This document shows, piece after piece, positions 1-64,000 of a DNA stretch of 64,000 nt. The first letter of the stretch is position 1, and each line of letters starts with the position of its first letter. The position numbers and the translations under genes are program-made. The notes beneath the pieces were generated by a model, which ran no database searches, was not told the DNA's origin, and saw only the letters and a list, made by a program, of their open reading frames with translations. The stretch comes from Yoonia maritima (GTDB taxonomy: Bacteria; Pseudomonadota; Alphaproteobacteria; Rhodobacterales; Rhodobacteraceae), in the NCBI RefSeq assembly GCF_003003285.1, contig NZ_PVTP01000002.1:1-64000 (forward strand). Direction: 5' to 3'.

Positions 1-36
1 ACGCTTGAAATCTTCACTGAAATTTGGCTTCCTCAT
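1..36 (-). CDS. IS3-family transposase OrfA, N-terminal fragment (runs off the left edge)
   Basis: Only the first 12 codons are in the window. They read MRKPNFSEDFKR, which resembles the start of IS3-family OrfA proteins, whose N-terminal helix-turn-helix binds the element's ends. An AGGAGG ribosome binding site (complement of 42-47) lies five bases before the ATG. The family call rests on this short peptide plus the IS-like end just outside it, so the subgroup cannot be named. Confidence 0.6.
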   Translation of the reverse strand, partial: MRKPNFSEDFKR

Positions 37-95
37 AACAGCCTCCTTGCCTCAAAATTAGGGAAGAAAGCGTCTACAATACTAGGGGCTATTCA
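1..95 (-). mobile_element. One end of an IS3-type insertion sequence
   Basis: On the minus strand the element would begin at 95 with TGAATAGCCCC and run left into orfA. A TG start, a GC-rich terminal repeat and about 60 bases before an OrfA start fit IS3-family architecture. The other end and the target duplication are outside the window, so the exact boundary is inferred. The reading frame on the right is open back to base 86, which suggests the element sits inside a former gene. Confidence 0.5.
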
Positions 96-139
96 CCGCG
101 AAAATAGAGGGGGATCCTCAACTCACACGAAGCAGGGGG

Positions 140-931
140 TTGGGCATAGCAGCGACGGGATCCGCCCTAACAGTGATCGTCGGTGGTGCCGCCTGGTTTA
201 GTGCGGGAGGAACGGTGGCAACGCTCATCGTACCAGCCGTGGCAATTGGCGCGACGGGCTTAGTTGGTGGCTTTTTCTGGGAAGCCGTCAAGACGATGCC
301 ACGCTTCAAGAAAGCTACAGGTGCGGTCGGCGATCATTTTGAGAATGCGATCGACAAGGCAGAGAAACACGCCGATGACAAAGAACGTGCGTTGCTGAAG
401 CGCATGTCCGATCTCGTAGATCGCAACCGGCCACTCTTCGAGAAGGTGTCGAATCTTCGTCCCGAATTCGGATGGGCCAAGAAGTACCTGACGACAGAAC
501 CTAAGTTCAAAAGGGTTCATATCATTGACGACAGCTTAGAGTTCACAGAATACTTATCAAAAGAGCTATCTAGGCAAGGCATCGCGGCTAGTTCAAGCAA
601 CAGAACAGATCGCGCGATAGAATATCTTTCGACAAATCACGATACCACTCATGCCATCATACTAGAGTTTCCTAATTTAGCTGCATCGCCAGCAGGATCA
701 AATGATGATGCGTCGAGCATGTCGGCACTTGAACAGCTGTTTGATAGTATCAATCACATCGATCGCCGTCTTCTCGAAAGAACGATCGTCGTTACCGGGA
801 CTTCGAGCTTAAATCATCCGAGAGTAGCCTTCGACGCAAGAATTGCGGCGGTTATAGAAAAAGGCAACCCATCTCTCATTGCCGAAATCATGAGTGCTAT
901 TGAGAAAGTTGATTTTCCCTACGGAATGTAA
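140..931 (+). CDS. Membrane-anchored protein with degenerate response-regulator receiver domain, probably truncated by the IS
   Basis: Residues about 6-48 form one or two hydrophobic segments rich in Gly and Ala. Residues 55-120 are charged and helical. Residues 125-255 resemble a CheY-like receiver fold: acidic pair IIDD at 128-131, Thr at 219 and Lys at 241. The usual phospho-acceptor Asp is replaced by Glu176 (LEF). The TTG at 140 is only a convenience start: the frame is open back to 86, inside the IS end, and no Shine-Dalgarno precedes it, so the original N-terminus was probably removed. GC content is low (about 43% in one 60-base line I counted), which suggests acquired DNA. No specific family is recognised. 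Confidence 0.6.
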   Translation: MGIAATGSALTVIVGGAAWFSAGGTVATLIVPAVAIGATGLVGGFFWEAVKTMPRFKKATGAVGDHFENAIDKAEKHADDKERALLKRMSDLVDRNRPLFEKVSNLRPEFGWAKKYLTTEPKFKRVHIIDDSLEFTEYLSKELSRQGIAASSSNRTDRAIEYLSTNHDTTHAIILEFPNLAASPAGSNDDASSMSALEQLFDSINHIDRRLLERTIVVTGTSSLNHPRVAFDARIAAVIEKGNPSLIAEIMSAIEKVDFPYGM

Positions 932-1199
932 GCTTTTCCATGAAAGGCCGATCTGCATGTGTCGACAGGTGAGTTTTTTATCTTCTGGTCAAATTCGCAT
1001 AAGGTTCAATATGTTAATCATATCGCCTGCATGCGAAAGCGGACATCGGCGCACCTGAACTAGCAATTAGTTTTGTCCACATTGCCGATCTTTAGACCGC
1101 AAGAGCGGCCACATCACTACACGCATAGCTTAATCGCCAGCCCCAACCTCTCTATTTTTAACAATGTGATCGATGGTGACCATGTAACTGTTTTGATCT
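932..1199. other. Intergenic stretch with no recognised feature
   Basis: I see no plausible gene, hairpin or repeat here on either strand. It lies between the truncated receiver-like gene and a small minus-strand ORF. Confidence 0.5.
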
Positions 1200-1373
1200 T
1201 CACAGCACGTCAAAGAATGACTTCTGGTTAAAGCTGGGGTCCACAAGGCCGATTTTGTCCGCAGCCTCTTGCAAGGCCATCATACGGTCCGCGAGAGACC
1301 CAGCAGCGGGCAACCTTGCACTTATATCATTTGCTATCTGCTGCTCATCAGGAGTGTCTTTGGGCTGTTTCAC
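1200..1373 (-). CDS. Small hypothetical protein (57 aa)
   Basis: A GTG at 1373-1371 (minus strand) is preceded by AAAGGA with six bases of spacing and opens a 57-codon frame ending in TGA at 1202-1200. The product is soluble and amphipathic, begins VKQPKDTPDEQQ and ends KSFFDVL, with no Cys and no membrane segment. The ribosome binding site and balanced amino-acid composition argue that it is real. The overlapping plus-strand frame is richer in Cys and Ser and has no start signal. Function unknown. Confidence 0.5.
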   Translation of the reverse strand: MKQPKDTPDEQQIANDISARLPAAGSLADRMMALQEAADKIGLVDPSFNQKSFFDVL

Positions 1374-1562
1374 ATCACATCCTTTCTACAACCTCGCTTG
1401 GCTGAAGATAGTGCGGAAGGTGCCCGCGCCAGCGACAGCATGCAAGTTGCTAACTCAATCCGCTCAACTAACTAAATTCGGTTATATCGCCAATTTCTTT
1501 GTAAAAAGGAAAAACTACGCTGCCGTAGAGGAACTATTATGGGGTGCTTAACAAAGGGTATT

Positions 1563-1638
1563 TGGTGGAGCCTAGCGGGATCGAACCGCTGACCTCCTGC
1601 ATGCCATGCAGGCGCTCTCCCAGCTGAGCTAAGGCCCC
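1563..1638 (-). tRNA. tRNA-Ala (anticodon GGC)
   Basis: On the minus strand the 76-nt sequence starts GGGGCCT and ends GGCTCCACCA with the CCA encoded. The acceptor arms pair. The D arm reads GCTCAGCTGGGAGAGC. The anticodon stem CCTGC/GCAGG holds the loop ATGGCAT, so the anticodon is GGC, which reads the Ala codons GCC/GCU. The T arm contains GGTTCGATC. Its 3' end faces the IS and the AT-rich gene, the usual orientation for integration into the 3' end of a tRNA. Confidence 0.96.
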
Positions 1639-1695
1639 ATCATGATGATAGTGTCATCGGGTACAACTTGCGTTGCGAGGTGCTGTCTATGCAGC

Positions 1696-1733
1696 GATCC
1701 GGGCGAGATCAAGAGTAAATCGCGCCCGGGATC
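1696..1733 (-). terminator. Possible terminator hairpin downstream of the FYDLN gene
   Basis: The arms GATCCGGGCG (1696-1705) and CGCCCGGGATC (1723-1733) pair with one bulged base around a 17-nt loop, immediately after the FYDLN stop at 1740. There is no long T tract, so Rho-independent action is uncertain. Confidence 0.4.
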
Positions 1734-1739
1734 GTAAAT

Positions 1740-2060
1740 TTAGTCGTCGTCGTTTGTGGCAACGTCCGCTAGTTCGTCGAGCGAGACAGTATCGTCGTCA
1801 TCGTCGTCTTCCAGCACGTCATCACCCAGATCAACGTCATCTGAGTCATCGTCAAGCACCAGATCATCGTCATCTGACGTATCTGCAGCCTTTTTAGATT
1901 GCGCGTCTTCTGCGTCTGCGACCATGGTCCGGGTCTTGGACGTGTCGACAGTCACTTCATTGCCAGTATACGGGCTAATGATTGGTGTCGCGTTCAGGTC
2001 GTAAAAGCGTTTGCCGGTTTCAGGGCAAACACGCTTTGTGCCCCATTCTTCCTTAGGCAT
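1740..2060 (-). CDS. FYDLN acid domain protein (TIGR02300 family)
   Basis: 106 residues. The N-terminus has the family signature: a CPETG turn at about 12-16 followed by FYDLN at 19-23. Residues from about 62 to the end are almost all Asp and Glu. The family is small, restricted to alphaproteobacteria and without a known function; the N-terminal half looks like a degenerate zinc-ribbon and the tail makes it extremely acidic. It is transcribed away from the YgjP protease gene and shares a roughly 110-bp intergenic region with it. Confidence 0.93.
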   Translation of the reverse strand: MPKEEWGTKRVCPETGKRFYDLNATPIISPYTGNEVTVDTSKTRTMVADAEDAQSKKAADTSDDDDLVLDDDSDDVDLGDDVLEDDDDDDTVSLDELADVATNDDD

Positions 2061-2171
2061 AGGCTATCCCTTCAAATTCTTGTCGTACCCTTGCGGGTGA
2101 TCGGTGCCAACTGCCATAAGCAGGCAGGCGTGTCAAAGCCTTTGACACATGAAAAATATGAGTAGTTGGAT

Positions 2172-2864
2172 ATGGGCCGTCATACGCTTGAAGGCAACCC
2201 CCCGATTGCGGTGAGTTTACGCCGTTCTGCACGGGCAAAGCGATTATCACTACGGGTGTCCCGTTTGGACGGCCGTGTGACGCTAACTATGCCGCATCGC
2301 ACCCCTGATCGCGAGGGAATCGCGTTTTTACGCGTGCAAGAGCCATGGTTGCGGGGGCATTTGGCAGAACTTAGCCCTGTTTCAAAGGTGACTTTGGGCG
2401 GGACGCTGATGGTTCGTGGGCAGCAGTTGCCTATTTTGCATGCCGACGTCCGGCGTTTGCGCATTACAGAGACCGCTGTAGAGGTTCCCGTTGGCGCGAA
2501 ATCGATTGGGATGGTGATCCCTAAGCGGTTAAAAAACATGGCGCGCGATGCTTTGGTCGAGGCGTCAGATCGCTATTCTACTGAATTGGGGCGCGCCTAT
2601 AGCAAGCTGACGATTCGCGATACGCGATCGCGCTGGGGGTCATGCAGTAGTGCAGGGGCTTTGATGTATTCGTGGCGGCTGATTATGGCCCCGCCAGAGG
2701 TGCTTGATTATGTTGCCGCGCACGAAGTCGCCCATCTGCAAGAAATGAACCATGCGCCCGAATTCTGGGCCGTGGTTTCGCATTTGTGTCCTGACTATAA
2801 AACGCATCGGGATTGGTTACGCAAAAACGGGGATCAATTGCATCGTGTGTCTTTCGACGATTGA
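2172..2864 (+). CDS. YgjP-like (DUF45/WLM) zinc metallopeptidase domain protein
   Basis: 230 residues from the ATG at 2172; a TTG two codons upstream is also possible, and neither has a strong Shine-Dalgarno. The C-terminal half carries the family block RSRWGSCSS at about 152-160, then the zinc site HEVAH at 184-188 with a downstream His in MNHAPEF. Proteins of this family resemble SprT/M48 peptidases, usually stand alone, and their substrates are unknown. The last bases lie just before the operator of the following GntR gene. Confidence 0.88.
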   Translation: MGRHTLEGNPPIAVSLRRSARAKRLSLRVSRLDGRVTLTMPHRTPDREGIAFLRVQEPWLRGHLAELSPVSKVTLGGTLMVRGQQLPILHADVRRLRITETAVEVPVGAKSIGMVIPKRLKNMARDALVEASDRYSTELGRAYSKLTIRDTRSRWGSCSSAGALMYSWRLIMAPPEVLDYVAAHEVAHLQEMNHAPEFWAVVSHLCPDYKTHRDWLRKNGDQLHRVSFDD

Positions 2865-2877
2865 CCGCTCGGCTTTT

Positions 2878-2887
2878 TGTGATCACA
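2878..2887. promoter_or_regulatory. Operator-like palindrome TGTGATCACA upstream of the GntR regulator
   Basis: Perfect 10-bp palindrome ending nine bases before the ATG of the GntR/FCD gene at 2897. The same 10-mer occurs only in four other places I found, as pairs before sucC and sdhC. Its position over the leader suggests autoregulation, with a bound protein blocking transcription or initiation. Confidence 0.65.
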
Positions 2888-2896
2888 TAGAGACAC

Positions 2897-3544
2897 ATGA
2901 TTCAACCTCGTCCTGTCGACCCCTCTACTGCGGCCCATGAACGCGTTTATCGTGCCTTGCGCACCCGTATAATGCATGGAGAGATTGATCCCGGTGCATC
3001 ATTAACATTGCGCGGGATTGGCAACGACTATCAGGTATCGATGACGCCCGCACGTGAAGCGATACGTCGCTTGGTTGCCGAAGGTGCGCTATCGTTGTCG
3101 ACATCGGGCCGTGTTTCTACGCCGGCATTGTCGAATGATCGTATCGAAGAGCTAGCAACATTGCGTGCGATGCTCGAACCGGAACTTGCGTCTCGTGCGC
3201 TCCCACGTGCCCATTTTGCGTTGATTGACCGGTTGGAAGCCATAAACCACGGTGTAAGTCAGATGATTTCACGCCATGATGCTGCCGGATATATCCGCAT
3301 GAATTTGGAATTTCACAGGACGTTGTATTTACGTGCACAGGCGCCTGCGATGCTCGCGATGACGGAAACTGTATGGTTGCAGTTGGGACCAACGATGCGG
3401 GCCCTATACGGTCGTTTGAACCGCACAGAGCCGCCTTATCATCACAAGCTTATCTTAAGCGCTCTGAAGGCCGGCGATGAGCCGGGCTTGCGTTTAGCCG
3501 TGCGCACGGACGCGACGCAAGGGTTGCGGATGCTAAAGGCCTAA
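2897..3544 (+). CDS. GntR family (FadR subfamily, FCD domain) transcriptional regulator, AkgR-like
   Basis: 215 residues. The N-terminal 10-75 is a GntR winged helix, with the recognition region around QVSMTPAREAIRRLVAEG. Residues about 85-210 are an all-helical FCD ligand domain with conserved polar positions (NLEFHRTLY, HHKLILSAL) that in relatives bind a metal and a carboxylate. In R. sphaeroides a GntR protein, AkgR, is reported to activate TCA-cycle genes. The palindrome upstream of this gene, repeated before sucC and sdhC, suggests this is the functional counterpart; orthology is inferred. The effector may be a TCA intermediate. It ends tail-to-tail, overlapping the next gene by four bases. 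Confidence 0.85.
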   Translation: MIQPRPVDPSTAAHERVYRALRTRIMHGEIDPGASLTLRGIGNDYQVSMTPAREAIRRLVAEGALSLSTSGRVSTPALSNDRIEELATLRAMLEPELASRALPRAHFALIDRLEAINHGVSQMISRHDAAGYIRMNLEFHRTLYLRAQAPAMLAMTETVWLQLGPTMRALYGRLNRTEPPYHHKLILSALKAGDEPGLRLAVRTDATQGLRMLKA

Positions 3545-4374
3545 GATGTGGGCGCTGCTAGGGCGTTATCAAGAACCCGCCGAAAGTCTTCGCCGGGCAT
3601 ACCAAGCCCATAGGCCAGCGCTGTTGCAAATTCATGCTCGTTTGGTTGCATGCGCCCGCTAGCGATTGCGACAGATAGAATGCCTTGCATCATTAAATCT
3701 TTTTCGCGGTCTCGCAGGCCTTTACCAAACGCAATAAAGTCATGTTCCGCCAGTCCCGCAGACATATCAATCGCGTCCACCATGTGAATAATGTCTGAGT
3801 TCGGGTAGCTGCGCCCCGTTAGGTGGCGCGCCATTTTGCGAATATGTGCGAGTTCTGTTGCGTCGACAATACTGTCGCACTTGGCCATATGACACATTGC
3901 CGACAGGATACGATGAGCTGCTTTTTTGCGCATTGGCCCGCGCAGATCGTAGCCCATCAGCGATTTAACACGACGAATAATGACTGCGAATAGTCCCAAG
4001 AAGCCCGCGATCAAAAGTCCGTACACGGATAAATTCCGTTGCAAATCGTTCCGTGCGATTGGATCAACATTTTCGGGGATAAGATTGAGAGCCTGCGCTG
4101 CGATTATCTTGTCCTCTGTATAAAGCTGTTCATACTCAGCCACACATCCGTCGCTCGCTAGTGCATAGCTTTGGATATCACTGGTAATCCGCAGCCCGAA
4201 CACCGTCAGATCGTCGGTCAGATAGCAAAGTGACATCATTTTGTCTGTCGGACCGGGGATGCGCGTTTGGGCTACAAACTCTAACCCCGTTTCACGGGCT
4301 ATATCGAATGTTGCCGCCTGCACCGGAGCGCCGAAGGAAATAAACGATAACAATATAAAAACGAGGTTTTTCAT
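3541..4374 (-). CDS. TerB-like domain membrane protein with signal peptide
   Basis: 277 residues starting at MKNLVFILL (an upstream frame start at 4392 lacks support). Residues 1-20 are a signal peptide ending near APVQA. A second hydrophobic segment around 120-140 (YGLLIAGFLGLFAVI) precedes an RRVKS stop-transfer. The C-terminal 130 residues are helical with repeated acidic positions (CDSIVDATELAHIRKMARH), resembling TerB/DjlA-type domains. The sequence predicts an exported N-terminal domain of about 100 residues and a cytoplasmic TerB-like domain. No close function is known. Confidence 0.7.
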   Translation of the reverse strand: MKNLVFILLSFISFGAPVQAATFDIARETGLEFVAQTRIPGPTDKMMSLCYLTDDLTVFGLRITSDIQSYALASDGCVAEYEQLYTEDKIIAAQALNLIPENVDPIARNDLQRNLSVYGLLIAGFLGLFAVIIRRVKSLMGYDLRGPMRKKAAHRILSAMCHMAKCDSIVDATELAHIRKMARHLTGRSYPNSDIIHMVDAIDMSAGLAEHDFIAFGKGLRDREKDLMMQGILSVAIASGRMQPNEHEFATALAYGLGMPGEDFRRVLDNALAAPTS

Positions 4375-4521
4375 ACGAACTCTCAACAACACTCACGTGT
4401 TAAAACACTAATTATGTGCCAAAATATGGCAGCTATGTGGTTGATTAGTCGCTGATACGTGGGAAAGTCGACCCTATTTGCGCGAATTATTCACGTAAAT
4501 AGGCGAAAGCCGGTGTAGGTA

Positions 4522-4549
4522 TGCCGCGCCAACTCAGGTTAGCGCGGCA
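4522..4549. terminator. Hairpin downstream of lpd
   Basis: TGCCGCGC (4522-4529) and GCGCGGCA (4542-4549) form a perfect 8-bp stem with a 12-nt loop, five bases past the lpd stop codon. There is no T tract on the minus strand, so it may act as an mRNA 3'-end stabiliser or a weak terminator for the suc-lpd operon. Confidence 0.55.
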
Positions 4550-4554
4550 AATTA

Positions 4555-5943
4555 TTAGACGTGGATTGCACCGTCACCACATGCCAAAGCAGCCTCGCGG
4601 ACAGCTTCGGAGTAGGTTGGGTGCGCGTGGCAAGTGCGTGCGATGTCTTCGGCAGCGGCACCAAATTCCATTGCGACACAGATTTCGTGGATCAGATCAC
4701 CAGCCATTGGGCCGATGATATGTGCACCCAAAATACGGTCCGTTTGCGCGTCAACCAGCAGCTTAACGAAACCATCACCGGCAAAGTTTGCCTTAGCGCG
4801 CGCGTTGCCCAAGAACGGGAATTTGCCGACCTTATAGGCGCGACCAGCGGCCTTTAGGGTTTCTTCGGTTTCGCCAACATTGCTGACCTCGGGGTGCGTG
4901 TAGATCACGCCGGGGATGACGCCGTAGTTCACGTGCGGCTTTTGACCGGCGATGACTTCTGCGACGGCCATGCCTTCGTCTTCGGCTTTGTGGGCAAGCA
5001 TTGGGCCTTCGATGGTGTCACCGATAGCATAGATACCCGGCACGTTCGTCGCGTAGCTTGCGTCGGTCTTGATCTGTCCACGCTCAGTTAGGGCAACACC
5101 CAATGCATCAAGGCCAAGGCCTGTGGTGTAAGGCTTGCGGCCTGTCGCAACCAGCACGGTGTCAGCTGTGATTGTATGTTCGCTTTCGTCTTTGCGGACA
5201 ACATAGCTGACGGTGGCTTTGTTGTTCTTGACTTCAACGCCCTGAACTGCGGCACCAAGGGTGAACTTAAGGCCCTGTTTGGTCAGCATTTTTTGGAATT
5301 GGCGTGCTATTTCAGCGTCCATGCCGGGGGTGATGGCGTCGAGGTATTCGATCACAGTGACTTCGGCGCCAAGGCGGGCGTAAACGGAACCCAGCTCTAG
5401 CCCGATAACACCAGCACCGATAACAACCAGTGACTTTGGAACCTTTGGCAAGGTCAGCGCACCGGTCGATGTCACGACGGTCTTTTCGTCGACTTCGATG
5501 CCGGGCAATACAGATGCCTCGGAACCAGATGCGATGATGATGTTCTTGGCGTCATAGACATCGTCGCCGACTTTGACTTTGCCGGCTTCAGGGATAGATC
5601 CCCAACCTTTGAGCCAGTCGATCTTGTTCTTTTTAAACAAGAATTCGATGCCGCCCGTGTTCTGGCCAACGGTCTTTTCTTTGTAGGAAATCATCTGTTT
5701 CCAATCAACAGATGGGGCTTTGCCCTTGAGGCCCATTTCCGCAAAGTTATGTTCTGCTTCGTGCAGCATATGTGTGGCGTGCAGCAATGCCTTGGACGGG
5801 ATACAGCCAACGTTCAGGCACGTACCGCCAAGCGTTTCACGGCCTTCAACGACGGCAACTTTCATCCCAAGTTGGGCGCAACGAATGGCGCTAACATAGC
5901 CGCCGGGGCCTGCACCGATCACGATGACATCATAGCTGGACAT
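4555..5943 (-). CDS. lpd: Dihydrolipoyl dehydrogenase (E3)
   Basis: 462 residues, normal for the family. It reoxidises dihydrolipoamide on the E2 subunit using FAD and NAD+. Visible are the FAD site GAGPGG at 10-15, the redox-active disulfide C42-N-V-G-x-C47, a second dinucleotide site GAGVIGLE in the middle, and the C-terminal HPTYSE with catalytic His441 and Glu446. It is the last gene of the suc operon, so it most likely serves the 2-oxoglutarate dehydrogenase complex encoded just upstream; it could also serve other 2-oxoacid dehydrogenases. Confidence 0.97.
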
Positions 5944-6009
5944 GGGGTCTCCTTCAGAGTTTTTAAGTGTCGGACTTGCGTCGGACTCAGGTCGGTTATT
6001 AGTCGGCGT

Positions 6010-6420
6010 CTAGAACAACGTCGAGATTATCATGAGCATGGTCGAGAGAAACCCCACAAACCAGATCAGCGAACGCCAAGGCGCCCAGCCAAAGTAGTAG
6101 GCGGGGATGTAAAGAACGCGGGCACCAAGATAGGCCCACGCGCAGGCCGCGCTGAACCCAGTTCCCTTATCACCTAGCGTGATCACGACGACCGCGATCG
6201 TGAACATGATCAGTGCTTCGAAATGGTTGTTCATCGCACGGAACAGACGGCCTGTTCCGACGCTGGCTTGGTCCATTAACGGTTTACTAAGACGCTGAGG
6301 ATCACGGGGCGATGATGTTTTGCCGGTGCCGAGTTCGATGTTGGCCGGAATGCTCATCAGACAAAACTGGATTCCTTGGAGCACTCCAGCAAGGGCAAGA
6401 ACAGTAAGCTCGGGTGTCAT
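6010..6420 (-). CDS. MAPEG family membrane protein
   Basis: 136 residues from MTPELTVLALAGVLQ; 23 extra codons upstream are open but lack a ribosome binding site. Four hydrophobic helices, a polar loop with RDPQ, and a helix containing RAMNNHFEALIMF match bacterial MAPEG proteins (relatives of microsomal glutathione transferases and eicosanoid enzymes). Substrate unknown. It sits inside the sucB-lpd interval and is probably cotranscribed with the TCA genes. It starts four bases after the stop of an L,D-transpeptidase remnant. Confidence 0.85.
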   Translation of the reverse strand: MTPELTVLALAGVLQGIQFCLMSIPANIELGTGKTSSPRDPQRLSKPLMDQASVGTGRLFRAMNNHFEALIMFTIAVVVITLGDKGTGFSAACAWAYLGARVLYIPAYYFGWAPWRSLIWFVGFLSTMLMIISTLF

Positions 6421-6424
6421 GGCG

Positions 6425-6700
6425 TCATTCCTGAATTGTGATCGGGGTGCCGTTCGGGACCAGCGACCAGATTTCGCGCATTTGCTCATTATTGACGGCG
6501 ATGCAGCCGTTTGTCCAATTCAAGTAGGTTTGCAGCGGGCCAAGCCAGCCCCAACCGTTGAGGATTCCGTGGATCATGATGCTGTCGCCGGGGGATAGGC
6601 GAAATGGCCGAGCGCAATCAAAGCCAATAGGGCGAGTGGTTTCAGAAAGCGTGGCATATCATTCTACGGTTTCAATAAAGCCCTGCGTTTGTGGGGTGGT
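6425..6700 (-). pseudogene. Degraded L,D-transpeptidase (YkuD) C-terminal remnant
   Basis: A 77-codon frame (6658 to stop at 6425) without a start codon encodes the C-terminal half of a YkuD catalytic domain: SPGDSIMIHG, then WTNGCIAV with the catalytic Cys and the His-Gly pair, then EIWSLVPNGTPITI. An in-frame TGA at 6661-6659 precedes it, and only about a dozen more related-looking codons remain before a palindromic element. Intact family members need another 80 or so N-terminal residues plus a signal peptide. The short frame starting MPRFLKPLALLALI that overlaps it is out of phase and probably fortuitous. Confidence 0.7.
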
Positions 6701-6703
6701 CTT

Positions 6704-6777
6704 GCCCGGCATTGCCGGGCAGCGCCCGGACCTCCCCCATGGGGAGGGCGCTTTGCACCCACCCCGAGGTCCGGGCG
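6704..6777. repeat. Nested palindromic intergenic element
   Basis: Three inverted repeats lie close together: GCCCGGC/GCCGGGC (6704-6720, 3-nt loop); CGCCCGGACCTC (6723-6734) with its perfect complement at 6766-6777; and CCTCCCC/GGGGAGG nested inside. It starts 15 bases past the sucB stop and could be a terminator/attenuator between sucB and lpd, or a mobile palindromic unit like a REP/BIME element. Confidence 0.75.
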
Positions 6778-6792
6778 TTGCCCTATGTTTTG

Positions 6793-7992
6793 TTACAGAT
6801 CCATCAACAGGCGACGTGGGTCTTCCAATGCTTCTTTGACGCGCACGAGGAATGTCACGGCGCCTTTGCCGTCTACGATCCGGTGGTCGTAGGACAGCGC
6901 GAGATACATCATCGGACGGATGACGACTTGGCCGTTGATCGCCATTGGGCGGTCCTGAATTTTGTGCATGCCGAGGATGCCGGACTGCGGGGGGTTCAGG
7001 ATGGGCGAGGACATCAGTGACCCGTAGACACCACCGTTAGAGATTGTGAATGTGCCGCCCTGCATTTCTGCCATAGACAGTTTGCCGTCACGTGCCTTTG
7101 CGCCTTTTTCAGCGATGGCTTTTTCGATCCCAGCGAATGACAGCTGGTCGGCGTCGTTGATCACAGGAACAACCAGACCGGTTGGCGTACCCGCAGCGAT
7201 ACCCATGTTCACGTAGTTTTTGTAAACGATGTCAGTGCCGTCGATTTCCGCGTTCACTTCTGGGACTTCGTTCAGCGCGTGGATACATGCCTTGGTGAAG
7301 AAGGACATGAAGCCCAGTTTAACGCCGTGCTTTTTCAAGAACAGGTCTTTGTATTCGTTGCGTAGGGCCATCACCTCGGTCATGTCGACCTCGTTATAGG
7401 TGGTCAGCATGGCAGCGGTGTTTTGGCTGTCTTTGAGGCGCTTGGCGATTGTCTGACGCAGGCGTGTCATTTTCACGCGCTCTTCGCGGTCAGCCTGAGA
7501 CGCAGCAACAGGTGCGCGTGGCGCGGCTGCTGGGGCAGGGGCGGCGGATGCGCCGGACAGTGCGTTCAACACGTCCTCTTTCATGACGCGGCCGTCTTTG
7601 CCTGTGCCTGCGACGTTTGAAAGGTTGTTTTCTGCCATCAGTTTTTTCGCAGATGGCGCGTCTTCGACGTCTTTGGCTGCTGGTGCGGCAGCAGCGGGTG
7701 CTGGGGCTGCGGCAGGTGCTTCTGCCTTAGGCGCGGCGGGCGCTGCGGCTGCACCGCCTTCGCTGATTTGTGCCAGCAGCGCGTCAACGCCAACCGTGTC
7801 GCCTTCGGCGGCAACGATTTCTGACAGGGTGCCAGCGACGGGCGAAGGTACTTCGACGGTCACTTTGTCTGTTTCCAGCTCGCAAAGCATTTCATCAACT
7901 GCGACGGCATCGCCGGGTTGTTTGAACCATGTGGCAACCGTGGCTTCGGTGACGGATTCGCCAAGTGTTGGTACGCGGACTTCGGTGCTCAT
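6793..7992 (-). CDS. sucB: Dihydrolipoyllysine-residue succinyltransferase (2-oxoglutarate dehydrogenase E2)
   Basis: 399 residues. Residues 1-77 are the lipoyl domain with the lipoylated Lys43 in ETDKV. Two Ala/Pro-rich linkers flank a peripheral subunit-binding domain (about 112-147). The C-terminal catalytic domain ends with SYDHRIVDG, supplying catalytic His370 and Asp374. It transfers the succinyl group from E1 to CoA and forms the core of the complex. It overlaps the sucA stop by one base (TAATG), so the two are translationally coupled. Confidence 0.97.
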
Positions 7993-10949
7993 TACTTTGT
8001 TCCTTCGATAGTCAGCGCATCGTTCACGAGCGCTGTTTGTTCTGCTTTGTGTTTACTGGCAAGACCCGTCGCCGGAGAGGCCGAAGCCGCACGCCCAGCG
8101 TATACAGGCCGTGTGTGTTTTGCTTTGATCCGGGTGAGGACCCATTCAATGTTTGGTTCCATAAAGGACCAAGCACCTTGGTTCTTAGGTTCTTCCTGAC
8201 ACCAGACCATTTCAGCGTTCTTAAACCGCTCAAGTTCGTTCACAGCGGATTGGGCCGGGAACGGGTAGAATTGTTCGAAACGCATGATGTAGACGTCGTT
8301 GATCCCGCGTGCATCGCGTTCTTCCAGCAGGTCATAGTAGACCTTACCAGAACACATCACGACGCGCTTGATCTTATCGTCGGCGACCAATGTGGTGTCT
8401 GAATTGCCGTGCTGGGCGTCATCCCACAATACGCGGTGGAAGCTTGAGCCAGTGGTGAATTCTTCGGCCTTAGACACCGCCAGCTTGTGACGTAGCAGTG
8501 ACTTTGGTGTCATCATGATCAACGGCTTACGGTAGCTGCGGTGCAGCTGACGACGCAGAATGTGGAAGTAGTTCGCGGGCGTTGTACAGTTCGCAACGAT
8601 CCAGTTGTCACCACCACACATGGTCAGGAAACGTTCCAGACGTGCGCTGGAGTGCTCCGGCCCTTGGCCTTCATACCCGTGCGGCAACAGACAAACGAGG
8701 CCGGACATCCGGAGCCATTTGCTTTCGCCGGATGAGATGAACTGATCGAACATGATCTGCGCACCGTTGGCGAAATCGCCGAACTGGGCTTCCCATAGCG
8801 TCAGCGCGTTTGGTTCAGCCAATGAGTAGCCATATTCAAACCCAAGCACCGCGTATTCGGACAGCATGCTGTCGATTACTTCGTAGTTCGCCTGACCTTC
8901 GCGGATGTGGTTCAGCGGATAATAGCGATCTTCGTTGTTTTGGTTAATCAGGCCAGAGTGACGTTGGCTGAATGTACCACGTGTACTGTCCTGACCGGAC
9001 AGACGTACGGGGTAGCCTTCGGTGACCAGTGAGCCAAACGCGAGCGCCTCTCCAGTTGCCCAGTCAATGCCTTCGCCGGTTTCGAACATCTTGGATTTTG
9101 CAGCCAAGATACGACCAACCGTTTTGTGCAGTGGGAAACCGTCTGGCACGGTTGTCAAGCCACGACCAATTTCTTGGAACGTCTTTTTCTTAATCGCTGT
9201 CGCGCCGCGCTGGTAATCTTCTTTCTGGGCATCCAAATGTGACCACTTGCCGTCCAACCAGTCAGCTTTGTTAGGCTTAAACGTACGACCCGCTTCGAAT
9301 TCAGCATTCAGGTGCGCTTGGAAGCTCGCCTTCATGTCTTCGATTTCGCCTTCAGGGATCAGGCCGTCTTTGACCAAGCGATCAGTGTAAAGCGTCAGCG
9401 TTGTCTTCTGCTTTTTGATCTTTTTGTACATCACCGGGTTGGTGAACATCGGCTCGTCGCCTTCGTTGTGACCAAAGCGGCGGTAGCAGATGATGTCCAG
9501 AACCACGTCTTTGTGGAACTTTTGACGGAATTCCGTTGCGACGCGGGCGGCGTGTACCACAGCCTCTGGATCGTCACCGTTCACGTGGAAGATTGGTGCT
9601 TCGACCATCAGCGCAATATCCGTTGGGTACGGGCTAGAGCGGCTAAAGTGGGGTGCGGTGGTAAAGCCGATTTGGTTGTTCACGACAATATGCATCGTGC
9701 CGCCGGTGCGGTGACCGCGCAAACCAGACAGGCCGAACCCTTCGGCAACGACGCCTTGGCCTGCGAACGCAGCATCACCGTGCAGCAAAATACCCATGAC
9801 CTTTGTCCGGTCAGTATCATGTTTCTGGTCTTGTTTCGCGCGGACCTTGCCCAATACAACCGGGTTCACGGCCTCTAGGTGGGATGGGTTCGCGGTAAGT
9901 GATAGGTGAACATTGTTGTCGTCAAAGCTACGGTCAGATGACGCACCAAGGTGGTATTTTACATCGCCGGAACCATCGACCTCCTCGGGTTTGAACGACC
10001 CGCCTTGGAATTCGTTAAAGATCGCGCGGTAGGGCTTTTCCATCACGTTCGCGAGGACCGACAAACGGCCACGGTGCGGCATACCGATGATGATTTCTTC
10101 AAGACCCAGCTGACCGCCGCGCTTGATGATTTGCTCCATCGCAGGGATCAGGCTTTCGCCGCCATCTAGGCCGAAACGTTTGGTGCCCATATATTTGACG
10201 TGCAGGAATTTTTCGAAACCTTCGGCCTGAACAAGGCTGTTCAAAATGGCTTTGCGGCCTTCTTTGGTAAAGGCGATCTCTTTGCCGTAGCCTTCGATGC
10301 GTTCTTTCAGCCAACCCGCTTCTTCGGGGTTGGAAATATGCATGTATTGCAAGGCGAAGGTGCCGCAATAGGTGCGTTTAACAATCGCAATGATCTCGTT
10401 CATCGTCGCAACTTCGAGGCCAAGCACGTTATCAATAAAGATCGGGCGATCCATGTCGGCGGCGGTAAAGCCGTAGGATGCTGGGTCCAATTCCGGGTGC
10501 GGAACGTTTGCATGCATGCCCAATGGGTCAAGGTCAGCAACCAAGTGGCCACGAATGCGGTAGGCGCGGATGATCATCAGTGCGCGAACAGAGTCCAAGA
10601 CGGCTGCGCGTACTTGGTCCTCAGACAGGCTCACGCCTTTTTCGGCGGCTTTCGCTTCGATCTTTTTACCAGCGGCGGCTGGTTCCGCGGGCCACTGACC
10701 GTCAAGCGCAGACGTCAGATCGTCATTCGGTACCGGAGGCCAATCCATACGGCCCCAAGACGGGCCAGCGGCCTCTGCCTTGGCGTCCATCGGGGCATCA
10801 CCCAGCGCCTTGAAAAAGTCGCGCCAGCTTTCATCAACCGCATTGGGGTTGTCGGCATAGCGCGCATAAAGCTGTTCTACATATTCCGCATTATGCCCCT
10901 GCAGGAACGATGAGGCGTGAAGAATGTCGTTAGGTGATTGATCGTTCAT
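7992..10949 (-). CDS. sucA: 2-oxoglutarate dehydrogenase E1 component
   Basis: 985 residues, the usual length. It decarboxylates 2-oxoglutarate using thiamine diphosphate and succinylates the lipoyl group of SucB. The N-terminus ([22 protein letters not shown]) is the E2-binding tail typical of SucA. The thiamine diphosphate region contains [17 protein letters not shown], and the C-terminal half has the transketolase-like domain ([14 protein letters not shown]). It is the third gene of the operon, between a DUF805 gene (4-base overlap at its start) and sucB. Confidence 0.98.
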
Positions 10950-11386
10950 TGTTGAACCTCATGGAGCGGGATCGGCAGTTTTTGGGCGTTACGGGATGGC
11001 CAAGCAAGTATGACAAGAAGGCCAGCTAGAAAAAAGAAGAGAGGTGTTGGCGGGTCGTTGTATTCGGCGAACCGAACAAGATAAAATGTTAGGGCACCGC
11101 CCGCGAGGAGGAGGCCCCACGCAAAGATGCCTACGTCGTTGATTCTGCGGGCGGTTACCGCCAGCAGAGGGATTTGGACCATTATGTTAGCGGCAATGAT
11201 GCAATAACCGATAACTATACGTAATGTCTCAGGCCACCGCCAGATTGCTTCGTTTAGGCTAACGGACACCATAGAGACGACGGTCGCGAAGAGCCAATAC
11301 TGCCAAAACTCTGAGCGTTTAGCAGTTAGCCAAAACACAAAGAACTTTCTAAAGCAGGCTCTAATGGCTTCTTCGCTAGACATCAC
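10946..11386 (-). CDS. DUF805 family inner-membrane protein
   Basis: 146 residues with four hydrophobic segments. FWLTAKRSEFWQYWLF at about 18-33 and VTARRINDVG at about 75-84 are the two conserved DUF805 motifs (aromatic-Arg before the first helix, and RRxxDxG between helices). Function unknown. It lies between sucD (one base away) and sucA (4-base overlap), so it is certainly cotranscribed with the TCA genes. A second ATG directly follows the first and is an equally good start. Confidence 0.8.
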   Translation of the reverse strand: MMSSEEAIRACFRKFFVFWLTAKRSEFWQYWLFATVVSMVSVSLNEAIWRWPETLRIVIGYCIIAANIMVQIPLLAVTARRINDVGIFAWGLLLAGGALTFYLVRFAEYNDPPTPLFFFLAGLLVILAWPSRNAQKLPIPLHEVQQ

Positions 11387-11387
11387 A

Positions 11388-12269
11388 TTAGCCGATTGCC
11401 TTCAGCACAGCTTCGCCAAGTGTGGCGGGGCTGTCTGCGACGACGATACCGGCAGATTTCATTGCTTCGATCTTGCTTTCCGCGTCGCCTTTACCACCGG
11501 CAACAATCGCACCAGCGTGACCCATGCGGCGGCCCGGAGGGGCTGTGCGGCCTGCGATGAAACCAGCGACTGGCTTCCAGCGGCCTTTTTTCTTTTGCTC
11601 AGCAAGGAATTCGGCAGCTTCTTCTTCTGCAGAACCACCGATTTCACCGATCATGATGATCGAATGTGTTTCGTCATCGTCAAGGAACATGTCCAGCACG
11701 TCGATGTGCTCTGTGCCTTTGATGGGGTCGCCACCGATACCAACAGCTGTGGACTGACCAAGGCCAGAGTCAGATGTCTGTTTTACGGCTTCGTATGTCA
11801 GGGTACCGGAACGGGACACAACACCAACAGAACCACGTTTGTGAATGTGGCCCGGCATGATGCCGATTTTGCATGCGTCAGGTGTGATAACGCCTGGGCA
11901 GTTCGGCCCGATCAGACGGGATGCAGAACCTTCAAGCGCGCGCTTGACCTTCATCATGTCCAGCACAGGGATGCCTTCGGTGATACAGATGATCAGTTCC
12001 ATTTCAGCGTCGATCGCTTCGAGGATGGAATCCGCAGCGAAGGGCGGAGGCACGTAGATTACCGATGCGTTTGCTTCGGTCACGTGCTTGGCTTCGTGGA
12101 CAGAGTTGAACACAGGCAGGTCAAGGTGCGTCATGCCGCCCTTGCCGGGTGTCACGCCGCCAACCATTTTAGTGCCATAAGCAATGGCTTGTTCAGAGTG
12201 GAACGTCCCCTGAGAGCCTGTAAGACCCTGACAGATGACTTTGGTGTTTTCGTTTACGAGAATGGCCAT
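11388..12269 (-). CDS. sucD: Succinyl-CoA synthetase alpha subunit
   Basis: 293 residues. It carries the CoA-binding Rossmann domain ([15 protein letters not shown] at about 15-29) and the active-site His251 in [12 protein letters not shown], which is phosphorylated during conversion of succinyl-CoA to succinate with nucleotide synthesis. It partners with SucC, encoded about 600 bases upstream. A lipoprotein gene separates the two, which is unusual because sucC and sucD are generally adjacent. Confidence 0.98.
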
Positions 12270-12346
12270 GATGGTGGCTCCTAGTTTCCTATTTGCGCTG
12301 TGGCGAATGAGGTCATCGCCACAGTGTTATTAGCTTTTGAGTGTTA

Positions 12347-12880
12347 TCATTGACGCTTTAAGATCACGTTGGTTCCTCCACCGCCGGAAGAACGACGCAG
12401 ATCAACTGCAACACCGTTTTTCACAAAATACGTTTCTGCAACGTATTCGTTTAGTGGGCGAAGTCGCTTTTCGAAGTCTGCTCGAATGAGGGCAGGTTCT
12501 ACCCAGCTCGCGACCGTATTGTTGTCTCGGAAGTTCGTGGGAGATGCGGTAACTCGACATTCGTCGCGACGTGGTGCCGCAACTACTTTTGAGTTACCCA
12601 GCACATCGGGGTTTTCTAAAGCGATGATATACTTTGAGCCCGACGGCTGAAATCCGTAGCTCCCAAGTGACGACAGTGACGTTCCAGAGACAACATAGTT
12701 TGCGCACGCGGCGATCGCCTGACTAAAGCTGCTTTCAATAGTCGCGTTGACCAAGGAAGATCGCATTGGGCCCGCTCCACCTGTAGCCTGCTCACTGGTA
12801 GATGCAGTTGGATTGGAACAAGCTACAAGCAATGACGCTGTCATTGCTACGCTCAGGTTGTTGATCGCCTTACGCATCAC
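12347..12880 (-). CDS. Hypothetical lipoprotein inside the suc operon
   Basis: 177 residues. The N-terminus [21 protein letters not shown] is a lipoprotein signal with the lipidated Cys at 21 (LVAC). The mature part contains two further Cys (ACANY, DECRV) and a Gly-rich stretch (SSGGGGTN) near the C-terminus. No family is recognised. Its start overlaps the sucC stop by four bases (ATGA type), so it is translationally coupled to succinyl-CoA synthetase. It is probably tethered to the outer membrane. Confidence 0.8.
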
Positions 12881-14070
12881 CCTTTAACCGCTTTCACGAT
12901 TTTCTGGGCGCCGTCTTTCAGGTCGTCAGCAGCGATCACGGCGAGGCCGGAGTTGTTGATGATCTCTTTGCCTTTTTCGACGTTTGTACCCTCGAGGCGA
13001 ACAACCAGTGGAACTTGCAGGCCGACTTCTTTGACTGCAGCGATCACGCCTTCGGCGATGACGTCGCAGCGCATGATGCCGCCGAAGATGTTCACAAGGA
13101 TGCCTTTGACGTTTGGATCAGATGTGATGATCTTGAACGCTTCGGTTACTTTTTCTTTGGTCGCGCCGCCGCCTACGTCAAGGAAGTTGGCAGGTTCAGC
13201 ACCGTAGAGTTTGATGATGTCCATTGTGGCCATCGCCAGACCCGCACCGTTCACCATGCAGCCAATTTCGCCTTCGAGAGCGATGTAGTTCAGGTCGAAC
13301 TTAGACGCTGCCAGTTCTTTTGGGTCTTCTTCGGTTTCGTCGCGCAGGGCGGCGATATCAGCGTGGCGGTAGATCGCGTTGCCGTCGAATGAAACCTTAG
13401 CGTCCAGCACTTTCAGGTCGCCGCCGTCAGTGACGATCAGCGGGTTGATTTCCAGCATTTCCATGTCTTTTTCGACGAATGCTGTATAAAGCTGGCCCAT
13501 CAGTTTGACGCACTGCTTTGTTTGCGGACCGTTCAGGCCGAGTGCGAACGCAACGCGGCGGCCGTGGAAGGGCTGGTAACCTGTTGCAGGATCAACTGTG
13601 AAGTTCAGGATTTTCTCAGGAGTGTTCTCGGCTACTTCTTCGATGTCCATGCCGCCTTCGGTGGAAACAACAAAGCCGATGCGGCTTGTTTGACGATCAA
13701 CCAGTAGAGCAAGGTAAAGTTCGGTTTCAATGCCAGAACCGTCTTCGATGTAGATACGGTTTACGACTTTGCCGACTGGGCCAGTCTGGTGCGTGACCAA
13801 TGTGCGGCCGAGCATCTTCTTTGCTTCTTCGGCAGCTTCTTCGACTGACTTAGCAAGACGTACACCGCCAGCTTCGCCAGCGTCCGCTTCTTTGAATTTA
13901 CCTTTGCCGCGTCCACCAGCGTGGATCTGCGCCTTAACAACCCACAGTGGGCCATCAAGTTCGCCAGCGGCGGTTTTTGCGTCTTCGGCGCGCGTCACAG
14001 GGCGACCGTCGGAAACAGGAGCGCCATAGCTGCGCAGCAGAGCTTTGGCCTGATATTCGTGGATGTTCAT
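12877..14070 (-). CDS. sucC: Succinyl-CoA synthetase beta subunit
   Basis: 397 residues beginning [16 protein letters not shown], the standard SucC start with its ATP-grasp fold. The phosphate-binding region [16 protein letters not shown] and the interface sequence [15 protein letters not shown] are clear. It provides nucleotide and succinate binding for the SucCD complex. It is the promoter-proximal gene of sucC-lipoprotein-sucD-DUF805-sucA-sucB-MAPEG-lpd; the paired palindromes at 14169-14199 lie about 100-130 bases upstream. Confidence 0.98.
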
Positions 14071-14168
14071 AGGGACATGTCCAATTTGGCTTCGGTTACC
14101 CTATCTAAAGCACAAGGAATGAAGGTTTTGTAACTGAAAAATGTCAGATCGGCGGATAATCGAACATT

Positions 14169-14199
14169 TGTGATCACAGTTTTTTTGAGTGTGATCACA
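14169..14199. promoter_or_regulatory. Paired operators TGTGATCACA upstream of sucC
   Basis: Two perfect copies of the 10-bp palindrome at 14169-14178 and 14190-14199, exactly 21 bp apart start to start (two helical turns). They are 99-129 bases upstream of the sucC start and 177 bases upstream of the divergent LysE gene. An identical pair with identical spacing precedes sdhC. The position suits an activator of the suc promoter; the GntR protein at 2897 is the likely ligand. Confidence 0.75.
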
Positions 14200-14375
14200 A
14201 AAGCGGGTGGTGGTCGGTTCGTGGACATTCGAGGCCGCTAAAAGATTCGTAATCTTGGCATGTGGTACACAGCTACGGTCGGTATCCGACATTGTATTCG
14301 TAGTTGACGCGTTAATAGATGAATGTTCTTATTTTGTTCGATTAATTGAAGGCTATTTATTCAAAAGGAGTACAC

Positions 14376-15008
14376 GTGTTGGAAGTTGAACTGTATTTAA
14401 TATTTTTAGTCACAACGATTGTTGTGGTGCTGTCGCCGGGTGCGGCTGCGATCGCTGTAGCGTCACAAGGCGCGGGTAATGGCGTAAAGCGTGCAGTTTA
14501 TGGCGTGCTTGGCGTTGCATCTGCGAACGTTGTCTATTTCGCTATGTCAGCGACAGGTATCGCGTCACTTGTGATCGCATCACATGTCATGTTCGCAATC
14601 ATTAAATGGATTGGTGTCGCTTATTTGATGTATTTAGGCTGCATGGCGCTATTTTCGTCATCTGGCGGAATTCAGGTGCGCGTAGGGGAGGAACGAAAAT
14701 CGCGACGGGCATTGTTCACCCATGGATTTATCGTCGAGTTCGCCAATCCCAAAGCATTACTGTATTTTGCAGCTATTCTACCTCAGTTTCTGGATCTGTC
14801 GAAACCCGTAATTCAGCAGATTGCGTTAATGGGCATGACGACCGTCGTGATCGATGTGTCTATTTACAGTGGTTATGCATTAATGGGAGACCGACTAACG
14901 CGCGGCGGGATCAAAAGTTGGGTTGTCGCCTCTGTCAACAAGGTAGCTGGCGCCGCACTGTTGTTCGCTGGTGTTAAGATGGCCACCGTCAGTGCGGGAA
15001 AAACTTGA
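14376..15008 (+). CDS. LysE/RhtB family amino-acid exporter
   Basis: 210 residues from the GTG at 14376, chosen because AAAAGGAG ends five bases before it; a TTG one codon later is possible. The protein has about six hydrophobic helices and the family hallmark VVLSPGAAAIAVASQGAGNG near the N-terminus. It predicts an inner-membrane efflux protein for amino acids or homoserine-lactone-like compounds; the substrate is unknown. It is divergent from sucC and convergent with mdh. Confidence 0.9.
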   Translation: MLEVELYLIFLVTTIVVVLSPGAAAIAVASQGAGNGVKRAVYGVLGVASANVVYFAMSATGIASLVIASHVMFAIIKWIGVAYLMYLGCMALFSSSGGIQVRVGEERKSRRALFTHGFIVEFANPKALLYFAAILPQFLDLSKPVIQQIALMGMTTVVIDVSIYSGYALMGDRLTRGGIKSWVVASVNKVAGAALLFAGVKMATVSAGKT

Positions 15009-15020
15009 TGCATTAAACAA

Positions 15021-15047
15021 AAAAGGTGCCCCGATGGGCACCCTTTT
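15021..15047. terminator. Bidirectional terminator between the LysE gene and mdh
   Basis: A-rich 5' flank, stem GGTGCCC/GGGCACC with a short loop, then CTTTT on the plus strand and a T-rich tail on the minus strand. It sits between the convergent LysE gene (stop 15008) and mdh (stop 15070). Confidence 0.85.
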
Positions 15048-15069
15048 GCATTGGATGTGTTTCAGTCGC

Positions 15070-16119
<1,050 letters not shown>

Positions 16120-16192
16120 TTATTATGTGGTGGTTCCTTATCCTGTAAGGCGCTAACGAAGGATGAATTCAAGGTATTTTAAGGGCAGGCAG

Positions 16193-16948
16193 ATGATTGA
16201 ATTTGATTGGCAATTTTTCATGGTAGGCATCCCTGCGATCATGTTTGGGGGGATTTCAAAGGGTGGATTCGGGTCTGGCGCTGCGTTTGTAGCCGGGGCG
16301 ATTCTGGCGTTGGTCGTGCCACCGGGCGTCGCGCTGGCCGTCATATTGCCGCTATTCATGTTGATCGATGTTGCAACGCTAAAGCCTTATTGGGGGAAAT
16401 GGCATTGGCCATCTGCCAAAGGCATGATGCAGGGGGCGATTCCGGGAGTCATTTTTGCAGCTTGGGTCTATACTGCGGTGGACGCAGATTTCTTCCGCAT
16501 ATTAATCGGTTTGATTTGCTTAGCGTTTGTCATGTTTCAGGTAAGTCGTGCCATGGGGTGGCTCACTATTGAAAAGGCCCCGTTTTCGCGTCCCTTCGCG
16601 TGGCTGGCAGGGATGGTTGGCGGCTTTACGAGCTTTGTCAGCCATGCAGGCGGTCCGCCGACGGCCGTGTTTTTGCTGTCGCAAGGGTTAAGTAAGACGG
16701 CTTACCAAGCCACCACGGTTATCACATTTTGGGCGGTGAATTGGATGAAGGTCGTGCCTTATGCGTTTTTAGGGATATTCACGTGGAACACATTGCTTGG
16801 CAGCTTGGCCTTGGCCCCATTTGCACTGATCGGCGCATGGATCGGTGTGCGGGCCCATGACTTTGTTCCTGAACGGCTGTTCTTTGGTCTAACCTACGTT
16901 CTTTTGGTTTTGACCGGGATACGATTGATATGGGTCGCAGTAGCATAG
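16193..16948 (+). CDS. TauE/SafE family sulfite/organosulfur exporter-like permease
   Basis: 251 residues from MIEFDWQFFMVG; ten more codons are open upstream but the GGGCAGGCAG ribosome-binding-like stretch favours this start. Seven to eight hydrophobic segments with the duplicated TauE motifs: GGISKGGFGSG near residue 20 and GGFTSFVSHAGGPP in the middle. The family moves sulfite, sulfoacetate or similar anions; the substrate here is unknown. It is a single gene, divergent from mdh. Confidence 0.88.
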   Translation: MIEFDWQFFMVGIPAIMFGGISKGGFGSGAAFVAGAILALVVPPGVALAVILPLFMLIDVATLKPYWGKWHWPSAKGMMQGAIPGVIFAAWVYTAVDADFFRILIGLICLAFVMFQVSRAMGWLTIEKAPFSRPFAWLAGMVGGFTSFVSHAGGPPTAVFLLSQGLSKTAYQATTVITFWAVNWMKVVPYAFLGIFTWNTLLGSLALAPFALIGAWIGVRAHDFVPERLFFGLTYVLLVLTGIRLIWVAVA

Positions 16949-16974
16949 CCCCCCAGCAAACGCTGAGGGGCTAT
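16945..16974 (+). terminator. Hairpin after the TauE gene
   Basis: ATAGCCCC and GGGGCTAT form an 8-bp stem, extended inside by CAGC/GCTG, starting at the stop codon of the permease gene. It separates this gene from the convergent PRC-barrel gene at 16986. A T tract is missing. Confidence 0.65.
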
Positions 16975-16985
16975 AGCGTCATGGA

Positions 16986-17621
16986 TTAGCTTGCTTCAAA
17001 CTCTGGCATTGCTTCGAGCTCTTCTTGCGTGGCTGCAACATATACCACCACTTCTCCATCTACTTCGGTCTTCATCAGGGCGAGGTCAGTGAATGGTACC
17101 GCAACGGATTTTTCACCGATGCCAATAAAACCACCTACGTCGATCACTGCTTTTTCGGCGTTGCCGTCAGCAGATAGAATGATTTCGCTGACTTCACCAA
17201 TTTCCGCATCGGTTTCGTCGTAGACTACGGCACCTTCCAGATCAGCGGCGACCATAACATCAGCTTGAGCAGAGATCATCGCGCCGTTTTCGATCATGGG
17301 GCTTGTCACGGTGTCATTGGTTTCCGCGATAAATGCGTCAGCTTCGGCGTCTAGCTTTTCACCAGCGTCAACGATGGCTTCACCTGTTGCCTCAGCGCCG
17401 GCTTCGATGTTGTCGCCAGCTTGGGCCATTGCGTTGCCTGCATCATCAAGCAATGTCGTATCCGCATCTGCCTGTGCGTTCATTTCAAGTTCAGTTGAAA
17501 CAGCTGAATCGTTAGCCTGAGCAGTTACCGCGGTGTCCGCGCTTGTGTTCAAGTTGCTGTCCGCAAATGCAGCTGTACCAACCAAAAGTGTCAGGGCAGT
17601 TGTTGTCATCATACGTTTCAT
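16986..17621 (-). CDS. Exported PRC-barrel domain protein
   Basis: 211 residues from MKRMMTTTALTLLVG, with AAAGGA upstream. Residues 1-21 are a signal peptide (GTAAFA). Residues 22-125 are acidic and low-complexity, rich in Ala, Asp and Glu with repeated GEAT/DAGEKLDAEAD elements. The last 80 residues form a PRC-barrel (GAVVYDETDAEIGEVSEIIL, then AVIDVGGFIGIGEKSVAVPF). PRC-barrels bind RNA, protein partners or quinone-reaction-centre components; an exported copy probably has an envelope role. Function unknown. Confidence 0.85.
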   Translation of the reverse strand: MKRMMTTTALTLLVGTAAFADSNLNTSADTAVTAQANDSAVSTELEMNAQADADTTLLDDAGNAMAQAGDNIEAGAEATGEAIVDAGEKLDAEADAFIAETNDTVTSPMIENGAMISAQADVMVAADLEGAVVYDETDAEIGEVSEIILSADGNAEKAVIDVGGFIGIGEKSVAVPFTDLALMKTEVDGEVVVYVAATQEELEAMPEFEAS

Positions 17622-17736
17622 GTCGTTTCCTTTCACGGTCTGTGATGGCGGTTGCAACGTGTTGCCGCCGCCTTGTGATAGGAGAACAGTCAGGGTCTAT
17701 TTAGGTTGCATGAAATCCGAAATAATTTTGCCCTAT

Positions 17737-18048
17737 CTAAAGCAAAGAGGAAAGCACAGAGAATTTTTCGTGTTTGTATTCAAACGCTTGCCCCGCTGAA
17801 ACCAAGCAGGTCAAATTTCCCGGTCGTGTTGACGTGATTGTCCAGCTGCCAGTATCAGGCGCGACGAATAACTCGACCATTGTGTGGTCGTCGGCCCATC
17901 TGACCGCATGGGGATGTTCACCGAATTGGCGCGCAAGGCGTTCAATGATTGCATCACGATGGATACATGTTTGTTCTGCGCGTGCGTTGTGTGCGGCAAG
18001 CAGCATTGCGCCAATAAGTAACGGCATGTGAAGTAGTATACGCTGCAT
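17737..18048 (-). CDS. Small periplasmic hypothetical protein
   Basis: 103 residues with an N-terminal signal peptide (MQRILLHMPLLIGAMLLAAHNARA). The mature part has two Cys (QTCIHRD and LTCLVSAG) that could form a disulfide, and a TGSWTITSTRPGNLTCLVS block that I recall from similar roseobacter hypotheticals. No function is known. It is transcribed away from mcl2, and its upstream region carries the palindrome at 18140. Confidence 0.75.
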   Translation of the reverse strand: MQRILLHMPLLIGAMLLAAHNARAEQTCIHRDAIIERLARQFGEHPHAVRWADDHTMVELFVAPDTGSWTITSTRPGNLTCLVSAGQAFEYKHEKFSVLSSLL

Positions 18049-18139
18049 CTTGGGGCACCTGATTGGGCTGGGTTTGGTGCTTCGATATTTGGAAGGTATC
18101 TATGATTAATTGGTTAACGCACCGTAACGATGTACTGAT

Positions 18140-18154
18140 TGCCGCAGTGCGGCA
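18140..18154. promoter_or_regulatory. Perfect palindrome TGCCGCAGTGCGGCA upstream of mcl2
   Basis: Seven-base arms around a single central base, 67-81 bases upstream of the mcl2 start. It is the most symmetric member of the GCYGCNNNGCGGC set seen before the EMC genes. It could serve mcl2, the divergent small periplasmic gene, or both. Confidence 0.5.
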
Positions 18155-18220
18155 TGTTTTCGCTTGAATTATCATTCAAAATCTGGACATTTACGCGCAA
18201 CAATATTGCGAGGACACGCC

Positions 18221-19063
18221 ATGCACGACCGCCCATTCCGCTCAGCACTTTATATTCCTGGCTCAAAGGATCGCGCGTTGGACAAAGCGCGTGGCCTGCC
18301 TGTAGATGCGATTCTGTTTGATCTTGAGGATGCCGTTTCGCCTGATGCCAAGGTCGAAGCACGCGCGACGCTCGCGAGCGCGCTAGAGCAAGGCGGCTAT
18401 GGCCCACGGTTTAAGGTCGTGCGCATTAACGGGCTTGATACCGAGTGGGGGTCAGATGATGCGGCAGCTGTTGCGGCAATGGATTGCGACGCGGTTCTTC
18501 TTCCCAAGGTAAACAGCACGGCGGACGTCGACGCACTGGCGGCGCTTATTCCCGATTTGCCAATCTGGGCAATGATGGAAACCCCGCGGGGCATTTTGAA
18601 TGCAGCAAGTATCGCAGCACACCCACGTATGGCGGGGTTCGTGTTGGGAACGAATGATCTGGCCAAAGATCTCAACGCGCGGGGCAGGGCGGCAATGGTG
18701 ACCTCGCTTCAGCTATGTCTGCTTGCGGCAAAGGCGGCAGGCATTGTCGCGCTTGATGGCGTCTATAATGCATTCAAAGACGAAGACGGATTGCGTGCGG
18801 AATGTACCGAAGGGCGCGATATGGGCTTTGATGGCAAAACCCTGATCCATCCGGCGCAGGTTGCCGTTACCAATGCGGCCTTTGGCCCAAGTGACGATGA
18901 AATTGACCTTGCGCGCCGTCAGATCGAAGCATTCGACGTCGCCGAAGCCGAAGGGCAGGGCGTCGCTGTTGTGGACGGCCGCATCGTTGAGAACTTGCAT
19001 ATTGTCACCGCGCGGGCGACGCTAGCGAAAGCTGACGCCATCGCCGCATTGGAGACTTCATGA
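18221..19063 (+). CDS. mcl2: (3S)-malyl-CoA thioesterase, HpcH/HpaI/CitE family
   Basis: 280 residues from MHDRPFRSALYIPGSK; AGGA precedes this ATG. The CitE-type barrel shows ILFDLEDAVSPDAK (acid and base residues) and MMETPRGILNAASIAAHPR, with FVLGTNDLAKDL for metal binding. Its N-terminus matches Mcl2 of R. sphaeroides rather than the longer lyase Mcl1. Mcl2 hydrolyses malyl-CoA to malate in the EMC pathway. Cotranscription with mch three genes downstream, as in R. sphaeroides, supports the call. A citrate-lyase beta-like role is the main alternative. Confidence 0.85.
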   Translation: MHDRPFRSALYIPGSKDRALDKARGLPVDAILFDLEDAVSPDAKVEARATLASALEQGGYGPRFKVVRINGLDTEWGSDDAAAVAAMDCDAVLLPKVNSTADVDALAALIPDLPIWAMMETPRGILNAASIAAHPRMAGFVLGTNDLAKDLNARGRAAMVTSLQLCLLAAKAAGIVALDGVYNAFKDEDGLRAECTEGRDMGFDGKTLIHPAQVAVTNAAFGPSDDEIDLARRQIEAFDVAEAEGQGVAVVDGRIVENLHIVTARATLAKADAIAALETS

Positions 19064-19605
19064 CATTTATCATTCTTGGACTGGTTCTTTGGGCCGGAGT
19101 TCATTTTTGGAAACGACTGGCCCCCGCAAGCCGCGAAGCGCTGGGCGACAAGGGTAAGATGATCGTGACCGCAGGGTCTTTCATCGGTCTGATCTTGATG
19201 ATCATCGGATATCGTGGCGCTGAAGGGACATTCTATTGGGGGCGCACGCCTGCAATGACGGGGATTAATAACCTGTTGATGCTGCTGGCCTTCTATTTGT
19301 TCGCCGCAGCCGGATCAAAAGCACGGATTACACAGTATATTCGCCACCCGCAGTTAACTGCCGTAATGCTGTGGGCTGTTGCTCATTTGCTGGTGAACGG
19401 TGACACGCCATCGTTCATTTTGTTCGGTGGGCTGCTGGTCTGGGCCAGCTCCGAAATCCAACTGATCAACCGCGCGGAACCTGACTGGACGCCCGCCCAT
19501 GCGGTTCCCATGAAAAAAGAAATCACTGCTTTGATCGCAACTGTGGTCGTCTTTGCCGTTGTGGCGGGCGTTCATATCGCGCTTGGCTATAACCCGTTTG
19601 GATGA
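19060..19605 (+). CDS. NnrU family membrane protein
   Basis: 181 residues with five to six hydrophobic helices. It starts with a 4-base ATGA overlap on mcl2. The motif ITQYIRHPQLTAVMLWAVAHLLVNGD is the NnrU signature, shared with isoprenylcysteine-methyltransferase-like membrane proteins. NnrU was named from a nitric-oxide/nitrite reduction locus, but paralogues without that link are common. The operon setting gives no hint of denitrification here. Confidence 0.88.
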   Translation: MTFIILGLVLWAGVHFWKRLAPASREALGDKGKMIVTAGSFIGLILMIIGYRGAEGTFYWGRTPAMTGINNLLMLLAFYLFAAAGSKARITQYIRHPQLTAVMLWAVAHLLVNGDTPSFILFGGLLVWASSEIQLINRAEPDWTPAHAVPMKKEITALIATVVVFAVVAGVHIALGYNPFG

Positions 19606-19609
19606 AGAC

Positions 19610-19813
19610 ATGAAAATCTATCGACTACTGACCGAAGACGACACCGCTGCATTTTGTCACAAAGTGTCCGAGGCCCTATCAAAAGGTTGGGAGCTGTACG
19701 GCAGCCCAACCTATGCGTTTGATCAGGCAAATGGCGTGATGCGTTGCGGTCAGGCCGTCACCAAAGATGTCGACACGCCTTATACACCTGACATGAAGTT
19801 GGGCCAGCAATGA
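19610..19813 (+). CDS. DUF1737 domain protein
   Basis: 67 residues from MKIYRLLTEDDTAAF. The body (CHKVSEALSKGWELYGSPTYAF) is typical of short DUF1737 proteins, which occur widely as stand-alone genes or as tails of larger enzymes. Function unknown. It sits between nnrU and mch and its stop overlaps the mch ATG by four bases, so it is cotranslated with EMC enzymes. Confidence 0.85.
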   Translation: MKIYRLLTEDDTAAFCHKVSEALSKGWELYGSPTYAFDQANGVMRCGQAVTKDVDTPYTPDMKLGQQ

Positions 19814-20835
19814 CCAAAACAAACGCAGGCCGCTTTTTTGAGGATTATGCCGTTGGAGATGTGATCACCCATGCGGTGCCGCGCACGATTAAGATGGGTG
19901 AAAGGGCGCTGTATCACGCGCTTTATCCCGCGCGTCATGCGTTACATTCATCAGATCAATTTGCGCAAAGCTGCGGCCTGCCGTTTAGCCCGCTTGATGA
20001 CCTTGTTACCTTTCATACGGTCTTTGGGAAAACGGTGCCCGATGTGTCGCTGAATGCAGTGGCCAATCTAGGCTATGCAGAGGGGCGTTGGATCACGTCA
20101 CTTTGGCCCGGAGACACGATCACTGCCACGTCAGAGGTGATCGGGGTTAAGCAAAACTCGAATGGTAAAAGCGGCGTTGTCTGGGTTCGGACAACAGGTC
20201 GGAACCAACACGGCGAAGAACTGATGTCCTACGTTCGTTGGGTCATGGTGCGCAAGCGGGGCGAAGGCCCAGCACCTGAAACCGTGATCCCTGAACTGGC
20301 AAAGGCCGTATCAGTGCAGGATCTTGTTATCCCTAAGGGTTTGGATTTCACGAACTACGATTTTGCCCTTGCGGGTGAGCCGCATCGCCTGTCGGATTAT
20401 TCTGTGGGCGAGGTTATCGACCACGTTGACGGCGTCACCATTGAAGAGGCCGAGCATATGCTCGCCACGCGCTTGTGGCAGAACACCGCGAAGGTTCATT
20501 TCGACGCGACCAATCGACCCGATGGCAAGCGCCTGATTTACGGTGGCCATGTGATCAGCCTTGCGCGGGCACTGTCGTTCAACGGTCTGGCAAACGCGCA
20601 GATGATCGTCGCATTGAACGGTGGGGCGCACGCGAACCCTTGCTTTGCCGGCGACACCGTACGTGCGTGGTCAGAGGTTTTGGATATTGCCGAAACATCA
20701 GCACCCGGCGTCGGAGCGATCCGCTTGCGGCTGGTCGCGACCAAGGGCGAGGCCGGAACGCTGCGCGGCGAAGACGGGAAGTACGCGTCAGAAGTTCTTC
20801 TGGACTTGGATTACTGGGCGCTGATGCCTGTATGA
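19810..20835 (+). CDS. mch: Mesaconyl-CoA hydratase (MaoC family)
   Basis: 341 residues, a double hot-dog MaoC enzyme. Residues 1-160 and 180-341 each resemble a MaoC domain (GRFFEDYAVGDVITHAVPRT at the N-terminus; IYGGHVISLARAL in the second half). Length and N-terminus agree with Mch of R. sphaeroides, which interconverts mesaconyl-CoA and beta-methylmalyl-CoA. The operon with mcl2 supports EMC function. The 3' end overlaps the next gene by four bases. Confidence 0.88.
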   Translation: MTKTNAGRFFEDYAVGDVITHAVPRTIKMGERALYHALYPARHALHSSDQFAQSCGLPFSPLDDLVTFHTVFGKTVPDVSLNAVANLGYAEGRWITSLWPGDTITATSEVIGVKQNSNGKSGVVWVRTTGRNQHGEELMSYVRWVMVRKRGEGPAPETVIPELAKAVSVQDLVIPKGLDFTNYDFALAGEPHRLSDYSVGEVIDHVDGVTIEEAEHMLATRLWQNTAKVHFDATNRPDGKRLIYGGHVISLARALSFNGLANAQMIVALNGGAHANPCFAGDTVRAWSEVLDIAETSAPGVGAIRLRLVATKGEAGTLRGEDGKYASEVLLDLDYWALMPV

Positions 20836-21938
20836 ACAATGCAGGCTGGATGGCTAAACTTCATCGCAAAGCAGGCGAGAAAGTTTTCCGTGGGGCGTTA
20901 GAAGACTTGCAAGCTGGCAAATTGCGGCGGGTCGAAGCCGCGCATCGCACGGCGCTATTACTATCGTTGTTTGTGATGCTATCCCCTGTCGCCCTAATCG
21001 TGGCAGGTGGCGTCATCGCCGTCGCAGCTTTGCCGTCTTTAGGAGGCATCTTTTGGGGAGGTCTCCTAATTGCCGTCGGGGTATTTCTGTTGCCCGCGCG
21101 CTTTCGGGCACCTGAACGTGCGCTTCGGCGCAATGACGCGCCACGCCTGTTCAAGGATTTGGACCGGGTCAGTGAAGCGTTGGGCGCTCCGAAAGTTACG
21201 GTCGTGGCTGTAGATGGAAGCTTTAATGCTTTCGCAGCGATGCATCGCAAAGAGGTTGTGCTTGGGATTGGTGCCGTGTTGTGGGACGCTAGTTCACCGG
21301 AACAACGGCTTGCACTTGTTGCGCATGAGACCGCGCATTTCGTGAATGGTGATCCTTCGCGAACGCGAGTGATTGGGTTTGCTTTACAGATGCTTGATAA
21401 ATGGGAAATGCTTCTTGAGCCCGATTTTGGTGATGCAGCGCATGCTTTCGCAGCACTGCTTCTCTTGCCGTTTCGTTGGCTGGTTGCACTCCTGAATGAG
21501 ACAATTCGGACGTTGCTATACGTCCAAATGCAGCGCGCTGAATATCTGGCTGATGCTCTGGCGGCAGAAGCTGCAGGGGGCAATGCTGTAAAGCAATTAC
21601 TGTCCACAATCAGCCTATCTGAGTATATTGATGAACAATGGAGCACGCGGCATGGCGTTGGTTCTGCTCGGGGGCGCGATGTTATCAAAATGATTGTAGA
21701 GCCCGTGGTTCAATTGAATGCTGATGAACGCGTTGAAATTGCGATGGGTAATGGGAAAGTGGATCATTCAGTTGATACCACGCATCCTCCTACCCACTAT
21801 CGGATCGCTTTCCTCGACGCTGCCTGCCTAACCAAACGTAAAATTCTGAACAATCTGTTCGATCGTGAAGATATGTCGTTCGAGAAAGCGTTCGATGCCG
21901 TGGGTGAGAGCCTCGCGGCACAGCTTGAAGTTCAATGA
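20832..21938 (+). CDS. M48-type membrane zinc metallopeptidase
   Basis: 368 residues from the ATG at 20832 that overlaps the mch stop; the frame is open much further upstream but that part is the mch gene. Hydrophobic segments span about 41-90. The zinc motif HETAH is at 165-169 and a downstream RAEYLADALA supplies the third ligand, in HtpX/Ste24 style. It may act in membrane-protein quality control. Its tie to the EMC operon looks positional only. Confidence 0.85.
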   Translation: MNNAGWMAKLHRKAGEKVFRGALEDLQAGKLRRVEAAHRTALLLSLFVMLSPVALIVAGGVIAVAALPSLGGIFWGGLLIAVGVFLLPARFRAPERALRRNDAPRLFKDLDRVSEALGAPKVTVVAVDGSFNAFAAMHRKEVVLGIGAVLWDASSPEQRLALVAHETAHFVNGDPSRTRVIGFALQMLDKWEMLLEPDFGDAAHAFAALLLLPFRWLVALLNETIRTLLYVQMQRAEYLADALAAEAAGGNAVKQLLSTISLSEYIDEQWSTRHGVGSARGRDVIKMIVEPVVQLNADERVEIAMGNGKVDHSVDTTHPPTHYRIAFLDAACLTKRKILNNLFDREDMSFEKAFDAVGESLAAQLEVQ

Positions 21939-22019
21939 ACTAATCGCCGACCTGCGCGAGGCTAGTCACCGCGTATGGTAATTGAGATTAATTCTGACTA
22001 AATCAGTCATCTTATGATT

Positions 22020-22050
22020 TGTGATCACATGGAAAAATTGTGTGATCACA
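22020..22050. promoter_or_regulatory. Paired operators TGTGATCACA upstream of sdhC
   Basis: Perfect copies at 22020-22029 and 22041-22050, again 21 bp apart start to start, 139-169 bases upstream of the sdhC start. Sequence and spacing equal those of the sucC pair. This predicts joint control of succinate dehydrogenase and the 2-oxoglutarate/succinyl-CoA steps by one dimeric regulator binding two adjacent sites on one DNA face. Confidence 0.75.
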
Positions 22051-22188
22051 AAAGCGCAGAATTTCGCTGATTGGCGTATTATTTCACCGTTAATCCATCT
22101 TCCTCTGCGTGACTCTTGTTTGGAACTGGTGCAAAAAAGGACCAAAGGCGCGACCGAAATGGCAGCCAAGCCAAAGAAGGGAACATTC

Positions 22189-22578
22189 ATGGCCGACAAT
22201 AAACAGGACAACCGTCCTCTGTCTCCGTTCATGATCGGGCAATACTACCGACCACAGTGGACGTCGATGACGTCGATCTTCACACGTATCACTGGGCTTT
22301 CACTGCTCGTTTCTGCATTGATGATCGTATGGTGGTTTGTTGCCGCTTCGGCCGGGCCAGACGCATTTGCGGTGGCTAACGGTTTCCTGACCAGCTGGTT
22401 TGGTGATCTGGTCTTGTTCCTGTCCACTTGGGCGATGTGGTATCACATGCTTTTCGGTATCCGTCACCTGATCTGGGACTCTGGCCGTATGCTTGAGGTC
22501 GACCAGTCCGAACTTTACGCGCAAGCCGCGTTGGTTGGGTCTGTCTTGCTGACAATCTTTGTCGTTATCGTTCTTTAA
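22189..22578 (+). CDS. sdhC: Succinate dehydrogenase cytochrome b556 subunit
   Basis: 129 residues from MADNKQDNRPLSPFM, with AAGAAGGG just upstream; an in-frame ATG at 22159 would add ten basic residues. Three membrane helices. The N-terminal PLSPFMIGQYYRPQWTSMTS is the quinone-site region, and MWYHMLFGIRHLIWDSGR holds the haem-ligand His and the FGIRHL motif. First gene of sdhCDA(-lipoproteins-)B; the paired palindromes lie in its leader. Confidence 0.96.
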   Translation: MADNKQDNRPLSPFMIGQYYRPQWTSMTSIFTRITGLSLLVSALMIVWWFVAASAGPDAFAVANGFLTSWFGDLVLFLSTWAMWYHMLFGIRHLIWDSGRMLEVDQSELYAQAALVGSVLLTIFVVIVL

Positions 22579-22590
22579 GGGAGGCAGATC

Positions 22591-22962
22591 ATGGCATTTA
22601 TGACTGACCGTAAACGGGCTGCTGGCCTTGGTTCCGCCAAAACAGGAACTGAACACCACTGGCACATGATGGTAACCTCTGTGGCGCTTGTGCCGTTGGT
22701 GGTGCTGTTCATCTTTACATTCGGCGCGATCCTTGGATCCCCTTATGAAGAGGTTATCGCCTATTATCAGCGCCCAGTTCCGGCGACGATCGCGATCCTG
22801 ACCATGCTAGTTGGTTTTAACCACTTTGCGAACGGCGTCCGCGCCACCATCGAAGACTACACCGGTGGCATGACCCGCAAAGCGCTGATCATTGGCATGA
22901 CTTGCCTTTCTTATACTGCTGCCGCCTTTGCGATCTTCGCAATCGTGCGCATCGCCCTTTAA
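22591..22962 (+). CDS. sdhD: Succinate dehydrogenase membrane anchor subunit
   Basis: 123 residues, preceded by GGAGGCAG. Three hydrophobic helices. [16 protein letters not shown] carries the likely haem b His, and [20 protein letters not shown] matches the conserved SdhD helix with the quinone-binding Tyr. With SdhC it anchors SdhAB to the inner membrane. It starts 12 bases after sdhC. Confidence 0.95.
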
Positions 22963-22982
22963 TTCCGCGGAGCAACTCAATC

Positions 22983-24788
22983 ATGGCTGCATACGAATAC
23001 GAAACCCATAACTATGATGCGATTGTTGTTGGCGCTGGCGGCGCCGGCTTGCGCGCAACTTTGGGTCTGGCAGAGCAGGGCCTGCGCACCGCTTGTATTT
23101 CAAAGGTTTTCCCAACACGTTCACACACTGTTGCTGCCCAAGGTGGTATTGCGGCGTCCCTTGGTAACATGGGCCCAGATAGCTGGCAGTGGCACATGTA
23201 TGACACTGTGAAAGGCTCTGACTGGCTGGGTGATACCGACGCAATGGAATACCTTGCGCGCGAAGCCCCCAAAGCGGTTTACGAGCTGGAGCACTACGGT
23301 GTGCCATTCAGTCGGACCGAAGAGGGTAAGATTTACCAGCGTCCGTTTGGTGGCCACACAACTGAATTTGGTGAAGGCCCGCCCGTACAGCGTACCTGCG
23401 CTGCAGCTGACCGGACTGGTCACGCGATCCTTCATACGCTTTATGGTCAGTCGCTGAAACAGCAGGCTGAGTTCTACATCGAATACTTTGCGCTTGATCT
23501 GATCATGTCCGAAGATGGCGTTTGTCAGGGTGTTGTCTGCTGGAAGCTGGACGATGGTACGATGCACGTCTTTAACGCTAAGATGGTTGTTCTTGCGACT
23601 GGTGGTTACGGCCGTGCCTATTTCAGCGCGACGTCTGCCCACACCTGTACAGGTGATGGTGGCGGTATGGTTGCTCGTCAGGGTCTTGCGCTGCAGGATA
23701 TGGAGTTCGTCCAATTCCACCCAACCGGTATCTACGGCTCTGGCTGCCTGATCACCGAAGGTGCCCGTGGTGAAGGTGGTTATCTGACCAACTCTGAGGG
23801 TGAGCGTTTTATGGAGCGCTACGCGCCGAACTACAAAGACCTTGCACCGCGCGACTATGTCAGCCGTTGTATGACAATGGAAATTCGCGAAGGTCGCGGT
23901 GTCGGCCCAAGTGGTGACCACATCCACCTTAACTTGAACCACCTGCCAGCTGAAGCTCTGGCCGAACGTCTGCCCGGCATTTCTGAATCGGCCAAGATTT
24001 TCGCAGGTGTTGACGTGACCAAAGAGCCAATCCCGGTTCTGCCAACGGTTCACTATAACATGGGCGGTATTCCAACGAACTATTACGGTGAGGTTCTGAA
24101 CCCTACTGCCAAAGACCCGAACGCTGTTGTTCCTGGCCTGATGGCCGTTGGTGAAGCTGGCTGTGCCTCTGTGCACGGTGCGAACCGTCTTGGTTCTAAC
24201 TCGCTGATTGACCTTGTGGTCTTTGGCCGTGCCGCCGCGATCCGCGCTGGCCAAGTGGTTGACCGCGACGCAGCAAACCCAACGCTGAACCAACCTTCGG
24301 TTGACGCGTGTTTCGACCGTTTTGATGGTCTGCGTAACGCAAACGGCAACGTTGCTACTGCTGATCTGCGTCTTGAGATGCAAAAGGCGATGCAGGCTGA
24401 CGCAGCTGTGTTCCGTACAGATAAGACACTGGCCGAAGGCGTTGAGAAGATGACAGCAATCGCGGGCAAAATGGATGACCTCAAGGTCACCGACCGCAGC
24501 CTCGTTTGGAACTCTGACCTGATGGAAACGCTTGAGCTGACCAACTTGATGCCAAACGCACTGGCGACGATTGTTGGTGCTGAAGCGCGCAAAGAAAGCC
24601 GCGGCGCACACGCGCACGAAGACTACGCGACACGTGACGACGAAAACTGGCGGGTGCACACCATCAGCCACGTTGATGGCAGCAAAGTGACCCTAAGCCA
24701 CCGCCCCGTCATCACTGCGCCGCTGACAACCGAAGCTGAAGGCGGGATTTCAGAAGCGAAAATCGCACCTAAAGAGCGGACATTCTAA
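22983..24788 (+). CDS. sdhA: Succinate dehydrogenase flavoprotein subunit
   Basis: 601 residues from [20 protein letters not shown]-binding [19 protein letters not shown] at 15-33. The covalent FAD attachment site is His48 in [11 protein letters not shown]. Active-site regions [20 protein letters not shown] and DYVSRCM follow. It oxidises succinate to fumarate. A 516-codon antisense frame inside it is a codon-usage shadow. Its stop overlaps the start of the first lipoprotein gene by one base. Confidence 0.98.
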
Positions 24789-25234
24789 TGAAGATAGTAA
24801 TCGCATTTTTGACAGGCGCATCGGTACTTGGCCTAACAGCCTGTGCTGGCCAAGACCCGATGAAGTCATATCCGCAGGCCGAAACGGTGCGCGAATGTCA
24901 GGTTTTGCACGCGGCTGAATCTGATCAAGCACGCCAAAATGTGCGGAATACGCAGTATACATCGTCGGGTGGAAACGCACTTGGAACGTTGATAGGGACT
25001 GCAATTGGTAAGGGTATCGGTGAAGGTGTTCTGAATAACCGTCTTCAAGGGTGCATTGCACGTGTTGGGGGGGCGTCACCTGCTGGAGGTGCGACTTACA
25101 CCTCGTCGATTGGCTCAGCCTCATCAAGCTACAGCGGTTCCTCTGCAGGCTACCAACCCGCCATTGGAGGATCGCAGTGTAAGCGAGGAGCAGGGCCATT
25201 CCAAGGCGGTGGTGCACTTTGCCCGGGATCATAA
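24788..25234 (+). CDS. Small lipoprotein A between sdhA and sdhB
   Basis: 148 residues. [19 protein letters not shown] is a lipoprotein signal, lipidated Cys at 19. The middle has a Gly-rich glycine-zipper-like stretch (GNALGTLIGTAIGKGIGEG) and the end is Ser/Gly-rich. Cys residues at about 37 and 89 could pair. Its ATG overlaps the sdhA stop (TAATG). No family beyond lipoprotein is recognised. Its role near succinate dehydrogenase is unknown. Confidence 0.8.
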   Translation: MKIVIAFLTGASVLGLTACAGQDPMKSYPQAETVRECQVLHAAESDQARQNVRNTQYTSSGGNALGTLIGTAIGKGIGEGVLNNRLQGCIARVGGASPAGGATYTSSIGSASSSYSGSSAGYQPAIGGSQCKRGAGPFQGGGALCPGS

Positions 25235-25274
25235 GTTAGCTGCTGCTGACGCAATGAGAGACAAGGATAGTTCG

Positions 25275-25598
25275 ATGCGATTATTGATAGCGATGGGCCT
25301 AGCGACATGTACGCTGTCCGGTTGCATGCAAGATCTAGGCTCCCAAGGTGACGTGCTTGCGCGCAGCGCGGCTAAGGGTGTCGTAAATAATGTCGTGGCA
25401 TCTAAGTTTCCTGGCGTCGATGCGACGCCCGTGACGGACTGCATTATCGACAACGCCTCTGGTTCGGAAATTCTGACCATCGCTGAGGCTGCCGTGGTGG
25501 GGACTTCGCAAGCGACGACTGATCTTGTCGTTGATATCGCGCAGCGCCCTGAAACAACCCGGTGTGCAGCGAGCAGTTTATTGGGGGTAACCCTGTGA
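25275..25598 (+). CDS. Small lipoprotein B between sdhA and sdhB
   Basis: 107 residues from MRLLIAMGLATC, preceded by AAGGA. Lipobox LSGC places the lipidated Cys at about residue 17. The mature region is Ala/Val/Thr-rich with two further Cys (DCIIDNASG and TRCAASSLL). No recognised function. The stop overlaps the GTG start of the following gene, so lipoproteins B and C are translated together. Confidence 0.78.
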   Translation: MRLLIAMGLATCTLSGCMQDLGSQGDVLARSAAKGVVNNVVASKFPGVDATPVTDCIIDNASGSEILTIAEAAVVGTSQATTDLVVDIAQRPETTRCAASSLLGVTL

Positions 25599-25888
25599 TA
25601 CGTGTTTCCGCTTTTGCATTGATGTGTGTTTTGGCTGGCTGTGCGACGACACCGCCAACGCCAGAAGAAGCCGCACAAAAATGCGAAGAGCGGGCGCAGG
25701 CTGCACAGGCGCCAACCGGTGGTGTAACCGTCGGTGTGAATAGCCGGACGGGTGTTTCGACCGGCATCCAAATAGGTGTTTCGGCTGACCTAATACGCGG
25801 GCGTGACCCGTTAGAAGTTTATCAAAGCTGTGTCATGGATATGACCGGCGAACCGCCTATCCGCCCTGCGCGGTTGCGGGCTCTTTAA
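25595..25888 (+). CDS. Small lipoprotein C between sdhA and sdhB
   Basis: 97 residues from the GTG at 25595 that overlaps the preceding TGA; an upstream in-frame start lies inside gene B. VIRVSAFALMCVLAGC is a lipoprotein signal (LAGC, Cys at about 16). The mature part includes a Gly/Val/Thr repeat (GGVTVGVNSRTGVSTGIQIGV), suggesting beta strands, and two more Cys. No family is recognised. Confidence 0.75.
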   Translation: MIRVSAFALMCVLAGCATTPPTPEEAAQKCEERAQAAQAPTGGVTVGVNSRTGVSTGIQIGVSADLIRGRDPLEVYQSCVMDMTGEPPIRPARLRAL

Positions 25889-25930
25889 GAATTTTCGGGC
25901 AATACTGTCCGTGACGGAAGGATCATCACT

Positions 25931-26710
25931 ATGGTGCAACTGACACTCCCTAAGAATTCCCGCATGACTGTCGGGAAAACATGGCCAAAGCCTGAAGGCG
26001 CGACAAATCTGCGTAAGGTGCAGATTTATCGTTGGAACCCAGACGACGGGAAAAACCCGCAGCTGGATACATATTTCGTGGATATGGATACCTGTGGCCC
26101 GATGGTTCTGGACGTTCTGATCAAGATCAAGAACGAGATTGATCCCACCCTGACGTTCCGCCGGTCGTGCCGTGAAGGCATCTGTGGTTCGTGCGCGATG
26201 ATGATCGACGGGATCAACACGCTGGCCTGTATTTACGGCCTCGACGAAATCAAAGGCGACGTGAAGATTTACCCGCTGCCGCACATGCCAGTGATCAAGG
26301 ATTTGATCCCTGACCTGACCCATTTCTACGCACAGCATGCGTCGATCATGCCTTGGCTTGAGACAAAGACGAACCGCCCTGCGAAAGAATGGAAGCAGTC
26401 GATTGAAGACCGCAAAAAGCTGGATGGCCTGTATGAATGCGTGATGTGCGCGTCATGCTCGACTTCGTGCCCATCCTACTGGTGGAACAGCGATCGTTAC
26501 CTCGGCCCCGCGGCCTTGTTGCACGCGTACCGTTGGATCATCGATAGCCGTGATGAAGCAACGGGCGAGCGTTTGGATGAACTTGAAGATCCGTTCAAAC
26601 TGTACCGCTGCCACACGATCATGAACTGTGCCAAGACGTGCCCCAAAGGGCTAAACCCGGCCAAAGCCATTGCCCACATTAAAGGCATGATGGTTGAACG
26701 TGTTGTCTAA
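25931..26710 (+). CDS. sdhB: Succinate dehydrogenase iron-sulfur subunit
   Basis: 259 residues. [2Fe-2S] ligands at Cys80, 85, 88 and 100. The [4Fe-4S] and [3Fe-4S] clusters use Cys170, 173, 176, 180 and Cys227, 233, 237 (CxxCxxCxxxC and CxxxxxCxxxC spacing). It transfers electrons from SdhA to quinone. It is the last gene of the sdh operon, separated from sdhA by three lipoprotein genes, and is followed by a strong terminator. Confidence 0.98.
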
Positions 26711-26715
26711 GATTG

Positions 26716-26738
26716 AACGCCACCTTCGGGTGGCGTTT
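26716..26738 (+). terminator. Rho-independent terminator after sdhB
   Basis: AACGCCACC TTCG GGTGGCGTT followed by TTCTGTTCT. A nine-base stem closed by a stable UUCG-type tetraloop, six bases after the sdhB stop, ending the sdh operon. Confidence 0.93.
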
Positions 26739-26763
26739 TCTGTTCTAGGGTTTGGTTTCGCGC

Positions 26764-27609
26764 ATGACTGACATCCCTAACGATGCCGACGCGCGGCGCG
26801 CAGTTCCCCCGGTAATTTGTTATCCGACAGATAGTTTGCCTGCCGCCGATATGTCGCTTTACGCGGCAGCACGGACGACACTGACATCGGTGTCGCAAGT
26901 GATTGTGCCCCCTAGGGATGCAGCGGTAATAGAGGTCTCCGCCGGGCAATTTTTGCGCATCCATTCCGTGCAGGGACCACAAGTTGGCGACCTGAATTTG
27001 TTTAGTGCAGACGATCTGTCCGAGCAGTTCTATTCGGGTAAGACACGTGCGCTGCATGGCACGCATGTTACGGCAGGTGATAGGCTTTGGGCTTCGTTTC
27101 CGAACATGCGTCCGATGGCGACGATTACCCATGATACGCTGGACTGGTACGGTATCGATGAATTTGGTGGATCAGTGCATGATGTGATCGGTACCCGCTG
27201 CGATCCCTATACGGGGCGTCTGCTGACTGGAACTGATTATCATCACTGCTGTCATTCAAACCTGACTCGCGCGTTGGCAGCGCACACCGGCCTGTCGATA
27301 CACGATGCAGAGACACATGTGCATGATGTATTGAACGTGTTTATGTGCACCGGGTTTACCCGTGACACTGGCCAGTACTTTATGAAAGCCAGCCCAGTGC
27401 GTCCCGGTGACTATATTGAAATGTTCGCCGAGATTGATTTTCTTGCAGTGCTAAGCGCATGTCCCGGCGGCGATTGCAGTTCAGAGCATTCAAGTGATGC
27501 AGCAGCTTGCTATCCGTTAGAGATGGAGGTGCTGCGGCCTGCTGACGGCACCCTTGATAGATGGGTGCCGCCTGCAAAGAATAAATACGACCGCAGTCAC
27601 GGCGCTTAG
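26764..27609 (+). CDS. DUF1989 / urea-carboxylase-associated family protein
   Basis: 281 residues from [12 protein letters not shown]. The core has the family blocks [40 protein letters not shown] and a Cys/His-rich segment ([13 protein letters not shown]) that looks like a metal or redox site. DUF1989 proteins are often found next to urea carboxylase or aminomethyltransferase genes; none is seen here. It ends tail-to-tail with deoD (4-base overlap). Function unknown. Confidence 0.85.
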
Positions 27610-28310
27610 ACGAATGCCGCCTCAAGCGCGATTTCGACCATGTCACCGAACGATTTTTCGCGGTCTTCGGATGGCAGGGCTTCGTGTGTGATCAGGTGGT
27701 CGCTGACGGTCAGCACCGCAAGCGCACGGCGACCGTAGCGGGCGGCAAGGTTGTAAAGCTCGGCCGCTTCCATTTCGACGCCAAGAATGCCATGGCGCAC
27801 CATCTGTTCGTTCAGGTCTGGCCGTTCGTCATAGAATACATCTGACGAATAGATGCCGCCGACATGTGTTGGAACGTCTTTTGTTTGGGCGGCCTTATGG
27901 GCCGCGGCAAGCAGGCCGTAGTCAGCGCAGGGTGCAAAGTTGAGTTCTTTGAAAATACCGCGCGAGGGTGTGGACAGCGTTGATGCTGTCATTGCTAAAA
28001 TGACATCGCGAATACCGACATGTTTTTGCATCCCGCCACATGATCCGATCCGGATGAGTGTCTGAACGTCAAAGTCCTTGATCAGCTCATTCGCATAGAT
28101 CGAAAGTGATGGCATTCCCATGCCTGAACCTTGGATCGTGACCGGGTGCCCGTTCCAAGTGCCGGTAAAGCCAAGCATGCCGCGCACTTGGTTAATGCAG
28201 CGTACATCTTGCAAAAACGTTTCAGCAGCCCATTTTGCGCGATAGGGATCGCCCGGCATAAGAACGGTTGGGGCGATGTCGCCCGGTTCAGCACCTATGT
28301 GGATTGTCAT
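27606..28310 (-). CDS. deoD: Purine-nucleoside phosphorylase (DeoD type)
   Basis: 234 residues. Starts [26 protein letters not shown], the signature N-terminus of hexameric PNPs. [10 protein letters not shown] binds phosphate, [13 protein letters not shown] binds ribose, and the C-terminal VSDHLITHE matches the catalytic Asp region. It cleaves purine (deoxy)nucleosides. A second PNP of the trimeric type (39726-40532) lies in this window beside the nucleoside transporter, so the two are probably specialised. Confidence 0.96.
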
Positions 28311-28379
28311 GTTTCATCTCCTGTCCATTTTGCACACAGCATAAGCCGCTTGTTCGCAAAGTGGCAGAGACAACTGGTT

Positions 28380-28706
28380 TTAGATTTCCATTACATCAGG
28401 CGATTGGCCCGCTGCAATTGCATCTTTAAACCATTGAGGCTGGCGCCCTTTTCCAGTCCACGTCTGTTCGGCGTTTTCTGGATTGCGATATTTTGGGTTG
28501 GACAGTGACCTTGGGCCGGCTTTGCGGCCCTTGGGGCCATTTCCGGTAATGTCGTCCAATGAGAAGCCATAGGCTGCAACGGCTTGCTCGGCGGCTTGGC
28601 GTGCTGCTTGTTTTTCTTTCTCCGCAACTTCGATCAATGCGCTTTCAACATCAGACTTTAGTGCTTCAAGGTCTGTCCGTGACATTGAGGTAAGATCGAG
28701 GTTCAT
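28380..28706 (-). CDS. H-NS family nucleoid-associated protein (HvrA-like)
   Basis: 108 residues. The N-terminal half is a coiled-coil dimerisation region rich in Ala/Glu/Lys. The C-terminal half has the H-NS DNA-binding core, SNPKYRNPENAEQTWTGKGRQPQWFKDAI, with the TWTGKGRQP loop characteristic of the family. It probably silences AT-rich or acquired DNA. In Rhodobacter the related HvrA/Spb affects photosynthesis genes; no such genes are in this window. Confidence 0.92.
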   Translation of the reverse strand: MNLDLTSMSRTDLEALKSDVESALIEVAEKEKQAARQAAEQAVAAYGFSLDDITGNGPKGRKAGPRSLSNPKYRNPENAEQTWTGKGRQPQWFKDAIAAGQSPDVMEI

Positions 28707-28811
28707 GGCGGTCTCCTTTTTAGTTTCCGCGTACTAACATTAGGCGTACTTATACGGACACAGAAATCGCACAATTCTTATACAAAAGTACAATTGTTTG
28801 TAATTGCACTA

Positions 28812-30779
28812 CTATTCACCGGCAAGAAAGCGCCCATCGACCAAATTTATGATGTCAGCCATAATGACATTTAGCTCAAAGTCTTTAGGAGTATAGACTT
28901 TTGCGACGCCCATAGCACGCAACGCATTCGCGTCTTCGTCAGGGACAATTCCCCCCACAATGACCGGAATATCTTGCAATTGGGCATCTTCTAATTTGGT
29001 CATTACGTCCTGAACAAGCGGGAGATGGGACCCAGATAGAATAGACAATCCAATAACATGCGCCTGATTGTTGCGTGCAGCTTCGATGATTTCGTCTGGC
29101 GTCAGGCGGATGCCTTCGTATGAAATGTCCATGCCGCAATCGCGCGCACGTGTTGCGATTTGTTCGGCCCCGTTTGAATGCCCATCAAGCCCAGGTTTGC
29201 CCACAAGAAACTTGAGTCTCCGTCCGAGTGCGGAGCTTACCCGATCAACCTGTTCGCGGAGTTCGTCGAGCCCCTCTGTCCGGTTGGATTGGTTCTGGCT
29301 AACGCCGGTTGGTCCGCGATACTGCCCAAATACAGAACGTATAACGTCAGCCCATTCGCCTGTTGTGACCCCTGCGCGTGCGCATGCAATCGATGACGGC
29401 ATGACGTTGCTACCATCGCGTGCGGCTGTCCGTAATGCGGCAAGCGCGTTGTTTACCGCAGTGGTATCACGGGCTGCTTTCCAGTCTTTTAGGCGGTTCA
29501 ATTGGTCCGCTTCAGCTTTGGGATCTGCAACCATGATTGCGTCATCGCCAGCGGTCAGTGGGGACGGTTCGCCGGATTGCCACTTGTTAACCCCGACTAC
29601 GGTTGTATTGCCGCTTTCGATCCCGGCGATTCGCGAAGCGTTGCTTTCGACCAGTCGCGATTTCATATAGCCGATCGCCCCAACAGCGCCGCCCATCCCG
29701 TCGATCTGGGCAAGTTCAGCGCGCGCACCTTCTTTGAGTGCGTTCACCTTGCGGTCGATGGCTGGGTTGCCGTCGAACAGGTCGTCGAATTCAAGAAGGT
29801 CGGTTTCATAGGCCAAGATTTGTTGCATCCGTAGTGACCATTGCTGATCCCATGGGCGGGGGAGACCTAATGCTTCGTTCCATGCAGGCAGTTGAACCGC
29901 GCGTGCACGTGCGTTTTTCGATAGCGTCACCGCCAGTGTTTCCAGCAGAATACGATAGACGTTGTTTTCTGGCTGCTGTTCGGTCAGCCCAAGCGAGTTG
30001 ACCTGAACACCATAACGGAAACGGCGATACTTCGCGTCCTCAACGCCGTAACGGTCCGCGCAGATTTCATCCCATAGTTCGACAAAGGCACGCATTTTGC
30101 ACAGCTCTGTCACGAAACGGATACCCGCGTTCACAAAGAATGAGATGCGGCCAACCATCGCTGGGAAGTTTTCGGCGGGTACTTTGCCTTTCAGGTCGTC
30201 CAACACGGCGGTGGCTGTCGCCAAAGCAAAGGCCAATTCTTCTTCGGGTGTCGCTCCGGCCTCTTGCAGATGGTATGAACAGACGTTCATCGGGTTCCAT
30301 TTGGGCAGATGTTCGCGGGTATATGCCGCCACATCTGTGATCATCCGCAGGGACGGTTCGGGCGGGCAAATATATGTGCCGCGCGATAGGTATTCTTTGA
30401 TGATGTCGTTTTGAACAGTGCCCTGCAGGGCGCTGATGTCCGCGCCTTGTTCTTCGGCGACCGCAATATAAAGCGACAGTAGCCATGGGGCTGTCGCGTT
30501 AATTGTCATCGAGGTGTTCATCTGATCAAGTGGGATGTCGTTAAACAAGGCCCGCATATCGCCCAGATGGCTAACGGGCACGCCAACTTTGCCGACTTCG
30601 CCTTTGGCAAGCACGTGGTCGCTGTCGTAGCCAGTTTGCGTTGGTAGATCAAAAGCGACTGACAGACCCGTCTGACCCTTGGCGAGGTTGCCGCGATACA
30701 GCGCATTTGATGCTGCAGCCGTCGAGTGGCCAGCATAGGTGCGAAATAGCCATGGGCGGTCTTTCTGCGTCTGCGACAT
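28812..30779 (-). CDS. ecm: Ethylmalonyl-CoA mutase (adenosylcobalamin-dependent)
   Basis: 655 residues from MSQTQKDRPWLFRTYAGHST. The barrel part matches methylmalonyl-CoA mutase-like enzymes (NALYRGNLAKGQTGLSVAFD). The C-terminal 130 residues are the B12 domain, with the cobalt-ligand motif DGH at 532-534 in PGLDGHSNG. The N-terminus, length and presence of ccr, mcl2 and mch point to Ecm, which converts ethylmalonyl-CoA to methylsuccinyl-CoA. A methylmalonyl-CoA mutase of the single-chain type is the alternative. It needs cobalamin, consistent with cobU at 63030. Confidence 0.92.
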   Translation of the reverse strand: MSQTQKDRPWLFRTYAGHSTAAASNALYRGNLAKGQTGLSVAFDLPTQTGYDSDHVLAKGEVGKVGVPVSHLGDMRALFNDIPLDQMNTSMTINATAPWLLSLYIAVAEEQGADISALQGTVQNDIIKEYLSRGTYICPPEPSLRMITDVAAYTREHLPKWNPMNVCSYHLQEAGATPEEELAFALATATAVLDDLKGKVPAENFPAMVGRISFFVNAGIRFVTELCKMRAFVELWDEICADRYGVEDAKYRRFRYGVQVNSLGLTEQQPENNVYRILLETLAVTLSKNARARAVQLPAWNEALGLPRPWDQQWSLRMQQILAYETDLLEFDDLFDGNPAIDRKVNALKEGARAELAQIDGMGGAVGAIGYMKSRLVESNASRIAGIESGNTTVVGVNKWQSGEPSPLTAGDDAIMVADPKAEADQLNRLKDWKAARDTTAVNNALAALRTAARDGSNVMPSSIACARAGVTTGEWADVIRSVFGQYRGPTGVSQNQSNRTEGLDELREQVDRVSSALGRRLKFLVGKPGLDGHSNGAEQIATRARDCGMDISYEGIRLTPDEIIEAARNNQAHVIGLSILSGSHLPLVQDVMTKLEDAQLQDIPVIVGGIVPDEDANALRAMGVAKVYTPKDFELNVIMADIINLVDGRFLAGE

Positions 30780-30857
30780 ATCGGGTCCTCTGGTTCTGTT
30801 GCGCAATTTTATTGCGTTCGTGATTTATTATCCGATATTTTGTGGCGCTGTCAATTC

Positions 30858-30870
30858 GCTGCATTGCGGC
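30858..30870. promoter_or_regulatory. TGC-rich palindrome GCTGCATTGCGGC upstream of ecm
   Basis: Matches GCYGCNNNGCGGC, 79-91 bases upstream of ecm and 45-57 upstream of the divergent acyltransferase gene. Same pattern as upstream of mdh, mcl2, ccr and luxI. Confidence 0.42.
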
Positions 30871-30914
30871 ATGATGGGATTTACGTCAGGTCGTTTCCCT
30901 GTCAGGTTCGCGCA

Positions 30915-32273
30915 ATGACGCAAACCGTTTCAATGCCGCTGTGGGCCTTTGCCCTAATTGTCCTGTTTGCAGCAGTGACGTTCGCGTCGCATTTCCTGTT
31001 TCCATCCGTGCGCTGGTTCTTTCGCAAGCGTGCCGAAAGGGTGATTGCACGCGTAAACAAACGCCTTCAGCGTCCGATCGAGCCGTTCAAGCTTGCGCGT
31101 CGTCATGACATGATCCAGCGGCTGATCTATGACCCCGAAGTCACCAAAGCCATTGTTGAATACGCCCGCAAAGAAAACGTGCCCGAAAACGTCGCCTTTG
31201 AAAGGGCCAAGGGGTACGCGCGTGAAATCGTGCCTTCGTTTTCAGCGACTGCCTATTTCAGCATTGGAATCAGGTTGGCACGTTGGCTGTCAAAGTCGCT
31301 TTATCGTATTCGCTTGGGGACGTTTGACCGTAAGCGATTGGCAGAAATCGATCCTGATGCTGCCGTTGTGTTTGTGATCAACCACCGCAGTAATATGGAT
31401 TACGTGTTGGTGACGTATCTGGCGGCAAATGCTGGCGCGTTGTCTTATGCCGTTGGGGAATGGGCGCGGGTATGGCCGCTATCGCCAATTATCCGCGCGA
31501 TGGGGGCGTATTTTATCCGGCGCAAGTCGCGGGGTGCGCTGTATCGCAAGGTTCTTGCCCGATATGTGCAGATGGCGACGCGCGGGGGGGTTAGTCAGGC
31601 TGTTTTTCCTGAAGGTGGGCTAAGTCTTACTGGTCGAATGGCGGCACCTCGGGTTGGGTTGCTGAACTATATTATCGAAGATTTCGACCCCGATCAGCGC
31701 GAAGTAATCTTTGTTCCCGTGGCGATTAACTATGACCGTGTGCTTGAAGATACGATCCTAATTGCCGCTGACAACTCTGGTACGCGCAAGTTCAGACCTC
31801 CTCTTTGGCATGTGGTGCGTCGTGTCGGTCGGCATGTATGGCTGCGCGTCACGCGGCGGTTCAATTCATTTGGCACCGCATCCGTCAGCTTTGGCGATCC
31901 GCTAGAGCTGTCAAAGTTTCGTGACACCGTGACAGGCGATTTGACTGCTGGGGTCGCCCAAGAGCTTATGGGGCGCATTGCAAGCGTCATTCCCGTGCTT
32001 GGCGTGCCAATCGTTGCACATACGCTGGTATTTGACGGCGTGGATAGCAAAGCTGCGTTAGTAGCCCGCATTACGGAAAAGCTGTCTCAGCTCAAGTCTG
32101 GGCGTATGCCACTGCCACGTCGTGATCCCGCTGTAATCGCTGCTGACGCGCTTGAGCGTCTGGTCGCGCGGGGTGTTGTCGTGCTGGATGGCGACAGTAT
32201 TCGCGTCACGGAAACCGGGCAGGACATTCTGGCCTATTACGCGAATTCAATCGCGCACCACCTAAACAACTAA
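30915..32273 (+). CDS. Glycerol-3-phosphate acyltransferase-like (PlsB-like) membrane enzyme
   Basis: 452 residues from MTQTVSMPLWAFALIV (the frame is open 25 codons upstream into the ecm leader). N-terminal membrane helix at about 8-30. The acyltransferase signature is NHRSNMDY (His157, Asp162) and FPEGGLS follows about 80 residues later, with a basic RRKSRG stretch between. It would acylate glycerol-3-phosphate or a related lysophospholipid. It is shorter than E. coli PlsB (about 800 residues). The C-terminus past residue 370 has no known domain. Confidence 0.8.
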   Translation: MTQTVSMPLWAFALIVLFAAVTFASHFLFPSVRWFFRKRAERVIARVNKRLQRPIEPFKLARRHDMIQRLIYDPEVTKAIVEYARKENVPENVAFERAKGYAREIVPSFSATAYFSIGIRLARWLSKSLYRIRLGTFDRKRLAEIDPDAAVVFVINHRSNMDYVLVTYLAANAGALSYAVGEWARVWPLSPIIRAMGAYFIRRKSRGALYRKVLARYVQMATRGGVSQAVFPEGGLSLTGRMAAPRVGLLNYIIEDFDPDQREVIFVPVAINYDRVLEDTILIAADNSGTRKFRPPLWHVVRRVGRHVWLRVTRRFNSFGTASVSFGDPLELSKFRDTVTGDLTAGVAQELMGRIASVIPVLGVPIVAHTLVFDGVDSKAALVARITEKLSQLKSGRMPLPRRDPAVIAADALERLVARGVVVLDGDSIRVTETGQDILAYYANSIAHHLNN

Positions 32274-32374
32274 TCAATCAACGACCTTTTGCGGTTTTCG
32301 GGGACGCCAAATGCGCCTGCGCTGCTGCGGTGCGTGCAATTTTATGCCTGATTTTACGTCTTCGACAAAGTTAC

Positions 32375-32387
32375 GCTGCGGCGCGGC
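32375..32387. promoter_or_regulatory. TGC-rich palindrome GCTGCGGCGCGGC upstream of ccr
   Basis: Matches GCYGCNNNGCGGC, about 124 bases before the ccr start. A second, exact CTGCN3GCAG site follows at 32468. A GTTGC direct repeat (GTTGCAAAGTTGC, from about 32419) lies between them. Confidence 0.4.
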
Positions 32388-32467
32388 GGACATAATATTA
32401 CAAAAGTGAACCCCATGAGGTTGCAAAGTTGCGTAGTGAATATTATCCATCAGTCAGAGCGTCGATT

Positions 32468-32478
32468 CTGCGGCGCAG
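32468..32478. promoter_or_regulatory. Exact PhaR-consensus-like site CTGCGGCGCAG upstream of ccr
   Basis: CTGC-GGC-GCAG equals the CTGCN3GCAG consensus reported for the polyhydroxybutyrate repressor PhaR of R. sphaeroides/Paracoccus. It lies 32 bases upstream of the ccr start, where a bound repressor would block initiation or early elongation. Confidence 0.5.
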
Positions 32479-32510
32479 CAACAAATGGATTTTCAGTAAT
32501 GGAGACCGAC

Positions 32511-33791
32511 ATGGCCCTAGACCAAAATGCACCCGCAACAGCACCGAAAAAGGCGCTTTATGAGGTCGGTGAACTGCCGCCCGTCGGTCACGTACCCGAT
32601 CAAATGTACGCATGGACAATTCGCCGCGAACGCCACGGCGAGCCTGATGAAGCATTTCAGGTAGAGGTGGTCGATACGCCTAAGCCTGACAGCCACGAAG
32701 TGCTGGTTCTCGTTATGGCAGCTGGCGTTAACTATAACGGGATCTGGGCCGGACTAGGTATTCCGATCAGCCCATTTGACGTGCACGGCGCAGACTTCCA
32801 CATCGCTGGTTCCGATGCTTCCGGTATCGTTTGGGCCGTTGGTGATAAGGTTAAGCGCTGGAAGGTTGGCGACGAAGTTGTCATTCACTGCAACCAAGAT
32901 GACGGTGATGATGAAGACTGTAATGGTGGCGATCCGATGTTCTCGGAAAGCCAGCGGATTTGGGGTTATGAGACTCCGGATGGATCGTTCGCGCAGTTCA
33001 CAAGTGTGCAATCGCAGCAGTTGATGCACCGTCCAAAGCACCTGACTTGGGAAGAAAGCGCGTGTTACACGCTTACGCTTGCCACGGCTTACCGGATGCT
33101 GTTCGGCCATCACCCACATGAACTAAAGCCAGGTCAAAACGTACTGGTTTGGGGCGCGTCAGGTGGTCTGGGTTCCTATGCAATTCAGCTAATCAATACA
33201 GCAGGTGCAAATGCCATCGGCGTAATTAGCGATGAATCAAAACGTGATTTCGTCATGTCGCTGGGCGCAAAAGGGGTCATTAATCGGAATGACTTTAAAT
33301 GCTGGGGCCAAATGCCAACCGTAAATACGCCCGAATACAAGGAATGGTTTAATGAAACCCGTAAGTTCGGCAAAGCCATTTGGGAAATCACCGGAAAAGG
33401 CAATAACGTCGATATCGTGTTTGAACACCCCGGCGAGGCAACATTCCCGGTTTCTACGTTCGTATGTAAACGCGGCGGCATGGTTGTGATCTGTGCGGGG
33501 ACAACAGGCTATAACCTGACTTTCGATGTTCGTTATATGTGGATGCACCAAAAACGTTTGCAGGGCAGTCACTTTGCCAACTTGAAGCAGGCAAGTTCTG
33601 CAAATCAGCTGATGATCGAACGCCGCTTGGATCCATGCATGTCAGAAGTATTTACTTGGGATGAGTTGCCAGAAGCACACAGTAAGATGCGCAGAAATGA
33701 ACATAAGCCCGGAAATATGGCGGTGTTAATTCAATCCCCCAAAGCGGGTTTGCGATCATTCGACGACACCTTGGAGGCATCTAAGAAATAA
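32511..33791 (+). CDS. ccr: Crotonyl-CoA carboxylase/reductase
   Basis: 426 residues from MALDQNAPATAPKKALYEVG; GGAG precedes this ATG and the upstream open frame is untranslated leader. It is a zinc-free MDR-superfamily enzyme: NADPH site VLVWGASGGLGSYAIQL in the middle, and the acidic insert DDGDDEDCNGG typical of Ccr. It carboxylates crotonyl-CoA to ethylmalonyl-CoA, the committed step of the EMC pathway. A strong terminator follows. Confidence 0.96.
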   Translation: MALDQNAPATAPKKALYEVGELPPVGHVPDQMYAWTIRRERHGEPDEAFQVEVVDTPKPDSHEVLVLVMAAGVNYNGIWAGLGIPISPFDVHGADFHIAGSDASGIVWAVGDKVKRWKVGDEVVIHCNQDDGDDEDCNGGDPMFSESQRIWGYETPDGSFAQFTSVQSQQLMHRPKHLTWEESACYTLTLATAYRMLFGHHPHELKPGQNVLVWGASGGLGSYAIQLINTAGANAIGVISDESKRDFVMSLGAKGVINRNDFKCWGQMPTVNTPEYKEWFNETRKFGKAIWEITGKGNNVDIVFEHPGEATFPVSTFVCKRGGMVVICAGTTGYNLTFDVRYMWMHQKRLQGSHFANLKQASSANQLMIERRLDPCMSEVFTWDELPEAHSKMRRNEHKPGNMAVLIQSPKAGLRSFDDTLEASKK

Positions 33792-33816
33792 CGCATATAT
33801 CAGCGTTAAAAGGTAG

Positions 33817-33849
33817 AAAGGCGTTACCCAAACGGGTGACGCCTTTTTT
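33817..33849 (+). terminator. Rho-independent terminator after ccr
   Basis: AAAGGCGTTACCC, a 4-nt loop AAAC, GGGTGACGCCTTTTTT. A long stem (one internal mismatch) with a six-T tail, about 25 bases after ccr. Confidence 0.93.
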
Positions 33850-33987
33850 GCTATCGCAATGATTTTAAATCGTAATCCGTCTACTCACTATTTTTGGGGA
33901 GTATGAAGGCATGAATTATTGTTTCATAAATTTCATCGATACTCTTGCCGTCAGTAAAACAAAAATGATTAGTAGAGAGACATAAAA

Positions 33988-34203
33988 ATGGGACACGATT
34001 GGATCATCGACGTACTTGCAGACTTGAAACGCTTTGCGAATACGCACGACCTACCGATGTTAGAAGCGCAGCTCGAAAATACGACGCTTGTCGCTTCGGC
34101 AGAAATCGGGCGGATGGTCGAAGATACATGTCACTTGACACAGGGAGACGGTCCTGGAAATCGACAGTTTTCTCCAAGCATTGGAGCAGGCAGGCGCGCT
34201 TGA
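33988..34203 (+). CDS. Small protein upstream of luxR
   Basis: 71 residues, starting MGHDWIIDVLADLKRFANTHDLPMLEAQLENTTLV, with GAGAGAC before the ATG. The acidic, helical N-terminal half resembles short ORFs that I recall upstream of luxR in other roseobacters. The last 20 codons overlap the luxR frame and look like a read-out. It overlaps luxR by about 50 bases, so translation of the two is probably coupled. Function unknown. Confidence 0.6.
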   Translation: MGHDWIIDVLADLKRFANTHDLPMLEAQLENTTLVASAEIGRMVEDTCHLTQGDGPGNRQFSPSIGAGRRA

Positions 34204-34912
34204 TGACCTTCAAGGTCTGATCGTGCGCTTACGTGATGAATTTGCAGTTGATCATGTGGTCTATCATTGGTTGAGCGCCGATGGTGAACAATACGGGTTC
34301 GGTACTTACGATCCTGTTTGGGTGCAGCGCTATGTCGAACGCGATTATATGCGTATTGATCCGGTCGTGATTGGCTGTTTCCAACGCTTCCATCCCGCGG
34401 ACTGGAAGTCGCTTGACTGGTCGTCGCGCGCGGCGCAGGCCCTTCAAAAAGATGCGATCGCTCATGGCGTCGGCAATCAAGGGTTTTCTTTCCCAATTCG
34501 CGGGCCGAATGGACAGCTCGCGTTGTTGACCGCATCTCACACTACTGATGATGAAACTTGGGAAAGTTTCACGAAATCCAATCAACGAGAGTGGATTTTG
34601 ATCGCACATTATCTGAACCGCAAAGCGATGGAGTTGGAAAGCCGCCGTCGGCCAGAGCCAGTCCGTCAGCTTTCTCCGCGTGAAATAGAGGCGTTAACCT
34701 ATCTTGGTATGGGCCATGGACGAGCGCAGGTTGCAGAGTTTTTAAATATCTCTGAACATACTTTGCGGGCGTATATTGAAAGCGCGCGTTTTAAGCTGGG
34801 CGCATCGAATACAACCCATGCCGTCGCGCGGGCCGTTGCTGAAGGTCTGATTGTGTTGGGCGGTGCGGCAAAGGCCGCGCGAGGTGGTTGGCCTGGTCGC
34901 GATTCGGGGTAA
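34154..34912 (+). CDS. LuxR-family quorum-sensing regulator (autoinducer-binding)
   Basis: Residues 1-160 are an acyl-homoserine-lactone-binding domain (HVVYHWLSADGEQYGFGTYDP; WSSRAAQALQKDA; NQGFSFPIRGPNG). The C-terminal 65 residues are a LuxR HTH (LSPREIEALTYLGMGHGRAQVAEFLNISEHTLRAYI). I place the start at the CTG at 34154: it is six bases after GGGAG, and it gives the N-terminus (M)EIDSFLQAL that matches what I recall of relatives. A TTG at 34181 is the next option. The gene directly precedes luxI. Confidence 0.85.
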   Translation: MEIDSFLQALEQAGALDDLQGLIVRLRDEFAVDHVVYHWLSADGEQYGFGTYDPVWVQRYVERDYMRIDPVVIGCFQRFHPADWKSLDWSSRAAQALQKDAIAHGVGNQGFSFPIRGPNGQLALLTASHTTDDETWESFTKSNQREWILIAHYLNRKAMELESRRRPEPVRQLSPREIEALTYLGMGHGRAQVAEFLNISEHTLRAYIESARFKLGASNTTHAVARAVAEGLIVLGGAAKAARGGWPGRDSG

Positions 34913-34913
34913 C

Positions 34914-34926
34914 GCTGCAATGCGGC
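34914..34926. promoter_or_regulatory. TGC-rich palindrome GCTGCAATGCGGC between luxR and luxI
   Basis: Matches GCYGCNNNGCGGC, one base past the luxR stop and about 105 bases before luxI. No clear 20-bp lux box (CTG-N10-CAG type) was found in the same interval. It may be a regulator site or a coincidence. Confidence 0.3.
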
Positions 34927-35030
34927 ATTTTATTAAGAATACGTTAACGAACGGCTCGCGCAATTAACCAAATACCTGTGTGACGGCTTCTACCCTTGAG
35001 ACATCGTTAACGGCTCAAGGGGAGCATAGA

Positions 35031-35666
35031 ATGCTTCGTTACATTTATGGGAATGATCTTTCTCAATTTCCTGTACTCCAAGATACTATGCACAGAGACC
35101 GCGCGACCCAGTTTTCAGAGCGTCTGAAATGGGCGGTGCATGTCGATGACAACGGGTGGGAACGTGATGAATATGACGCGATGAATCCGCTTTATGTCAT
35201 CTGGGAAAACGCCGATGGCACGCATGGTGGATCGATGCGGTTTTTACCAACGTCTGAACAGACAATGGTGAATGATCATTTTAGTGATTTGTTAAAGGGT
35301 GAAAAAATTGAAAGCCCATTTATATGGGAATGCACCCGTTTTGTGTTGGGCGCGCAAGCGACGCCGCGGGTAGCTGCCGCTATGATGCTTGCGGGGGGCG
35401 AATTGATGCGTGCGTTTTCGTTAACTCATCTATTGGGGGTTTTTGATCCGCGGATGGTCAGAATCTATTCGATGATTGGTGCATCGCCCGAAGTGTTGGG
35501 TAGTTCAGGCGAAGGCCGCGATAAGATTAGCGTTGGATTATGGGCATACCGGCCAGAAGATCGTGTGCGTGTTCTACTGCGTGCAGAGGTTTCTTCTGAC
35601 GTGTCAGAAAGCTGGTTCGATCTTTCTTTCGGGCGGTCAATTCAGCAGATGCAAAAGGTGGCCTAA
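35031..35666 (+). CDS. Acyl-homoserine-lactone synthase (LuxI family)
   Basis: 211 residues from MLRYIYGNDLSQFPVLQ; AAGGGGAG precedes this ATG, so the 17 upstream codons are leader. The conserved N-terminal Arg/Phe/Trp of LuxI (HRDRATQFSERLKWAV) and the ECTRFVLG block with its Glu and Arg are present. It should make an acyl-homoserine lactone from SAM and acyl-ACP; chain length cannot be read from sequence. Partner of the upstream LuxR. Confidence 0.93.
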   Translation: MLRYIYGNDLSQFPVLQDTMHRDRATQFSERLKWAVHVDDNGWERDEYDAMNPLYVIWENADGTHGGSMRFLPTSEQTMVNDHFSDLLKGEKIESPFIWECTRFVLGAQATPRVAAAMMLAGGELMRAFSLTHLLGVFDPRMVRIYSMIGASPEVLGSSGEGRDKISVGLWAYRPEDRVRVLLRAEVSSDVSESWFDLSFGRSIQQMQKVA

Positions 35667-35706
35667 TCTACTGGTCCCGCCGCGACGGTACAGGTACTGT
35701 CGCGGC

Positions 35707-37233
35707 ATGAACGCACCAGTCATCACATTTTCAGACGATCAGGCCGAGGCTTGGGATAACGTCGCGACCGCCCTGCGCCAATCCGGCGTGGACTTAGACG
35801 ATAGCTTGCTTATGCCGCCCGCATCTGACAAGTCGTCAGTAATGGCCGTGATTGGCAAGGCGGGGTCCGGTAAAACCATGCTGTTGGCCAAGCTCTATAA
35901 AGCATTGGAAGAAGCGGGCGTTGACGTCATTTCTGGCGATTGGGAAGGCCGCAAACGCAAAGACCGCCGAACACTGGCGATTCTGGCACCGACCAACAAG
36001 GCCGCGAGCGTGCTGCGAAACCGTGGCGTTCCCGCGACGACGATCCACCGGATTCTTTATACCCCGGTCTATGATCCAGAATATGAAAAGGTGGCGGAAT
36101 GGCTGGCCGGGCAGGGTGAGCGCCCCGAAATCGAAGGCCTGACAGATGTCGCGCTTGATCGCGCCTTTGCATCCTATCAAGTTAACAAATCCATTCCTGC
36201 GGCACTGGCGGCCGCTGGTCTGCGTGGCAGTGATTTTATTACGGGTTGGAAGCGGCGCGAAGAAGCGTTGGATATCGGCTTTGTTGATGAAAGCTCGATG
36301 CTGGACAGCAAGCAGTTCGAAGACCTGCAAGAGATTTTCCCGACCCTGATCCTATTTGGCGATCCGGCGCAGTTACCTCCGGTGCAGTCGTCTGGCGGGA
36401 TGGTATTTGAAACCCTGCCGGAAAAGCGCGTTCTAACGTTGAACCGTATCCACCGGCAGGACGCGGGCAACCCGATCCTTGATCTGGCGCATGCTTTGGC
36501 TGATCCGCAGCTCGATTTCTATGCGTTTGAGCGCATGGTCGAAGAGGCGTCAAAAACAGATGAACGTGTCGTGATGGCCCAAAGGGTCGAGGCCGATTTG
36601 ATGGCACGTTCCCCCTGTCTGGTCTGGCGCAACGCCACCCGTATTCGTCTGATCCACGCATTTCGGTCTGCGTTCGGTGCCCCTCATGACGAATTGCTAC
36701 CGGGCGAGCCGCTGATTTGCGATGGTATCGAACTTCCGATGAAACACCGCAAAAAGCGGTTGGACCTAGAGGCGCGCGGCCTGATCAAGGGCGCGCAAGT
36801 GATCTACCTTGGGCCGGGTCGCAAACCTGGGTTTTCCCGCTTGCATGTGATGGGCGCTGAGGATCCACAGGTCAGCGCAGCAAGTATCGTGAAGATCGAA
36901 CAAGAAGGCGATGAAGAGCCGTTTATCCCCTTTGCTGCCCGTATGGGGGCCACGTTCCTTCATGGTGCAGCCGTTACCATTCACAAGGCGCAAGGTTCGC
37001 AATGGGACACGGTGCAGGTCTTTGCCCCTGATATTTACGCGGCCAGCCGCATGGGCCGTGTTGAGGCAGGACAGCCGTTGTGGAAGCGGTTAGCCTATGT
37101 TGCAATTACCCGTGCGGAAACGCAGCTGCGTTGGGTCGTTCGAAACCGTTTGGCACGGCCAGATGGCGTATTGCGTGTTGACGACCTTGAAGTCCCGGCC
37201 GCGCCCCTAGAACTGACAAGTGAGGAACCATGA
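35707..37233 (+). CDS. RecD-like ATP-dependent DNA helicase
   Basis: 508 residues from MNAPVITFSDDQAEAWDNV; the open frame continues upstream through luxI, but this ATG is the first plausible start. Walker A GKAGSGKT at 50-57, helicase motif II DESSML in the middle, HRQDAGNP, and motif VI AYVAITRAETQLRWVV near the C-terminus make it a superfamily 1 helicase like RecD2 fragments or phage Dda. It may act in DNA repair or replication restart. It overlaps the SDR gene by four bases. Confidence 0.85.
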   Translation: MNAPVITFSDDQAEAWDNVATALRQSGVDLDDSLLMPPASDKSSVMAVIGKAGSGKTMLLAKLYKALEEAGVDVISGDWEGRKRKDRRTLAILAPTNKAASVLRNRGVPATTIHRILYTPVYDPEYEKVAEWLAGQGERPEIEGLTDVALDRAFASYQVNKSIPAALAAAGLRGSDFITGWKRREEALDIGFVDESSMLDSKQFEDLQEIFPTLILFGDPAQLPPVQSSGGMVFETLPEKRVLTLNRIHRQDAGNPILDLAHALADPQLDFYAFERMVEEASKTDERVVMAQRVEADLMARSPCLVWRNATRIRLIHAFRSAFGAPHDELLPGEPLICDGIELPMKHRKKRLDLEARGLIKGAQVIYLGPGRKPGFSRLHVMGAEDPQVSAASIVKIEQEGDEEPFIPFAARMGATFLHGAAVTIHKAQGSQWDTVQVFAPDIYAASRMGRVEAGQPLWKRLAYVAITRAETQLRWVVRNRLARPDGVLRVDDLEVPAAPLELTSEEP

Positions 37234-37940
37234 AGACAATCATGATTACTGGCGCCAGCAGTGGTATTGGGCGCGTCACAGCTGAACATTTCCTAGACAA
37301 CGGTTGGCGTGTTGGGCTGATCGCGCGTCGTGCGGATGCGCTAGCGGAAATTGACCACGCTAACGCGGTGCACTTGCCCTGCGACGTGACGGATGAGGCA
37401 GCGGTTGATGGCGCCTTTGCTGATTTCGGGCATTTGGGTGTGTTGTTTAACAACGCTGGCATGTTTGGTCCGCAAACAACCATCGACGAAATCGCGCTGT
37501 CGGATTGGCAGCAGGTGATCGACGTGAACCTAACGGGCATGTTTCTATGTGCGCGTGCCGCGTTCCGGCAGATGCGATACCAGACGCCACAAGGTGGGCG
37601 GATCATCAACAACGGTTCTATTTCGGCTTACACCCCGCGCGAAGGTTCGATCTGCTATACGACCGCGAAACACGGTGTGTCTGGCCTAACCAAAACGATT
37701 AGCCTTGATGGGCGGGCTTTTAATATTGCTTGCGGTCAAATCGATATCGGCAATGCGCGTACCGAGATGGTGCAAAACTTGGAAAAGGCGCGTGCCGCCC
37801 AAGGGCTAGATCCTTTGCCAACAATGGCGGTCGAAGATGTGGCGCGGTCTGTTTACCACATGGCCTCGCTTCCCGCAGAGGCGAACGTGCAGACGATGAT
37901 GGTGATGGCAACGAAGATGCCACATATCGGGCGCGGTTAG
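37230..37940 (+). CDS. SDR family oxidoreductase
   Basis: 236 residues. TGASSGIG (7-14) binds NAD(P); LFNNAGMFG stabilises the fold; YTTAK carries the catalytic Tyr-Lys with the preceding Ser in GSISAY. Classical SDR length. The substrate is unknown; carbonyl or 3-ketoacyl reduction is generic for this group. It overlaps the helicase gene by four bases and converges on the TIGR02186 gene. Confidence 0.88.
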   Translation: MKTIMITGASSGIGRVTAEHFLDNGWRVGLIARRADALAEIDHANAVHLPCDVTDEAAVDGAFADFGHLGVLFNNAGMFGPQTTIDEIALSDWQQVIDVNLTGMFLCARAAFRQMRYQTPQGGRIINNGSISAYTPREGSICYTTAKHGVSGLTKTISLDGRAFNIACGQIDIGNARTEMVQNLEKARAAQGLDPLPTMAVEDVARSVYHMASLPAEANVQTMMVMATKMPHIGRG

Positions 37941-38692
37941 CGGCGCAACATCCCAAAGATCGCGGATGCACCCCAACCGGCGCCGACAGCGATTGCCAGC
38001 GACATCAGCCCGTACAGCAGGGCGTAATTGTGGGCGAGGTTATATAACCAACGCTCTAACCCGACCTTTCGCACCGGGATTTCGGTTCGGTATTCGTCGA
38101 TCACACGACCATTGCGGGTTAGAAATATACGCGCCTCGTAGGTCCCTTCGGTCAAGTTCGCGGGCAACGTAATCGCAGTCCGAAATAGCGTGTCCTCTTC
38201 AAGGTCAATCGCTCCCTCAAGACGCTGGTATAATCCTTCGTCTGTGCGAATGCGGATCAGGGCGTTCATAAAGGCGACGCTGTCGCTGACCTGACCGCCA
38301 ATTGCCTTGATCGTGCGGGGGGTTGTAATGCGGTATTGCAGGTCTTCGACGTGATGCAGCACATCGCGCATCGGTGCGGATGTTGCGACTGCATAGAATG
38401 ACGGGGCCGCGTCTACTTCGACTTCATCTGTGTTGATCCAAATTCCAACACGACGATCTTTGCGCCAGATGTCGACGGGCTGATCTGGCCCTGCGATCGT
38501 GACGATCACGCCAAGTTCGCTTTTGTCAGGGATAGGAGTTTCGCGTTTTACCGCGCCAAACACGAGGATATCGGACCCTTCGAATGTCGCGGTGATTGCG
38601 ACTTGGTCCTGTGACAGGCCAAGCACGATTTCTTCTTCCGCATGAGCGGGCAGGGCGCAGATTAGTAGGAATGCGATAAACCGGATCATCAC
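37937..38692 (-). CDS. TIGR02186 family membrane protein (Alph_Pro_TM)
   Basis: 251 residues. Signal peptide MMIRFIAFLLICALPAHAEE; the mature part (IVLGLSQDQVAITATFEGSDILVFGAVKR) is the family signature, and one C-terminal helix (LLYGLMSLAIAVGAGWGASAIF) anchors it. The family is limited to alphaproteobacteria and usually follows a TauE/SafE gene, exactly as here (4-base overlap), so they probably form one transport system for sulfite or sulfur anions. Function not established. Confidence 0.92.
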   Translation of the reverse strand: MMIRFIAFLLICALPAHAEEEIVLGLSQDQVAITATFEGSDILVFGAVKRETPIPDKSELGVIVTIAGPDQPVDIWRKDRRVGIWINTDEVEVDAAPSFYAVATSAPMRDVLHHVEDLQYRITTPRTIKAIGGQVSDSVAFMNALIRIRTDEGLYQRLEGAIDLEEDTLFRTAITLPANLTEGTYEARIFLTRNGRVIDEYRTEIPVRKVGLERWLYNLAHNYALLYGLMSLAIAVGAGWGASAIFGMLRR

Positions 38693-39600
38693 ATTCCCGC
38701 CGTCAAAGAATAAAGCTCGGTCGGTTTGATCAACAGATCAATTGCTAGCTTTAGGCAGACCCCCAACACCAGCGTTGCCAAAAGAATGCGCAGCTGTTCG
38801 GCCTTCATCCGTACACCAAGGCGTGTGCCAAACTGGGCACCAATGACGCCGCCGATCAGCAGAAGTAGGGCTAGTACTACGTCAACTGAGTGGTTCGTCG
38901 TGGCGTGTAAAACCGTCGTAAAGCCAGCAACAAAGATGATCTGAAACAGCGATGTGCCGATCACGACCTTGGTAGGCATTCCCAGCAAATAGATCATCGC
39001 GGGTACCATGATGAACCCGCCACCAACGCCCATGATCGCGGCAAGGACACCAACGAACATCCCCACAAGAATTGGCGGAATGACCGAGATATAAAGCCCC
39101 GAAACCCGAAATTTCATCTTGATGGGCAGGTTATGTACCCAACCATGTTTGCGACGTGTAATACGCGCACCGGGTTTGTTGGCACGGCGTATCGCATTCA
39201 GGCTTTCGACAAACATCAACGCGCCGATCACGCCAAGGAACAGCACATAACAAAGCTGGACAAGCAGATCGACCTGACCCAATGATCTCAGGTAGCTAAA
39301 TAGCAATACCCCAAGCGCAGACCCAATAAGCCCGCCAATCAGCAGCACCGTTCCCATCACCATATCGACAGTTTTTCGTTTGAGGTGGGCAAGAAGGGCG
39401 GAAAATGACGAAGCGACAACTTGGTTCGTGCTTGTTGCGACGGCTACGGCTGGTGGGATGCCGATAAAAAACAGAAGTGGCGTGATCAAGAACCCGCCTC
39501 CAACGCCAAACATTCCCGACAAAATCCCGACTAATCCGCCGATCCCTAACAGAAGAAAAGCGTTCACCGATACTTCGGCGATGGGAAGGTAAACTTGCAT
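38689..39600 (-). CDS. TauE/SafE family anion exporter
   Basis: 303 residues from MQVYLPIAEVSVNAFLLLG; ten more codons upstream (GTG) are possible. Eight or so hydrophobic helices with the two TauE repeats: GGLVGILSGMFGVGGGFLITPLL near the start and GVLAAIMGVGGGFIMVPAMIYLLG in the second half. It probably exports sulfite or organosulfonates with the TIGR02186 partner that overlaps its end. The other TauE gene in this window (16193) has no such partner. Confidence 0.9.
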   Translation of the reverse strand: MQVYLPIAEVSVNAFLLLGIGGLVGILSGMFGVGGGFLITPLLFFIGIPPAVAVATSTNQVVASSFSALLAHLKRKTVDMVMGTVLLIGGLIGSALGVLLFSYLRSLGQVDLLVQLCYVLFLGVIGALMFVESLNAIRRANKPGARITRRKHGWVHNLPIKMKFRVSGLYISVIPPILVGMFVGVLAAIMGVGGGFIMVPAMIYLLGMPTKVVIGTSLFQIIFVAGFTTVLHATTNHSVDVVLALLLLIGGVIGAQFGTRLGVRMKAEQLRILLATLVLGVCLKLAIDLLIKPTELYSLTAGM

Positions 39601-39725
39601 GAACTGATCCGGGCGTTTGTGCCTGTACACACACCAAAACCGTTTCCTGTCGGAGTGTCAAACGGTCGCACAAATTTAATGCACGCGAGGTGCTGAATTG
39701 CCGATTTAGTGAGAGGAATGCAGAC

Positions 39726-40532
39726 CTAGGCCTGCGCCTTTAAATACCCGCGCAGAACCTTTTCCAGCTTGGCCGCGCCGATGGGGGCCATGGCCTTGGT
39801 GTGTTCGTGGCTGATGTTCTCGTCGCTCATCCCGGCTGCCATGTTGGTGATCGTCGAAATCGCGGCAGCCTTTAGCCCAAGGAAACGCGCAAGGATAACC
39901 TCTGGCACAGTGGACATGCCCACGGCATCAGCGCCAAGCAATTTGATCGCACGAATTTCAGCGGGTGTTTCGAACGATGGGCCAGAATACCAAGCGTAAA
40001 TGCCATCGGCCATTTCGACATCTGCCGTATCCGCAGCCTTGCGTAACGCCGCACGGATTTCAGGATCGTAGGCGTCTTTCATCGGGACAAAGCGTGCGTC
40101 AGTTGGTTCACCGATCAGCGGGTTCAGCCCGGAAAAGTTGATATGGTCGGACAGGCACATGATGGACCCGGTCGGCATGTCAGCCTGCATCGACCCGGCA
40201 GCATTGGTCGCGATCACGCGATCCGCACCAAGTTCGCGCAATACCTCGAGCGGGAGGCGCATGGCGTCGGCTTTGCCGTTTTCATAATAATGCGCGCGGC
40301 CACCGAAGACGGCAACACGCACGCCCTCGAGATCACCGATCACAAGGTTGGGGTTATGTCCGGACACGCCCGCGTGTGGAAAACCGGGTAGGTCGCCATA
40401 AGGGATCGCGACGCCGTCAACAGTGTCTGCAATGTGCCCAAGGCCCGATCCGAGGATCAGACCTATCTGGACGGGTGCATCGCCAGCGATGCCGCGAATT
40501 TGGTCAGCAAGCGCCTTAGCGTTCTTTGACAT
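39726..40532 (-). CDS. punA: Purine nucleoside phosphorylase (trimeric PNP, PunA type)
   Basis: 268 residues. LILGSGLGHIAD at about 25-36, the substrate loop VFGGRAHYYE, and TNAAGSMQADMPTGSIMCLSDHINF are characteristic of the trimeric (I/G-specific) family. SMSTVPEVILA-type motif (GMSTVPEVILARF) binds the base. It sits at the end of the nucleoside transporter operon and overlaps the permease by 17 bases, so imported inosine/guanosine would be phosphorolysed at once. Confidence 0.94.
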   Translation of the reverse strand: MSKNAKALADQIRGIAGDAPVQIGLILGSGLGHIADTVDGVAIPYGDLPGFPHAGVSGHNPNLVIGDLEGVRVAVFGGRAHYYENGKADAMRLPLEVLRELGADRVIATNAAGSMQADMPTGSIMCLSDHINFSGLNPLIGEPTDARFVPMKDAYDPEIRAALRKAADTADVEMADGIYAWYSGPSFETPAEIRAIKLLGADAVGMSTVPEVILARFLGLKAAAISTITNMAAGMSDENISHEHTKAMAPIGAAKLEKVLRGYLKAQA

Positions 40533-41481
40533 AGGCTTGCCCCCCAGCTTTGGGACCAGCGGCCTTGCCGACGAAACCAGTCAGAATAACCACGAGGATA
40601 AACGGTAGTACGTCCAGCAGTTGGTTGTTCAGCGCAAAGCCAATGACGTTTTCAACAACGTCGGACCGCAGCGCCATCGCCTGAAGGAAACCGAACAACA
40701 GGCACGAATACAGCGCGTACCATGGGCGCCATTTCGCAAAGATAAGCGCGGCCAAAGCGATATAGCCGCGACCGGCGCTCATGTCTTTGGTAAAGCCAGC
40801 TTGCAGCGCTGTCGCCAGATAAGCGCCAGCAATACCACAAAGCACGCCACAGATCGCCACAGCCGCAAAGCGTAGGCCGATGACCGAAACACCTGCGGTA
40901 TCAACGGCCGCTGGGTTTTCACCCACGGCACGCAGGCGCAGGCCGAACCGGGTGCGGTAAAGAACCCACCATGTCGTAGGTACGAGCAACAACGCCACAT
41001 ATACAAGGATCGTATGACCCGAAATGAGTTCGTAATAGATCGTTCCAAACACCGGCACATCGCGTAACTGCTCTGCGAAAGGCAGGTCGATTGGGTTAAA
41101 ACGCGCATCACCAGCCAATTGCGGCGTACGACCACCCTGTTTAAACCAGCTTTGCGCGATGACGACCGTTAAGCCCGCCGCAAGAAAGTTGATCGCGACC
41201 CCGGATATCAATTGGTTTCCACGGAAGGTGATCGATGCCAATCCGTGAATACCAGACAGCAGCATCGATGCACCGATGCCTGCCAATAGTCCCAGCCAAA
41301 CGTCGCCTGTGACAGATGCAATCGCTGCCGACATAAACGCCGCCGCCAGCATCTTGCCCTCTAGCCCGATGTCGAAAATCCCGGCCCGCTCGGAATACAG
41401 GCCAGCCAAACAGGCCAGCAAAAGCGGGGTCGCTAGACGCAGGGTCGCGTCTAGCATCTGCAAGAGGGTCGCAAAGTCCAT
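40516..41481 (-). CDS. Nucleoside ABC transporter permease (NupQ-like)
   Basis: 321 residues with eight to ten hydrophobic helices, of the BmpC/NupQ-type BPD_transp_2 family (ERAGIFDIGLEGKMLAAAFMSA; GEGGRFDI-like EAA loop; GENPAAVDTAGVSV is the coupling segment). It forms the membrane channel with the permease at 41906. It overlaps punA and is one base from the unknown 140-aa gene. Confidence 0.93.
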   Translation of the reverse strand: MDFATLLQMLDATLRLATPLLLACLAGLYSERAGIFDIGLEGKMLAAAFMSAAIASVTGDVWLGLLAGIGASMLLSGIHGLASITFRGNQLISGVAINFLAAGLTVVIAQSWFKQGGRTPQLAGDARFNPIDLPFAEQLRDVPVFGTIYYELISGHTILVYVALLLVPTTWWVLYRTRFGLRLRAVGENPAAVDTAGVSVIGLRFAAVAICGVLCGIAGAYLATALQAGFTKDMSAGRGYIALAALIFAKWRPWYALYSCLLFGFLQAMALRSDVVENVIGFALNNQLLDVLPFILVVILTGFVGKAAGPKAGGQAYVKER

Positions 41482-41904
41482 TTAGGCAACTTTCTCCATC
41501 AAGAATGGAAATAGGGCAAAGAAGCGGTCAGCCACTTCTGGGTTCCGGCGAAGGGCGTCTTCTGCCTCGGCCTGTGTGATGTCGACGGCTTGGGTTTTGT
41601 CACGGCGCAAGAAGAACTGTAGCCCCAGCATTGCGTCAAAACGGTCGTCCGTGATGAATGGGTCGTGTGGGATGCGGCGCATCACTGCCTCATTCGGGCG
41701 GAATACGCTTGCGGGTTTTTGCAGTGCAAGCAGTGCCACCAAATGTGGTGGTACGTCGCCGCCGGGTGTTTGTGCAATCACGTGATGGATCCACATGTGG
41801 AGCTCTTCCATCGTGATCATGCCAAGCGCAAGACAGCTGAGCACAAAGCCCAGATCTGCGCCGGTGTCATCATCGACACCTATTTTAAAGGGTCCTGCCA
41901 TCAT
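41482..41904 (-). CDS. Hypothetical protein inside the nucleoside transporter operon
   Basis: 140 residues, soluble, without Cys motifs or membrane helices. The N-terminus (KIGVDDDTGADLGFVLSCLALGMITMEEL) and the Asp/Arg-rich C-terminal half (DDRFDAMLGLQFFLRRDKT) match no family I know. It starts two bases after the permease stop and ends one base before the next permease, so it is tightly embedded. Nothing shows whether it acts on transport. Confidence 0.72.
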   Translation of the reverse strand: MMAGPFKIGVDDDTGADLGFVLSCLALGMITMEELHMWIHHVIAQTPGGDVPPHLVALLALQKPASVFRPNEAVMRRIPHDPFITDDRFDAMLGLQFFLRRDKTQAVDITQAEAEDALRRNPEVADRFFALFPFLMEKVA

Positions 41905-41905
41905 T

Positions 41906-42991
41906 TTATGCTCTCCTCATTGCCAGGAATAGCCGCTCGAGCGGCATGCGCACCATATTGTCTAGTGCACCCGTAAAGAGGATCACCAATGCCTGTATTA
42001 CGATGATCAACTCACGGGGGATCGACGTCCATAGGGCGAGTTCTGCGCCGCCTTGATATAGAAAGCCGAAAAGAAGGGCCGCCAAAAGAACCCCAAAGGG
42101 GTGGTTGCGACCCATAAGCGCGACGGCGATGCCAATAAAGCCAGCGCCCTCTGCTGCGTTCAGGACCAGCCGTTCGGCCTCGCCCTGTACGTTGTTGATG
42201 GCCATCATACCGGCAAGTGCGCCGGAAATAAGCATGGTGACCATGATGATTTTTGTGGGGCTGATGCCTGCGTATTTCGCGGCAGATTCAGATTCCCCGA
42301 ATGAACGAATTTCGTAACCAAGACGCGTACGCCAGACCAATGCCCAAACGAACAAACATGCCGCCAGTGCCACAAAAAATGTCACGTTCGCAGGCGCGCC
42401 ACGGAAAAACGTGGTGTCGCCAAAGTTAAACATGTCTTGGAAGGATGGCAGATGCGCGGGTTCCGGGAATTTGGATGTTGCTGGTTCCATGCCCGGTGCC
42501 TTGAGCGCGCCAATCAGCAGGAAGTTCAGCAGCGCAGCAGCGATAAAGTTGAACATGATTGTTGTGATAACGATGTGGCTGCCGCGTTTGGCTTGCAAGA
42601 ACGCAGGAATAGCAGCCCATGCGGCCCCAAATAGGGCCGCCGCAGCCGCCGCGCCAATTAGCGCTACTGTCCAGTGCGGCCATGGGATGTACAAACACAC
42701 GATCGCAACGCCCAAACCGCCAAGCAAAGCCTGACCTTCGCCGCCGATGTTGAACATCTTTGCCTGTGCCGCAATCGCAACAGCAAGGCCGGTGAATATA
42801 AAGTTGGTAGCGTAGTAGATCGTATAGCCCCAGCCATAGGTGGAACCGAGCGCGCCACTGACCATAAGCTTAAGTGCGGCCCAAGGGTTTTCACCAATCG
42901 CGAGGATCACGAGCGCAGACAGAATAGCAGCAAGAATGATCGAGATCACTGGAATCAGGATCACGTCAGCCCATTTTGGCATCACGTCCAT
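41906..42991 (-). CDS. Nucleoside ABC transporter permease (NupP-like)
   Basis: 361 residues with about nine hydrophobic helices. AKMFNIGGEGQALLGGLGVAIV and GESESAAKYAGISPTKIIMV (the ATPase-coupling loop) are typical of the BMP-linked permease family. It pairs with the NupQ-like permease to import purine nucleosides. It shares one base with the upstream ATPase gene and precedes the unknown 140-aa gene. Confidence 0.93.
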   Translation of the reverse strand: MDVMPKWADVILIPVISIILAAILSALVILAIGENPWAALKLMVSGALGSTYGWGYTIYYATNFIFTGLAVAIAAQAKMFNIGGEGQALLGGLGVAIVCLYIPWPHWTVALIGAAAAAALFGAAWAAIPAFLQAKRGSHIVITTIMFNFIAAALLNFLLIGALKAPGMEPATSKFPEPAHLPSFQDMFNFGDTTFFRGAPANVTFFVALAACLFVWALVWRTRLGYEIRSFGESESAAKYAGISPTKIIMVTMLISGALAGMMAINNVQGEAERLVLNAAEGAGFIGIAVALMGRNHPFGVLLAALLFGFLYQGGAELALWTSIPRELIIVIQALVILFTGALDNMVRMPLERLFLAMRRA

Positions 42992-44526
42992 TAGGAATCG
43001 CCTCCGCTCATCCCGGCCATGAGAAGCCCGAGTTCTTTTTCGTCTGTATTTTGAGGCATCCGCTCGCCCATTATTTTTCCGTCAAACATAACAGCGATCC
43101 GGTCTGAGAGCGACAAAATCTCTTCTAACTCTACTGAAACCAGCAAAATTGCCTTGCCCTGATCCCTTAGTGCAACAATCTGCTGGTGGATGAATTCGAT
43201 TGCGCCGATGTCCACACCGCGTGTTGGCTGGCCGATTAGCAGCAAATCGGGGTTGCGTTCAATCTCGCGGGCGAGAACGATTTTCTGTTGGTTGCCGCCG
43301 GAAAAGCTTTTCGCGGCGAGTGTTGGGTCAGGTGGCCGCACGTCGAAACGGGCCATCTTCTCTTCGGTATCTTTCTTAAGCGCGGCGTTATCCATGAACA
43401 GCGCGTTCTTTTGATAGCGGGCGTCGCGGTGGTAACCAAATCCGGTGTTTTCCCACGCGTGGAAGTCCATGATCAGCCCTTCGCGCTGACGATCTTCGGG
43501 AACGTGGGCGATGCCACGTGCGCGGCGGCTTTGGCCGTCAGATTTCGCACCGGTCAGGTCGATTTCTTCGCCGTTCATCTTGATGCTGCCAGTGGCTTTT
43601 TCATAGCCGCCCAGAACCTCAAGCAGTTCAGACTGGCCGTTGCCTGCGACACCAGCGATCCCAAGGATTTCGCCTGCATGCACATCAAAGCTGATCCCTT
43701 TGAGGCGGTGAACACCCTTTGCATCGGTGACGTTCAGGTCTTTGACCTCAAGGATCTTGCGCCCGATCTGGGCAGGGGCCTTGTCGACGCGCAGAAGTAC
43801 TTTGCGACCGACCATTAGTTCGGCCAGTTCGGCTGGGTTTGTCTCGGATGTCTTGACGGTGGCGGTCATTTCGCCACGGCGCATGACGCTGACCGTATCG
43901 GTGATTTCCATGATCTCGCGCAGTTTGTGCGTAATCAGGATGATCGTTTTGCCTTCGCGACGCAGGTTTTCCAGAATGCGGAAAAGATGGTCAGCCTCGG
44001 CAGGGGTAAGCACGCCTGTTGGTTCGTCGAGGATGAGGATATCGGCCTTGCGATAGAGCGCCTTCAGGATTTCGACACGCTGCTGCATCCCAACACCGAC
44101 GTCTTGGATGACCGCATCGGGATCAACGTTCAGTTCGTATTCTTCAGCAAGGTTTTTCAGTTCGCGGCGGGCACGGGCGAGCGACGGTTTAAGCAGGCCG
44201 GAATCCTCGGCCCCTAGCACCACGTTCTCAAGCACCGTGAAGTTTTCGACCAGTTTAAAGTGCTGGAACACCATTCCGATACCTGCCGCGATGGCGGTTT
44301 GGCTGTCGGTAATGTTTTTCTTTTCGCCTGCGATGAAAATCTCGCCAGCGTCGGCTTTGTAAAAGCCATAGAGGATCGACATCAGCGTCGATTTACCCGC
44401 ACCGTTTTCACCAATGATCCCGTGAATTGTGCCGGGCATCACACGAATCGAGATGTCTTTGTTGGCTTGCACGGGTCCAAAGGCCTTAGAAATGCCTTTG
44501 AGTTCGATTGCGGGGGCTTGGGTCAT
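42991..44526 (-). CDS. Nucleoside ABC transporter ATP-binding protein (NupO-like, duplicated domain)
   Basis: 511 residues from MTQAPAIELKGISKAFG. Two tandem ABC domains: Walker A GENGAGKST in the first and GVAGNGQSELL in the second (degenerate). The signature of the second, SFSGGNQQKIVLARE, is intact; the first has a diverged signature (DVGVGMQQRVEILKAL). This duplicated layout is normal for sugar/nucleoside ABC importers. It energises the two permeases encoded next. Confidence 0.94.
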   Translation of the reverse strand: MTQAPAIELKGISKAFGPVQANKDISIRVMPGTIHGIIGENGAGKSTLMSILYGFYKADAGEIFIAGEKKNITDSQTAIAAGIGMVFQHFKLVENFTVLENVVLGAEDSGLLKPSLARARRELKNLAEEYELNVDPDAVIQDVGVGMQQRVEILKALYRKADILILDEPTGVLTPAEADHLFRILENLRREGKTIILITHKLREIMEITDTVSVMRRGEMTATVKTSETNPAELAELMVGRKVLLRVDKAPAQIGRKILEVKDLNVTDAKGVHRLKGISFDVHAGEILGIAGVAGNGQSELLEVLGGYEKATGSIKMNGEEIDLTGAKSDGQSRRARGIAHVPEDRQREGLIMDFHAWENTGFGYHRDARYQKNALFMDNAALKKDTEEKMARFDVRPPDPTLAAKSFSGGNQQKIVLAREIERNPDLLLIGQPTRGVDIGAIEFIHQQIVALRDQGKAILLVSVELEEILSLSDRIAVMFDGKIMGERMPQNTDEKELGLLMAGMSGGDS

Positions 44527-44589
44527 AGTGGGGCCTTTAATTTCGAAGTTGGCCGATTTTTGGCCAACCAAAGGTCGTTCTTAGGTGTC

Positions 44590-44958
44590 TTAATCTGCAG
44601 GCGTTTCGCCGACGAACCCTGCGATCGCAATGATCTGGCCGTCAGCATTGGTATCCACGAAATAGGTTCCGTGTTGGGCCATTTCTTGTCCGTCTGGGCC
44701 TTTGCCGCTGAACTGAACAATGGCGCGGGTGTAGTTGTTTATACTGTCGCTTTTGGTCACTTCGGCGCCCCAACCGGGAGCATTTGCGCTGAACATGGCA
44801 ACATAATTTGCAATGGCGGTCGCACCCGACAGGCGTTCACCTGATCGTGGGTCAGAATAGGTGCCATTTTCGGCAAAACACTGCTCGATCACCTCCGCTT
44901 GCGCACTTGGATCTTGCATAGACCATGCCGCGAAGAACTTGTTCGTCGCATCTACCAT
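44590..44958 (-). CDS. NTF2-like/SnoaL domain protein
   Basis: 122 residues. MVDATNKFFAAWSMQDPSAQAEVIEQCFAENGTYSDPRSG resembles SnoaL-like nuclear transport factor 2 folds: a helix-strand cone with a central cavity. The family ranges from isomerases to binding proteins, so the role is not predictable. It lies between the binding-protein gene and the ATPase gene of the nucleoside transporter and is probably cotranscribed. Confidence 0.82.
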   Translation of the reverse strand: MVDATNKFFAAWSMQDPSAQAEVIEQCFAENGTYSDPRSGERLSGATAIANYVAMFSANAPGWGAEVTKSDSINNYTRAIVQFSGKGPDGQEMAQHGTYFVDTNADGQIIAIAGFVGETPAD

Positions 44959-44985
44959 TGGTTCTACCTCATGTTAAACGGGAAT

Positions 44986-45009
44986 GCCGCGCAAATTTCT
45001 TCGCGCGGC
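44986..45009 (-). promoter_or_regulatory. Hairpin between the BMP gene and the rest of the transporter operon
   Basis: GCCGCGC (44986-44992) and GCGCGGC (45003-45009) form a 7-bp all-GC stem with a 10-nt loop, 28 bases past the BMP stop. It lacks a T tract on the minus strand. In ABC operons, such hairpins often stabilise the upstream mRNA and cause higher binding-protein expression. Confidence 0.5.
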
Positions 45010-45036
45010 GTTGGTCGTTCTTTTTATTAGAACAGC

Positions 45037-46032
45037 TTAGAAATCAAGCGCGGGGCATGTTTCGTCGCTAGAGTAGTCGTGAACGGCCAGTTCGCCAGCT
45101 TCGATCTGAGCTGCAGCAGCGTAGGTAGCCGCCAGAACGTCATAGCCAACGATACCTTCGTTGTTTGCGTCCATTGCAAAGCCAACACCGTGGTTCGCAA
45201 CGCTCATCACGTTAAAGCCGGTTTCCATATCAGCGCCATCAGACATTGCGTCGTAAACAGCAGTATCAACGCGTTTCATCATGGATGTCAGAACTTTTCC
45301 TGGGTGCAGGTGGTTCTGGTTCGCATCAACACCAATGGACAGGATGCCTTCGTCTGCAGCAGTTTGCAGAACGCCAACGCCTGTGCCTCCAGCTGCCGCG
45401 AATACAACGTCAGAACCTTGGCTGATTTGTGCAAGTGTTAGTTCAGAACCCTTAACCGGGTCGTTCCAAGCCGCAGGTGTAGTACCTGTCATGTTAGAGA
45501 TCACTGTCACATCTGGGTTTGCCGCTTTGGCGCCCTGTGCGTAACCACATGCGAATTTACGGATCAGTGGGATGTCCATGCCGCCGATGAATGAAACAGT
45601 GCCTGTTTCAGATGTCAGCGCAGCCATCATACCCACAAGGTATGACCCTTCTTGTTCGTTAAACACAACTGAGCGTACGTTTGGCGCGTCAACAACCATG
45701 TCGATGATAGCGAATTTCGTGTCTGGGTAATCAGCAGCAACCTCTGCCAGTGGTGTTCCCCAAGAGAAACCAGCCATGACAATTGGGTTTGCGCCAGATT
45801 CGGCAAAGCGACGGATCGCTTGTTCGCGTTGTGCGTCAGATTGAATTTCAACTTCAGCATAAGAACCGCCAGTTTCGGCCGCCCAACGCTCTGCACCGTT
45901 ATAGGCGCTTTCGTTGAAGGATTTGTCGAATTTGCCGCCAAGGTCAAAAAGGATGGCGGGGTCAGCGGCCGCTGCGCCAGCTGTCAGTGCAAGCGCGGCA
46001 GACGCGCCTAGAAATTTTTGTGCAAGAGTCAT
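45037..46032 (-). CDS. BMP family nucleoside-binding periplasmic protein
   Basis: 331 residues. Signal peptide MTLAQKFLGASAALALTAGAAAA with type I cleavage (no lipobox Cys). The mature part, LFDLGGKFDKSFNESAYNGAERWAAE, is the hallmark of BMP-family (PnrA/BmpA) purine nucleoside receptors; the loop DVVFAAAGGTGVGVLQ is typical. It feeds the ABC transporter encoded downstream. Promoter-proximal, with a bulged inverted repeat around 46060-46090 in its leader. Confidence 0.94.
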   Translation of the reverse strand: MTLAQKFLGASAALALTAGAAAADPAILFDLGGKFDKSFNESAYNGAERWAAETGGSYAEVEIQSDAQREQAIRRFAESGANPIVMAGFSWGTPLAEVAADYPDTKFAIIDMVVDAPNVRSVVFNEQEGSYLVGMMAALTSETGTVSFIGGMDIPLIRKFACGYAQGAKAANPDVTVISNMTGTTPAAWNDPVKGSELTLAQISQGSDVVFAAAGGTGVGVLQTAADEGILSIGVDANQNHLHPGKVLTSMMKRVDTAVYDAMSDGADMETGFNVMSVANHGVGFAMDANNEGIVGYDVLAATYAAAAQIEAGELAVHDYSSDETCPALDF

Positions 46033-46221
46033 TTGGGTCTCCCAAGTCGTTATACGAGGTTTGATCGGCGCAATTCGCCGCCTCTATCAAAAGCCGAGCC
46101 GATCTTTACGTCGGTCCATCAGCCGATAAGGCCCTGACTGACGCGGAAGATCAACTGCTTTTTCGTTTCGCCCGTGGTGTTTGGCGTTGTTTGGGGCTTT
46201 ATATTAAAGGCTTACGTCGGG
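46033..46221. promoter_or_regulatory. Leader/promoter region of the nucleoside transporter operon
   Basis: It contains TTTGATCGGCG...CGCCG...ATCAAA (about 46060-46090), an inverted repeat with a 5-nt asymmetric bulge. It could be a purine-responsive operator or an mRNA hairpin; nothing proves either. Confidence 0.3.
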
Positions 46222-46641
46222 TTACACGACCTGAAGTTGCTTACTTAAAACCAGTGCAGCGACGGCTGCCCCATCTTTGGGCATATAATAACGGCGGCGG
46301 CGGCCCACTTGGGTGTAACCTGCTTTTGCATATAAGGCTTTTGCGGCTTCGTTATTTTCGGCGACTTCGAGAAAAACGCTGGAGGCGCCTGATTTTTGGG
46401 CAAATGCCTCGGCTTGTCCTAATGCAACGCTGGCCAAGCCCTTTCTGCGATGCTTAGGTGCGGTGGCAAGGGTCAAAACTTCGGCTTCATCGAAGATAAC
46501 ACGCAGCAAAGCAAAGCAGCGCTCGTCCCCTGATAGAATCGATCCCGGTTGCTCAAGCAGCGCTGAAAATTCTTTTGCCGACCATGACCGCGCGTTTGGA
46601 AATGCAGCGGCATGAATTTCAGCAAGCGTTTCAGGGGTCAC
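46222..46641 (-). CDS. rimI: Ribosomal-protein-alanine N-acetyltransferase-like (RimI)
   Basis: 139 residues. GNAT fold with the acetyl-CoA motif APKHRRKGLASVALGQA and the C-terminal NNEAAKALYAKAGYTQVGRRRRYY. It acetylates protein N-termini (S18 in E. coli). The gene is four bases into the end of tsaB, the classical tsaB-rimI pairing. Confidence 0.9.
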   Translation of the reverse strand: MTPETLAEIHAAAFPNARSWSAKEFSALLEQPGSILSGDERCFALLRVIFDEAEVLTLATAPKHRRKGLASVALGQAEAFAQKSGASSVFLEVAENNEAAKALYAKAGYTQVGRRRRYYMPKDGAAVAALVLSKQLQVV

Positions 46642-47297
46642 AGCAATATCGCTGGCGCTTGATCACGAGGAGGAGCAGCGTCAGCCGCGCGTACGTAGAG
46701 CGGGGTGGGGCGGTCTGTGGTCGTGTCGATACGGGACGCTGCAAAATATGCGATGCCTTCGATTATCGGATTGGGGGCTTCCACCGTGTCGCAATTCATG
46801 ATCTCTGCAATTGGTTCGGCTAATGATCCGACAACGCGTGGTTTCAAGCCGTCATGCCATTTCGGTAACTCTGATGCTGTCAATGCGCATATTCTAGGGG
46901 GTGTCATCGCGTCACCGACAAAGACTTGCACGTACGCGTGGCCTCGACGAGCGTCTAGGCAGGAGACTAATGGTCCTTTCAGTCCAAAAGTCTGGGCTTC
47001 TAGGTTAGAAACACCAATCGAAGGCTTCCCAAGGCCAAGCGATAGACCCCGGGCAGCAGAGACTGAGATACGAATGCCCGTGAAATTGCCCGGTCCTGTC
47101 CCGACGCCGATAGCATCAAGATCACGCCACGTGTGTCCCTCTACCGCCAGCATTTCTTCAAGCATGGGCATCAGGTGTTCGGCTTGTCCTTTGGACATTT
47201 CATCGATGCGGGTGATAATTCGGTCGCCCAACAACAAAGCGGCGGCGCAATGCGCCGCCGAAGTGTCAAATGCGATGACTTTGGTGTTAGGCTGCAA
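46638..47297 (-). CDS. tsaB: tRNA threonylcarbamoyladenosine biosynthesis protein TsaB
   Basis: 219 residues. VIAFDTSAAHCAAALLLGDR opens the ASKHA fold, and GVGTGPGNFTGIRISVSAARGLSLGLG is the diagnostic segment. It scaffolds TsaD/TsaE in t6A synthesis on tRNAs. It overlaps nfu by 11 bases and rimI by four, forming nfu-tsaB-rimI. A perfect GC palindrome in its 5' coding region follows from Ala codons. Confidence 0.95.
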   Translation of the reverse strand: MQPNTKVIAFDTSAAHCAAALLLGDRIITRIDEMSKGQAEHLMPMLEEMLAVEGHTWRDLDAIGVGTGPGNFTGIRISVSAARGLSLGLGKPSIGVSNLEAQTFGLKGPLVSCLDARRGHAYVQVFVGDAMTPPRICALTASELPKWHDGLKPRVVGSLAEPIAEIMNCDTVEAPNPIIEGIAYFAASRIDTTTDRPTPLYVRAADAAPPRDQAPAILL

Positions 47298-47850
47298 CGG
47301 GTCGCACCTCGACCACCTCTGGGATGTAGTGGCGTAGCAGGTTTTCGATGCCCATTTTCAGCGTCAGAGTGGATGATGGGCAACCTGCGCAAGCACCTTG
47401 CATGTGCAGATAAACGACGCCGCGCTCAAACCCGTGGAACGTGATATCGCCGCCGTCTTGGGCAACGGCAGGGCGGACACGGGTGTCTAGCAGTTCTTTG
47501 ATCTGGTTTACGATCTCGCCGTCTTCGCCGGAGTGTTCGGCGTGGCCGCTTGCCGGGGCGTGGTCGTCAGCCATAACTGGTTGGCCAGATTGGTAATGCT
47601 CCATGATCGCGCCCAGAATACCGGGTTTGATGTGGTCCCATTCGACGTCGTCAGCCTTCGTTACAGTGACAAAATCATTGCCAAAGAACACACCAGTCAC
47701 TTTTCCAGCCGCAAAGATGCGCTTCGCGAGCGGAGAATTCTCAGCCGCCTCAAGGGTCGGGAAATCGGCAGTACCCACCTCTAGCACGTTCTGGCCGGGC
47801 AGGAATTTGAGCGTTGCCGGGTTCGGCGTTGATTCCGTCTGAATGAACAT
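47287..47850 (-). CDS. NifU-family Fe-S scaffold/carrier protein (Nfu)
   Basis: 187 residues. N-terminal Nfu_N domain (MFIQTESTPNPATLKFLPG), then a NifU C-terminal domain with the cluster-binding CAGCPSS (CxxC). It delivers [4Fe-4S] clusters to client enzymes such as lipoate synthase and aconitase; here SdhB and lipoylated SucB would be dependent systems. First gene of nfu-tsaB-rimI. Confidence 0.94.
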   Translation of the reverse strand: MFIQTESTPNPATLKFLPGQNVLEVGTADFPTLEAAENSPLAKRIFAAGKVTGVFFGNDFVTVTKADDVEWDHIKPGILGAIMEHYQSGQPVMADDHAPASGHAEHSGEDGEIVNQIKELLDTRVRPAVAQDGGDITFHGFERGVVYLHMQGACAGCPSSTLTLKMGIENLLRHYIPEVVEVRPVAA

Positions 47851-47925
47851 GATGCAAACCTTTTTTGTCAGGGTTCTGATATGCGCCTTGGACAGGTCTA
47901 TGTCAAGGTTTGGAACGATTCTAAA

Positions 47926-48381
47926 CTAGGTAATGGCTTCAAGGCGTTCTTTCGAAAGGTCACCGGGTACAATTGTTATTGGAATTGGCAGGCTACCGGA
48001 TTGACGCGATAGCTGTGTGACCAATGGGCCGGGGCCTTTGTTGTCAGTACCTGCGCCTAGAACAAGAACCCCAATTTCGGGGTCTTCACTCACGTGGTTA
48101 ATGATCTCGTGCATTGGTTCGCCTTCGCGAATGACCAATTCAGGGTGTACATTTTGACGGTCACGCATCCATTTTGCAAAGACCTCGAAATGGACTTCGA
48201 TCCTTTCACGTGCCTCTGCGCGCATGATTTCACCCACGCCAATCCAGTGGTTAAATTCATCTGGCGGGATCACAGATAAAATCGCAACACCACCCCCTGT
48301 TTTGGCAGCGCGCATAGCAGCAAAGCGCATTGCATTCAGGCATTCTCGGCTATCGTCCAGTACGACCAGAAACTTGCGCAT
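47926..48381 (-). CDS. Universal stress protein (UspA family)
   Basis: 151 residues from MRKFLVVLDDSRECLNAMRF; the GGGAG ribosome site is ten bases upstream, so starts further out (48390, 48483) are not used. Single Usp domain; the ATP-binding signature (GAGTDNKGPGPLVTQL) deviates somewhat from G-2x-G-9x-GS. It is probably a nucleotide-binding stress protein of unknown target. A GC-rich structured region lies just beyond. Confidence 0.9.
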   Translation of the reverse strand: MRKFLVVLDDSRECLNAMRFAAMRAAKTGGGVAILSVIPPDEFNHWIGVGEIMRAEARERIEVHFEVFAKWMRDRQNVHPELVIREGEPMHEIINHVSEDPEIGVLVLGAGTDNKGPGPLVTQLSRQSGSLPIPITIVPGDLSKERLEAIT

Positions 48382-48671
48382 CGTTAGCATTCTCCCGTTT
48401 AAGCCGATATTGGAGCATAGTTCGTGTGCTGGCAATGAAATTGAAACACAGCCAATACGTTGGCGTTCGATGCCGGGGGACACCGAACGCCTCGTATACC
48501 GGGGCGTCCTACTGGGCGGGGCGATGACGCCCGGGCGGGGCGTGCAGAGCGAATCGATGCGACGCTACCCCATGGTCGGGGCGGCGCGATTCAGTTTTGT
48601 GACGGTCTTGACAGTACGGTGGGTATTAGAAAATGCGTTAGCGAACGCGGTGATGGCCCGTTCCCGATTAG
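48382..48671. other. GC-rich structured intergenic region
   Basis: It contains inverted repeats GGCGTTCG/CGAACGCC (48462-48469 with 48484-48491), GGGCGTC/GACGCCC (48502-48508 with 48526-48532) and the palindrome CGCCCGGGCG at 48528. The plus strand is open from an ATG at 48470 for about 77 codons with very high third-position GC, but lacks a ribosome site. It may be a noncoding RNA, the leader of the universal stress gene, or a remnant gene. Confidence 0.4.
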
Positions 48672-49502
48672 CTAAACCTGATCGTCGGGGCAGATGGTAA
48701 CCGCGGGCATCCCGGTTGATGGGCATTTCTGGAAGTTGAGACCATTGTACCGTTTTATTAACGGGTCTCGGATTAATAGTTCATAACCGTTTTCAATCTT
48801 ATCATGCTTCGCGCGAAGACCTGGATTGAAGACAAGTACAACTTTCTTTCGGGCTATGCGTAGCATTTCGTCTATAAACGTCTCGTAGTGCTCTTCGTAT
48901 CCGTATGCGTCGATTGCCTGAAAGCAAGCGACGATATCATAAGAATTGTCGTCGAAAGCGTACGGAGTTTTCGATCCATCAAACCCGATAACTGGCAGGT
49001 TGAGTGCATTATGGATAGGCGCATATACCGAGCCGCGCCCATCAAGGAAGTCAGTAGCCTGATATGTATTCCCAAAGTGCTTTGCTACCTCTGCGCCGCC
49101 GCATCCGCCGGAAGATAGTTCCAATATATCGTAGGGTTTGGCGCTATCCAGTACTTCTGGAAATAGCGTCAAACACCGATCGAACTCGCGCAGTACGTTA
49201 TGCGCACGCAACTGATATTTTGGTTGCACCATCTCAAATATGCGCTGCGACGTATTAACGATGGCGTCAAAGTTATTGGGCAGGAATTCTTCTTTTGGAA
49301 ATGGGTAGGGTTTTAGGAAATCTACCGGAATAGTGACACCCTTTTTATCAAGCGACTTCCATGATTGTCGCGTCCGACTAATCCACTTACTTAATTTGTC
49401 TGAGAGATAAGCGGTATTTTCCCGAGATTCTTTCAAGACTTGATATGAGGCTATTTCTTGATCGAAGTAGTTTCTGAGTAGTCTGGGACGGTTCGTCGTC
49501 AT
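48672..49502 (-). CDS. SAM-dependent methyltransferase-like protein, atypical composition
   Basis: 276 residues from MTTNRPRLLRNYFDQEIAS; AAAAGG lies upstream. DILELSSGGCGGAEVAKHFG is a methyltransferase motif I with Gly-rich loop, TDFLDG follows as motif II, and FDDNSYDIVACFQAID is motif IV. The target is unknown. GC is visibly lower (about 47-48% in two lines I counted) than in trpS next door, and no operon partner is seen, suggesting horizontal acquisition. Confidence 0.72.
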   Translation of the reverse strand: MTTNRPRLLRNYFDQEIASYQVLKESRENTAYLSDKLSKWISRTRQSWKSLDKKGVTIPVDFLKPYPFPKEEFLPNNFDAIVNTSQRIFEMVQPKYQLRAHNVLREFDRCLTLFPEVLDSAKPYDILELSSGGCGGAEVAKHFGNTYQATDFLDGRGSVYAPIHNALNLPVIGFDGSKTPYAFDDNSYDIVACFQAIDAYGYEEHYETFIDEMLRIARKKVVLVFNPGLRAKHDKIENGYELLIRDPLIKRYNGLNFQKCPSTGMPAVTICPDDQV

Positions 49503-49562
49503 AAAATTGCCTTTTCTCAAAGCTGTAATTTACGCGCCAAATTTTCGGTTCATGTGGACCGA

Positions 49563-50582
49563 TTATGAGGAGCGGAGCAATCCAACGATGTCATAAGTTT
49601 TTTTCAGGATTGGTTCCGCAATTGCGCGCGCTTTGTCCGAACCTACCGCCAAGATACGGTCGATTTCAGCGGGGTCGTCCATCAGCCGTGCCATTTCTTC
49701 GGAAATGGGGGCCAGTTTAGCGACGGCAAGATCAGCAAGTGCGGGTTTGAATGTTCCCCATCCAGCACCGGGGTACTGTGCGATCACGGCCTCGGGTGTT
49801 GTGTCGTCCAGTGCGGCATAGATTTCGACAAGGTTCCGTGCCTCTGGGCGGTCAGCCAACCCTTCGACTGTTTCGGGCAGTGGCTCTGGATCGGTTTTCG
49901 CCTTTTTGAACTTCTTGGCGATCTTGTCAGCATCATCGGTCATGTTGATGCGCTCCATGTCGCTTTCGCCTGACTTTGACATCTTCTTGGTTCCGTCACG
50001 CAAGTTCATGATGCGCATGGCTGGTCCTTCGATGACTGGGGTGGTCATCGGAAAGAAGTCGGTTTTGTAATCGTGGTTAAACTTGGCGGCGATGTCACGG
50101 GTCAGTTCAACGTGCTGCTTTTGGTCTTCGCCCACGGGCACATGGGTTGCGTGGTACAGCAAAATGTCAGCGGCCATCAGTGATGGGTAGGCGTATAGGC
50201 CTAGCGATACTTTTTCAGCGTTGCTGCCTGCTTTGTCTTTGAACTGGGTCATGCGGTTCATCCAGCCGACACGCGCCACACAGTTAAAGATCCAGCCGAG
50301 TTCCGCATGTGCCGCGACTTGGCTTTGGTTGAAAAGGATCGATTGCGACGGATCAAGGCCAGCGGCCAGATAGCCAGCAGCAACTTCGCGGGTCATATTG
50401 GCCAGCTCTTTTGGGTCCTGCCAGACCGTGATCGCGTGCATGTCGACGACGCAATAGATGGTTTCCATCTGGCCTTGCATGCCAACAAACCGTTTGATCG
50501 CACCAAGGTAGTTGCCCAGCGTCAGCCCGCCAGAGGGTTTAATCCCAGAGAAAACGCGGGGCGTGAATGTCGTATCTGTCAT
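49563..50582 (-). CDS. trpS: Tryptophanyl-tRNA synthetase
   Basis: 339 residues, standard size. Class I signatures: [14 protein letters not shown] (HIGH equivalent, TLGN) near residue 16 and KMSKS in [10 protein letters not shown]. It attaches Trp to tRNA-Trp. It is upstream of and divergent from the rhomboid-like gene, and is separated from the methyltransferase gene by about 60 bases. Confidence 0.97.
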
Positions 50583-50666
50583 TGTAAAATGTCCGGGCTG
50601 GATTTCGGGGCAGGGGTCGCATACCCATGCCAGACGGACCCGTCAATTTCAACAGCCCAAGGCAGC

Positions 50667-51350
50667 ATGATGAAACCTGAAAGCCCAATCAACGCTATTC
50701 CGCCAATTATTATTGTGCTGACACTGATTATCGTTGCCGTCGAATGCATCATGCAGCTTGCTGATTTGGGAGTCTTAGGCGGCGCGCGGGGTGTCGGCTG
50801 GCGTGTCGCAGCGATCCAAGACTATGGTTTTTCTGGCGCTGTGCTAGACCGGATGTTGATCCACGGGGACTATTCATTCGGAATGATACGCCGATTGGTG
50901 ACCTATCCGTTCATCAACGCGAACCTGACCCAAGCGGCGTTTTGCGCTGCACTGACCCTTGCCTTGGGGAAATTCACGGCAGAGTTTTATGGCGGCATCA
51001 AAATCTTTGTACTCTATGCGGTAACGGCGATCATCGGCGCTTTGGTCTTTGGCTTGTTGGCACCAAACAATTACCCACTGATCGGTGGGTTCCCGTCGGT
51101 TTATGGTTTGATCGGGGCATACACCTATGCGCTTTGGCTGAACCTTGGCGCAATGGGGCAGAACCAGCTACAGGCTTTTCGCTTGATCGCTGTGTTGCTT
51201 GGGCTTCAGTTGTTGTTCGGACTGTTCTTTGAGACCGGTTATGGCTGGGTCGCGGAACTGACTGGATTTGTTGTTGGCTTTGCATTGTCGCTATTGCTCG
51301 CACCCGGCGGTTGGACAGCGTTCTTGGGCCGGATGCGGCAGCGGTCCTAG
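50667..51350 (+). CDS. Rhomboid-family membrane protein, probably catalytically inactive
   Basis: 227 residues with six or more hydrophobic helices and a rhomboid-like layout. At the Ser site, where active rhomboids read GxSG, this protein has GGFPSVYGLIG; aligned on the trailing G-x-x-G, the catalytic Ser position is Phe and the Ser is displaced by two. In the last helix, where active forms have a His before the GxxxG, this one has AELTGFVVGF. Both catalytic residues therefore look lost. Start is ATG at 50667 or 50670. Confidence 0.72.
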   Translation: MMKPESPINAIPPIIIVLTLIIVAVECIMQLADLGVLGGARGVGWRVAAIQDYGFSGAVLDRMLIHGDYSFGMIRRLVTYPFINANLTQAAFCAALTLALGKFTAEFYGGIKIFVLYAVTAIIGALVFGLLAPNNYPLIGGFPSVYGLIGAYTYALWLNLGAMGQNQLQAFRLIAVLLGLQLLFGLFFETGYGWVAELTGFVVGFALSLLLAPGGWTAFLGRMRQRS

Positions 51351-52909
51351 CGGCGCAGGTTGCGTTTGAACTCGGCGAGTTTGAACGCGCCAATCAAATG
51401 CCCGATCCCAAAATAGCTGACGATCCCGATTAGGACCAACACAAGCAGCGCAAGGTAGCGTAGCGTCGCGACGCCGAAAAATGGCGATAGCACCGCAGCC
51501 GCCACCCACAAGATCAGCCCCATTCCAGCAGAGGCCAGAACGATCCGAGGAAGCCGCTGTCTAAAGCGTGCATCAAATTTTGATGCGCCATCCATATGGC
51601 GCGTGCCATTCAGTAAAAGCAGAACGGTGGCCCAACCCGTTAGGGACGTGCCAACTGCCGCAGCAATATAGCCGATAAAGGGCGAAAGTCCGATCGCAAG
51701 CGCCGCGTTAAGAGCAAGCGCGACCAAGGCGTAATAGAACGGGCGTTTGGTATCTTCGCGTGCGAAATAAAGTGGCTGAAGCGTCTTTTGCATAACAAAC
51801 GCGGGCAAGCCAAGGCCATAGATCGCCACTGCAATTGCTGTCGCTGCCGTGTCGTCGCTGTCAAAGACACCACGTTCGTACAAGACACTGACAAGCGGGA
51901 GAGAGATCACCATGAGCGCGACCGCAGCAGGTACTGTCAGCGCAAGGCTGATTTCGCTGGCACGGTTAAAGGCGTTTTGCCCGCCTTCGTGATCGCCAGC
52001 ACGCAGGCGGCGCGATAGATCGGGCAGTAGTACAACGCCAATCGCGATGCCAACGACACCGAGCGGCAGCTGATACAGGCGGTCTGCATAGTTGAGCCAT
52101 GCGACCGCGCCGTCAAAGAAGCTGGCGACCTGACGCCCAACTAAAAGGTTGATCTGTACGACGCCACCAGCCAATGCCGCGGGGGCGGCGATAATTGCGA
52201 GGCGCTTGAGTTCAGGGGTCATCTTGGGCCGCCGTAACCGCATTGGAAACCCTGCGCGCTTTGCTGCAAACCAAACAAGCGTAACCTGGGCAATACCGGC
52301 AATAGGTACGGCATAGGCAAGCGCCGCACCCATGAGCGTCTGATTGTCTACACCTGTGCAGCCACATGTTAGGCCAGTCAAAACAAGTGCGCTGATAAAG
52401 ACAATGTTGAGTAACAGGGGGGCCGCCGCTGCGGCCGTAAAACGACCCGTCGCGTTAAGTACGCCAGATAACAGCGCTGACAGCGATATAAACAGAATAT
52501 ATGGAAACGCGATACGCCCGTAATAGACAGCCAGATCAAACCGTTCTGAGCCAATAAAGCCGCTGGCCATCATGGTCACCAAAGCTGGCATAAGAACAAT
52601 TGCGACGACTGTGAAAACGACCAGCACACCTGCAAGGCCCACAAACGCGTCTTGGGCAAATTCTTTGGCGTCTTCACCACCTTCTATTTTTTTGGAAAAC
52701 ATGGGCACAAAGGCCATGTTAAATGCGCCCTCGGCAAAGAAACGGCGGAAAAGGTTGGGCAGTGAAAACGCGACCAAAAATGCCTCGGCCACCGGGCCAG
52801 TGCCGAGGTAGGCCGCGATCATGATATCGCGGACGAAGCCAAGCAGGCGACTGGCCAAAGTCCATAGGCCAACGGTGAAGAAGCCCGACATCAGACGGAT
52901 TGGTTTCAT
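51347..52909 (-). CDS. murJ: Lipid II flippase MurJ (MviN)
   Basis: 520 residues with about fourteen hydrophobic helices. The N-terminus MKPIRLMSGFFTVGLWTLASRLLGFVRDIMIAA is the MviN start, and EGAFNMAFVPMFSKK is a conserved loop. It moves lipid II across the inner membrane for peptidoglycan synthesis. It overlaps the rhomboid-like gene by four bases tail-to-tail and lies downstream of glnD on the same strand. Confidence 0.96.
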   Translation of the reverse strand: MKPIRLMSGFFTVGLWTLASRLLGFVRDIMIAAYLGTGPVAEAFLVAFSLPNLFRRFFAEGAFNMAFVPMFSKKIEGGEDAKEFAQDAFVGLAGVLVVFTVVAIVLMPALVTMMASGFIGSERFDLAVYYGRIAFPYILFISLSALLSGVLNATGRFTAAAAAPLLLNIVFISALVLTGLTCGCTGVDNQTLMGAALAYAVPIAGIAQVTLVWFAAKRAGFPMRLRRPKMTPELKRLAIIAAPAALAGGVVQINLLVGRQVASFFDGAVAWLNYADRLYQLPLGVVGIAIGVVLLPDLSRRLRAGDHEGGQNAFNRASEISLALTVPAAVALMVISLPLVSVLYERGVFDSDDTAATAIAVAIYGLGLPAFVMQKTLQPLYFAREDTKRPFYYALVALALNAALAIGLSPFIGYIAAAVGTSLTGWATVLLLLNGTRHMDGASKFDARFRQRLPRIVLASAGMGLILWVAAAVLSPFFGVATLRYLALLVLVLIGIVSYFGIGHLIGAFKLAEFKRNLRR

Positions 52910-53005
52910 GGGGTCGTGACCTCGATCGTAGAGCCGTTCTGGAACACCCTATGGAAGCGACTGGGGCGCAGCAAGAATGCGATTGTGCAAGAAATGTGCA
53001 GGATG

Positions 53006-55819
53006 TCAGGTGTGTGCGCGTTCTGAACCTTGCGCGATAGCCTCGCGCAGCTTGCGTTCAAGCGCGGCACGTTTGGAATCTGCGTAATACTTTAACCCAA
53101 CCATATCCTTGACATAGAACGTATCAACGACCTGTTCACCATATGTCGCGATGACTGCTGATGCGATGTAGACATGATTATTCGCCAACGTCCTCGTTAG
53201 ATCAAAAAGAAGCCCCGGACGATCGCGCGATTCAACCTCGATGATCGTGTAGATTTCTGATCCCTCATTGTCGAATGTGATATTCGTCGGGACTCTGAAC
53301 GCGCGTTCACGCTTCTTTATTTTGTCTTTGCTGACGAGCGCGTCGCGGGCGACGACTTCGCCTTTGAGCGTTTTAACAATCATTTGACGTAGGCGCGGCA
53401 GGCGAGATTCTTCGTAAGGATGGCCGTCATTGTCTTGGATCCAAAACACTGCGGTGGCGTATCCGTCCTTTGATGTATAGCTGCTTGCGTCGACGATATT
53501 CGCACCGACAAGCGCGAGAGCACCGGTCATGCGACTGAACAAACCGGGGTGGTCGACCATCGCAAAGCACGCGCGGGTCGCGTCGCGATCTTCGTCTAGC
53601 ATCAGGTCAATCCGGATTTCGTCGTCAGAGATGTCATGCAACAGGTTTGCAAATATGACATGAGCCGCGAGCGGTAGACCTTGCCAGTATGGGCCATAGT
53701 GGCGGCCCGCTTCGGCCTTGAGCGCTTTTGCGCTCCAGTCCGTAAGCGTGGCGCGCAGTGCACGTTTCGCTTCGTTTTCACGGGTTTCGCGGTTCAGATC
53801 CTCGAGCCCGTTTTGAAGCGCATCTTTGGTCGCGGTGTAGAGATTGCGCAGTAGCACTGCCTTCCAGTTATTCCATGTGTCGGGACCAACGCCGCGAATG
53901 TCACACACAGTTAAGACTGTCAGAAGGTCCAGCCGCTCAACCGATTTTACAGCCTTGGCAAAGCCACGCACGGTGCGCGGTTCGGAAATATCGCGTTTTT
54001 GGGCCACATCGGACATCAGTAGGTGATACCGGATCAGCCACTCGACAGTGTCACAGTCTTTTTTGCTAAGGCCAAGCCGTGGCGCGACCTTGCGGGCGAT
54101 TTGCGCTCCTAAAATCGAGTGATCTTCATCCCGACCCTTGCCGATGTCGTGCAGCAATAGTGCAACATATAGAACCTTGCGATTCACACCGCGTTCTAAG
54201 ATGCCTGACGCGACAGGCAATTCTTCGATTAGCTCTTTGCGTTCGATCTGAGCAAGGTTGCTGATGCATTGGATGGTGTGTTCATCGACCGTATAGTGGT
54301 GATACATATTGAACTGCATCATCGCGACGATGGGCGCAAATTCTGGAATGAATGCGTCAAGAACGCCGAGTTCATTCATACGGCGCAAGCCGCGTTCAGG
54401 GTTTCCATGTTTGAGCAGTAAGTCGATAAAGATACGCCGCGCTTCTTTGTTTTGGCGCATGTCTTCGTCGATCAGGTCAAGGTTCGCTGCGATCAAGCGC
54501 ATCGCATCCGGGTGCAGCAATGTGCCTGTGCGCAACGCTTCTTCAAAAATGCGGAGCATATTCACGTTGTCAGCCAGAAATGCGTCTTCATCGGCGACTG
54601 TCAGGCGGTTTTGTTTGATCGCGTAAGGGACCTTTGCCCGTTTGCGCCGGCCAAGCAACCTTACAAGCATCGGTTCAGGCTTGGTGTGTGTGGCCTCGAG
54701 CGCGGTTAAGAAGATACGTGTCAGCTCGCCCACGCTGTTTGCCTGACGGAAGTAGGCCTGCATAAAGTGTTCGACAGCGCGGCGACCACCATGATCGGTG
54801 TAGCCCATTGCCTCGGCGACTTCGACTTGTAGGTCAAAGGTAAGTTGATCGGTTGCACGGCCTGTAATCAGGTGTAGATGGCAGCGTACAGCCCACAGAA
54901 AATCCTCGGCGGTGACGAATGTTTCGAATTCATCAGGTGAAAACACGCCCAGCCCGACAAGGTCTGCCGCGTCTTTGACGCCGTTGACGTATTTACTAAT
55001 CCAGAACAACGACTGAAGATCGCGTAGGCCACCTTTACCTTCTTTGACGTTTGGTTCGACCACATAGCGTTGACCGCCTTGCTTGCGGTGGCGTTCAGAC
55101 CGTTCGTCCAACTTCGCTTCGATAAATTCGCCCGCGGTGCCTTTGAATAGATCAGACCAAAGCTGTGCGCCCAACCGTTTCGCCAGTTTTTCGTCGCCAG
55201 CAAGATAACGGTATTCCACCAGCGACGTTCGTATTGTGTAGTCTTCGCGGGCAAGACGAATGCAGTCTTTGACTGTACGGCTTGCGTGACCAACCTTAAG
55301 CTTAAGATCCCAGAGCATATAAAGCATGGATTCAATCACGCTTTCGGCCCAAGGGGTCATTTTATAAGGCGTTAAAAACAGAAGATCGACATCAGATTCA
55401 GGGGCCATTTCGCCGCGCCCATAACCGCCAACGGCAATAAGCGATAGTTTTTCACCCTCGGTCGGGTTGGGCAGCGGGTGCAATCTTTGTGTCGCGACCT
55501 CAAGCACCAGTTCGACGATTTGATCCGTCAACCAGCTATACGCGCGGGTCGTTGTGCGCGACGCAAAAGGCTGTGCTTGGAACGAGGACGCAATAACGGC
55601 GCGGCCAGTTTCGCGTGCGCGTGACAAGACTGCGACCGTTGCCGCACGAATATCACGCTCGTTGGGTAAGTCATCCAATGCCGCCGCCAGCTCTGCTGCG
55701 ACGCTGTGACGATCAAAAATGTCGGACACCGGACAGATGAAACTGTCCGGCGCGTTTGGTTTTAATTCTGTAGCGAGGTCAGAAACCTGCGCCACCGAAG
55801 CTGCGAGGGGCTTGTTCAA
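53006..55819 (-). CDS. glnD: [Protein-PII] uridylyltransferase/uridylyl-removing enzyme
   Basis: 937 residues. N-terminal nucleotidyltransferase motif GGYGRGEMAPESDVDLLF at 131-148, HD hydrolase motif LLHDIGKGRDEDHS, and two C-terminal ACT domains (DHPGLFSRMTGALALVG; RDRPGLLFDLTRTLANN). It senses glutamine and modifies PII. The annotated start is a TTG without a ribosome site and overlaps the LpoA-like gene by 41 bases, so the true start may be a little downstream. Confidence 0.95.
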   Translation of the reverse strand: MNKPLAASVAQVSDLATELKPNAPDSFICPVSDIFDRHSVAAELAAALDDLPNERDIRAATVAVLSRARETGRAVIASSFQAQPFASRTTTRAYSWLTDQIVELVLEVATQRLHPLPNPTEGEKLSLIAVGGYGRGEMAPESDVDLLFLTPYKMTPWAESVIESMLYMLWDLKLKVGHASRTVKDCIRLAREDYTIRTSLVEYRYLAGDEKLAKRLGAQLWSDLFKGTAGEFIEAKLDERSERHRKQGGQRYVVEPNVKEGKGGLRDLQSLFWISKYVNGVKDAADLVGLGVFSPDEFETFVTAEDFLWAVRCHLHLITGRATDQLTFDLQVEVAEAMGYTDHGGRRAVEHFMQAYFRQANSVGELTRIFLTALEATHTKPEPMLVRLLGRRKRAKVPYAIKQNRLTVADEDAFLADNVNMLRIFEEALRTGTLLHPDAMRLIAANLDLIDEDMRQNKEARRIFIDLLLKHGNPERGLRRMNELGVLDAFIPEFAPIVAMMQFNMYHHYTVDEHTIQCISNLAQIERKELIEELPVASGILERGVNRKVLYVALLLHDIGKGRDEDHSILGAQIARKVAPRLGLSKKDCDTVEWLIRYHLLMSDVAQKRDISEPRTVRGFAKAVKSVERLDLLTVLTVCDIRGVGPDTWNNWKAVLLRNLYTATKDALQNGLEDLNRETRENEAKRALRATLTDWSAKALKAEAGRHYGPYWQGLPLAAHVIFANLLHDISDDEIRIDLMLDEDRDATRACFAMVDHPGLFSRMTGALALVGANIVDASSYTSKDGYATAVFWIQDNDGHPYEESRLPRLRQMIVKTLKGEVVARDALVSKDKIKKRERAFRVPTNITFDNEGSEIYTIIEVESRDRPGLLFDLTRTLANNHVYIASAVIATYGEQVVDTFYVKDMVGLKYYADSKRAALERKLREAIAQGSERAHT

Positions 55820-56960
55820 GGATAACTACCTGATTTTCGTTAATTGTTGCTACGGCCAAGGCGCGTTGGTTTAGCCCGTTTGGCAGCAGCCGGAACACGC
55901 CAGACGTACCGCGGAAACCTTGCGGAGACGTCAACGCGGATTTGGTGAGCGCTTCGGAGTTGCCTGCGGCGACCAGCGCACCAATTGCGGCGACCCCATC
56001 GTACGCAAGGCCTGCAAGTGGATGAGGTTGTTCGCCGTATGTTGCTGCATACCGGTTGGCAAAAAGTGCCGCTGTTGACTGATCTGGCATTGCAAATAGC
56101 CCGCCTTGAATGCCGGGCAAAGCATGAAGCTGCGGTACGGTATCCCAACGGGTGAGCCCCACAATTTTTGTTGTGTCCGTGTTCATGCCTGCATCCGGCA
56201 ATGCGGTCGCGATCAGTGGTAGATCAGCCGCTGCGCCAGCTGTGGTGAAAACGGCCTGCGCGCCGGAACTGCGTACGCTACCAACGATTCGACGTGTCGA
56301 GGTAAATATGCCTTGTTGTGACAGTGGGTAGCTTTCCATGCCGACAACTTGACCGCCGTTGTTTTGGACGGCGGTGGCAATCGCTTGGCTGCCGACTTGG
56401 CCCGATGGATTATCACCGTAAGCGACGAGGTACCGGTTGATGCCGTTACGCGTACCATATTGCACCAAACGGTTAGCTGTATTTTCAAAGGTTGATCCAA
56501 GAATAAAGACGTTCCCGCCCGCGATGCTGGTTGTGTTGGAAAACGACAATACATTTACGTTGCGGCCCGCGACAGCAACGCCGACCGCGTTTGCAGCTTC
56601 GCTATAAAGTGGCCCAAGAATGATCTTTGCGCCGTCATTTACTGCAGTAGCCGCTGCGGATGCCGCTGTGGCTGGGTCTCCCGCTGTGCTGTAAACACGC
56701 AATTCGATTTTTGCACCTTCGAGGTCAGCAATCGCAAGACGCGCCGCATTTTCAAGGTTCTGCGCAAGGAAATCATCGCTACCTGTACCAGAGCCGCGCG
56801 GCACAAGCAGCGCAACAGGGACTGGGTCACTGGTATCAATTGACTGGCCGACGTTGGCTTCAGGTGCCAGCGTCACATCGCAGGCAGCAAGCCAAACCAA
56901 AGCGGTAAAAGCGAAAAATTGTGCCACTGCCTTACGAGCACTAATGTAACGGGCAAACAT
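55779..56960 (-). CDS. LpoA/LppC-like lipoprotein (penicillin-binding-protein activator type)
   Basis: 393 residues from MFARYISARKAVAQ; AAGGGA lies upstream. Signal with lipobox LAAC (WLAACDVTLAP). The mature part is a periplasmic-binding-like fold (VPVALLVPRGSGTGSDDFLAQNLENAA; GPLYSEAANAVGVAVAGRNVNVLSFSN) as in the C-terminal half of LpoA; the TPR half of E. coli LpoA is missing, as is common in alphaproteobacteria. It may activate PBP1 or act as an outer-membrane receptor. Confidence 0.85.
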   Translation of the reverse strand: MFARYISARKAVAQFFAFTALVWLAACDVTLAPEANVGQSIDTSDPVPVALLVPRGSGTGSDDFLAQNLENAARLAIADLEGAKIELRVYSTAGDPATAASAAATAVNDGAKIILGPLYSEAANAVGVAVAGRNVNVLSFSNTTSIAGGNVFILGSTFENTANRLVQYGTRNGINRYLVAYGDNPSGQVGSQAIATAVQNNGGQVVGMESYPLSQQGIFTSTRRIVGSVRSSGAQAVFTTAGAAADLPLIATALPDAGMNTDTTKIVGLTRWDTVPQLHALPGIQGGLFAMPDQSTAALFANRYAATYGEQPHPLAGLAYDGVAAIGALVAAGNSEALTKSALTSPQGFRGTSGVFRLLPNGLNQRALAVATINENQVVILEQAPRSFGGAGF

Positions 56961-57052
56961 ATGCGGTATCCCTTCGTAAATCAGGCGACGCGCCATAACG
57001 GTGTCGACGCCATTTTCGGCCATCATAAAGCAGGGGGCACGCGGGTCCAGAT

Positions 57053-57913
57053 ATGAATTTTGTAAACAAGCCACTCTCTGCCGGGTTGTACTTTGTCGCG
57101 ACGCCAATTGGGTCTGCACGCGACATGACGCTACGCGGGCTAGATATTCTTGCCTCGGCCGATTTGATCGCCGCCGAAGATACGCGGACAGCCCGTAAGC
57201 TAATGGAGATTCACGGCGTGCCACTGAACGGTCGCAAGGTTGTTGCCTTTCACGATCACAGTGGTGACGGGGCGACCGCACGGCTGGTTCGAGATATTCA
57301 AGAAGGAAAGTCAGTGGCTTACGTTTCAGAGGCCGGTACGCCTTTGGTTGCCGACCCCGGATATGAATTGGGTAAAGCCGCAATTTCCGAAGGGCTGATG
57401 TTGACATCTGCGCCCGGTGCTTCTGCGGTGCTTGCCGCGCTTACTGTGTCCGGACTTCCGACGGATCGGTTTGCTTTTGTGGGCTTTTTGCCTGCGGCGA
57501 AACAGCAACGCGAAACTGAAATTGCGGGGCTGCGCGATGTCCCATTTACGCTGGTATTTTACGAAAGCCCGAAACGCGTTGGGGAAATGTTAGGGAATCT
57601 GCGCGATGTATTGGGAGGGGACCGGCAGGCCGTGGTGTGCCGGGAACTGACAAAGAAGTTCGAAGAAACCTCGCGGGGAACACTGGCCGAATTGGCAGAG
57701 GCTTTTGATGGGCGCGCTGTGAAAGGTGAATTGGTCGTGCTGGTTGGGCGTGCGGGCGCAACTGACGTGGCTGAAATGGATGTCGAAGATGCGCTGCGTG
57801 ATGCGATGCAGACGATGCGGGTCAAAGACGCGGCGACAGTTGTTGCTGGTGCGTTAGGGTTGCCACGTAGACAGGTCTATCAGGTCGCGTTGGGCATGAA
57901 GGATGATGAATGA
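57053..57913 (+). CDS. rsmI: 16S rRNA (cytidine-2'-O-)-methyltransferase RsmI
   Basis: 286 residues. SAM-dependent fold of the TIGR00096 family: GLYFVATPIGSARDMTLRGLDIL and ASADLIAAEDTRTARKLMEIHG near the N-terminus, and SEAGTPLVADPGYELGKAAI. It modifies C1402. It overlaps yraN by four bases, the usual rsmI-yraN pairing, and is divergent from the LpoA-like gene as in many proteobacteria. Confidence 0.95.
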   Translation: MNFVNKPLSAGLYFVATPIGSARDMTLRGLDILASADLIAAEDTRTARKLMEIHGVPLNGRKVVAFHDHSGDGATARLVRDIQEGKSVAYVSEAGTPLVADPGYELGKAAISEGLMLTSAPGASAVLAALTVSGLPTDRFAFVGFLPAAKQQRETEIAGLRDVPFTLVFYESPKRVGEMLGNLRDVLGGDRQAVVCRELTKKFEETSRGTLAELAEAFDGRAVKGELVVLVGRAGATDVAEMDVEDALRDAMQTMRVKDAATVVAGALGLPRRQVYQVALGMKDDE

Positions 57914-58266
57914 CAGGACGCACCGGCTATCATGCAGGACTAGCCGCCGAAGAAATCGTTTCGCGTGATTATCAACGCCGCGCGCATAGTGTTGCGGCAC
58001 AACGTTGGCGCGGCAAAAGCGGTGAGATTGATTTGATCATGCGTGATGGCACCACAGTTGTATTTGTCGAGGTTAAGAAAAGTCGTAGCTTTGCACGCGC
58101 CGCAACGCGGCTAAGCCGCACTCAGATGGATCGCATTTGCGGTAGCGCGTCAGAGTTTTTGGCCGGTGAACCACTTGGCCAACTGACCGATGTGCGCTTT
58201 GATTTGGCGATGGTGGATGGCGCTGGTGCGGTTCAGGTGATCGAAAACGCCTTCATGGAAAGCTGA
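57910..58266 (+). CDS. yraN: UPF0102 (YraN) family endonuclease-like protein
   Basis: 118 residues. [24 protein letters not shown] is the conserved nuclease-fold core (E...D...E-x-K pattern of restriction-endonuclease-like proteins). Function not established; Holliday-junction processing is proposed for relatives. It overlaps rsmI by four bases. Confidence 0.9.
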
Positions 58267-58336
58267 CTGGCCCATTGCACAAGGCATGTGCCTGCGCCAT
58301 GTATCAGGGCAACACTGCATTCAAAGAGGTTGCAAC

Positions 58337-59281
58337 ATGTCGCTGAAAATTGCTTTCCAGATGGATCCGATCGGCCCAATTGATATTAACGCGGACAGCA
58401 CGTTTCGTATCGCTGAAGAAGCACAGGCACGTGGGCATTCATTGTTCTACTACACACCTGACAAACTTGCGTTTGATCAAGGGCGAGTAACCGCGCGTGG
58501 CTGGCCGCTGACGGTTCAGCGGGTCAAGGGCGCTCACTTTACTTTGGGTGGGGAACAGACAGTTGATCTGGGTGAATTCGATGTGGTCTGGCTGCGTCAA
58601 GACCCGCCGTTCGATATGGGCTACATCACGACGACGCATATTTTGGATATGATCCATCCGAAAACACTGGTCGTGAATGATCCGTTTTGGGTGCGGAATT
58701 ATCCCGAAAAACTGCTGGTGCTGAACTTCCCGGATTTGACGCCCCCGACAATGATCGCCCGCGATCTTGAAACGTTGCGCGGCTTTCGTGAAGAGCATGG
58801 CGATGTCATCCTCAAGCCGCTTTATGGCAACGGGGGGGCTGGGGTATTTAAGCTTGCCCATGCTGACAGCAATCTTGCCTCACTGCATGAACTGTTCAGC
58901 GGAATTAACCGTGAACCATTGATCATGCAAAAATATCTGCCGGCGGTTTCCAAGGGTGATAAACGTGTGATCCTTGTGGATGGTGAACCTGTCGGTGCAA
59001 TCAACCGCGTGCCAGCAGCGGGTGAGACGCGATCAAACATGCACGTTGGTGGTCGCCCAGAGAAGGTCGCGCTGACAGATCGTGACCGCGAGATTTGCGC
59101 CAAGATTGGGCCTTTGTTGCGTGAGAAAGGTCAGGTTTTCGTTGGGATCGATGTGATTGGCGACTGGTTGACCGAAATTAACGTGACCTCACCGACTGGC
59201 ATTCAAGAGCTTGAACGCTTTGACGGAACGAACGTCGCCGAAAAAATCTGGCTCGCGATTGAAGCACGTCGCGCCGGATAA
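58337..59281 (+). CDS. gshB: Glutathione synthetase
   Basis: 314 residues from [23 protein letters not shown] precedes it. ATP-grasp enzyme: [14 protein letters not shown] (substrate/ATP loop) and [13 protein letters not shown] near the C-terminus. It ligates gamma-glutamylcysteine with glycine. It is one base from the next gene (stop TAA, then ATG). Glutathione would serve the GST at 61707. Confidence 0.96.
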
Positions 59282-59282
59282 C

Positions 59283-60171
59283 ATGCGATTGCGAATTCTA
59301 AATTTCTGGCTGCACTATCTGGTGCGGCCAGTACTTAGTTTCCAGAGTTCGCCGGCACGCGCTAAACGGGCGTTTGAGTTCGTCGCCCCATGGGTATTTC
59401 GTGGCCCGCCGCACATTTGTCACCTAACTGAAACCATCGACGATCTGACCCTGAACTGGGTGAGCGTTGGCAGAACTACCCCTCGGCGGGTGATCTTATA
59501 TTTGCACGGTGGTGCCTATTTCGCGGGGAGCGGGGCCAGCTATCGCGGTCTCCTGGGGCGAATTTCTAAAATGACTGGCATCCGCATTTGCGCGCCTGAT
59601 TATCGGCTGCTGCAAGACGCCCCATTTCCGGCCGCCTTCGATGACGCAGTTCGGGCGTGGGATTTGCTGATAGCAAAAGGTTATCGACCGCAAGACATTG
59701 TTCTAGGCGGTGATAGTGCTGGTGGTGGGCTGATGTTGGCCTTGTTAGCCAATCTGACCCAACGCGGGCAGCAGCCGCGCGCGGCATTTGCGATGTCGCC
59801 TTGGGTCGATCTGACCCTTCAAGGGCAAAGCCTAACGACGAAGCAAGAAGTTTTTCTTCCTGTTTCTCGGATGGATGAGGTCGTGGACCGTTACTTGGGC
59901 AGTGCCGCACGTAACGACCCGCGTGCATCGCCGCTATTTGCGAAATTTGATCGGCCTCCACCAGTGTTGATACAGGTCGGTAGTGGTGAAGCATTGCGTG
60001 ATGATGCGGTGCGAATGGCGGACGTGTTAGGGGGGCGCAGCAGACCTGCGTGTCTGGCAGGATGTCCCACATGTTTGGCAGATGTTTGACGGTTACATCC
60101 CTGAAGCGCGCAAAGCGCTCGAGGAGATCGCAGAATTTGTTCAGACTTCTTTCGCCATCGACAACCGATAG
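59283..60171 (+). pseudogene. Alpha/beta hydrolase (HSL-type esterase) with a G-run frameshift
   Basis: The first frame gives 268 residues: oxyanion motif HGGAYF at 75-80, nucleophile GDSAGGG with Ser145, and a stop at 60089. Reading through in the next frame from the G6 run at 60030-60035 continues in good protein (ADLRVWQDVPHVWQMF...) to a TAG at 60169-60171, supplying the catalytic His in PHVW. One extra G in a run that should be five explains the break. It is either a real mutation, a slippage switch, or a sequencing error. Confidence 0.8.
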
Positions 60172-61655
60172 CTGACAGCTTCGGCGACATGTGGTTTGCG
60201 CACGTCTTTGGCCCCGTCGAGATCGGCGATTGTTCGTGCGACCCGTAGTACCCGGTGATATCCGCGTGCAGACAGTCCGAAACGCTCAGCGACTTTGACC
60301 AGCAGATCACGCCCGTCTGCGTCTGGTGTTGCGATTTCTTCTAGAACTCGCCCTTCGGCGTCTGCGTTCACACGCATCCTGTCATGGTCTGCAAAGCGCG
60401 CCGTTTGCACATCGCGTGCCCGCGCAACGCGTTCAGCTACGGTGGCAGAGCTATCGCCGTCTTGGGGGAGGTCGAGATCGGTAAACGCGACGGGGGGTAC
60501 TTCGATCCGCAGATCAAATCGATCCATCAGGGGGCCGGAAATGCGCCCCATGTAGTCATCGCCACATTGCGGAACGCGGGCGCAGGCGCGCGCGGGGTCA
60601 GAAAGGTAGCCGCATTTGCATGGGTTCGCTGCAGCCACCAGCATGAACCGACAGGGGTAGCGCACATGTGCGTTGGCGCGGGCGACGACGACTTCGCCAG
60701 TTTCAATGGGCTGCCTTAGGGTTTCCAGCACGGTACGCGCGAATTCTGGGAATTCATCCATGAATAGCACACCATTATGCGCAAGGCTGATTTCACCCGG
60801 TTTTGCTGTGCGCCCACCACCGACGATTGCGGGCATCGACGCGGTATGATGAGGTTCCCGGAATGGGCGTTCGCGGTTGATCCCGCCCTCATCTAGCAGA
60901 CCAGATAGAGAGTGGATCATCGACGTTTCCAGTGCCTCGACCGGTGACAATGGTGGCAAGATGCCCGGGATACGCGCGGCCAGCATGGATTTCCCCGAAC
61001 CGGGTGAACCGACCATGATCAGATGGTGCCGACCCGCTGCTGCGATTTCCAAAGCGCGTTTAGCGCGTTCTTGGCCTTTGACTTCGGATAGGTCGCGGCT
61101 GCTGCTGGTGCCGTGGACTTCGCCGGGCTCGGACGGGGATAGAACCGATTGACCAGTGTAGTGTCGGACAACATCGGCCAAGCTGCGCGGGGCAATGACA
61201 TTTGCGGCGCCTACCCAAGCGGCCTCTGCCCCGCAGGCGTGCGGACAAAGCAATGTGCGGTCTTCGTCAGCTGCGGCCATCGCAGCGGGAAGCGCACCAA
61301 CCACAGGAACCAACGTGCCATCCAGTGATAGTTCGCCCAATGCGACTGTCTGGGCAGCGTCGTCTCGCGGAATGATGTCGAGTGCCGCGAGCAACGCGAG
61401 CGCGATGGGCAAGTCGAAATGCGACCCTTCTTTGGGCAGGTCTGCGGGCGATAGGTTCACCGTGATCCGTTTGGAGGGCAGCGCAATCGCCATTGAGGTC
61501 AGCGCCGCGCGGACCCGTTCGCGGGCTTCGGACACAGCTTTGTCGGGCAGGCCAACGATCGAAAACGCGGGAATGCCCGGCGTCACGGCGCATTGCACCT
61601 CGACCAGCCGGGCCTCGATTCCTTCAAATGCTACTGTGTAGGCCAGTGCGACCAT
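60141..61655 (-). CDS. comM: Magnesium-chelatase-like AAA ATPase, ComM/YifB family
   Basis: 504 residues from MVALAYTVAFEGIEA. N-terminal Lon-protease-like domain (VGLPDKAVSEARERVRAAL), then Walker A GSPGSGKSML and Walker B FMDEFPEF. ComM is a helicase that helps branch migration during natural transformation. Four Cys (CKCGYLSDPARACARVPQC) suggest a zinc site. It overlaps the intact read-through frame of the upstream esterase tail-to-tail. Confidence 0.93.
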   Translation of the reverse strand: MVALAYTVAFEGIEARLVEVQCAVTPGIPAFSIVGLPDKAVSEARERVRAALTSMAIALPSKRITVNLSPADLPKEGSHFDLPIALALLAALDIIPRDDAAQTVALGELSLDGTLVPVVGALPAAMAAADEDRTLLCPHACGAEAAWVGAANVIAPRSLADVVRHYTGQSVLSPSEPGEVHGTSSSRDLSEVKGQERAKRALEIAAAGRHHLIMVGSPGSGKSMLAARIPGILPPLSPVEALETSMIHSLSGLLDEGGINRERPFREPHHTASMPAIVGGGRTAKPGEISLAHNGVLFMDEFPEFARTVLETLRQPIETGEVVVARANAHVRYPCRFMLVAAANPCKCGYLSDPARACARVPQCGDDYMGRISGPLMDRFDLRIEVPPVAFTDLDLPQDGDSSATVAERVARARDVQTARFADHDRMRVNADAEGRVLEEIATPDADGRDLLVKVAERFGLSARGYHRVLRVARTIADLDGAKDVRKPHVAEAVSYRLSMAKEV

Positions 61656-61706
61656 GTCCACGCTCCGCTTTTTGTTAACGGTTACGTGGTCGTGGTTTAC
61701 GAATGG

Positions 61707-62396
61707 TTAAGATGCATCGCCAGGCCATGGTTTACGGCCAAGGTCCATTGGATAGGGCCACGGATCGTAGGTTTCTGATTTGGATGCTTCACGCCATGCC
61801 AAAAACGCGGGATCGCTTAGGTGGGCGTCGACATAGGCTTGGGCGGCATCGCTGACCGGCAGGTCATAAGCCGTGATCCGCAGGGCAACGGGCGCGTAAA
61901 AGACATCGGCCAATGTATATTCACCAAATAACCAAGGCCCGTTCTGTCCATGTCGCGAACGCGCCAACGCCCAAAGCTCCTCAACGCGGGCAATGTCTGC
62001 CAATACGGCCTCGGACGGCTGGAACCCTTCCCATACGTGGGTGATCATGTTGGGGCAGGCATCGCGTAGCGCCATAAAGCCCGAGTGCATTTCATGCGTG
62101 ATTGTTCGCGCAAGGGCGCGCGCAGCTCCGTCGCGTGGGTACAGGTTCACATCTGGGTGTCGTTCGACCAGCGTTTCGCCCATCGCCAGACTGTCAGTCA
62201 GCACGTAACCTTCGGGTGTCTGCATTGCTGGGACTGTGCGGGCTGGGGCCAACTGCGCCAGTTCTTCGCGATAAGTGCCAGCGTATAGCCCTACCAAATG
62301 TGTGTTATAATCCAGCCCGAATTTTTCGAGCATAAGCCAGCCGCGCAAAGACCAACTGCTGAAGGTGCGATCACCAATGTAAAGTTCATATGTCAT
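61707..62396 (-). CDS. Glutathione S-transferase family protein
   Basis: 229 residues from MTYELYIGDRTFSSWS. Thioredoxin-like N-terminal domain with the Ser-Ser-Trp segment that positions glutathione, and a cis-Pro in ARTVPAMQT; all-helical C-terminal domain. The substrate is unknown; glyoxylase- or maleylacetoacetate-isomerase-type roles occur in this clade. Stand-alone gene between comM and the cob genes. Confidence 0.9.
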   Translation of the reverse strand: MTYELYIGDRTFSSWSLRGWLMLEKFGLDYNTHLVGLYAGTYREELAQLAPARTVPAMQTPEGYVLTDSLAMGETLVERHPDVNLYPRDGAARALARTITHEMHSGFMALRDACPNMITHVWEGFQPSEAVLADIARVEELWALARSRHGQNGPWLFGEYTLADVFYAPVALRITAYDLPVSDAAQAYVDAHLSDPAFLAWREASKSETYDPWPYPMDLGRKPWPGDAS

Positions 62397-62454
62397 GGCC
62401 AAACCTTAGTGCGCGGTCAGCCACATGCATAACGACAAAATGTGACGGACCCCA

Positions 62455-63033
62455 TCACGGAAGGTGATTAACGACGCCCAGTTTCCATCCCTGCGGTCCA
62501 ACAGCCATTTGCGTGATAGAAAGGTTGTCGATCTGGTGTCCCATTGCCTGATAGGCAGTACTGCCGCTCGCGCGTTGGATTTGTGTCATGATGACACCGA
62601 TGTGTGCGGTCAGGATGATATCTTTACCGTTGTGGCGTTGGCACAGATCGTCAACGACGGCATTGACTCGCTTTGCAACGGCGTTCCAGCTTTCGCCGTC
62701 TGGGGCTGTCAGGTCACCGGGTTCTTCCCAGAAACGGCGGCTTAGGTCTGGGTCGCGTTCTGCGACTTGGGTAAAGTGCAGACCGTCCCATGCGCCAAAG
62801 TCGAATTCGCGCAAGCCCGGATGATCGGGCAGGCGGGTACGGTTTCGCATGATGGCGTCCGCAGTTGCGGATGCACGGATCAGGTCTGATGAAATGACCA
62901 GCGCGGTTTCCGGTAGGTGGTCAGCGACCCGATTAATCAGCGCATGATCGGATAAGTCTGCAGGAACATCGCGCCAGCCGACAAATGCTTTTTCATGGGT
63001 TGGTCCATGCCGCACCCACCATAATCGCATCAC
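62455..63033 (-). CDS. Histidine phosphatase, candidate alpha-ribazole phosphatase
   Basis: 192 residues. LWWVRHGPTH carries the phosphohistidine RHG motif, and ILTAHIGV near the C-terminus has the second catalytic His. Branch 1 histidine phosphatase. Overlapping cobU by four bases suggests CobC, which dephosphorylates alpha-ribazole phosphate in cobalamin assembly. Other small-molecule phosphatases of this family look similar, so the substrate is inferred from context. Confidence 0.85.
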   Translation of the reverse strand: MMRLWWVRHGPTHEKAFVGWRDVPADLSDHALINRVADHLPETALVISSDLIRASATADAIMRNRTRLPDHPGLREFDFGAWDGLHFTQVAERDPDLSRRFWEEPGDLTAPDGESWNAVAKRVNAVVDDLCQRHNGKDIILTAHIGVIMTQIQRASGSTAYQAMGHQIDNLSITQMAVGPQGWKLGVVNHLP

Positions 63034-63551
63034 GGCAATTGCCCTTTTAGCGTCATGGGCAGCCCGGCCATGACGGCCACAACAAGATCAGCCTTGGCGG
63101 CGATCTGCTGGTTGAGCGTGCCTTGGGCATTTCGAAACCGCCGAGCGAGCGCGTTGTCGGGAACGATCCCTTGCCCCGTTTCATTTGAAACGATGACAAT
63201 GGGCCCCGCACATGTATCAAGCGCCGACAGCAACGCTGCGCTTTCCTTGGCAAGGTTGTGTTCACCAAGAATGAGGTTCGTAAGCCATAAAGTGGCGCAA
63301 TCAATCAAGACTGCGTCGTCTTCGGTGACACGCTCTAAAACGGACGCGACATTGATCGGCTCTTCGATTGTATCCCAAAGGGTTCCGCGCTGGTCCCGAT
63401 GGCGTGCAACCTTCTGCGCCATTTCATCGTCAAAAACCTGCGCGGTGGCGACGTAAACAGGATTAAGCTGCGTATTAAGAACAAGGTCTTCTGCTAAGGC
63501 TGACTTACCAGAGGCCGCCCCGCCTAGCACGAGAGAGAGTTTGGGCAACAT
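63030..63551 (-). CDS. cobU: Adenosylcobinamide kinase/guanylyltransferase
   Basis: 173 residues. Walker A GGAASGKS near the start; the segment YVATAQVFDDEMAQKVARHRDQR contains the His that forms the GMP intermediate. It phosphorylates and guanylylates adenosylcobinamide in B12 biosynthesis. It overlaps the phosphatase gene by four bases. Its product is needed indirectly for the B12-dependent Ecm. Confidence 0.95.
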   Translation of the reverse strand: MLPKLSLVLGGAASGKSALAEDLVLNTQLNPVYVATAQVFDDEMAQKVARHRDQRGTLWDTIEEPINVASVLERVTEDDAVLIDCATLWLTNLILGEHNLAKESAALLSALDTCAGPIVIVSNETGQGIVPDNALARRFRNAQGTLNQQIAAKADLVVAVMAGLPMTLKGQLP

Positions 63552-63568
63552 TAGATTGAAACCTTTTT

Positions 63569-63598
63569 TGATCCGACACGTTTCTTTCTACGTAACCG
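63569..63598 (+). promoter_or_regulatory. ECF/RpoE-type promoter upstream of rpoH
   Basis: TGATCC (63569-63574), then exactly 18 bases, then TAACCG (63593-63598), 48 bases before the rpoH start. TGATCC is the -35 element reported for the R. sphaeroides RpoE-ChrR regulon, which includes rpoH-II. The -10 differs from TAAGA at two positions, so strength is uncertain. Confidence 0.55.
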
Positions 63599-63646
63599 AA
63601 ATACACAGCAAAGTTAATGCTGCGCAGCCACCAAAGGAGCGGATTG

Positions 63647-64000
63647 ATGAGCACCATCGGTATTACGGACCAGAATTTTTCGCGCAATGCGATGAAGGCA
63701 GAGATGTTGGACGCCGAAACGGAGTTGGCGTTGGCCTATGCATGGCGCGATAAACGCGACGAACAGGCGTTACATCGGCTGATCACTGCATACATGCGAT
63801 TGGCGATTTCGATGGCTGGGAAATTCAAACGTTATGGCGCACCGATGAATGATCTCATTCAAGAAGCATCTGTAGGGTTGATGAAAGCTGCTGATAAGTT
63901 CGACCCCGACCGTGGCGTGCGGTTTTCAACATACGCAATGTGGTGGATTAAGGCATCCGTCCAAGAATACGTCATGCGGAATTGGTCGATGGTCCGTACC
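63647..64000 (+). CDS. rpoH: RNA polymerase heat-shock/oxidative sigma factor RpoH (partial, right edge)
   Basis: The first 118 residues are in the window; the gene runs off the edge. AAAGGAG precedes the ATG. MSTIGITDQNFSRNAMKAEMLDAETELALAY resembles RpoH-II, and the region 2 core ISMAGKFKRYGAPMNDLIQEASVGLMKAADKFD and FSTYAMWWIKASVQEYVMRNWSMV is unmistakable. In Rhodobacter RpoH-II drives singlet-oxygen and heat responses downstream of RpoE. The TGATCC promoter motif upstream fits. Confidence 0.95.
   Translation, partial: MSTIGITDQNFSRNAMKAEMLDAETELALAYAWRDKRDEQALHRLITAYMRLAISMAGKFKRYGAPMNDLIQEASVGLMKAADKFDPDRGVRFSTYAMWWIKASVQEYVMRNWSMVRT

Follow-up and report, generated by a model that had tools for sequence, protein, structure and literature searches.

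Two of the tricarboxylic acid (TCA) cycle operons of Yoonia maritima are each preceded by the same short palindrome, present twice at the same spacing, which raises the question of whether the two operons answer to one regulator. The analyzed stretch of 64,000 nucleotides (the window) had been reported in a preliminary description to contain exact copies of TGTGATCACA, a perfect 10-bp palindrome, at 14169/14190 and 22020/22041, 21 bp apart from start to start, and these coordinates are correct. The first pair (twin operator 1, 14169-14199, no strand assigned) lies upstream of sucC, with the sucC-proximal copy at 14169-14178. The second (twin operator 2, 22020-22050, likewise unstranded) lies upstream of sdhC, with the proximal copy at 22041-22050. 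Around each pair runs a larger inverted repeat, TTTGTGATCACA-N11-TGTGATCACAAA, which is perfect in its 12-11-12 arrangement. The 3,677,387-bp genome (3.68 Mb) contains seven exact copies of TGTGATCACA, five of them in the window (2878, 14169, 14190, 22020 and 22041) and two outside it, both unpaired (C3:383965 and C20:18305). The copy at 2878 was absent from the preliminary description. A third 21-bp pair was not found in this genome with up to three mismatches allowed. The palindrome is not scattered at random, and five of the seven copies fall at three places: sucC, sdhC and the gene of a putative regulator.

The expectation for TGTGATCACA, which had been put at less than one copy per 64 kb, was 0.04 copies in 200 first-order Markov sequences with the composition of the window. 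It is the most frequent perfect palindromic 10-mer in the window (five copies, against two for the next). However, the most frequent palindromic 10-mer of any kind averaged 2.48 copies in random sequences and reached a maximum of 6, and thus five copies are not decisive by themselves. The decisive departure from chance is the pairing rather than the copy number. Of 300 random sequences, 4 contained an identical, non-overlapping palindrome pair within 100 bp, and in none did one palindrome form two pairs of equal spacing. The twin arrangement is therefore far above chance.

Both pairs precede TCA cycle operons, as proposed, and the names sucC and sdhC, together with the operon genes behind the sites, are backed by NCBIfam models. 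Twin operator 1 presumably acts on the minus-strand sucC-sucD-sucA-sucB-lpd cluster with small intervening ORFs (4555-14070; sucC ATG at 14070). Twin operator 2 presumably acts on the plus-strand sdhC-sdhD-sdhA-(small ORFs)-sdhB cluster (22189-26710), in which sdhC probably starts at 22189, with a further in-frame ATG at 22159. The fifth copy of the palindrome, a single unstranded operator at 2878-2887, lies 9 bp before the ATG of a plus-strand gene (2897-3544) situated about 10.5 kb from the sucC start. Its product contains a GntR domain (PF00392, 49 bits, cut-off 27) and an FCD domain (PF07729, 66.2 bits, cut-off 24.3), and its closest named relative among the 80 matches listed of 438 is from Yoonia maritima (99% identical). 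A single site with at most one mismatch precedes the regulator gene in 60 of these 80 listed relatives and is absent close upstream in the other 20; it is present in 15 of 26 other genomes, a count that includes the window's genome, and absent in 11. This arrangement, here and in most of the named relatives examined, points to the GntR protein as the regulator, as far as can be judged from sequence, and the site at 2878 is probably autoregulatory.

The pairs are retained in close relatives. Of 198 genomes of the family (Rhodobacteraceae), 109 contain the exact 21-bp pair and 177 contain a match to the regulator at E<=1e-50; the exact pair is found in 108 of the 177 genomes with the regulator and in 1 of the 21 without it (Fisher P = 4e-7). 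Upstream of sdhC, a pair is present in 137 of the 160 genomes examined; genomes with the regulator account for 135 (of 149) and those lacking it for 2 (of 11; P = 2.5e-7). Upstream of sucC, it is present in 26 of 29, comprising all 26 with the regulator and none of the three without it (the window's genome is included in both sets). The association has exceptions in both directions: 14 of the 149 sdhC upstream regions in regulator-bearing genomes lack the pair, and three genomes (G114, G019 and the 77% complete G096) keep pairs without a detected regulator orthologue. In a set of 240 class-level genomes, four contain the exact core pair at 21 bp: the window's genome, a second member of the same family (G219), G344 and G399. 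A third family member in this set (G055) escaped the search because its pair is spaced by 20 bp. In G399 the pair lies inside an inositol-monophosphatase-like gene, and in G344, from another family, it immediately precedes another GntR/FCD gene (L383). The reversed pattern gave a single match at three mismatches (G036), but it is a weak control because it contains CTAG, a tetramer that is rare in many bacteria; better controls are provided by the co-occurrence of pair and regulator gene and by the phasing described below. The occurrence of the same pair at both operons across the family, and its general absence where the GntR orthologue is missing, upholds the proposal of a shared regulator.

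The spacing within the pair is nearly fixed at 21 or, less often, 20 bp. In the 160 sdhC upstream regions, exact cores separated by 8-60 bp form 112 pairs with a spacing of 21 bp, 12 with a spacing of 20 bp and 5 with other spacings, and the spacing is kept while the 11-bp middle varies widely. The distance from the pair to a candidate sdhC promoter also follows the DNA helix. In the window, the candidate -35 element GTGACT (22109-22114, plus strand) begins 59 bp after the proximal operator; this promoter has no TA at N16 and its -10 is weak. Across the family the distance is about 58.6 bp, with exceptions one or two whole turns off. Exactly one GTGAC lies within 110 bp of 113 of the 137 pairs, with offsets of 56-61 in 98 cases and of 36, 47-50, 68-71, 78 or 80 in the remaining 15; 13 pairs have no GTGAC in this range and 11 have several, some copies being out of phase. 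The phasing of the 113 (V = 0.79 at 10.5 bp) was reached by none of 20,000 random draws, although this figure, like the other random-draw figures, overstates the certainty because the genomes, one per genus, are not phylogenetically independent. The phasing idea was derived from the first 30 genomes and retested on 90 held-out pairs, of which 79 have offsets of 56-61 and 11 fall outside (V = 0.775, 1 of 20,000 random draws). A stricter pattern, GTGAC[AT]-N16-TA, is found at 101 of the 137 pairs, with 88 at 57-61 and 13 outside (V = 0.83, 0 of 100,000). R was 0.88 for the distance from the pair to the -35 and 0.145 for that to the start codon; the 66 values of the control distance, from the -35 to the start codon, also depart from a flat distribution (R = 0.30, with a different phase). 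The fixed helical phase between the pair and the candidate promoter suggests activation from upstream. The dominant 21-bp spacing and the helical phase at sdhC support, at the level of sequence, the idea that two dimers bind one DNA face. For sucC, a sigma70-like scan of 67 distinct upstream regions gave no sharp -35 position, and the phase rule is therefore limited to sdhC. A TT conserved at offsets 47-48 is only suggestive.

Given the placement of five of the seven genomic copies of TGTGATCACA at sucC, sdhC and the regulator gene, the association of the pairs with that gene, the phasing at sdhC and the published work on AkgR, we consider it very probable that the pairs serve as twin operators for the GntR/FCD protein encoded at 2897-3544, a TCA cycle activator of the AkgR type. 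The protein would bind as two dimers that occupy the same DNA face at a distance of two helical turns. At sdhC, the centre of the proximal site is some 63 bp from the candidate -35, on its upstream side, which would place it at roughly -97 from the start point, assuming ordinary promoter spacings. Since the helical phase is kept across genera, the regulator could touch RNA polymerase from upstream. We infer that such binding, presumably governed by an effector, would lead to a joint rise in transcription of sdhCDAB and sucCD-sucAB-lpd, and that the protein would limit its own synthesis through the single site before its ATG.

AkgR (RSP_0981) is reportedly a GntR-family regulator of the TCA cycle in Rhodobacter sphaeroides, an account attributed to Imam et al. 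2015 (mBio 6:e02461-14). In passages of later papers, AkgR is called a transcriptional activator with GTGATCAC among its sites (PMC6365646), and RSP_0981 is predicted to regulate succinyl-CoA synthetase, succinate dehydrogenase and 2-oxoglutarate dehydrogenase (PMC4344238). The R. sphaeroides work, as cited there, supports the direction of activation. The window regulator also belongs to the GntR family (Pfam, over the cut-off), the GTGATCAC core occurs at the window's three places as in AkgR sites (PMC6365646), and the sites precede the operons that are predicted as its targets, sucCD/sucAB/sdh (PMC4344238). The window protein, from another genome, was compared with RSP_0981 by targets, motif and family, and on this basis is probably its orthologue; the 80 named loci listed of 438 contain no R. 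sphaeroides record. CceR (RSP_1663), a regulator of central carbon metabolism in R. sphaeroides, is also predicted to act on sdh, as well as on mdh (PMC4344238), but it is a LacI-family protein with the motif [A/G/T]GTT-N6-8-AAC[A/C/T] instead of a GntR protein with GTGATCAC. In literature searches, PMC6365646 was the sole match for GTGATCAC with GntR, and the exact string TGTGATCACA returned nothing relevant, judging by titles. The proposed model is thus well supported but known in kind, AkgR and its TCA targets being already in the literature. The passages on AkgR in the citing papers mention neither the twin sites at 21 bp, nor a helical phase at sdhC, nor the site at the regulator gene; relative to these passages the near-fixed spacing and the sdhC phase are added here, though the original AkgR paper may already contain them.

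Many GntR/FCD proteins are repressors, and the regulator could instead block sucC and sdhC until an effector releases it, a reading that also fits the single site before its own ATG as repression of that gene. However, in most genomes some 57-61 bp separate the end of the proximal sdhC site from the candidate -35 downstream of it, and the phase is kept when the site is shifted, which suits activation better than occlusion. Together with the description of AkgR as an activator (PMC6365646), this makes repression of the two operons unlikely. Another regulator, either a different GntR or a CRP/FNR-type protein, might bind the pairs, leaving gene 2897 as a bystander. The genome has 17 GntR-domain hits, 14 of them over the Pfam cut-off, and the G344 pair adjoins a different GntR/FCD gene. 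GTGATCAC is also reported near the gene cluster of a Pseudomonas simiae PS417_07240-type GntR regulator, 32% identical to AkgR (PMC6365646). In that account the same conserved palindrome lies at -47 to -40 from a start codon, the proposed target is deoxyribonate catabolism genes and the passage mentions no pair (PMC6365646). Against a bystander role, the start of sucC is about 10.5 kb from gene 2897, the relatives of this gene mostly carry the site, and the pairs mostly vanish together with its orthologue; we regard this reading as very unlikely. CRP/FNR-type sites have six bases between their half sites (TGTGA-N6-TCACA), whereas the half sites of TGTGATCACA abut with none between, and such operators are rejected on this ground. 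Finally, the perfect 12-11-12 inverted repeat could be taken for an RNA or DNA hairpin (terminator, attenuator or cruciform) instead of a protein operator, but this is extremely improbable and was rejected because at sdhC the pair precedes the candidate promoter and would fall outside a transcript starting there, and the 11-bp middle varies at constant spacing, the conserved unit being the 10-bp palindrome that is also found singly.

The twin-operator model may extend to the family as a whole, with two GntR/FCD dimers, fixed at a 21-bp spacing, forming a far-upstream activating module, at an estimated -97 and -118 or so from the start point, that works from one helix face only and has been moved by whole turns in evolution; on this generalization our judgement is evenly balanced. 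Two TCA operons and the gene of their regulator are linked across the family by very few, precisely placed sites. The exact pair, with its occurrence in 109 of 198 family genomes, offers a DNA signature for finding the regulon in unannotated genomes, and the conserved spacing and the phase together amount to a quantitative, directly testable rule for possible upstream activation by an FCD-type GntR protein. Most FCD-type GntR proteins are regarded as repressors. If the model is true, activation from far upstream that depends on helical phase would be unusual in this group, and the variation among sdhC promoters would amount to a helical-phasing experiment on an FCD-type activator, carried out by evolution.

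The four copies of TGTGATCACA listed in the preliminary description were matched exactly on a renewed search of the window. Two of them (14169 and 14190) precede the minus-strand cluster sucC-sucD-sucA-sucB-lpd, which begins with sucC, and two (22020 and 22041) precede sdhC, the first gene of sdhC-sdhD-sdhA-sdhB. A 12-11-12 inverted repeat is centred on each pair. A fifth, at 2878-2887, sits 9 bp 5' of the ATG of the GntR gene (2897-3544). The composition of the window predicts 0.04 copies, and none of 300 random sequences contained one palindrome forming two same-spaced pairs. The 3.68 Mb genome holds seven copies, the two outside the window both being single, and these two pairs are its only 21-bp pairs at up to 3 mismatches. 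One single copy (contig C20, 18305-18314; locus L007, 1501-1510) lies 43 bp 5' of an ORF with HAMP, HisKA and HATPase domains, a sensor histidine kinase, which is divergent from a metallo-beta-lactamase-fold ORF; this site is a possible additional target. The other (contig C3, 383965-383974; locus L006, 1501-1510) lies about 165 bp 5' of an ORF with the CoA-binding domain PF13380. Two small minus-strand ORFs interrupt the suc cluster: that at 12347-12880, between sucC and sucD, has no Pfam match, and that at 10946-11386, between sucD and sucA, matches DUF805. A divergent LysE-type ORF separates sucC from mdh (15070-16032, minus strand), and the window search found no core copy at up to 1 mismatch upstream of mdh.

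The exact 21-bp pair was found in 109 of 198 Rhodobacteraceae genomes, all of which carry different genus labels, and a reversed-pattern control search matched no listed genome. Taking a match at E≤1e-50 as presence of the regulator, the pair occurred in 108 of 177 genomes with the regulator versus 1 of 21 without; a looser search of these 21 gave matches in 8, the best at 3.8e-49 and 40% identity (genome G054). Conservation before both operons, one of the checks originally proposed, was borne out in 26/29 sucC and 137/160 sdhC upstreams, those of the window's genome included. The sucC, sdhC and regulator loci were fetched from 30 chosen genomes. The sucC cores are 21 bp apart in 24 cases and 20 bp in 2, and the three upstreams without a pair (G004, G014, G029) are the same three that lack a close regulator orthologue. 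The 160 sdhC upstreams (30 + 130) came from 187 genomes with an sdhC match; exact cores 8-60 bp apart were spaced by 21 bp in 112, 20 bp in 12 and other distances in 5. Allowing at most 1 mismatch per core and a spacing of 19-22 bp, 135 of the 149 genomes with a regulator match have the sdhC pair, versus 2 of 11 without. Both cores are exact in 124 of these 137 pairs, which are spaced by 21 bp (123), 20 bp (13) or 19 bp (1). Among 19 regulator-positive genomes searched at up to 3 mismatches, 15 contain exactly two pairs, one contains a single 21-bp pair, its sucC pair being spaced by 20 bp, and three contain one or two additional matches with 3 mismatches each. Genome G109, one of the 21 lacking a regulator match at E≤1e-50 and with no site in its sdhC upstream, has a 60%-identical regulator fragment (locus L379, C56:33051-33317, residues 10-98), possibly a decaying gene. 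In G344, from another family of the same class, a 21-bp core pair (locus L383, C189:992-1020) lies directly 5' of an ORF (1028-1903) for a different GntR/FCD regulator; thus paired sites may predate this regulon or extend beyond it.

Domain matches identify the 2897-3544 product (+ strand) as a GntR/FCD protein. Its best NCBIfam match is PRK11414 (GntR family; 83.3 bits, below the model cut-off of 225), and its closest named relative among the matches listed is a 99% identical Yoonia maritima regulator. A single site with at most 1 mismatch lies within 60 bp upstream of the regulator gene in 15 of 26 genomes, that of the window included. Among the matches listed, 60 of 80 named relatives carry the site (53 exact), and in 55 of these 60 it starts 17-22 bp 5' of the start codon. 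The site is probably autoregulatory, and repression by the gene's own product is a candidate mode that fits because the site is so near the start codon.

Downstream of the sdhC pair we read a GTGAC pentamer as a candidate -35 element. Within 110 bp of the 137 pairs, exactly one GTGAC occurs in 113, several in 11 and none in 13. In 98 of the 113 it lies 56-61 bp from the proximal site; the remaining 15 offsets are 36, 47, 48 (three times), 49, 50, 68 (twice), 69, 70 (twice), 71, 78 and 80. When the main cluster set the phase and the period was fixed at 10.5 bp, V was 0.79, a value reached in 0 of 20000 random draws; these and the following random-draw figures overstate certainty because genera are not independent. 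Since the phasing idea came from the first 30 genomes, the remainder were tested separately: of 90 held-out pairs, 79 fell in the main cluster and 11 outside (V 0.775; 1/20000 draws). The full promoter, GTGAC[AT]-N16-TA, accompanies 101 of 137 pairs, and the 13 outside the main cluster give V 0.83 (0/100000 draws). Same-letter pentamers tested likewise gave no comparable peak except two that overlap GTGAC. Where several GTGAC are present, some copies are out of phase (8, 14-16, 23, 24, 30, 37, 51, 86). At 10.5 bp, R was 0.88 from pair to -35 and 0.145 from pair to start codon; -35-to-start-codon distances off their mode (n=66) gave R 0.30 at another phase. Displacements between pair and promoter by roughly -2, -1, +1 and +2 turns each occur. 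The -35/-10 reading is supported by several sdhC upstreams that keep the GTGAC promoter in the absence of the pair. In the window, GTGACT stands at offset 59, with no TA at N16. In 23 of 160 sdhC upstreams (e.g. loci L177 and L174) there is an A-tract element resembling GCCAAAAAACCGC, which in 19 of them starts 34 bp 5' of a GTGAC and may bend the DNA between operator and promoter. Far-upstream sites two turns apart on one helix face, and whole turns away from the promoter, would fit the requirements of upstream activation.

We take RSP_0981 to be AkgR of R. sphaeroides. The predicted targets of AkgR there, as far as the available passages go, are the same operons as in the window. These passages call AkgR an activator and give GTGATCAC among its sites (PMC6365646), and they name succinyl-CoA synthetase, succinate dehydrogenase and 2-oxoglutarate dehydrogenase as predicted targets of RSP_0981 (PMC4344238). 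On the strength of this activator role, these sites and the shared predicted targets, we assign the window's sites to a putative AkgR regulon of a Yoonia-like genome. The initial proposal, a shared regulator of both TCA operons with the GntR protein as candidate, was a good interpretation of a real finding: the sites are confirmed, and the pairs are conserved and tied to the regulator gene. A regulon of this kind has already been described. Relative to the AkgR passages available, the present analysis contributes a rule for pair spacing, one for helical phase at sdhC, a probable autoregulatory site and the association between sites and regulator gene.
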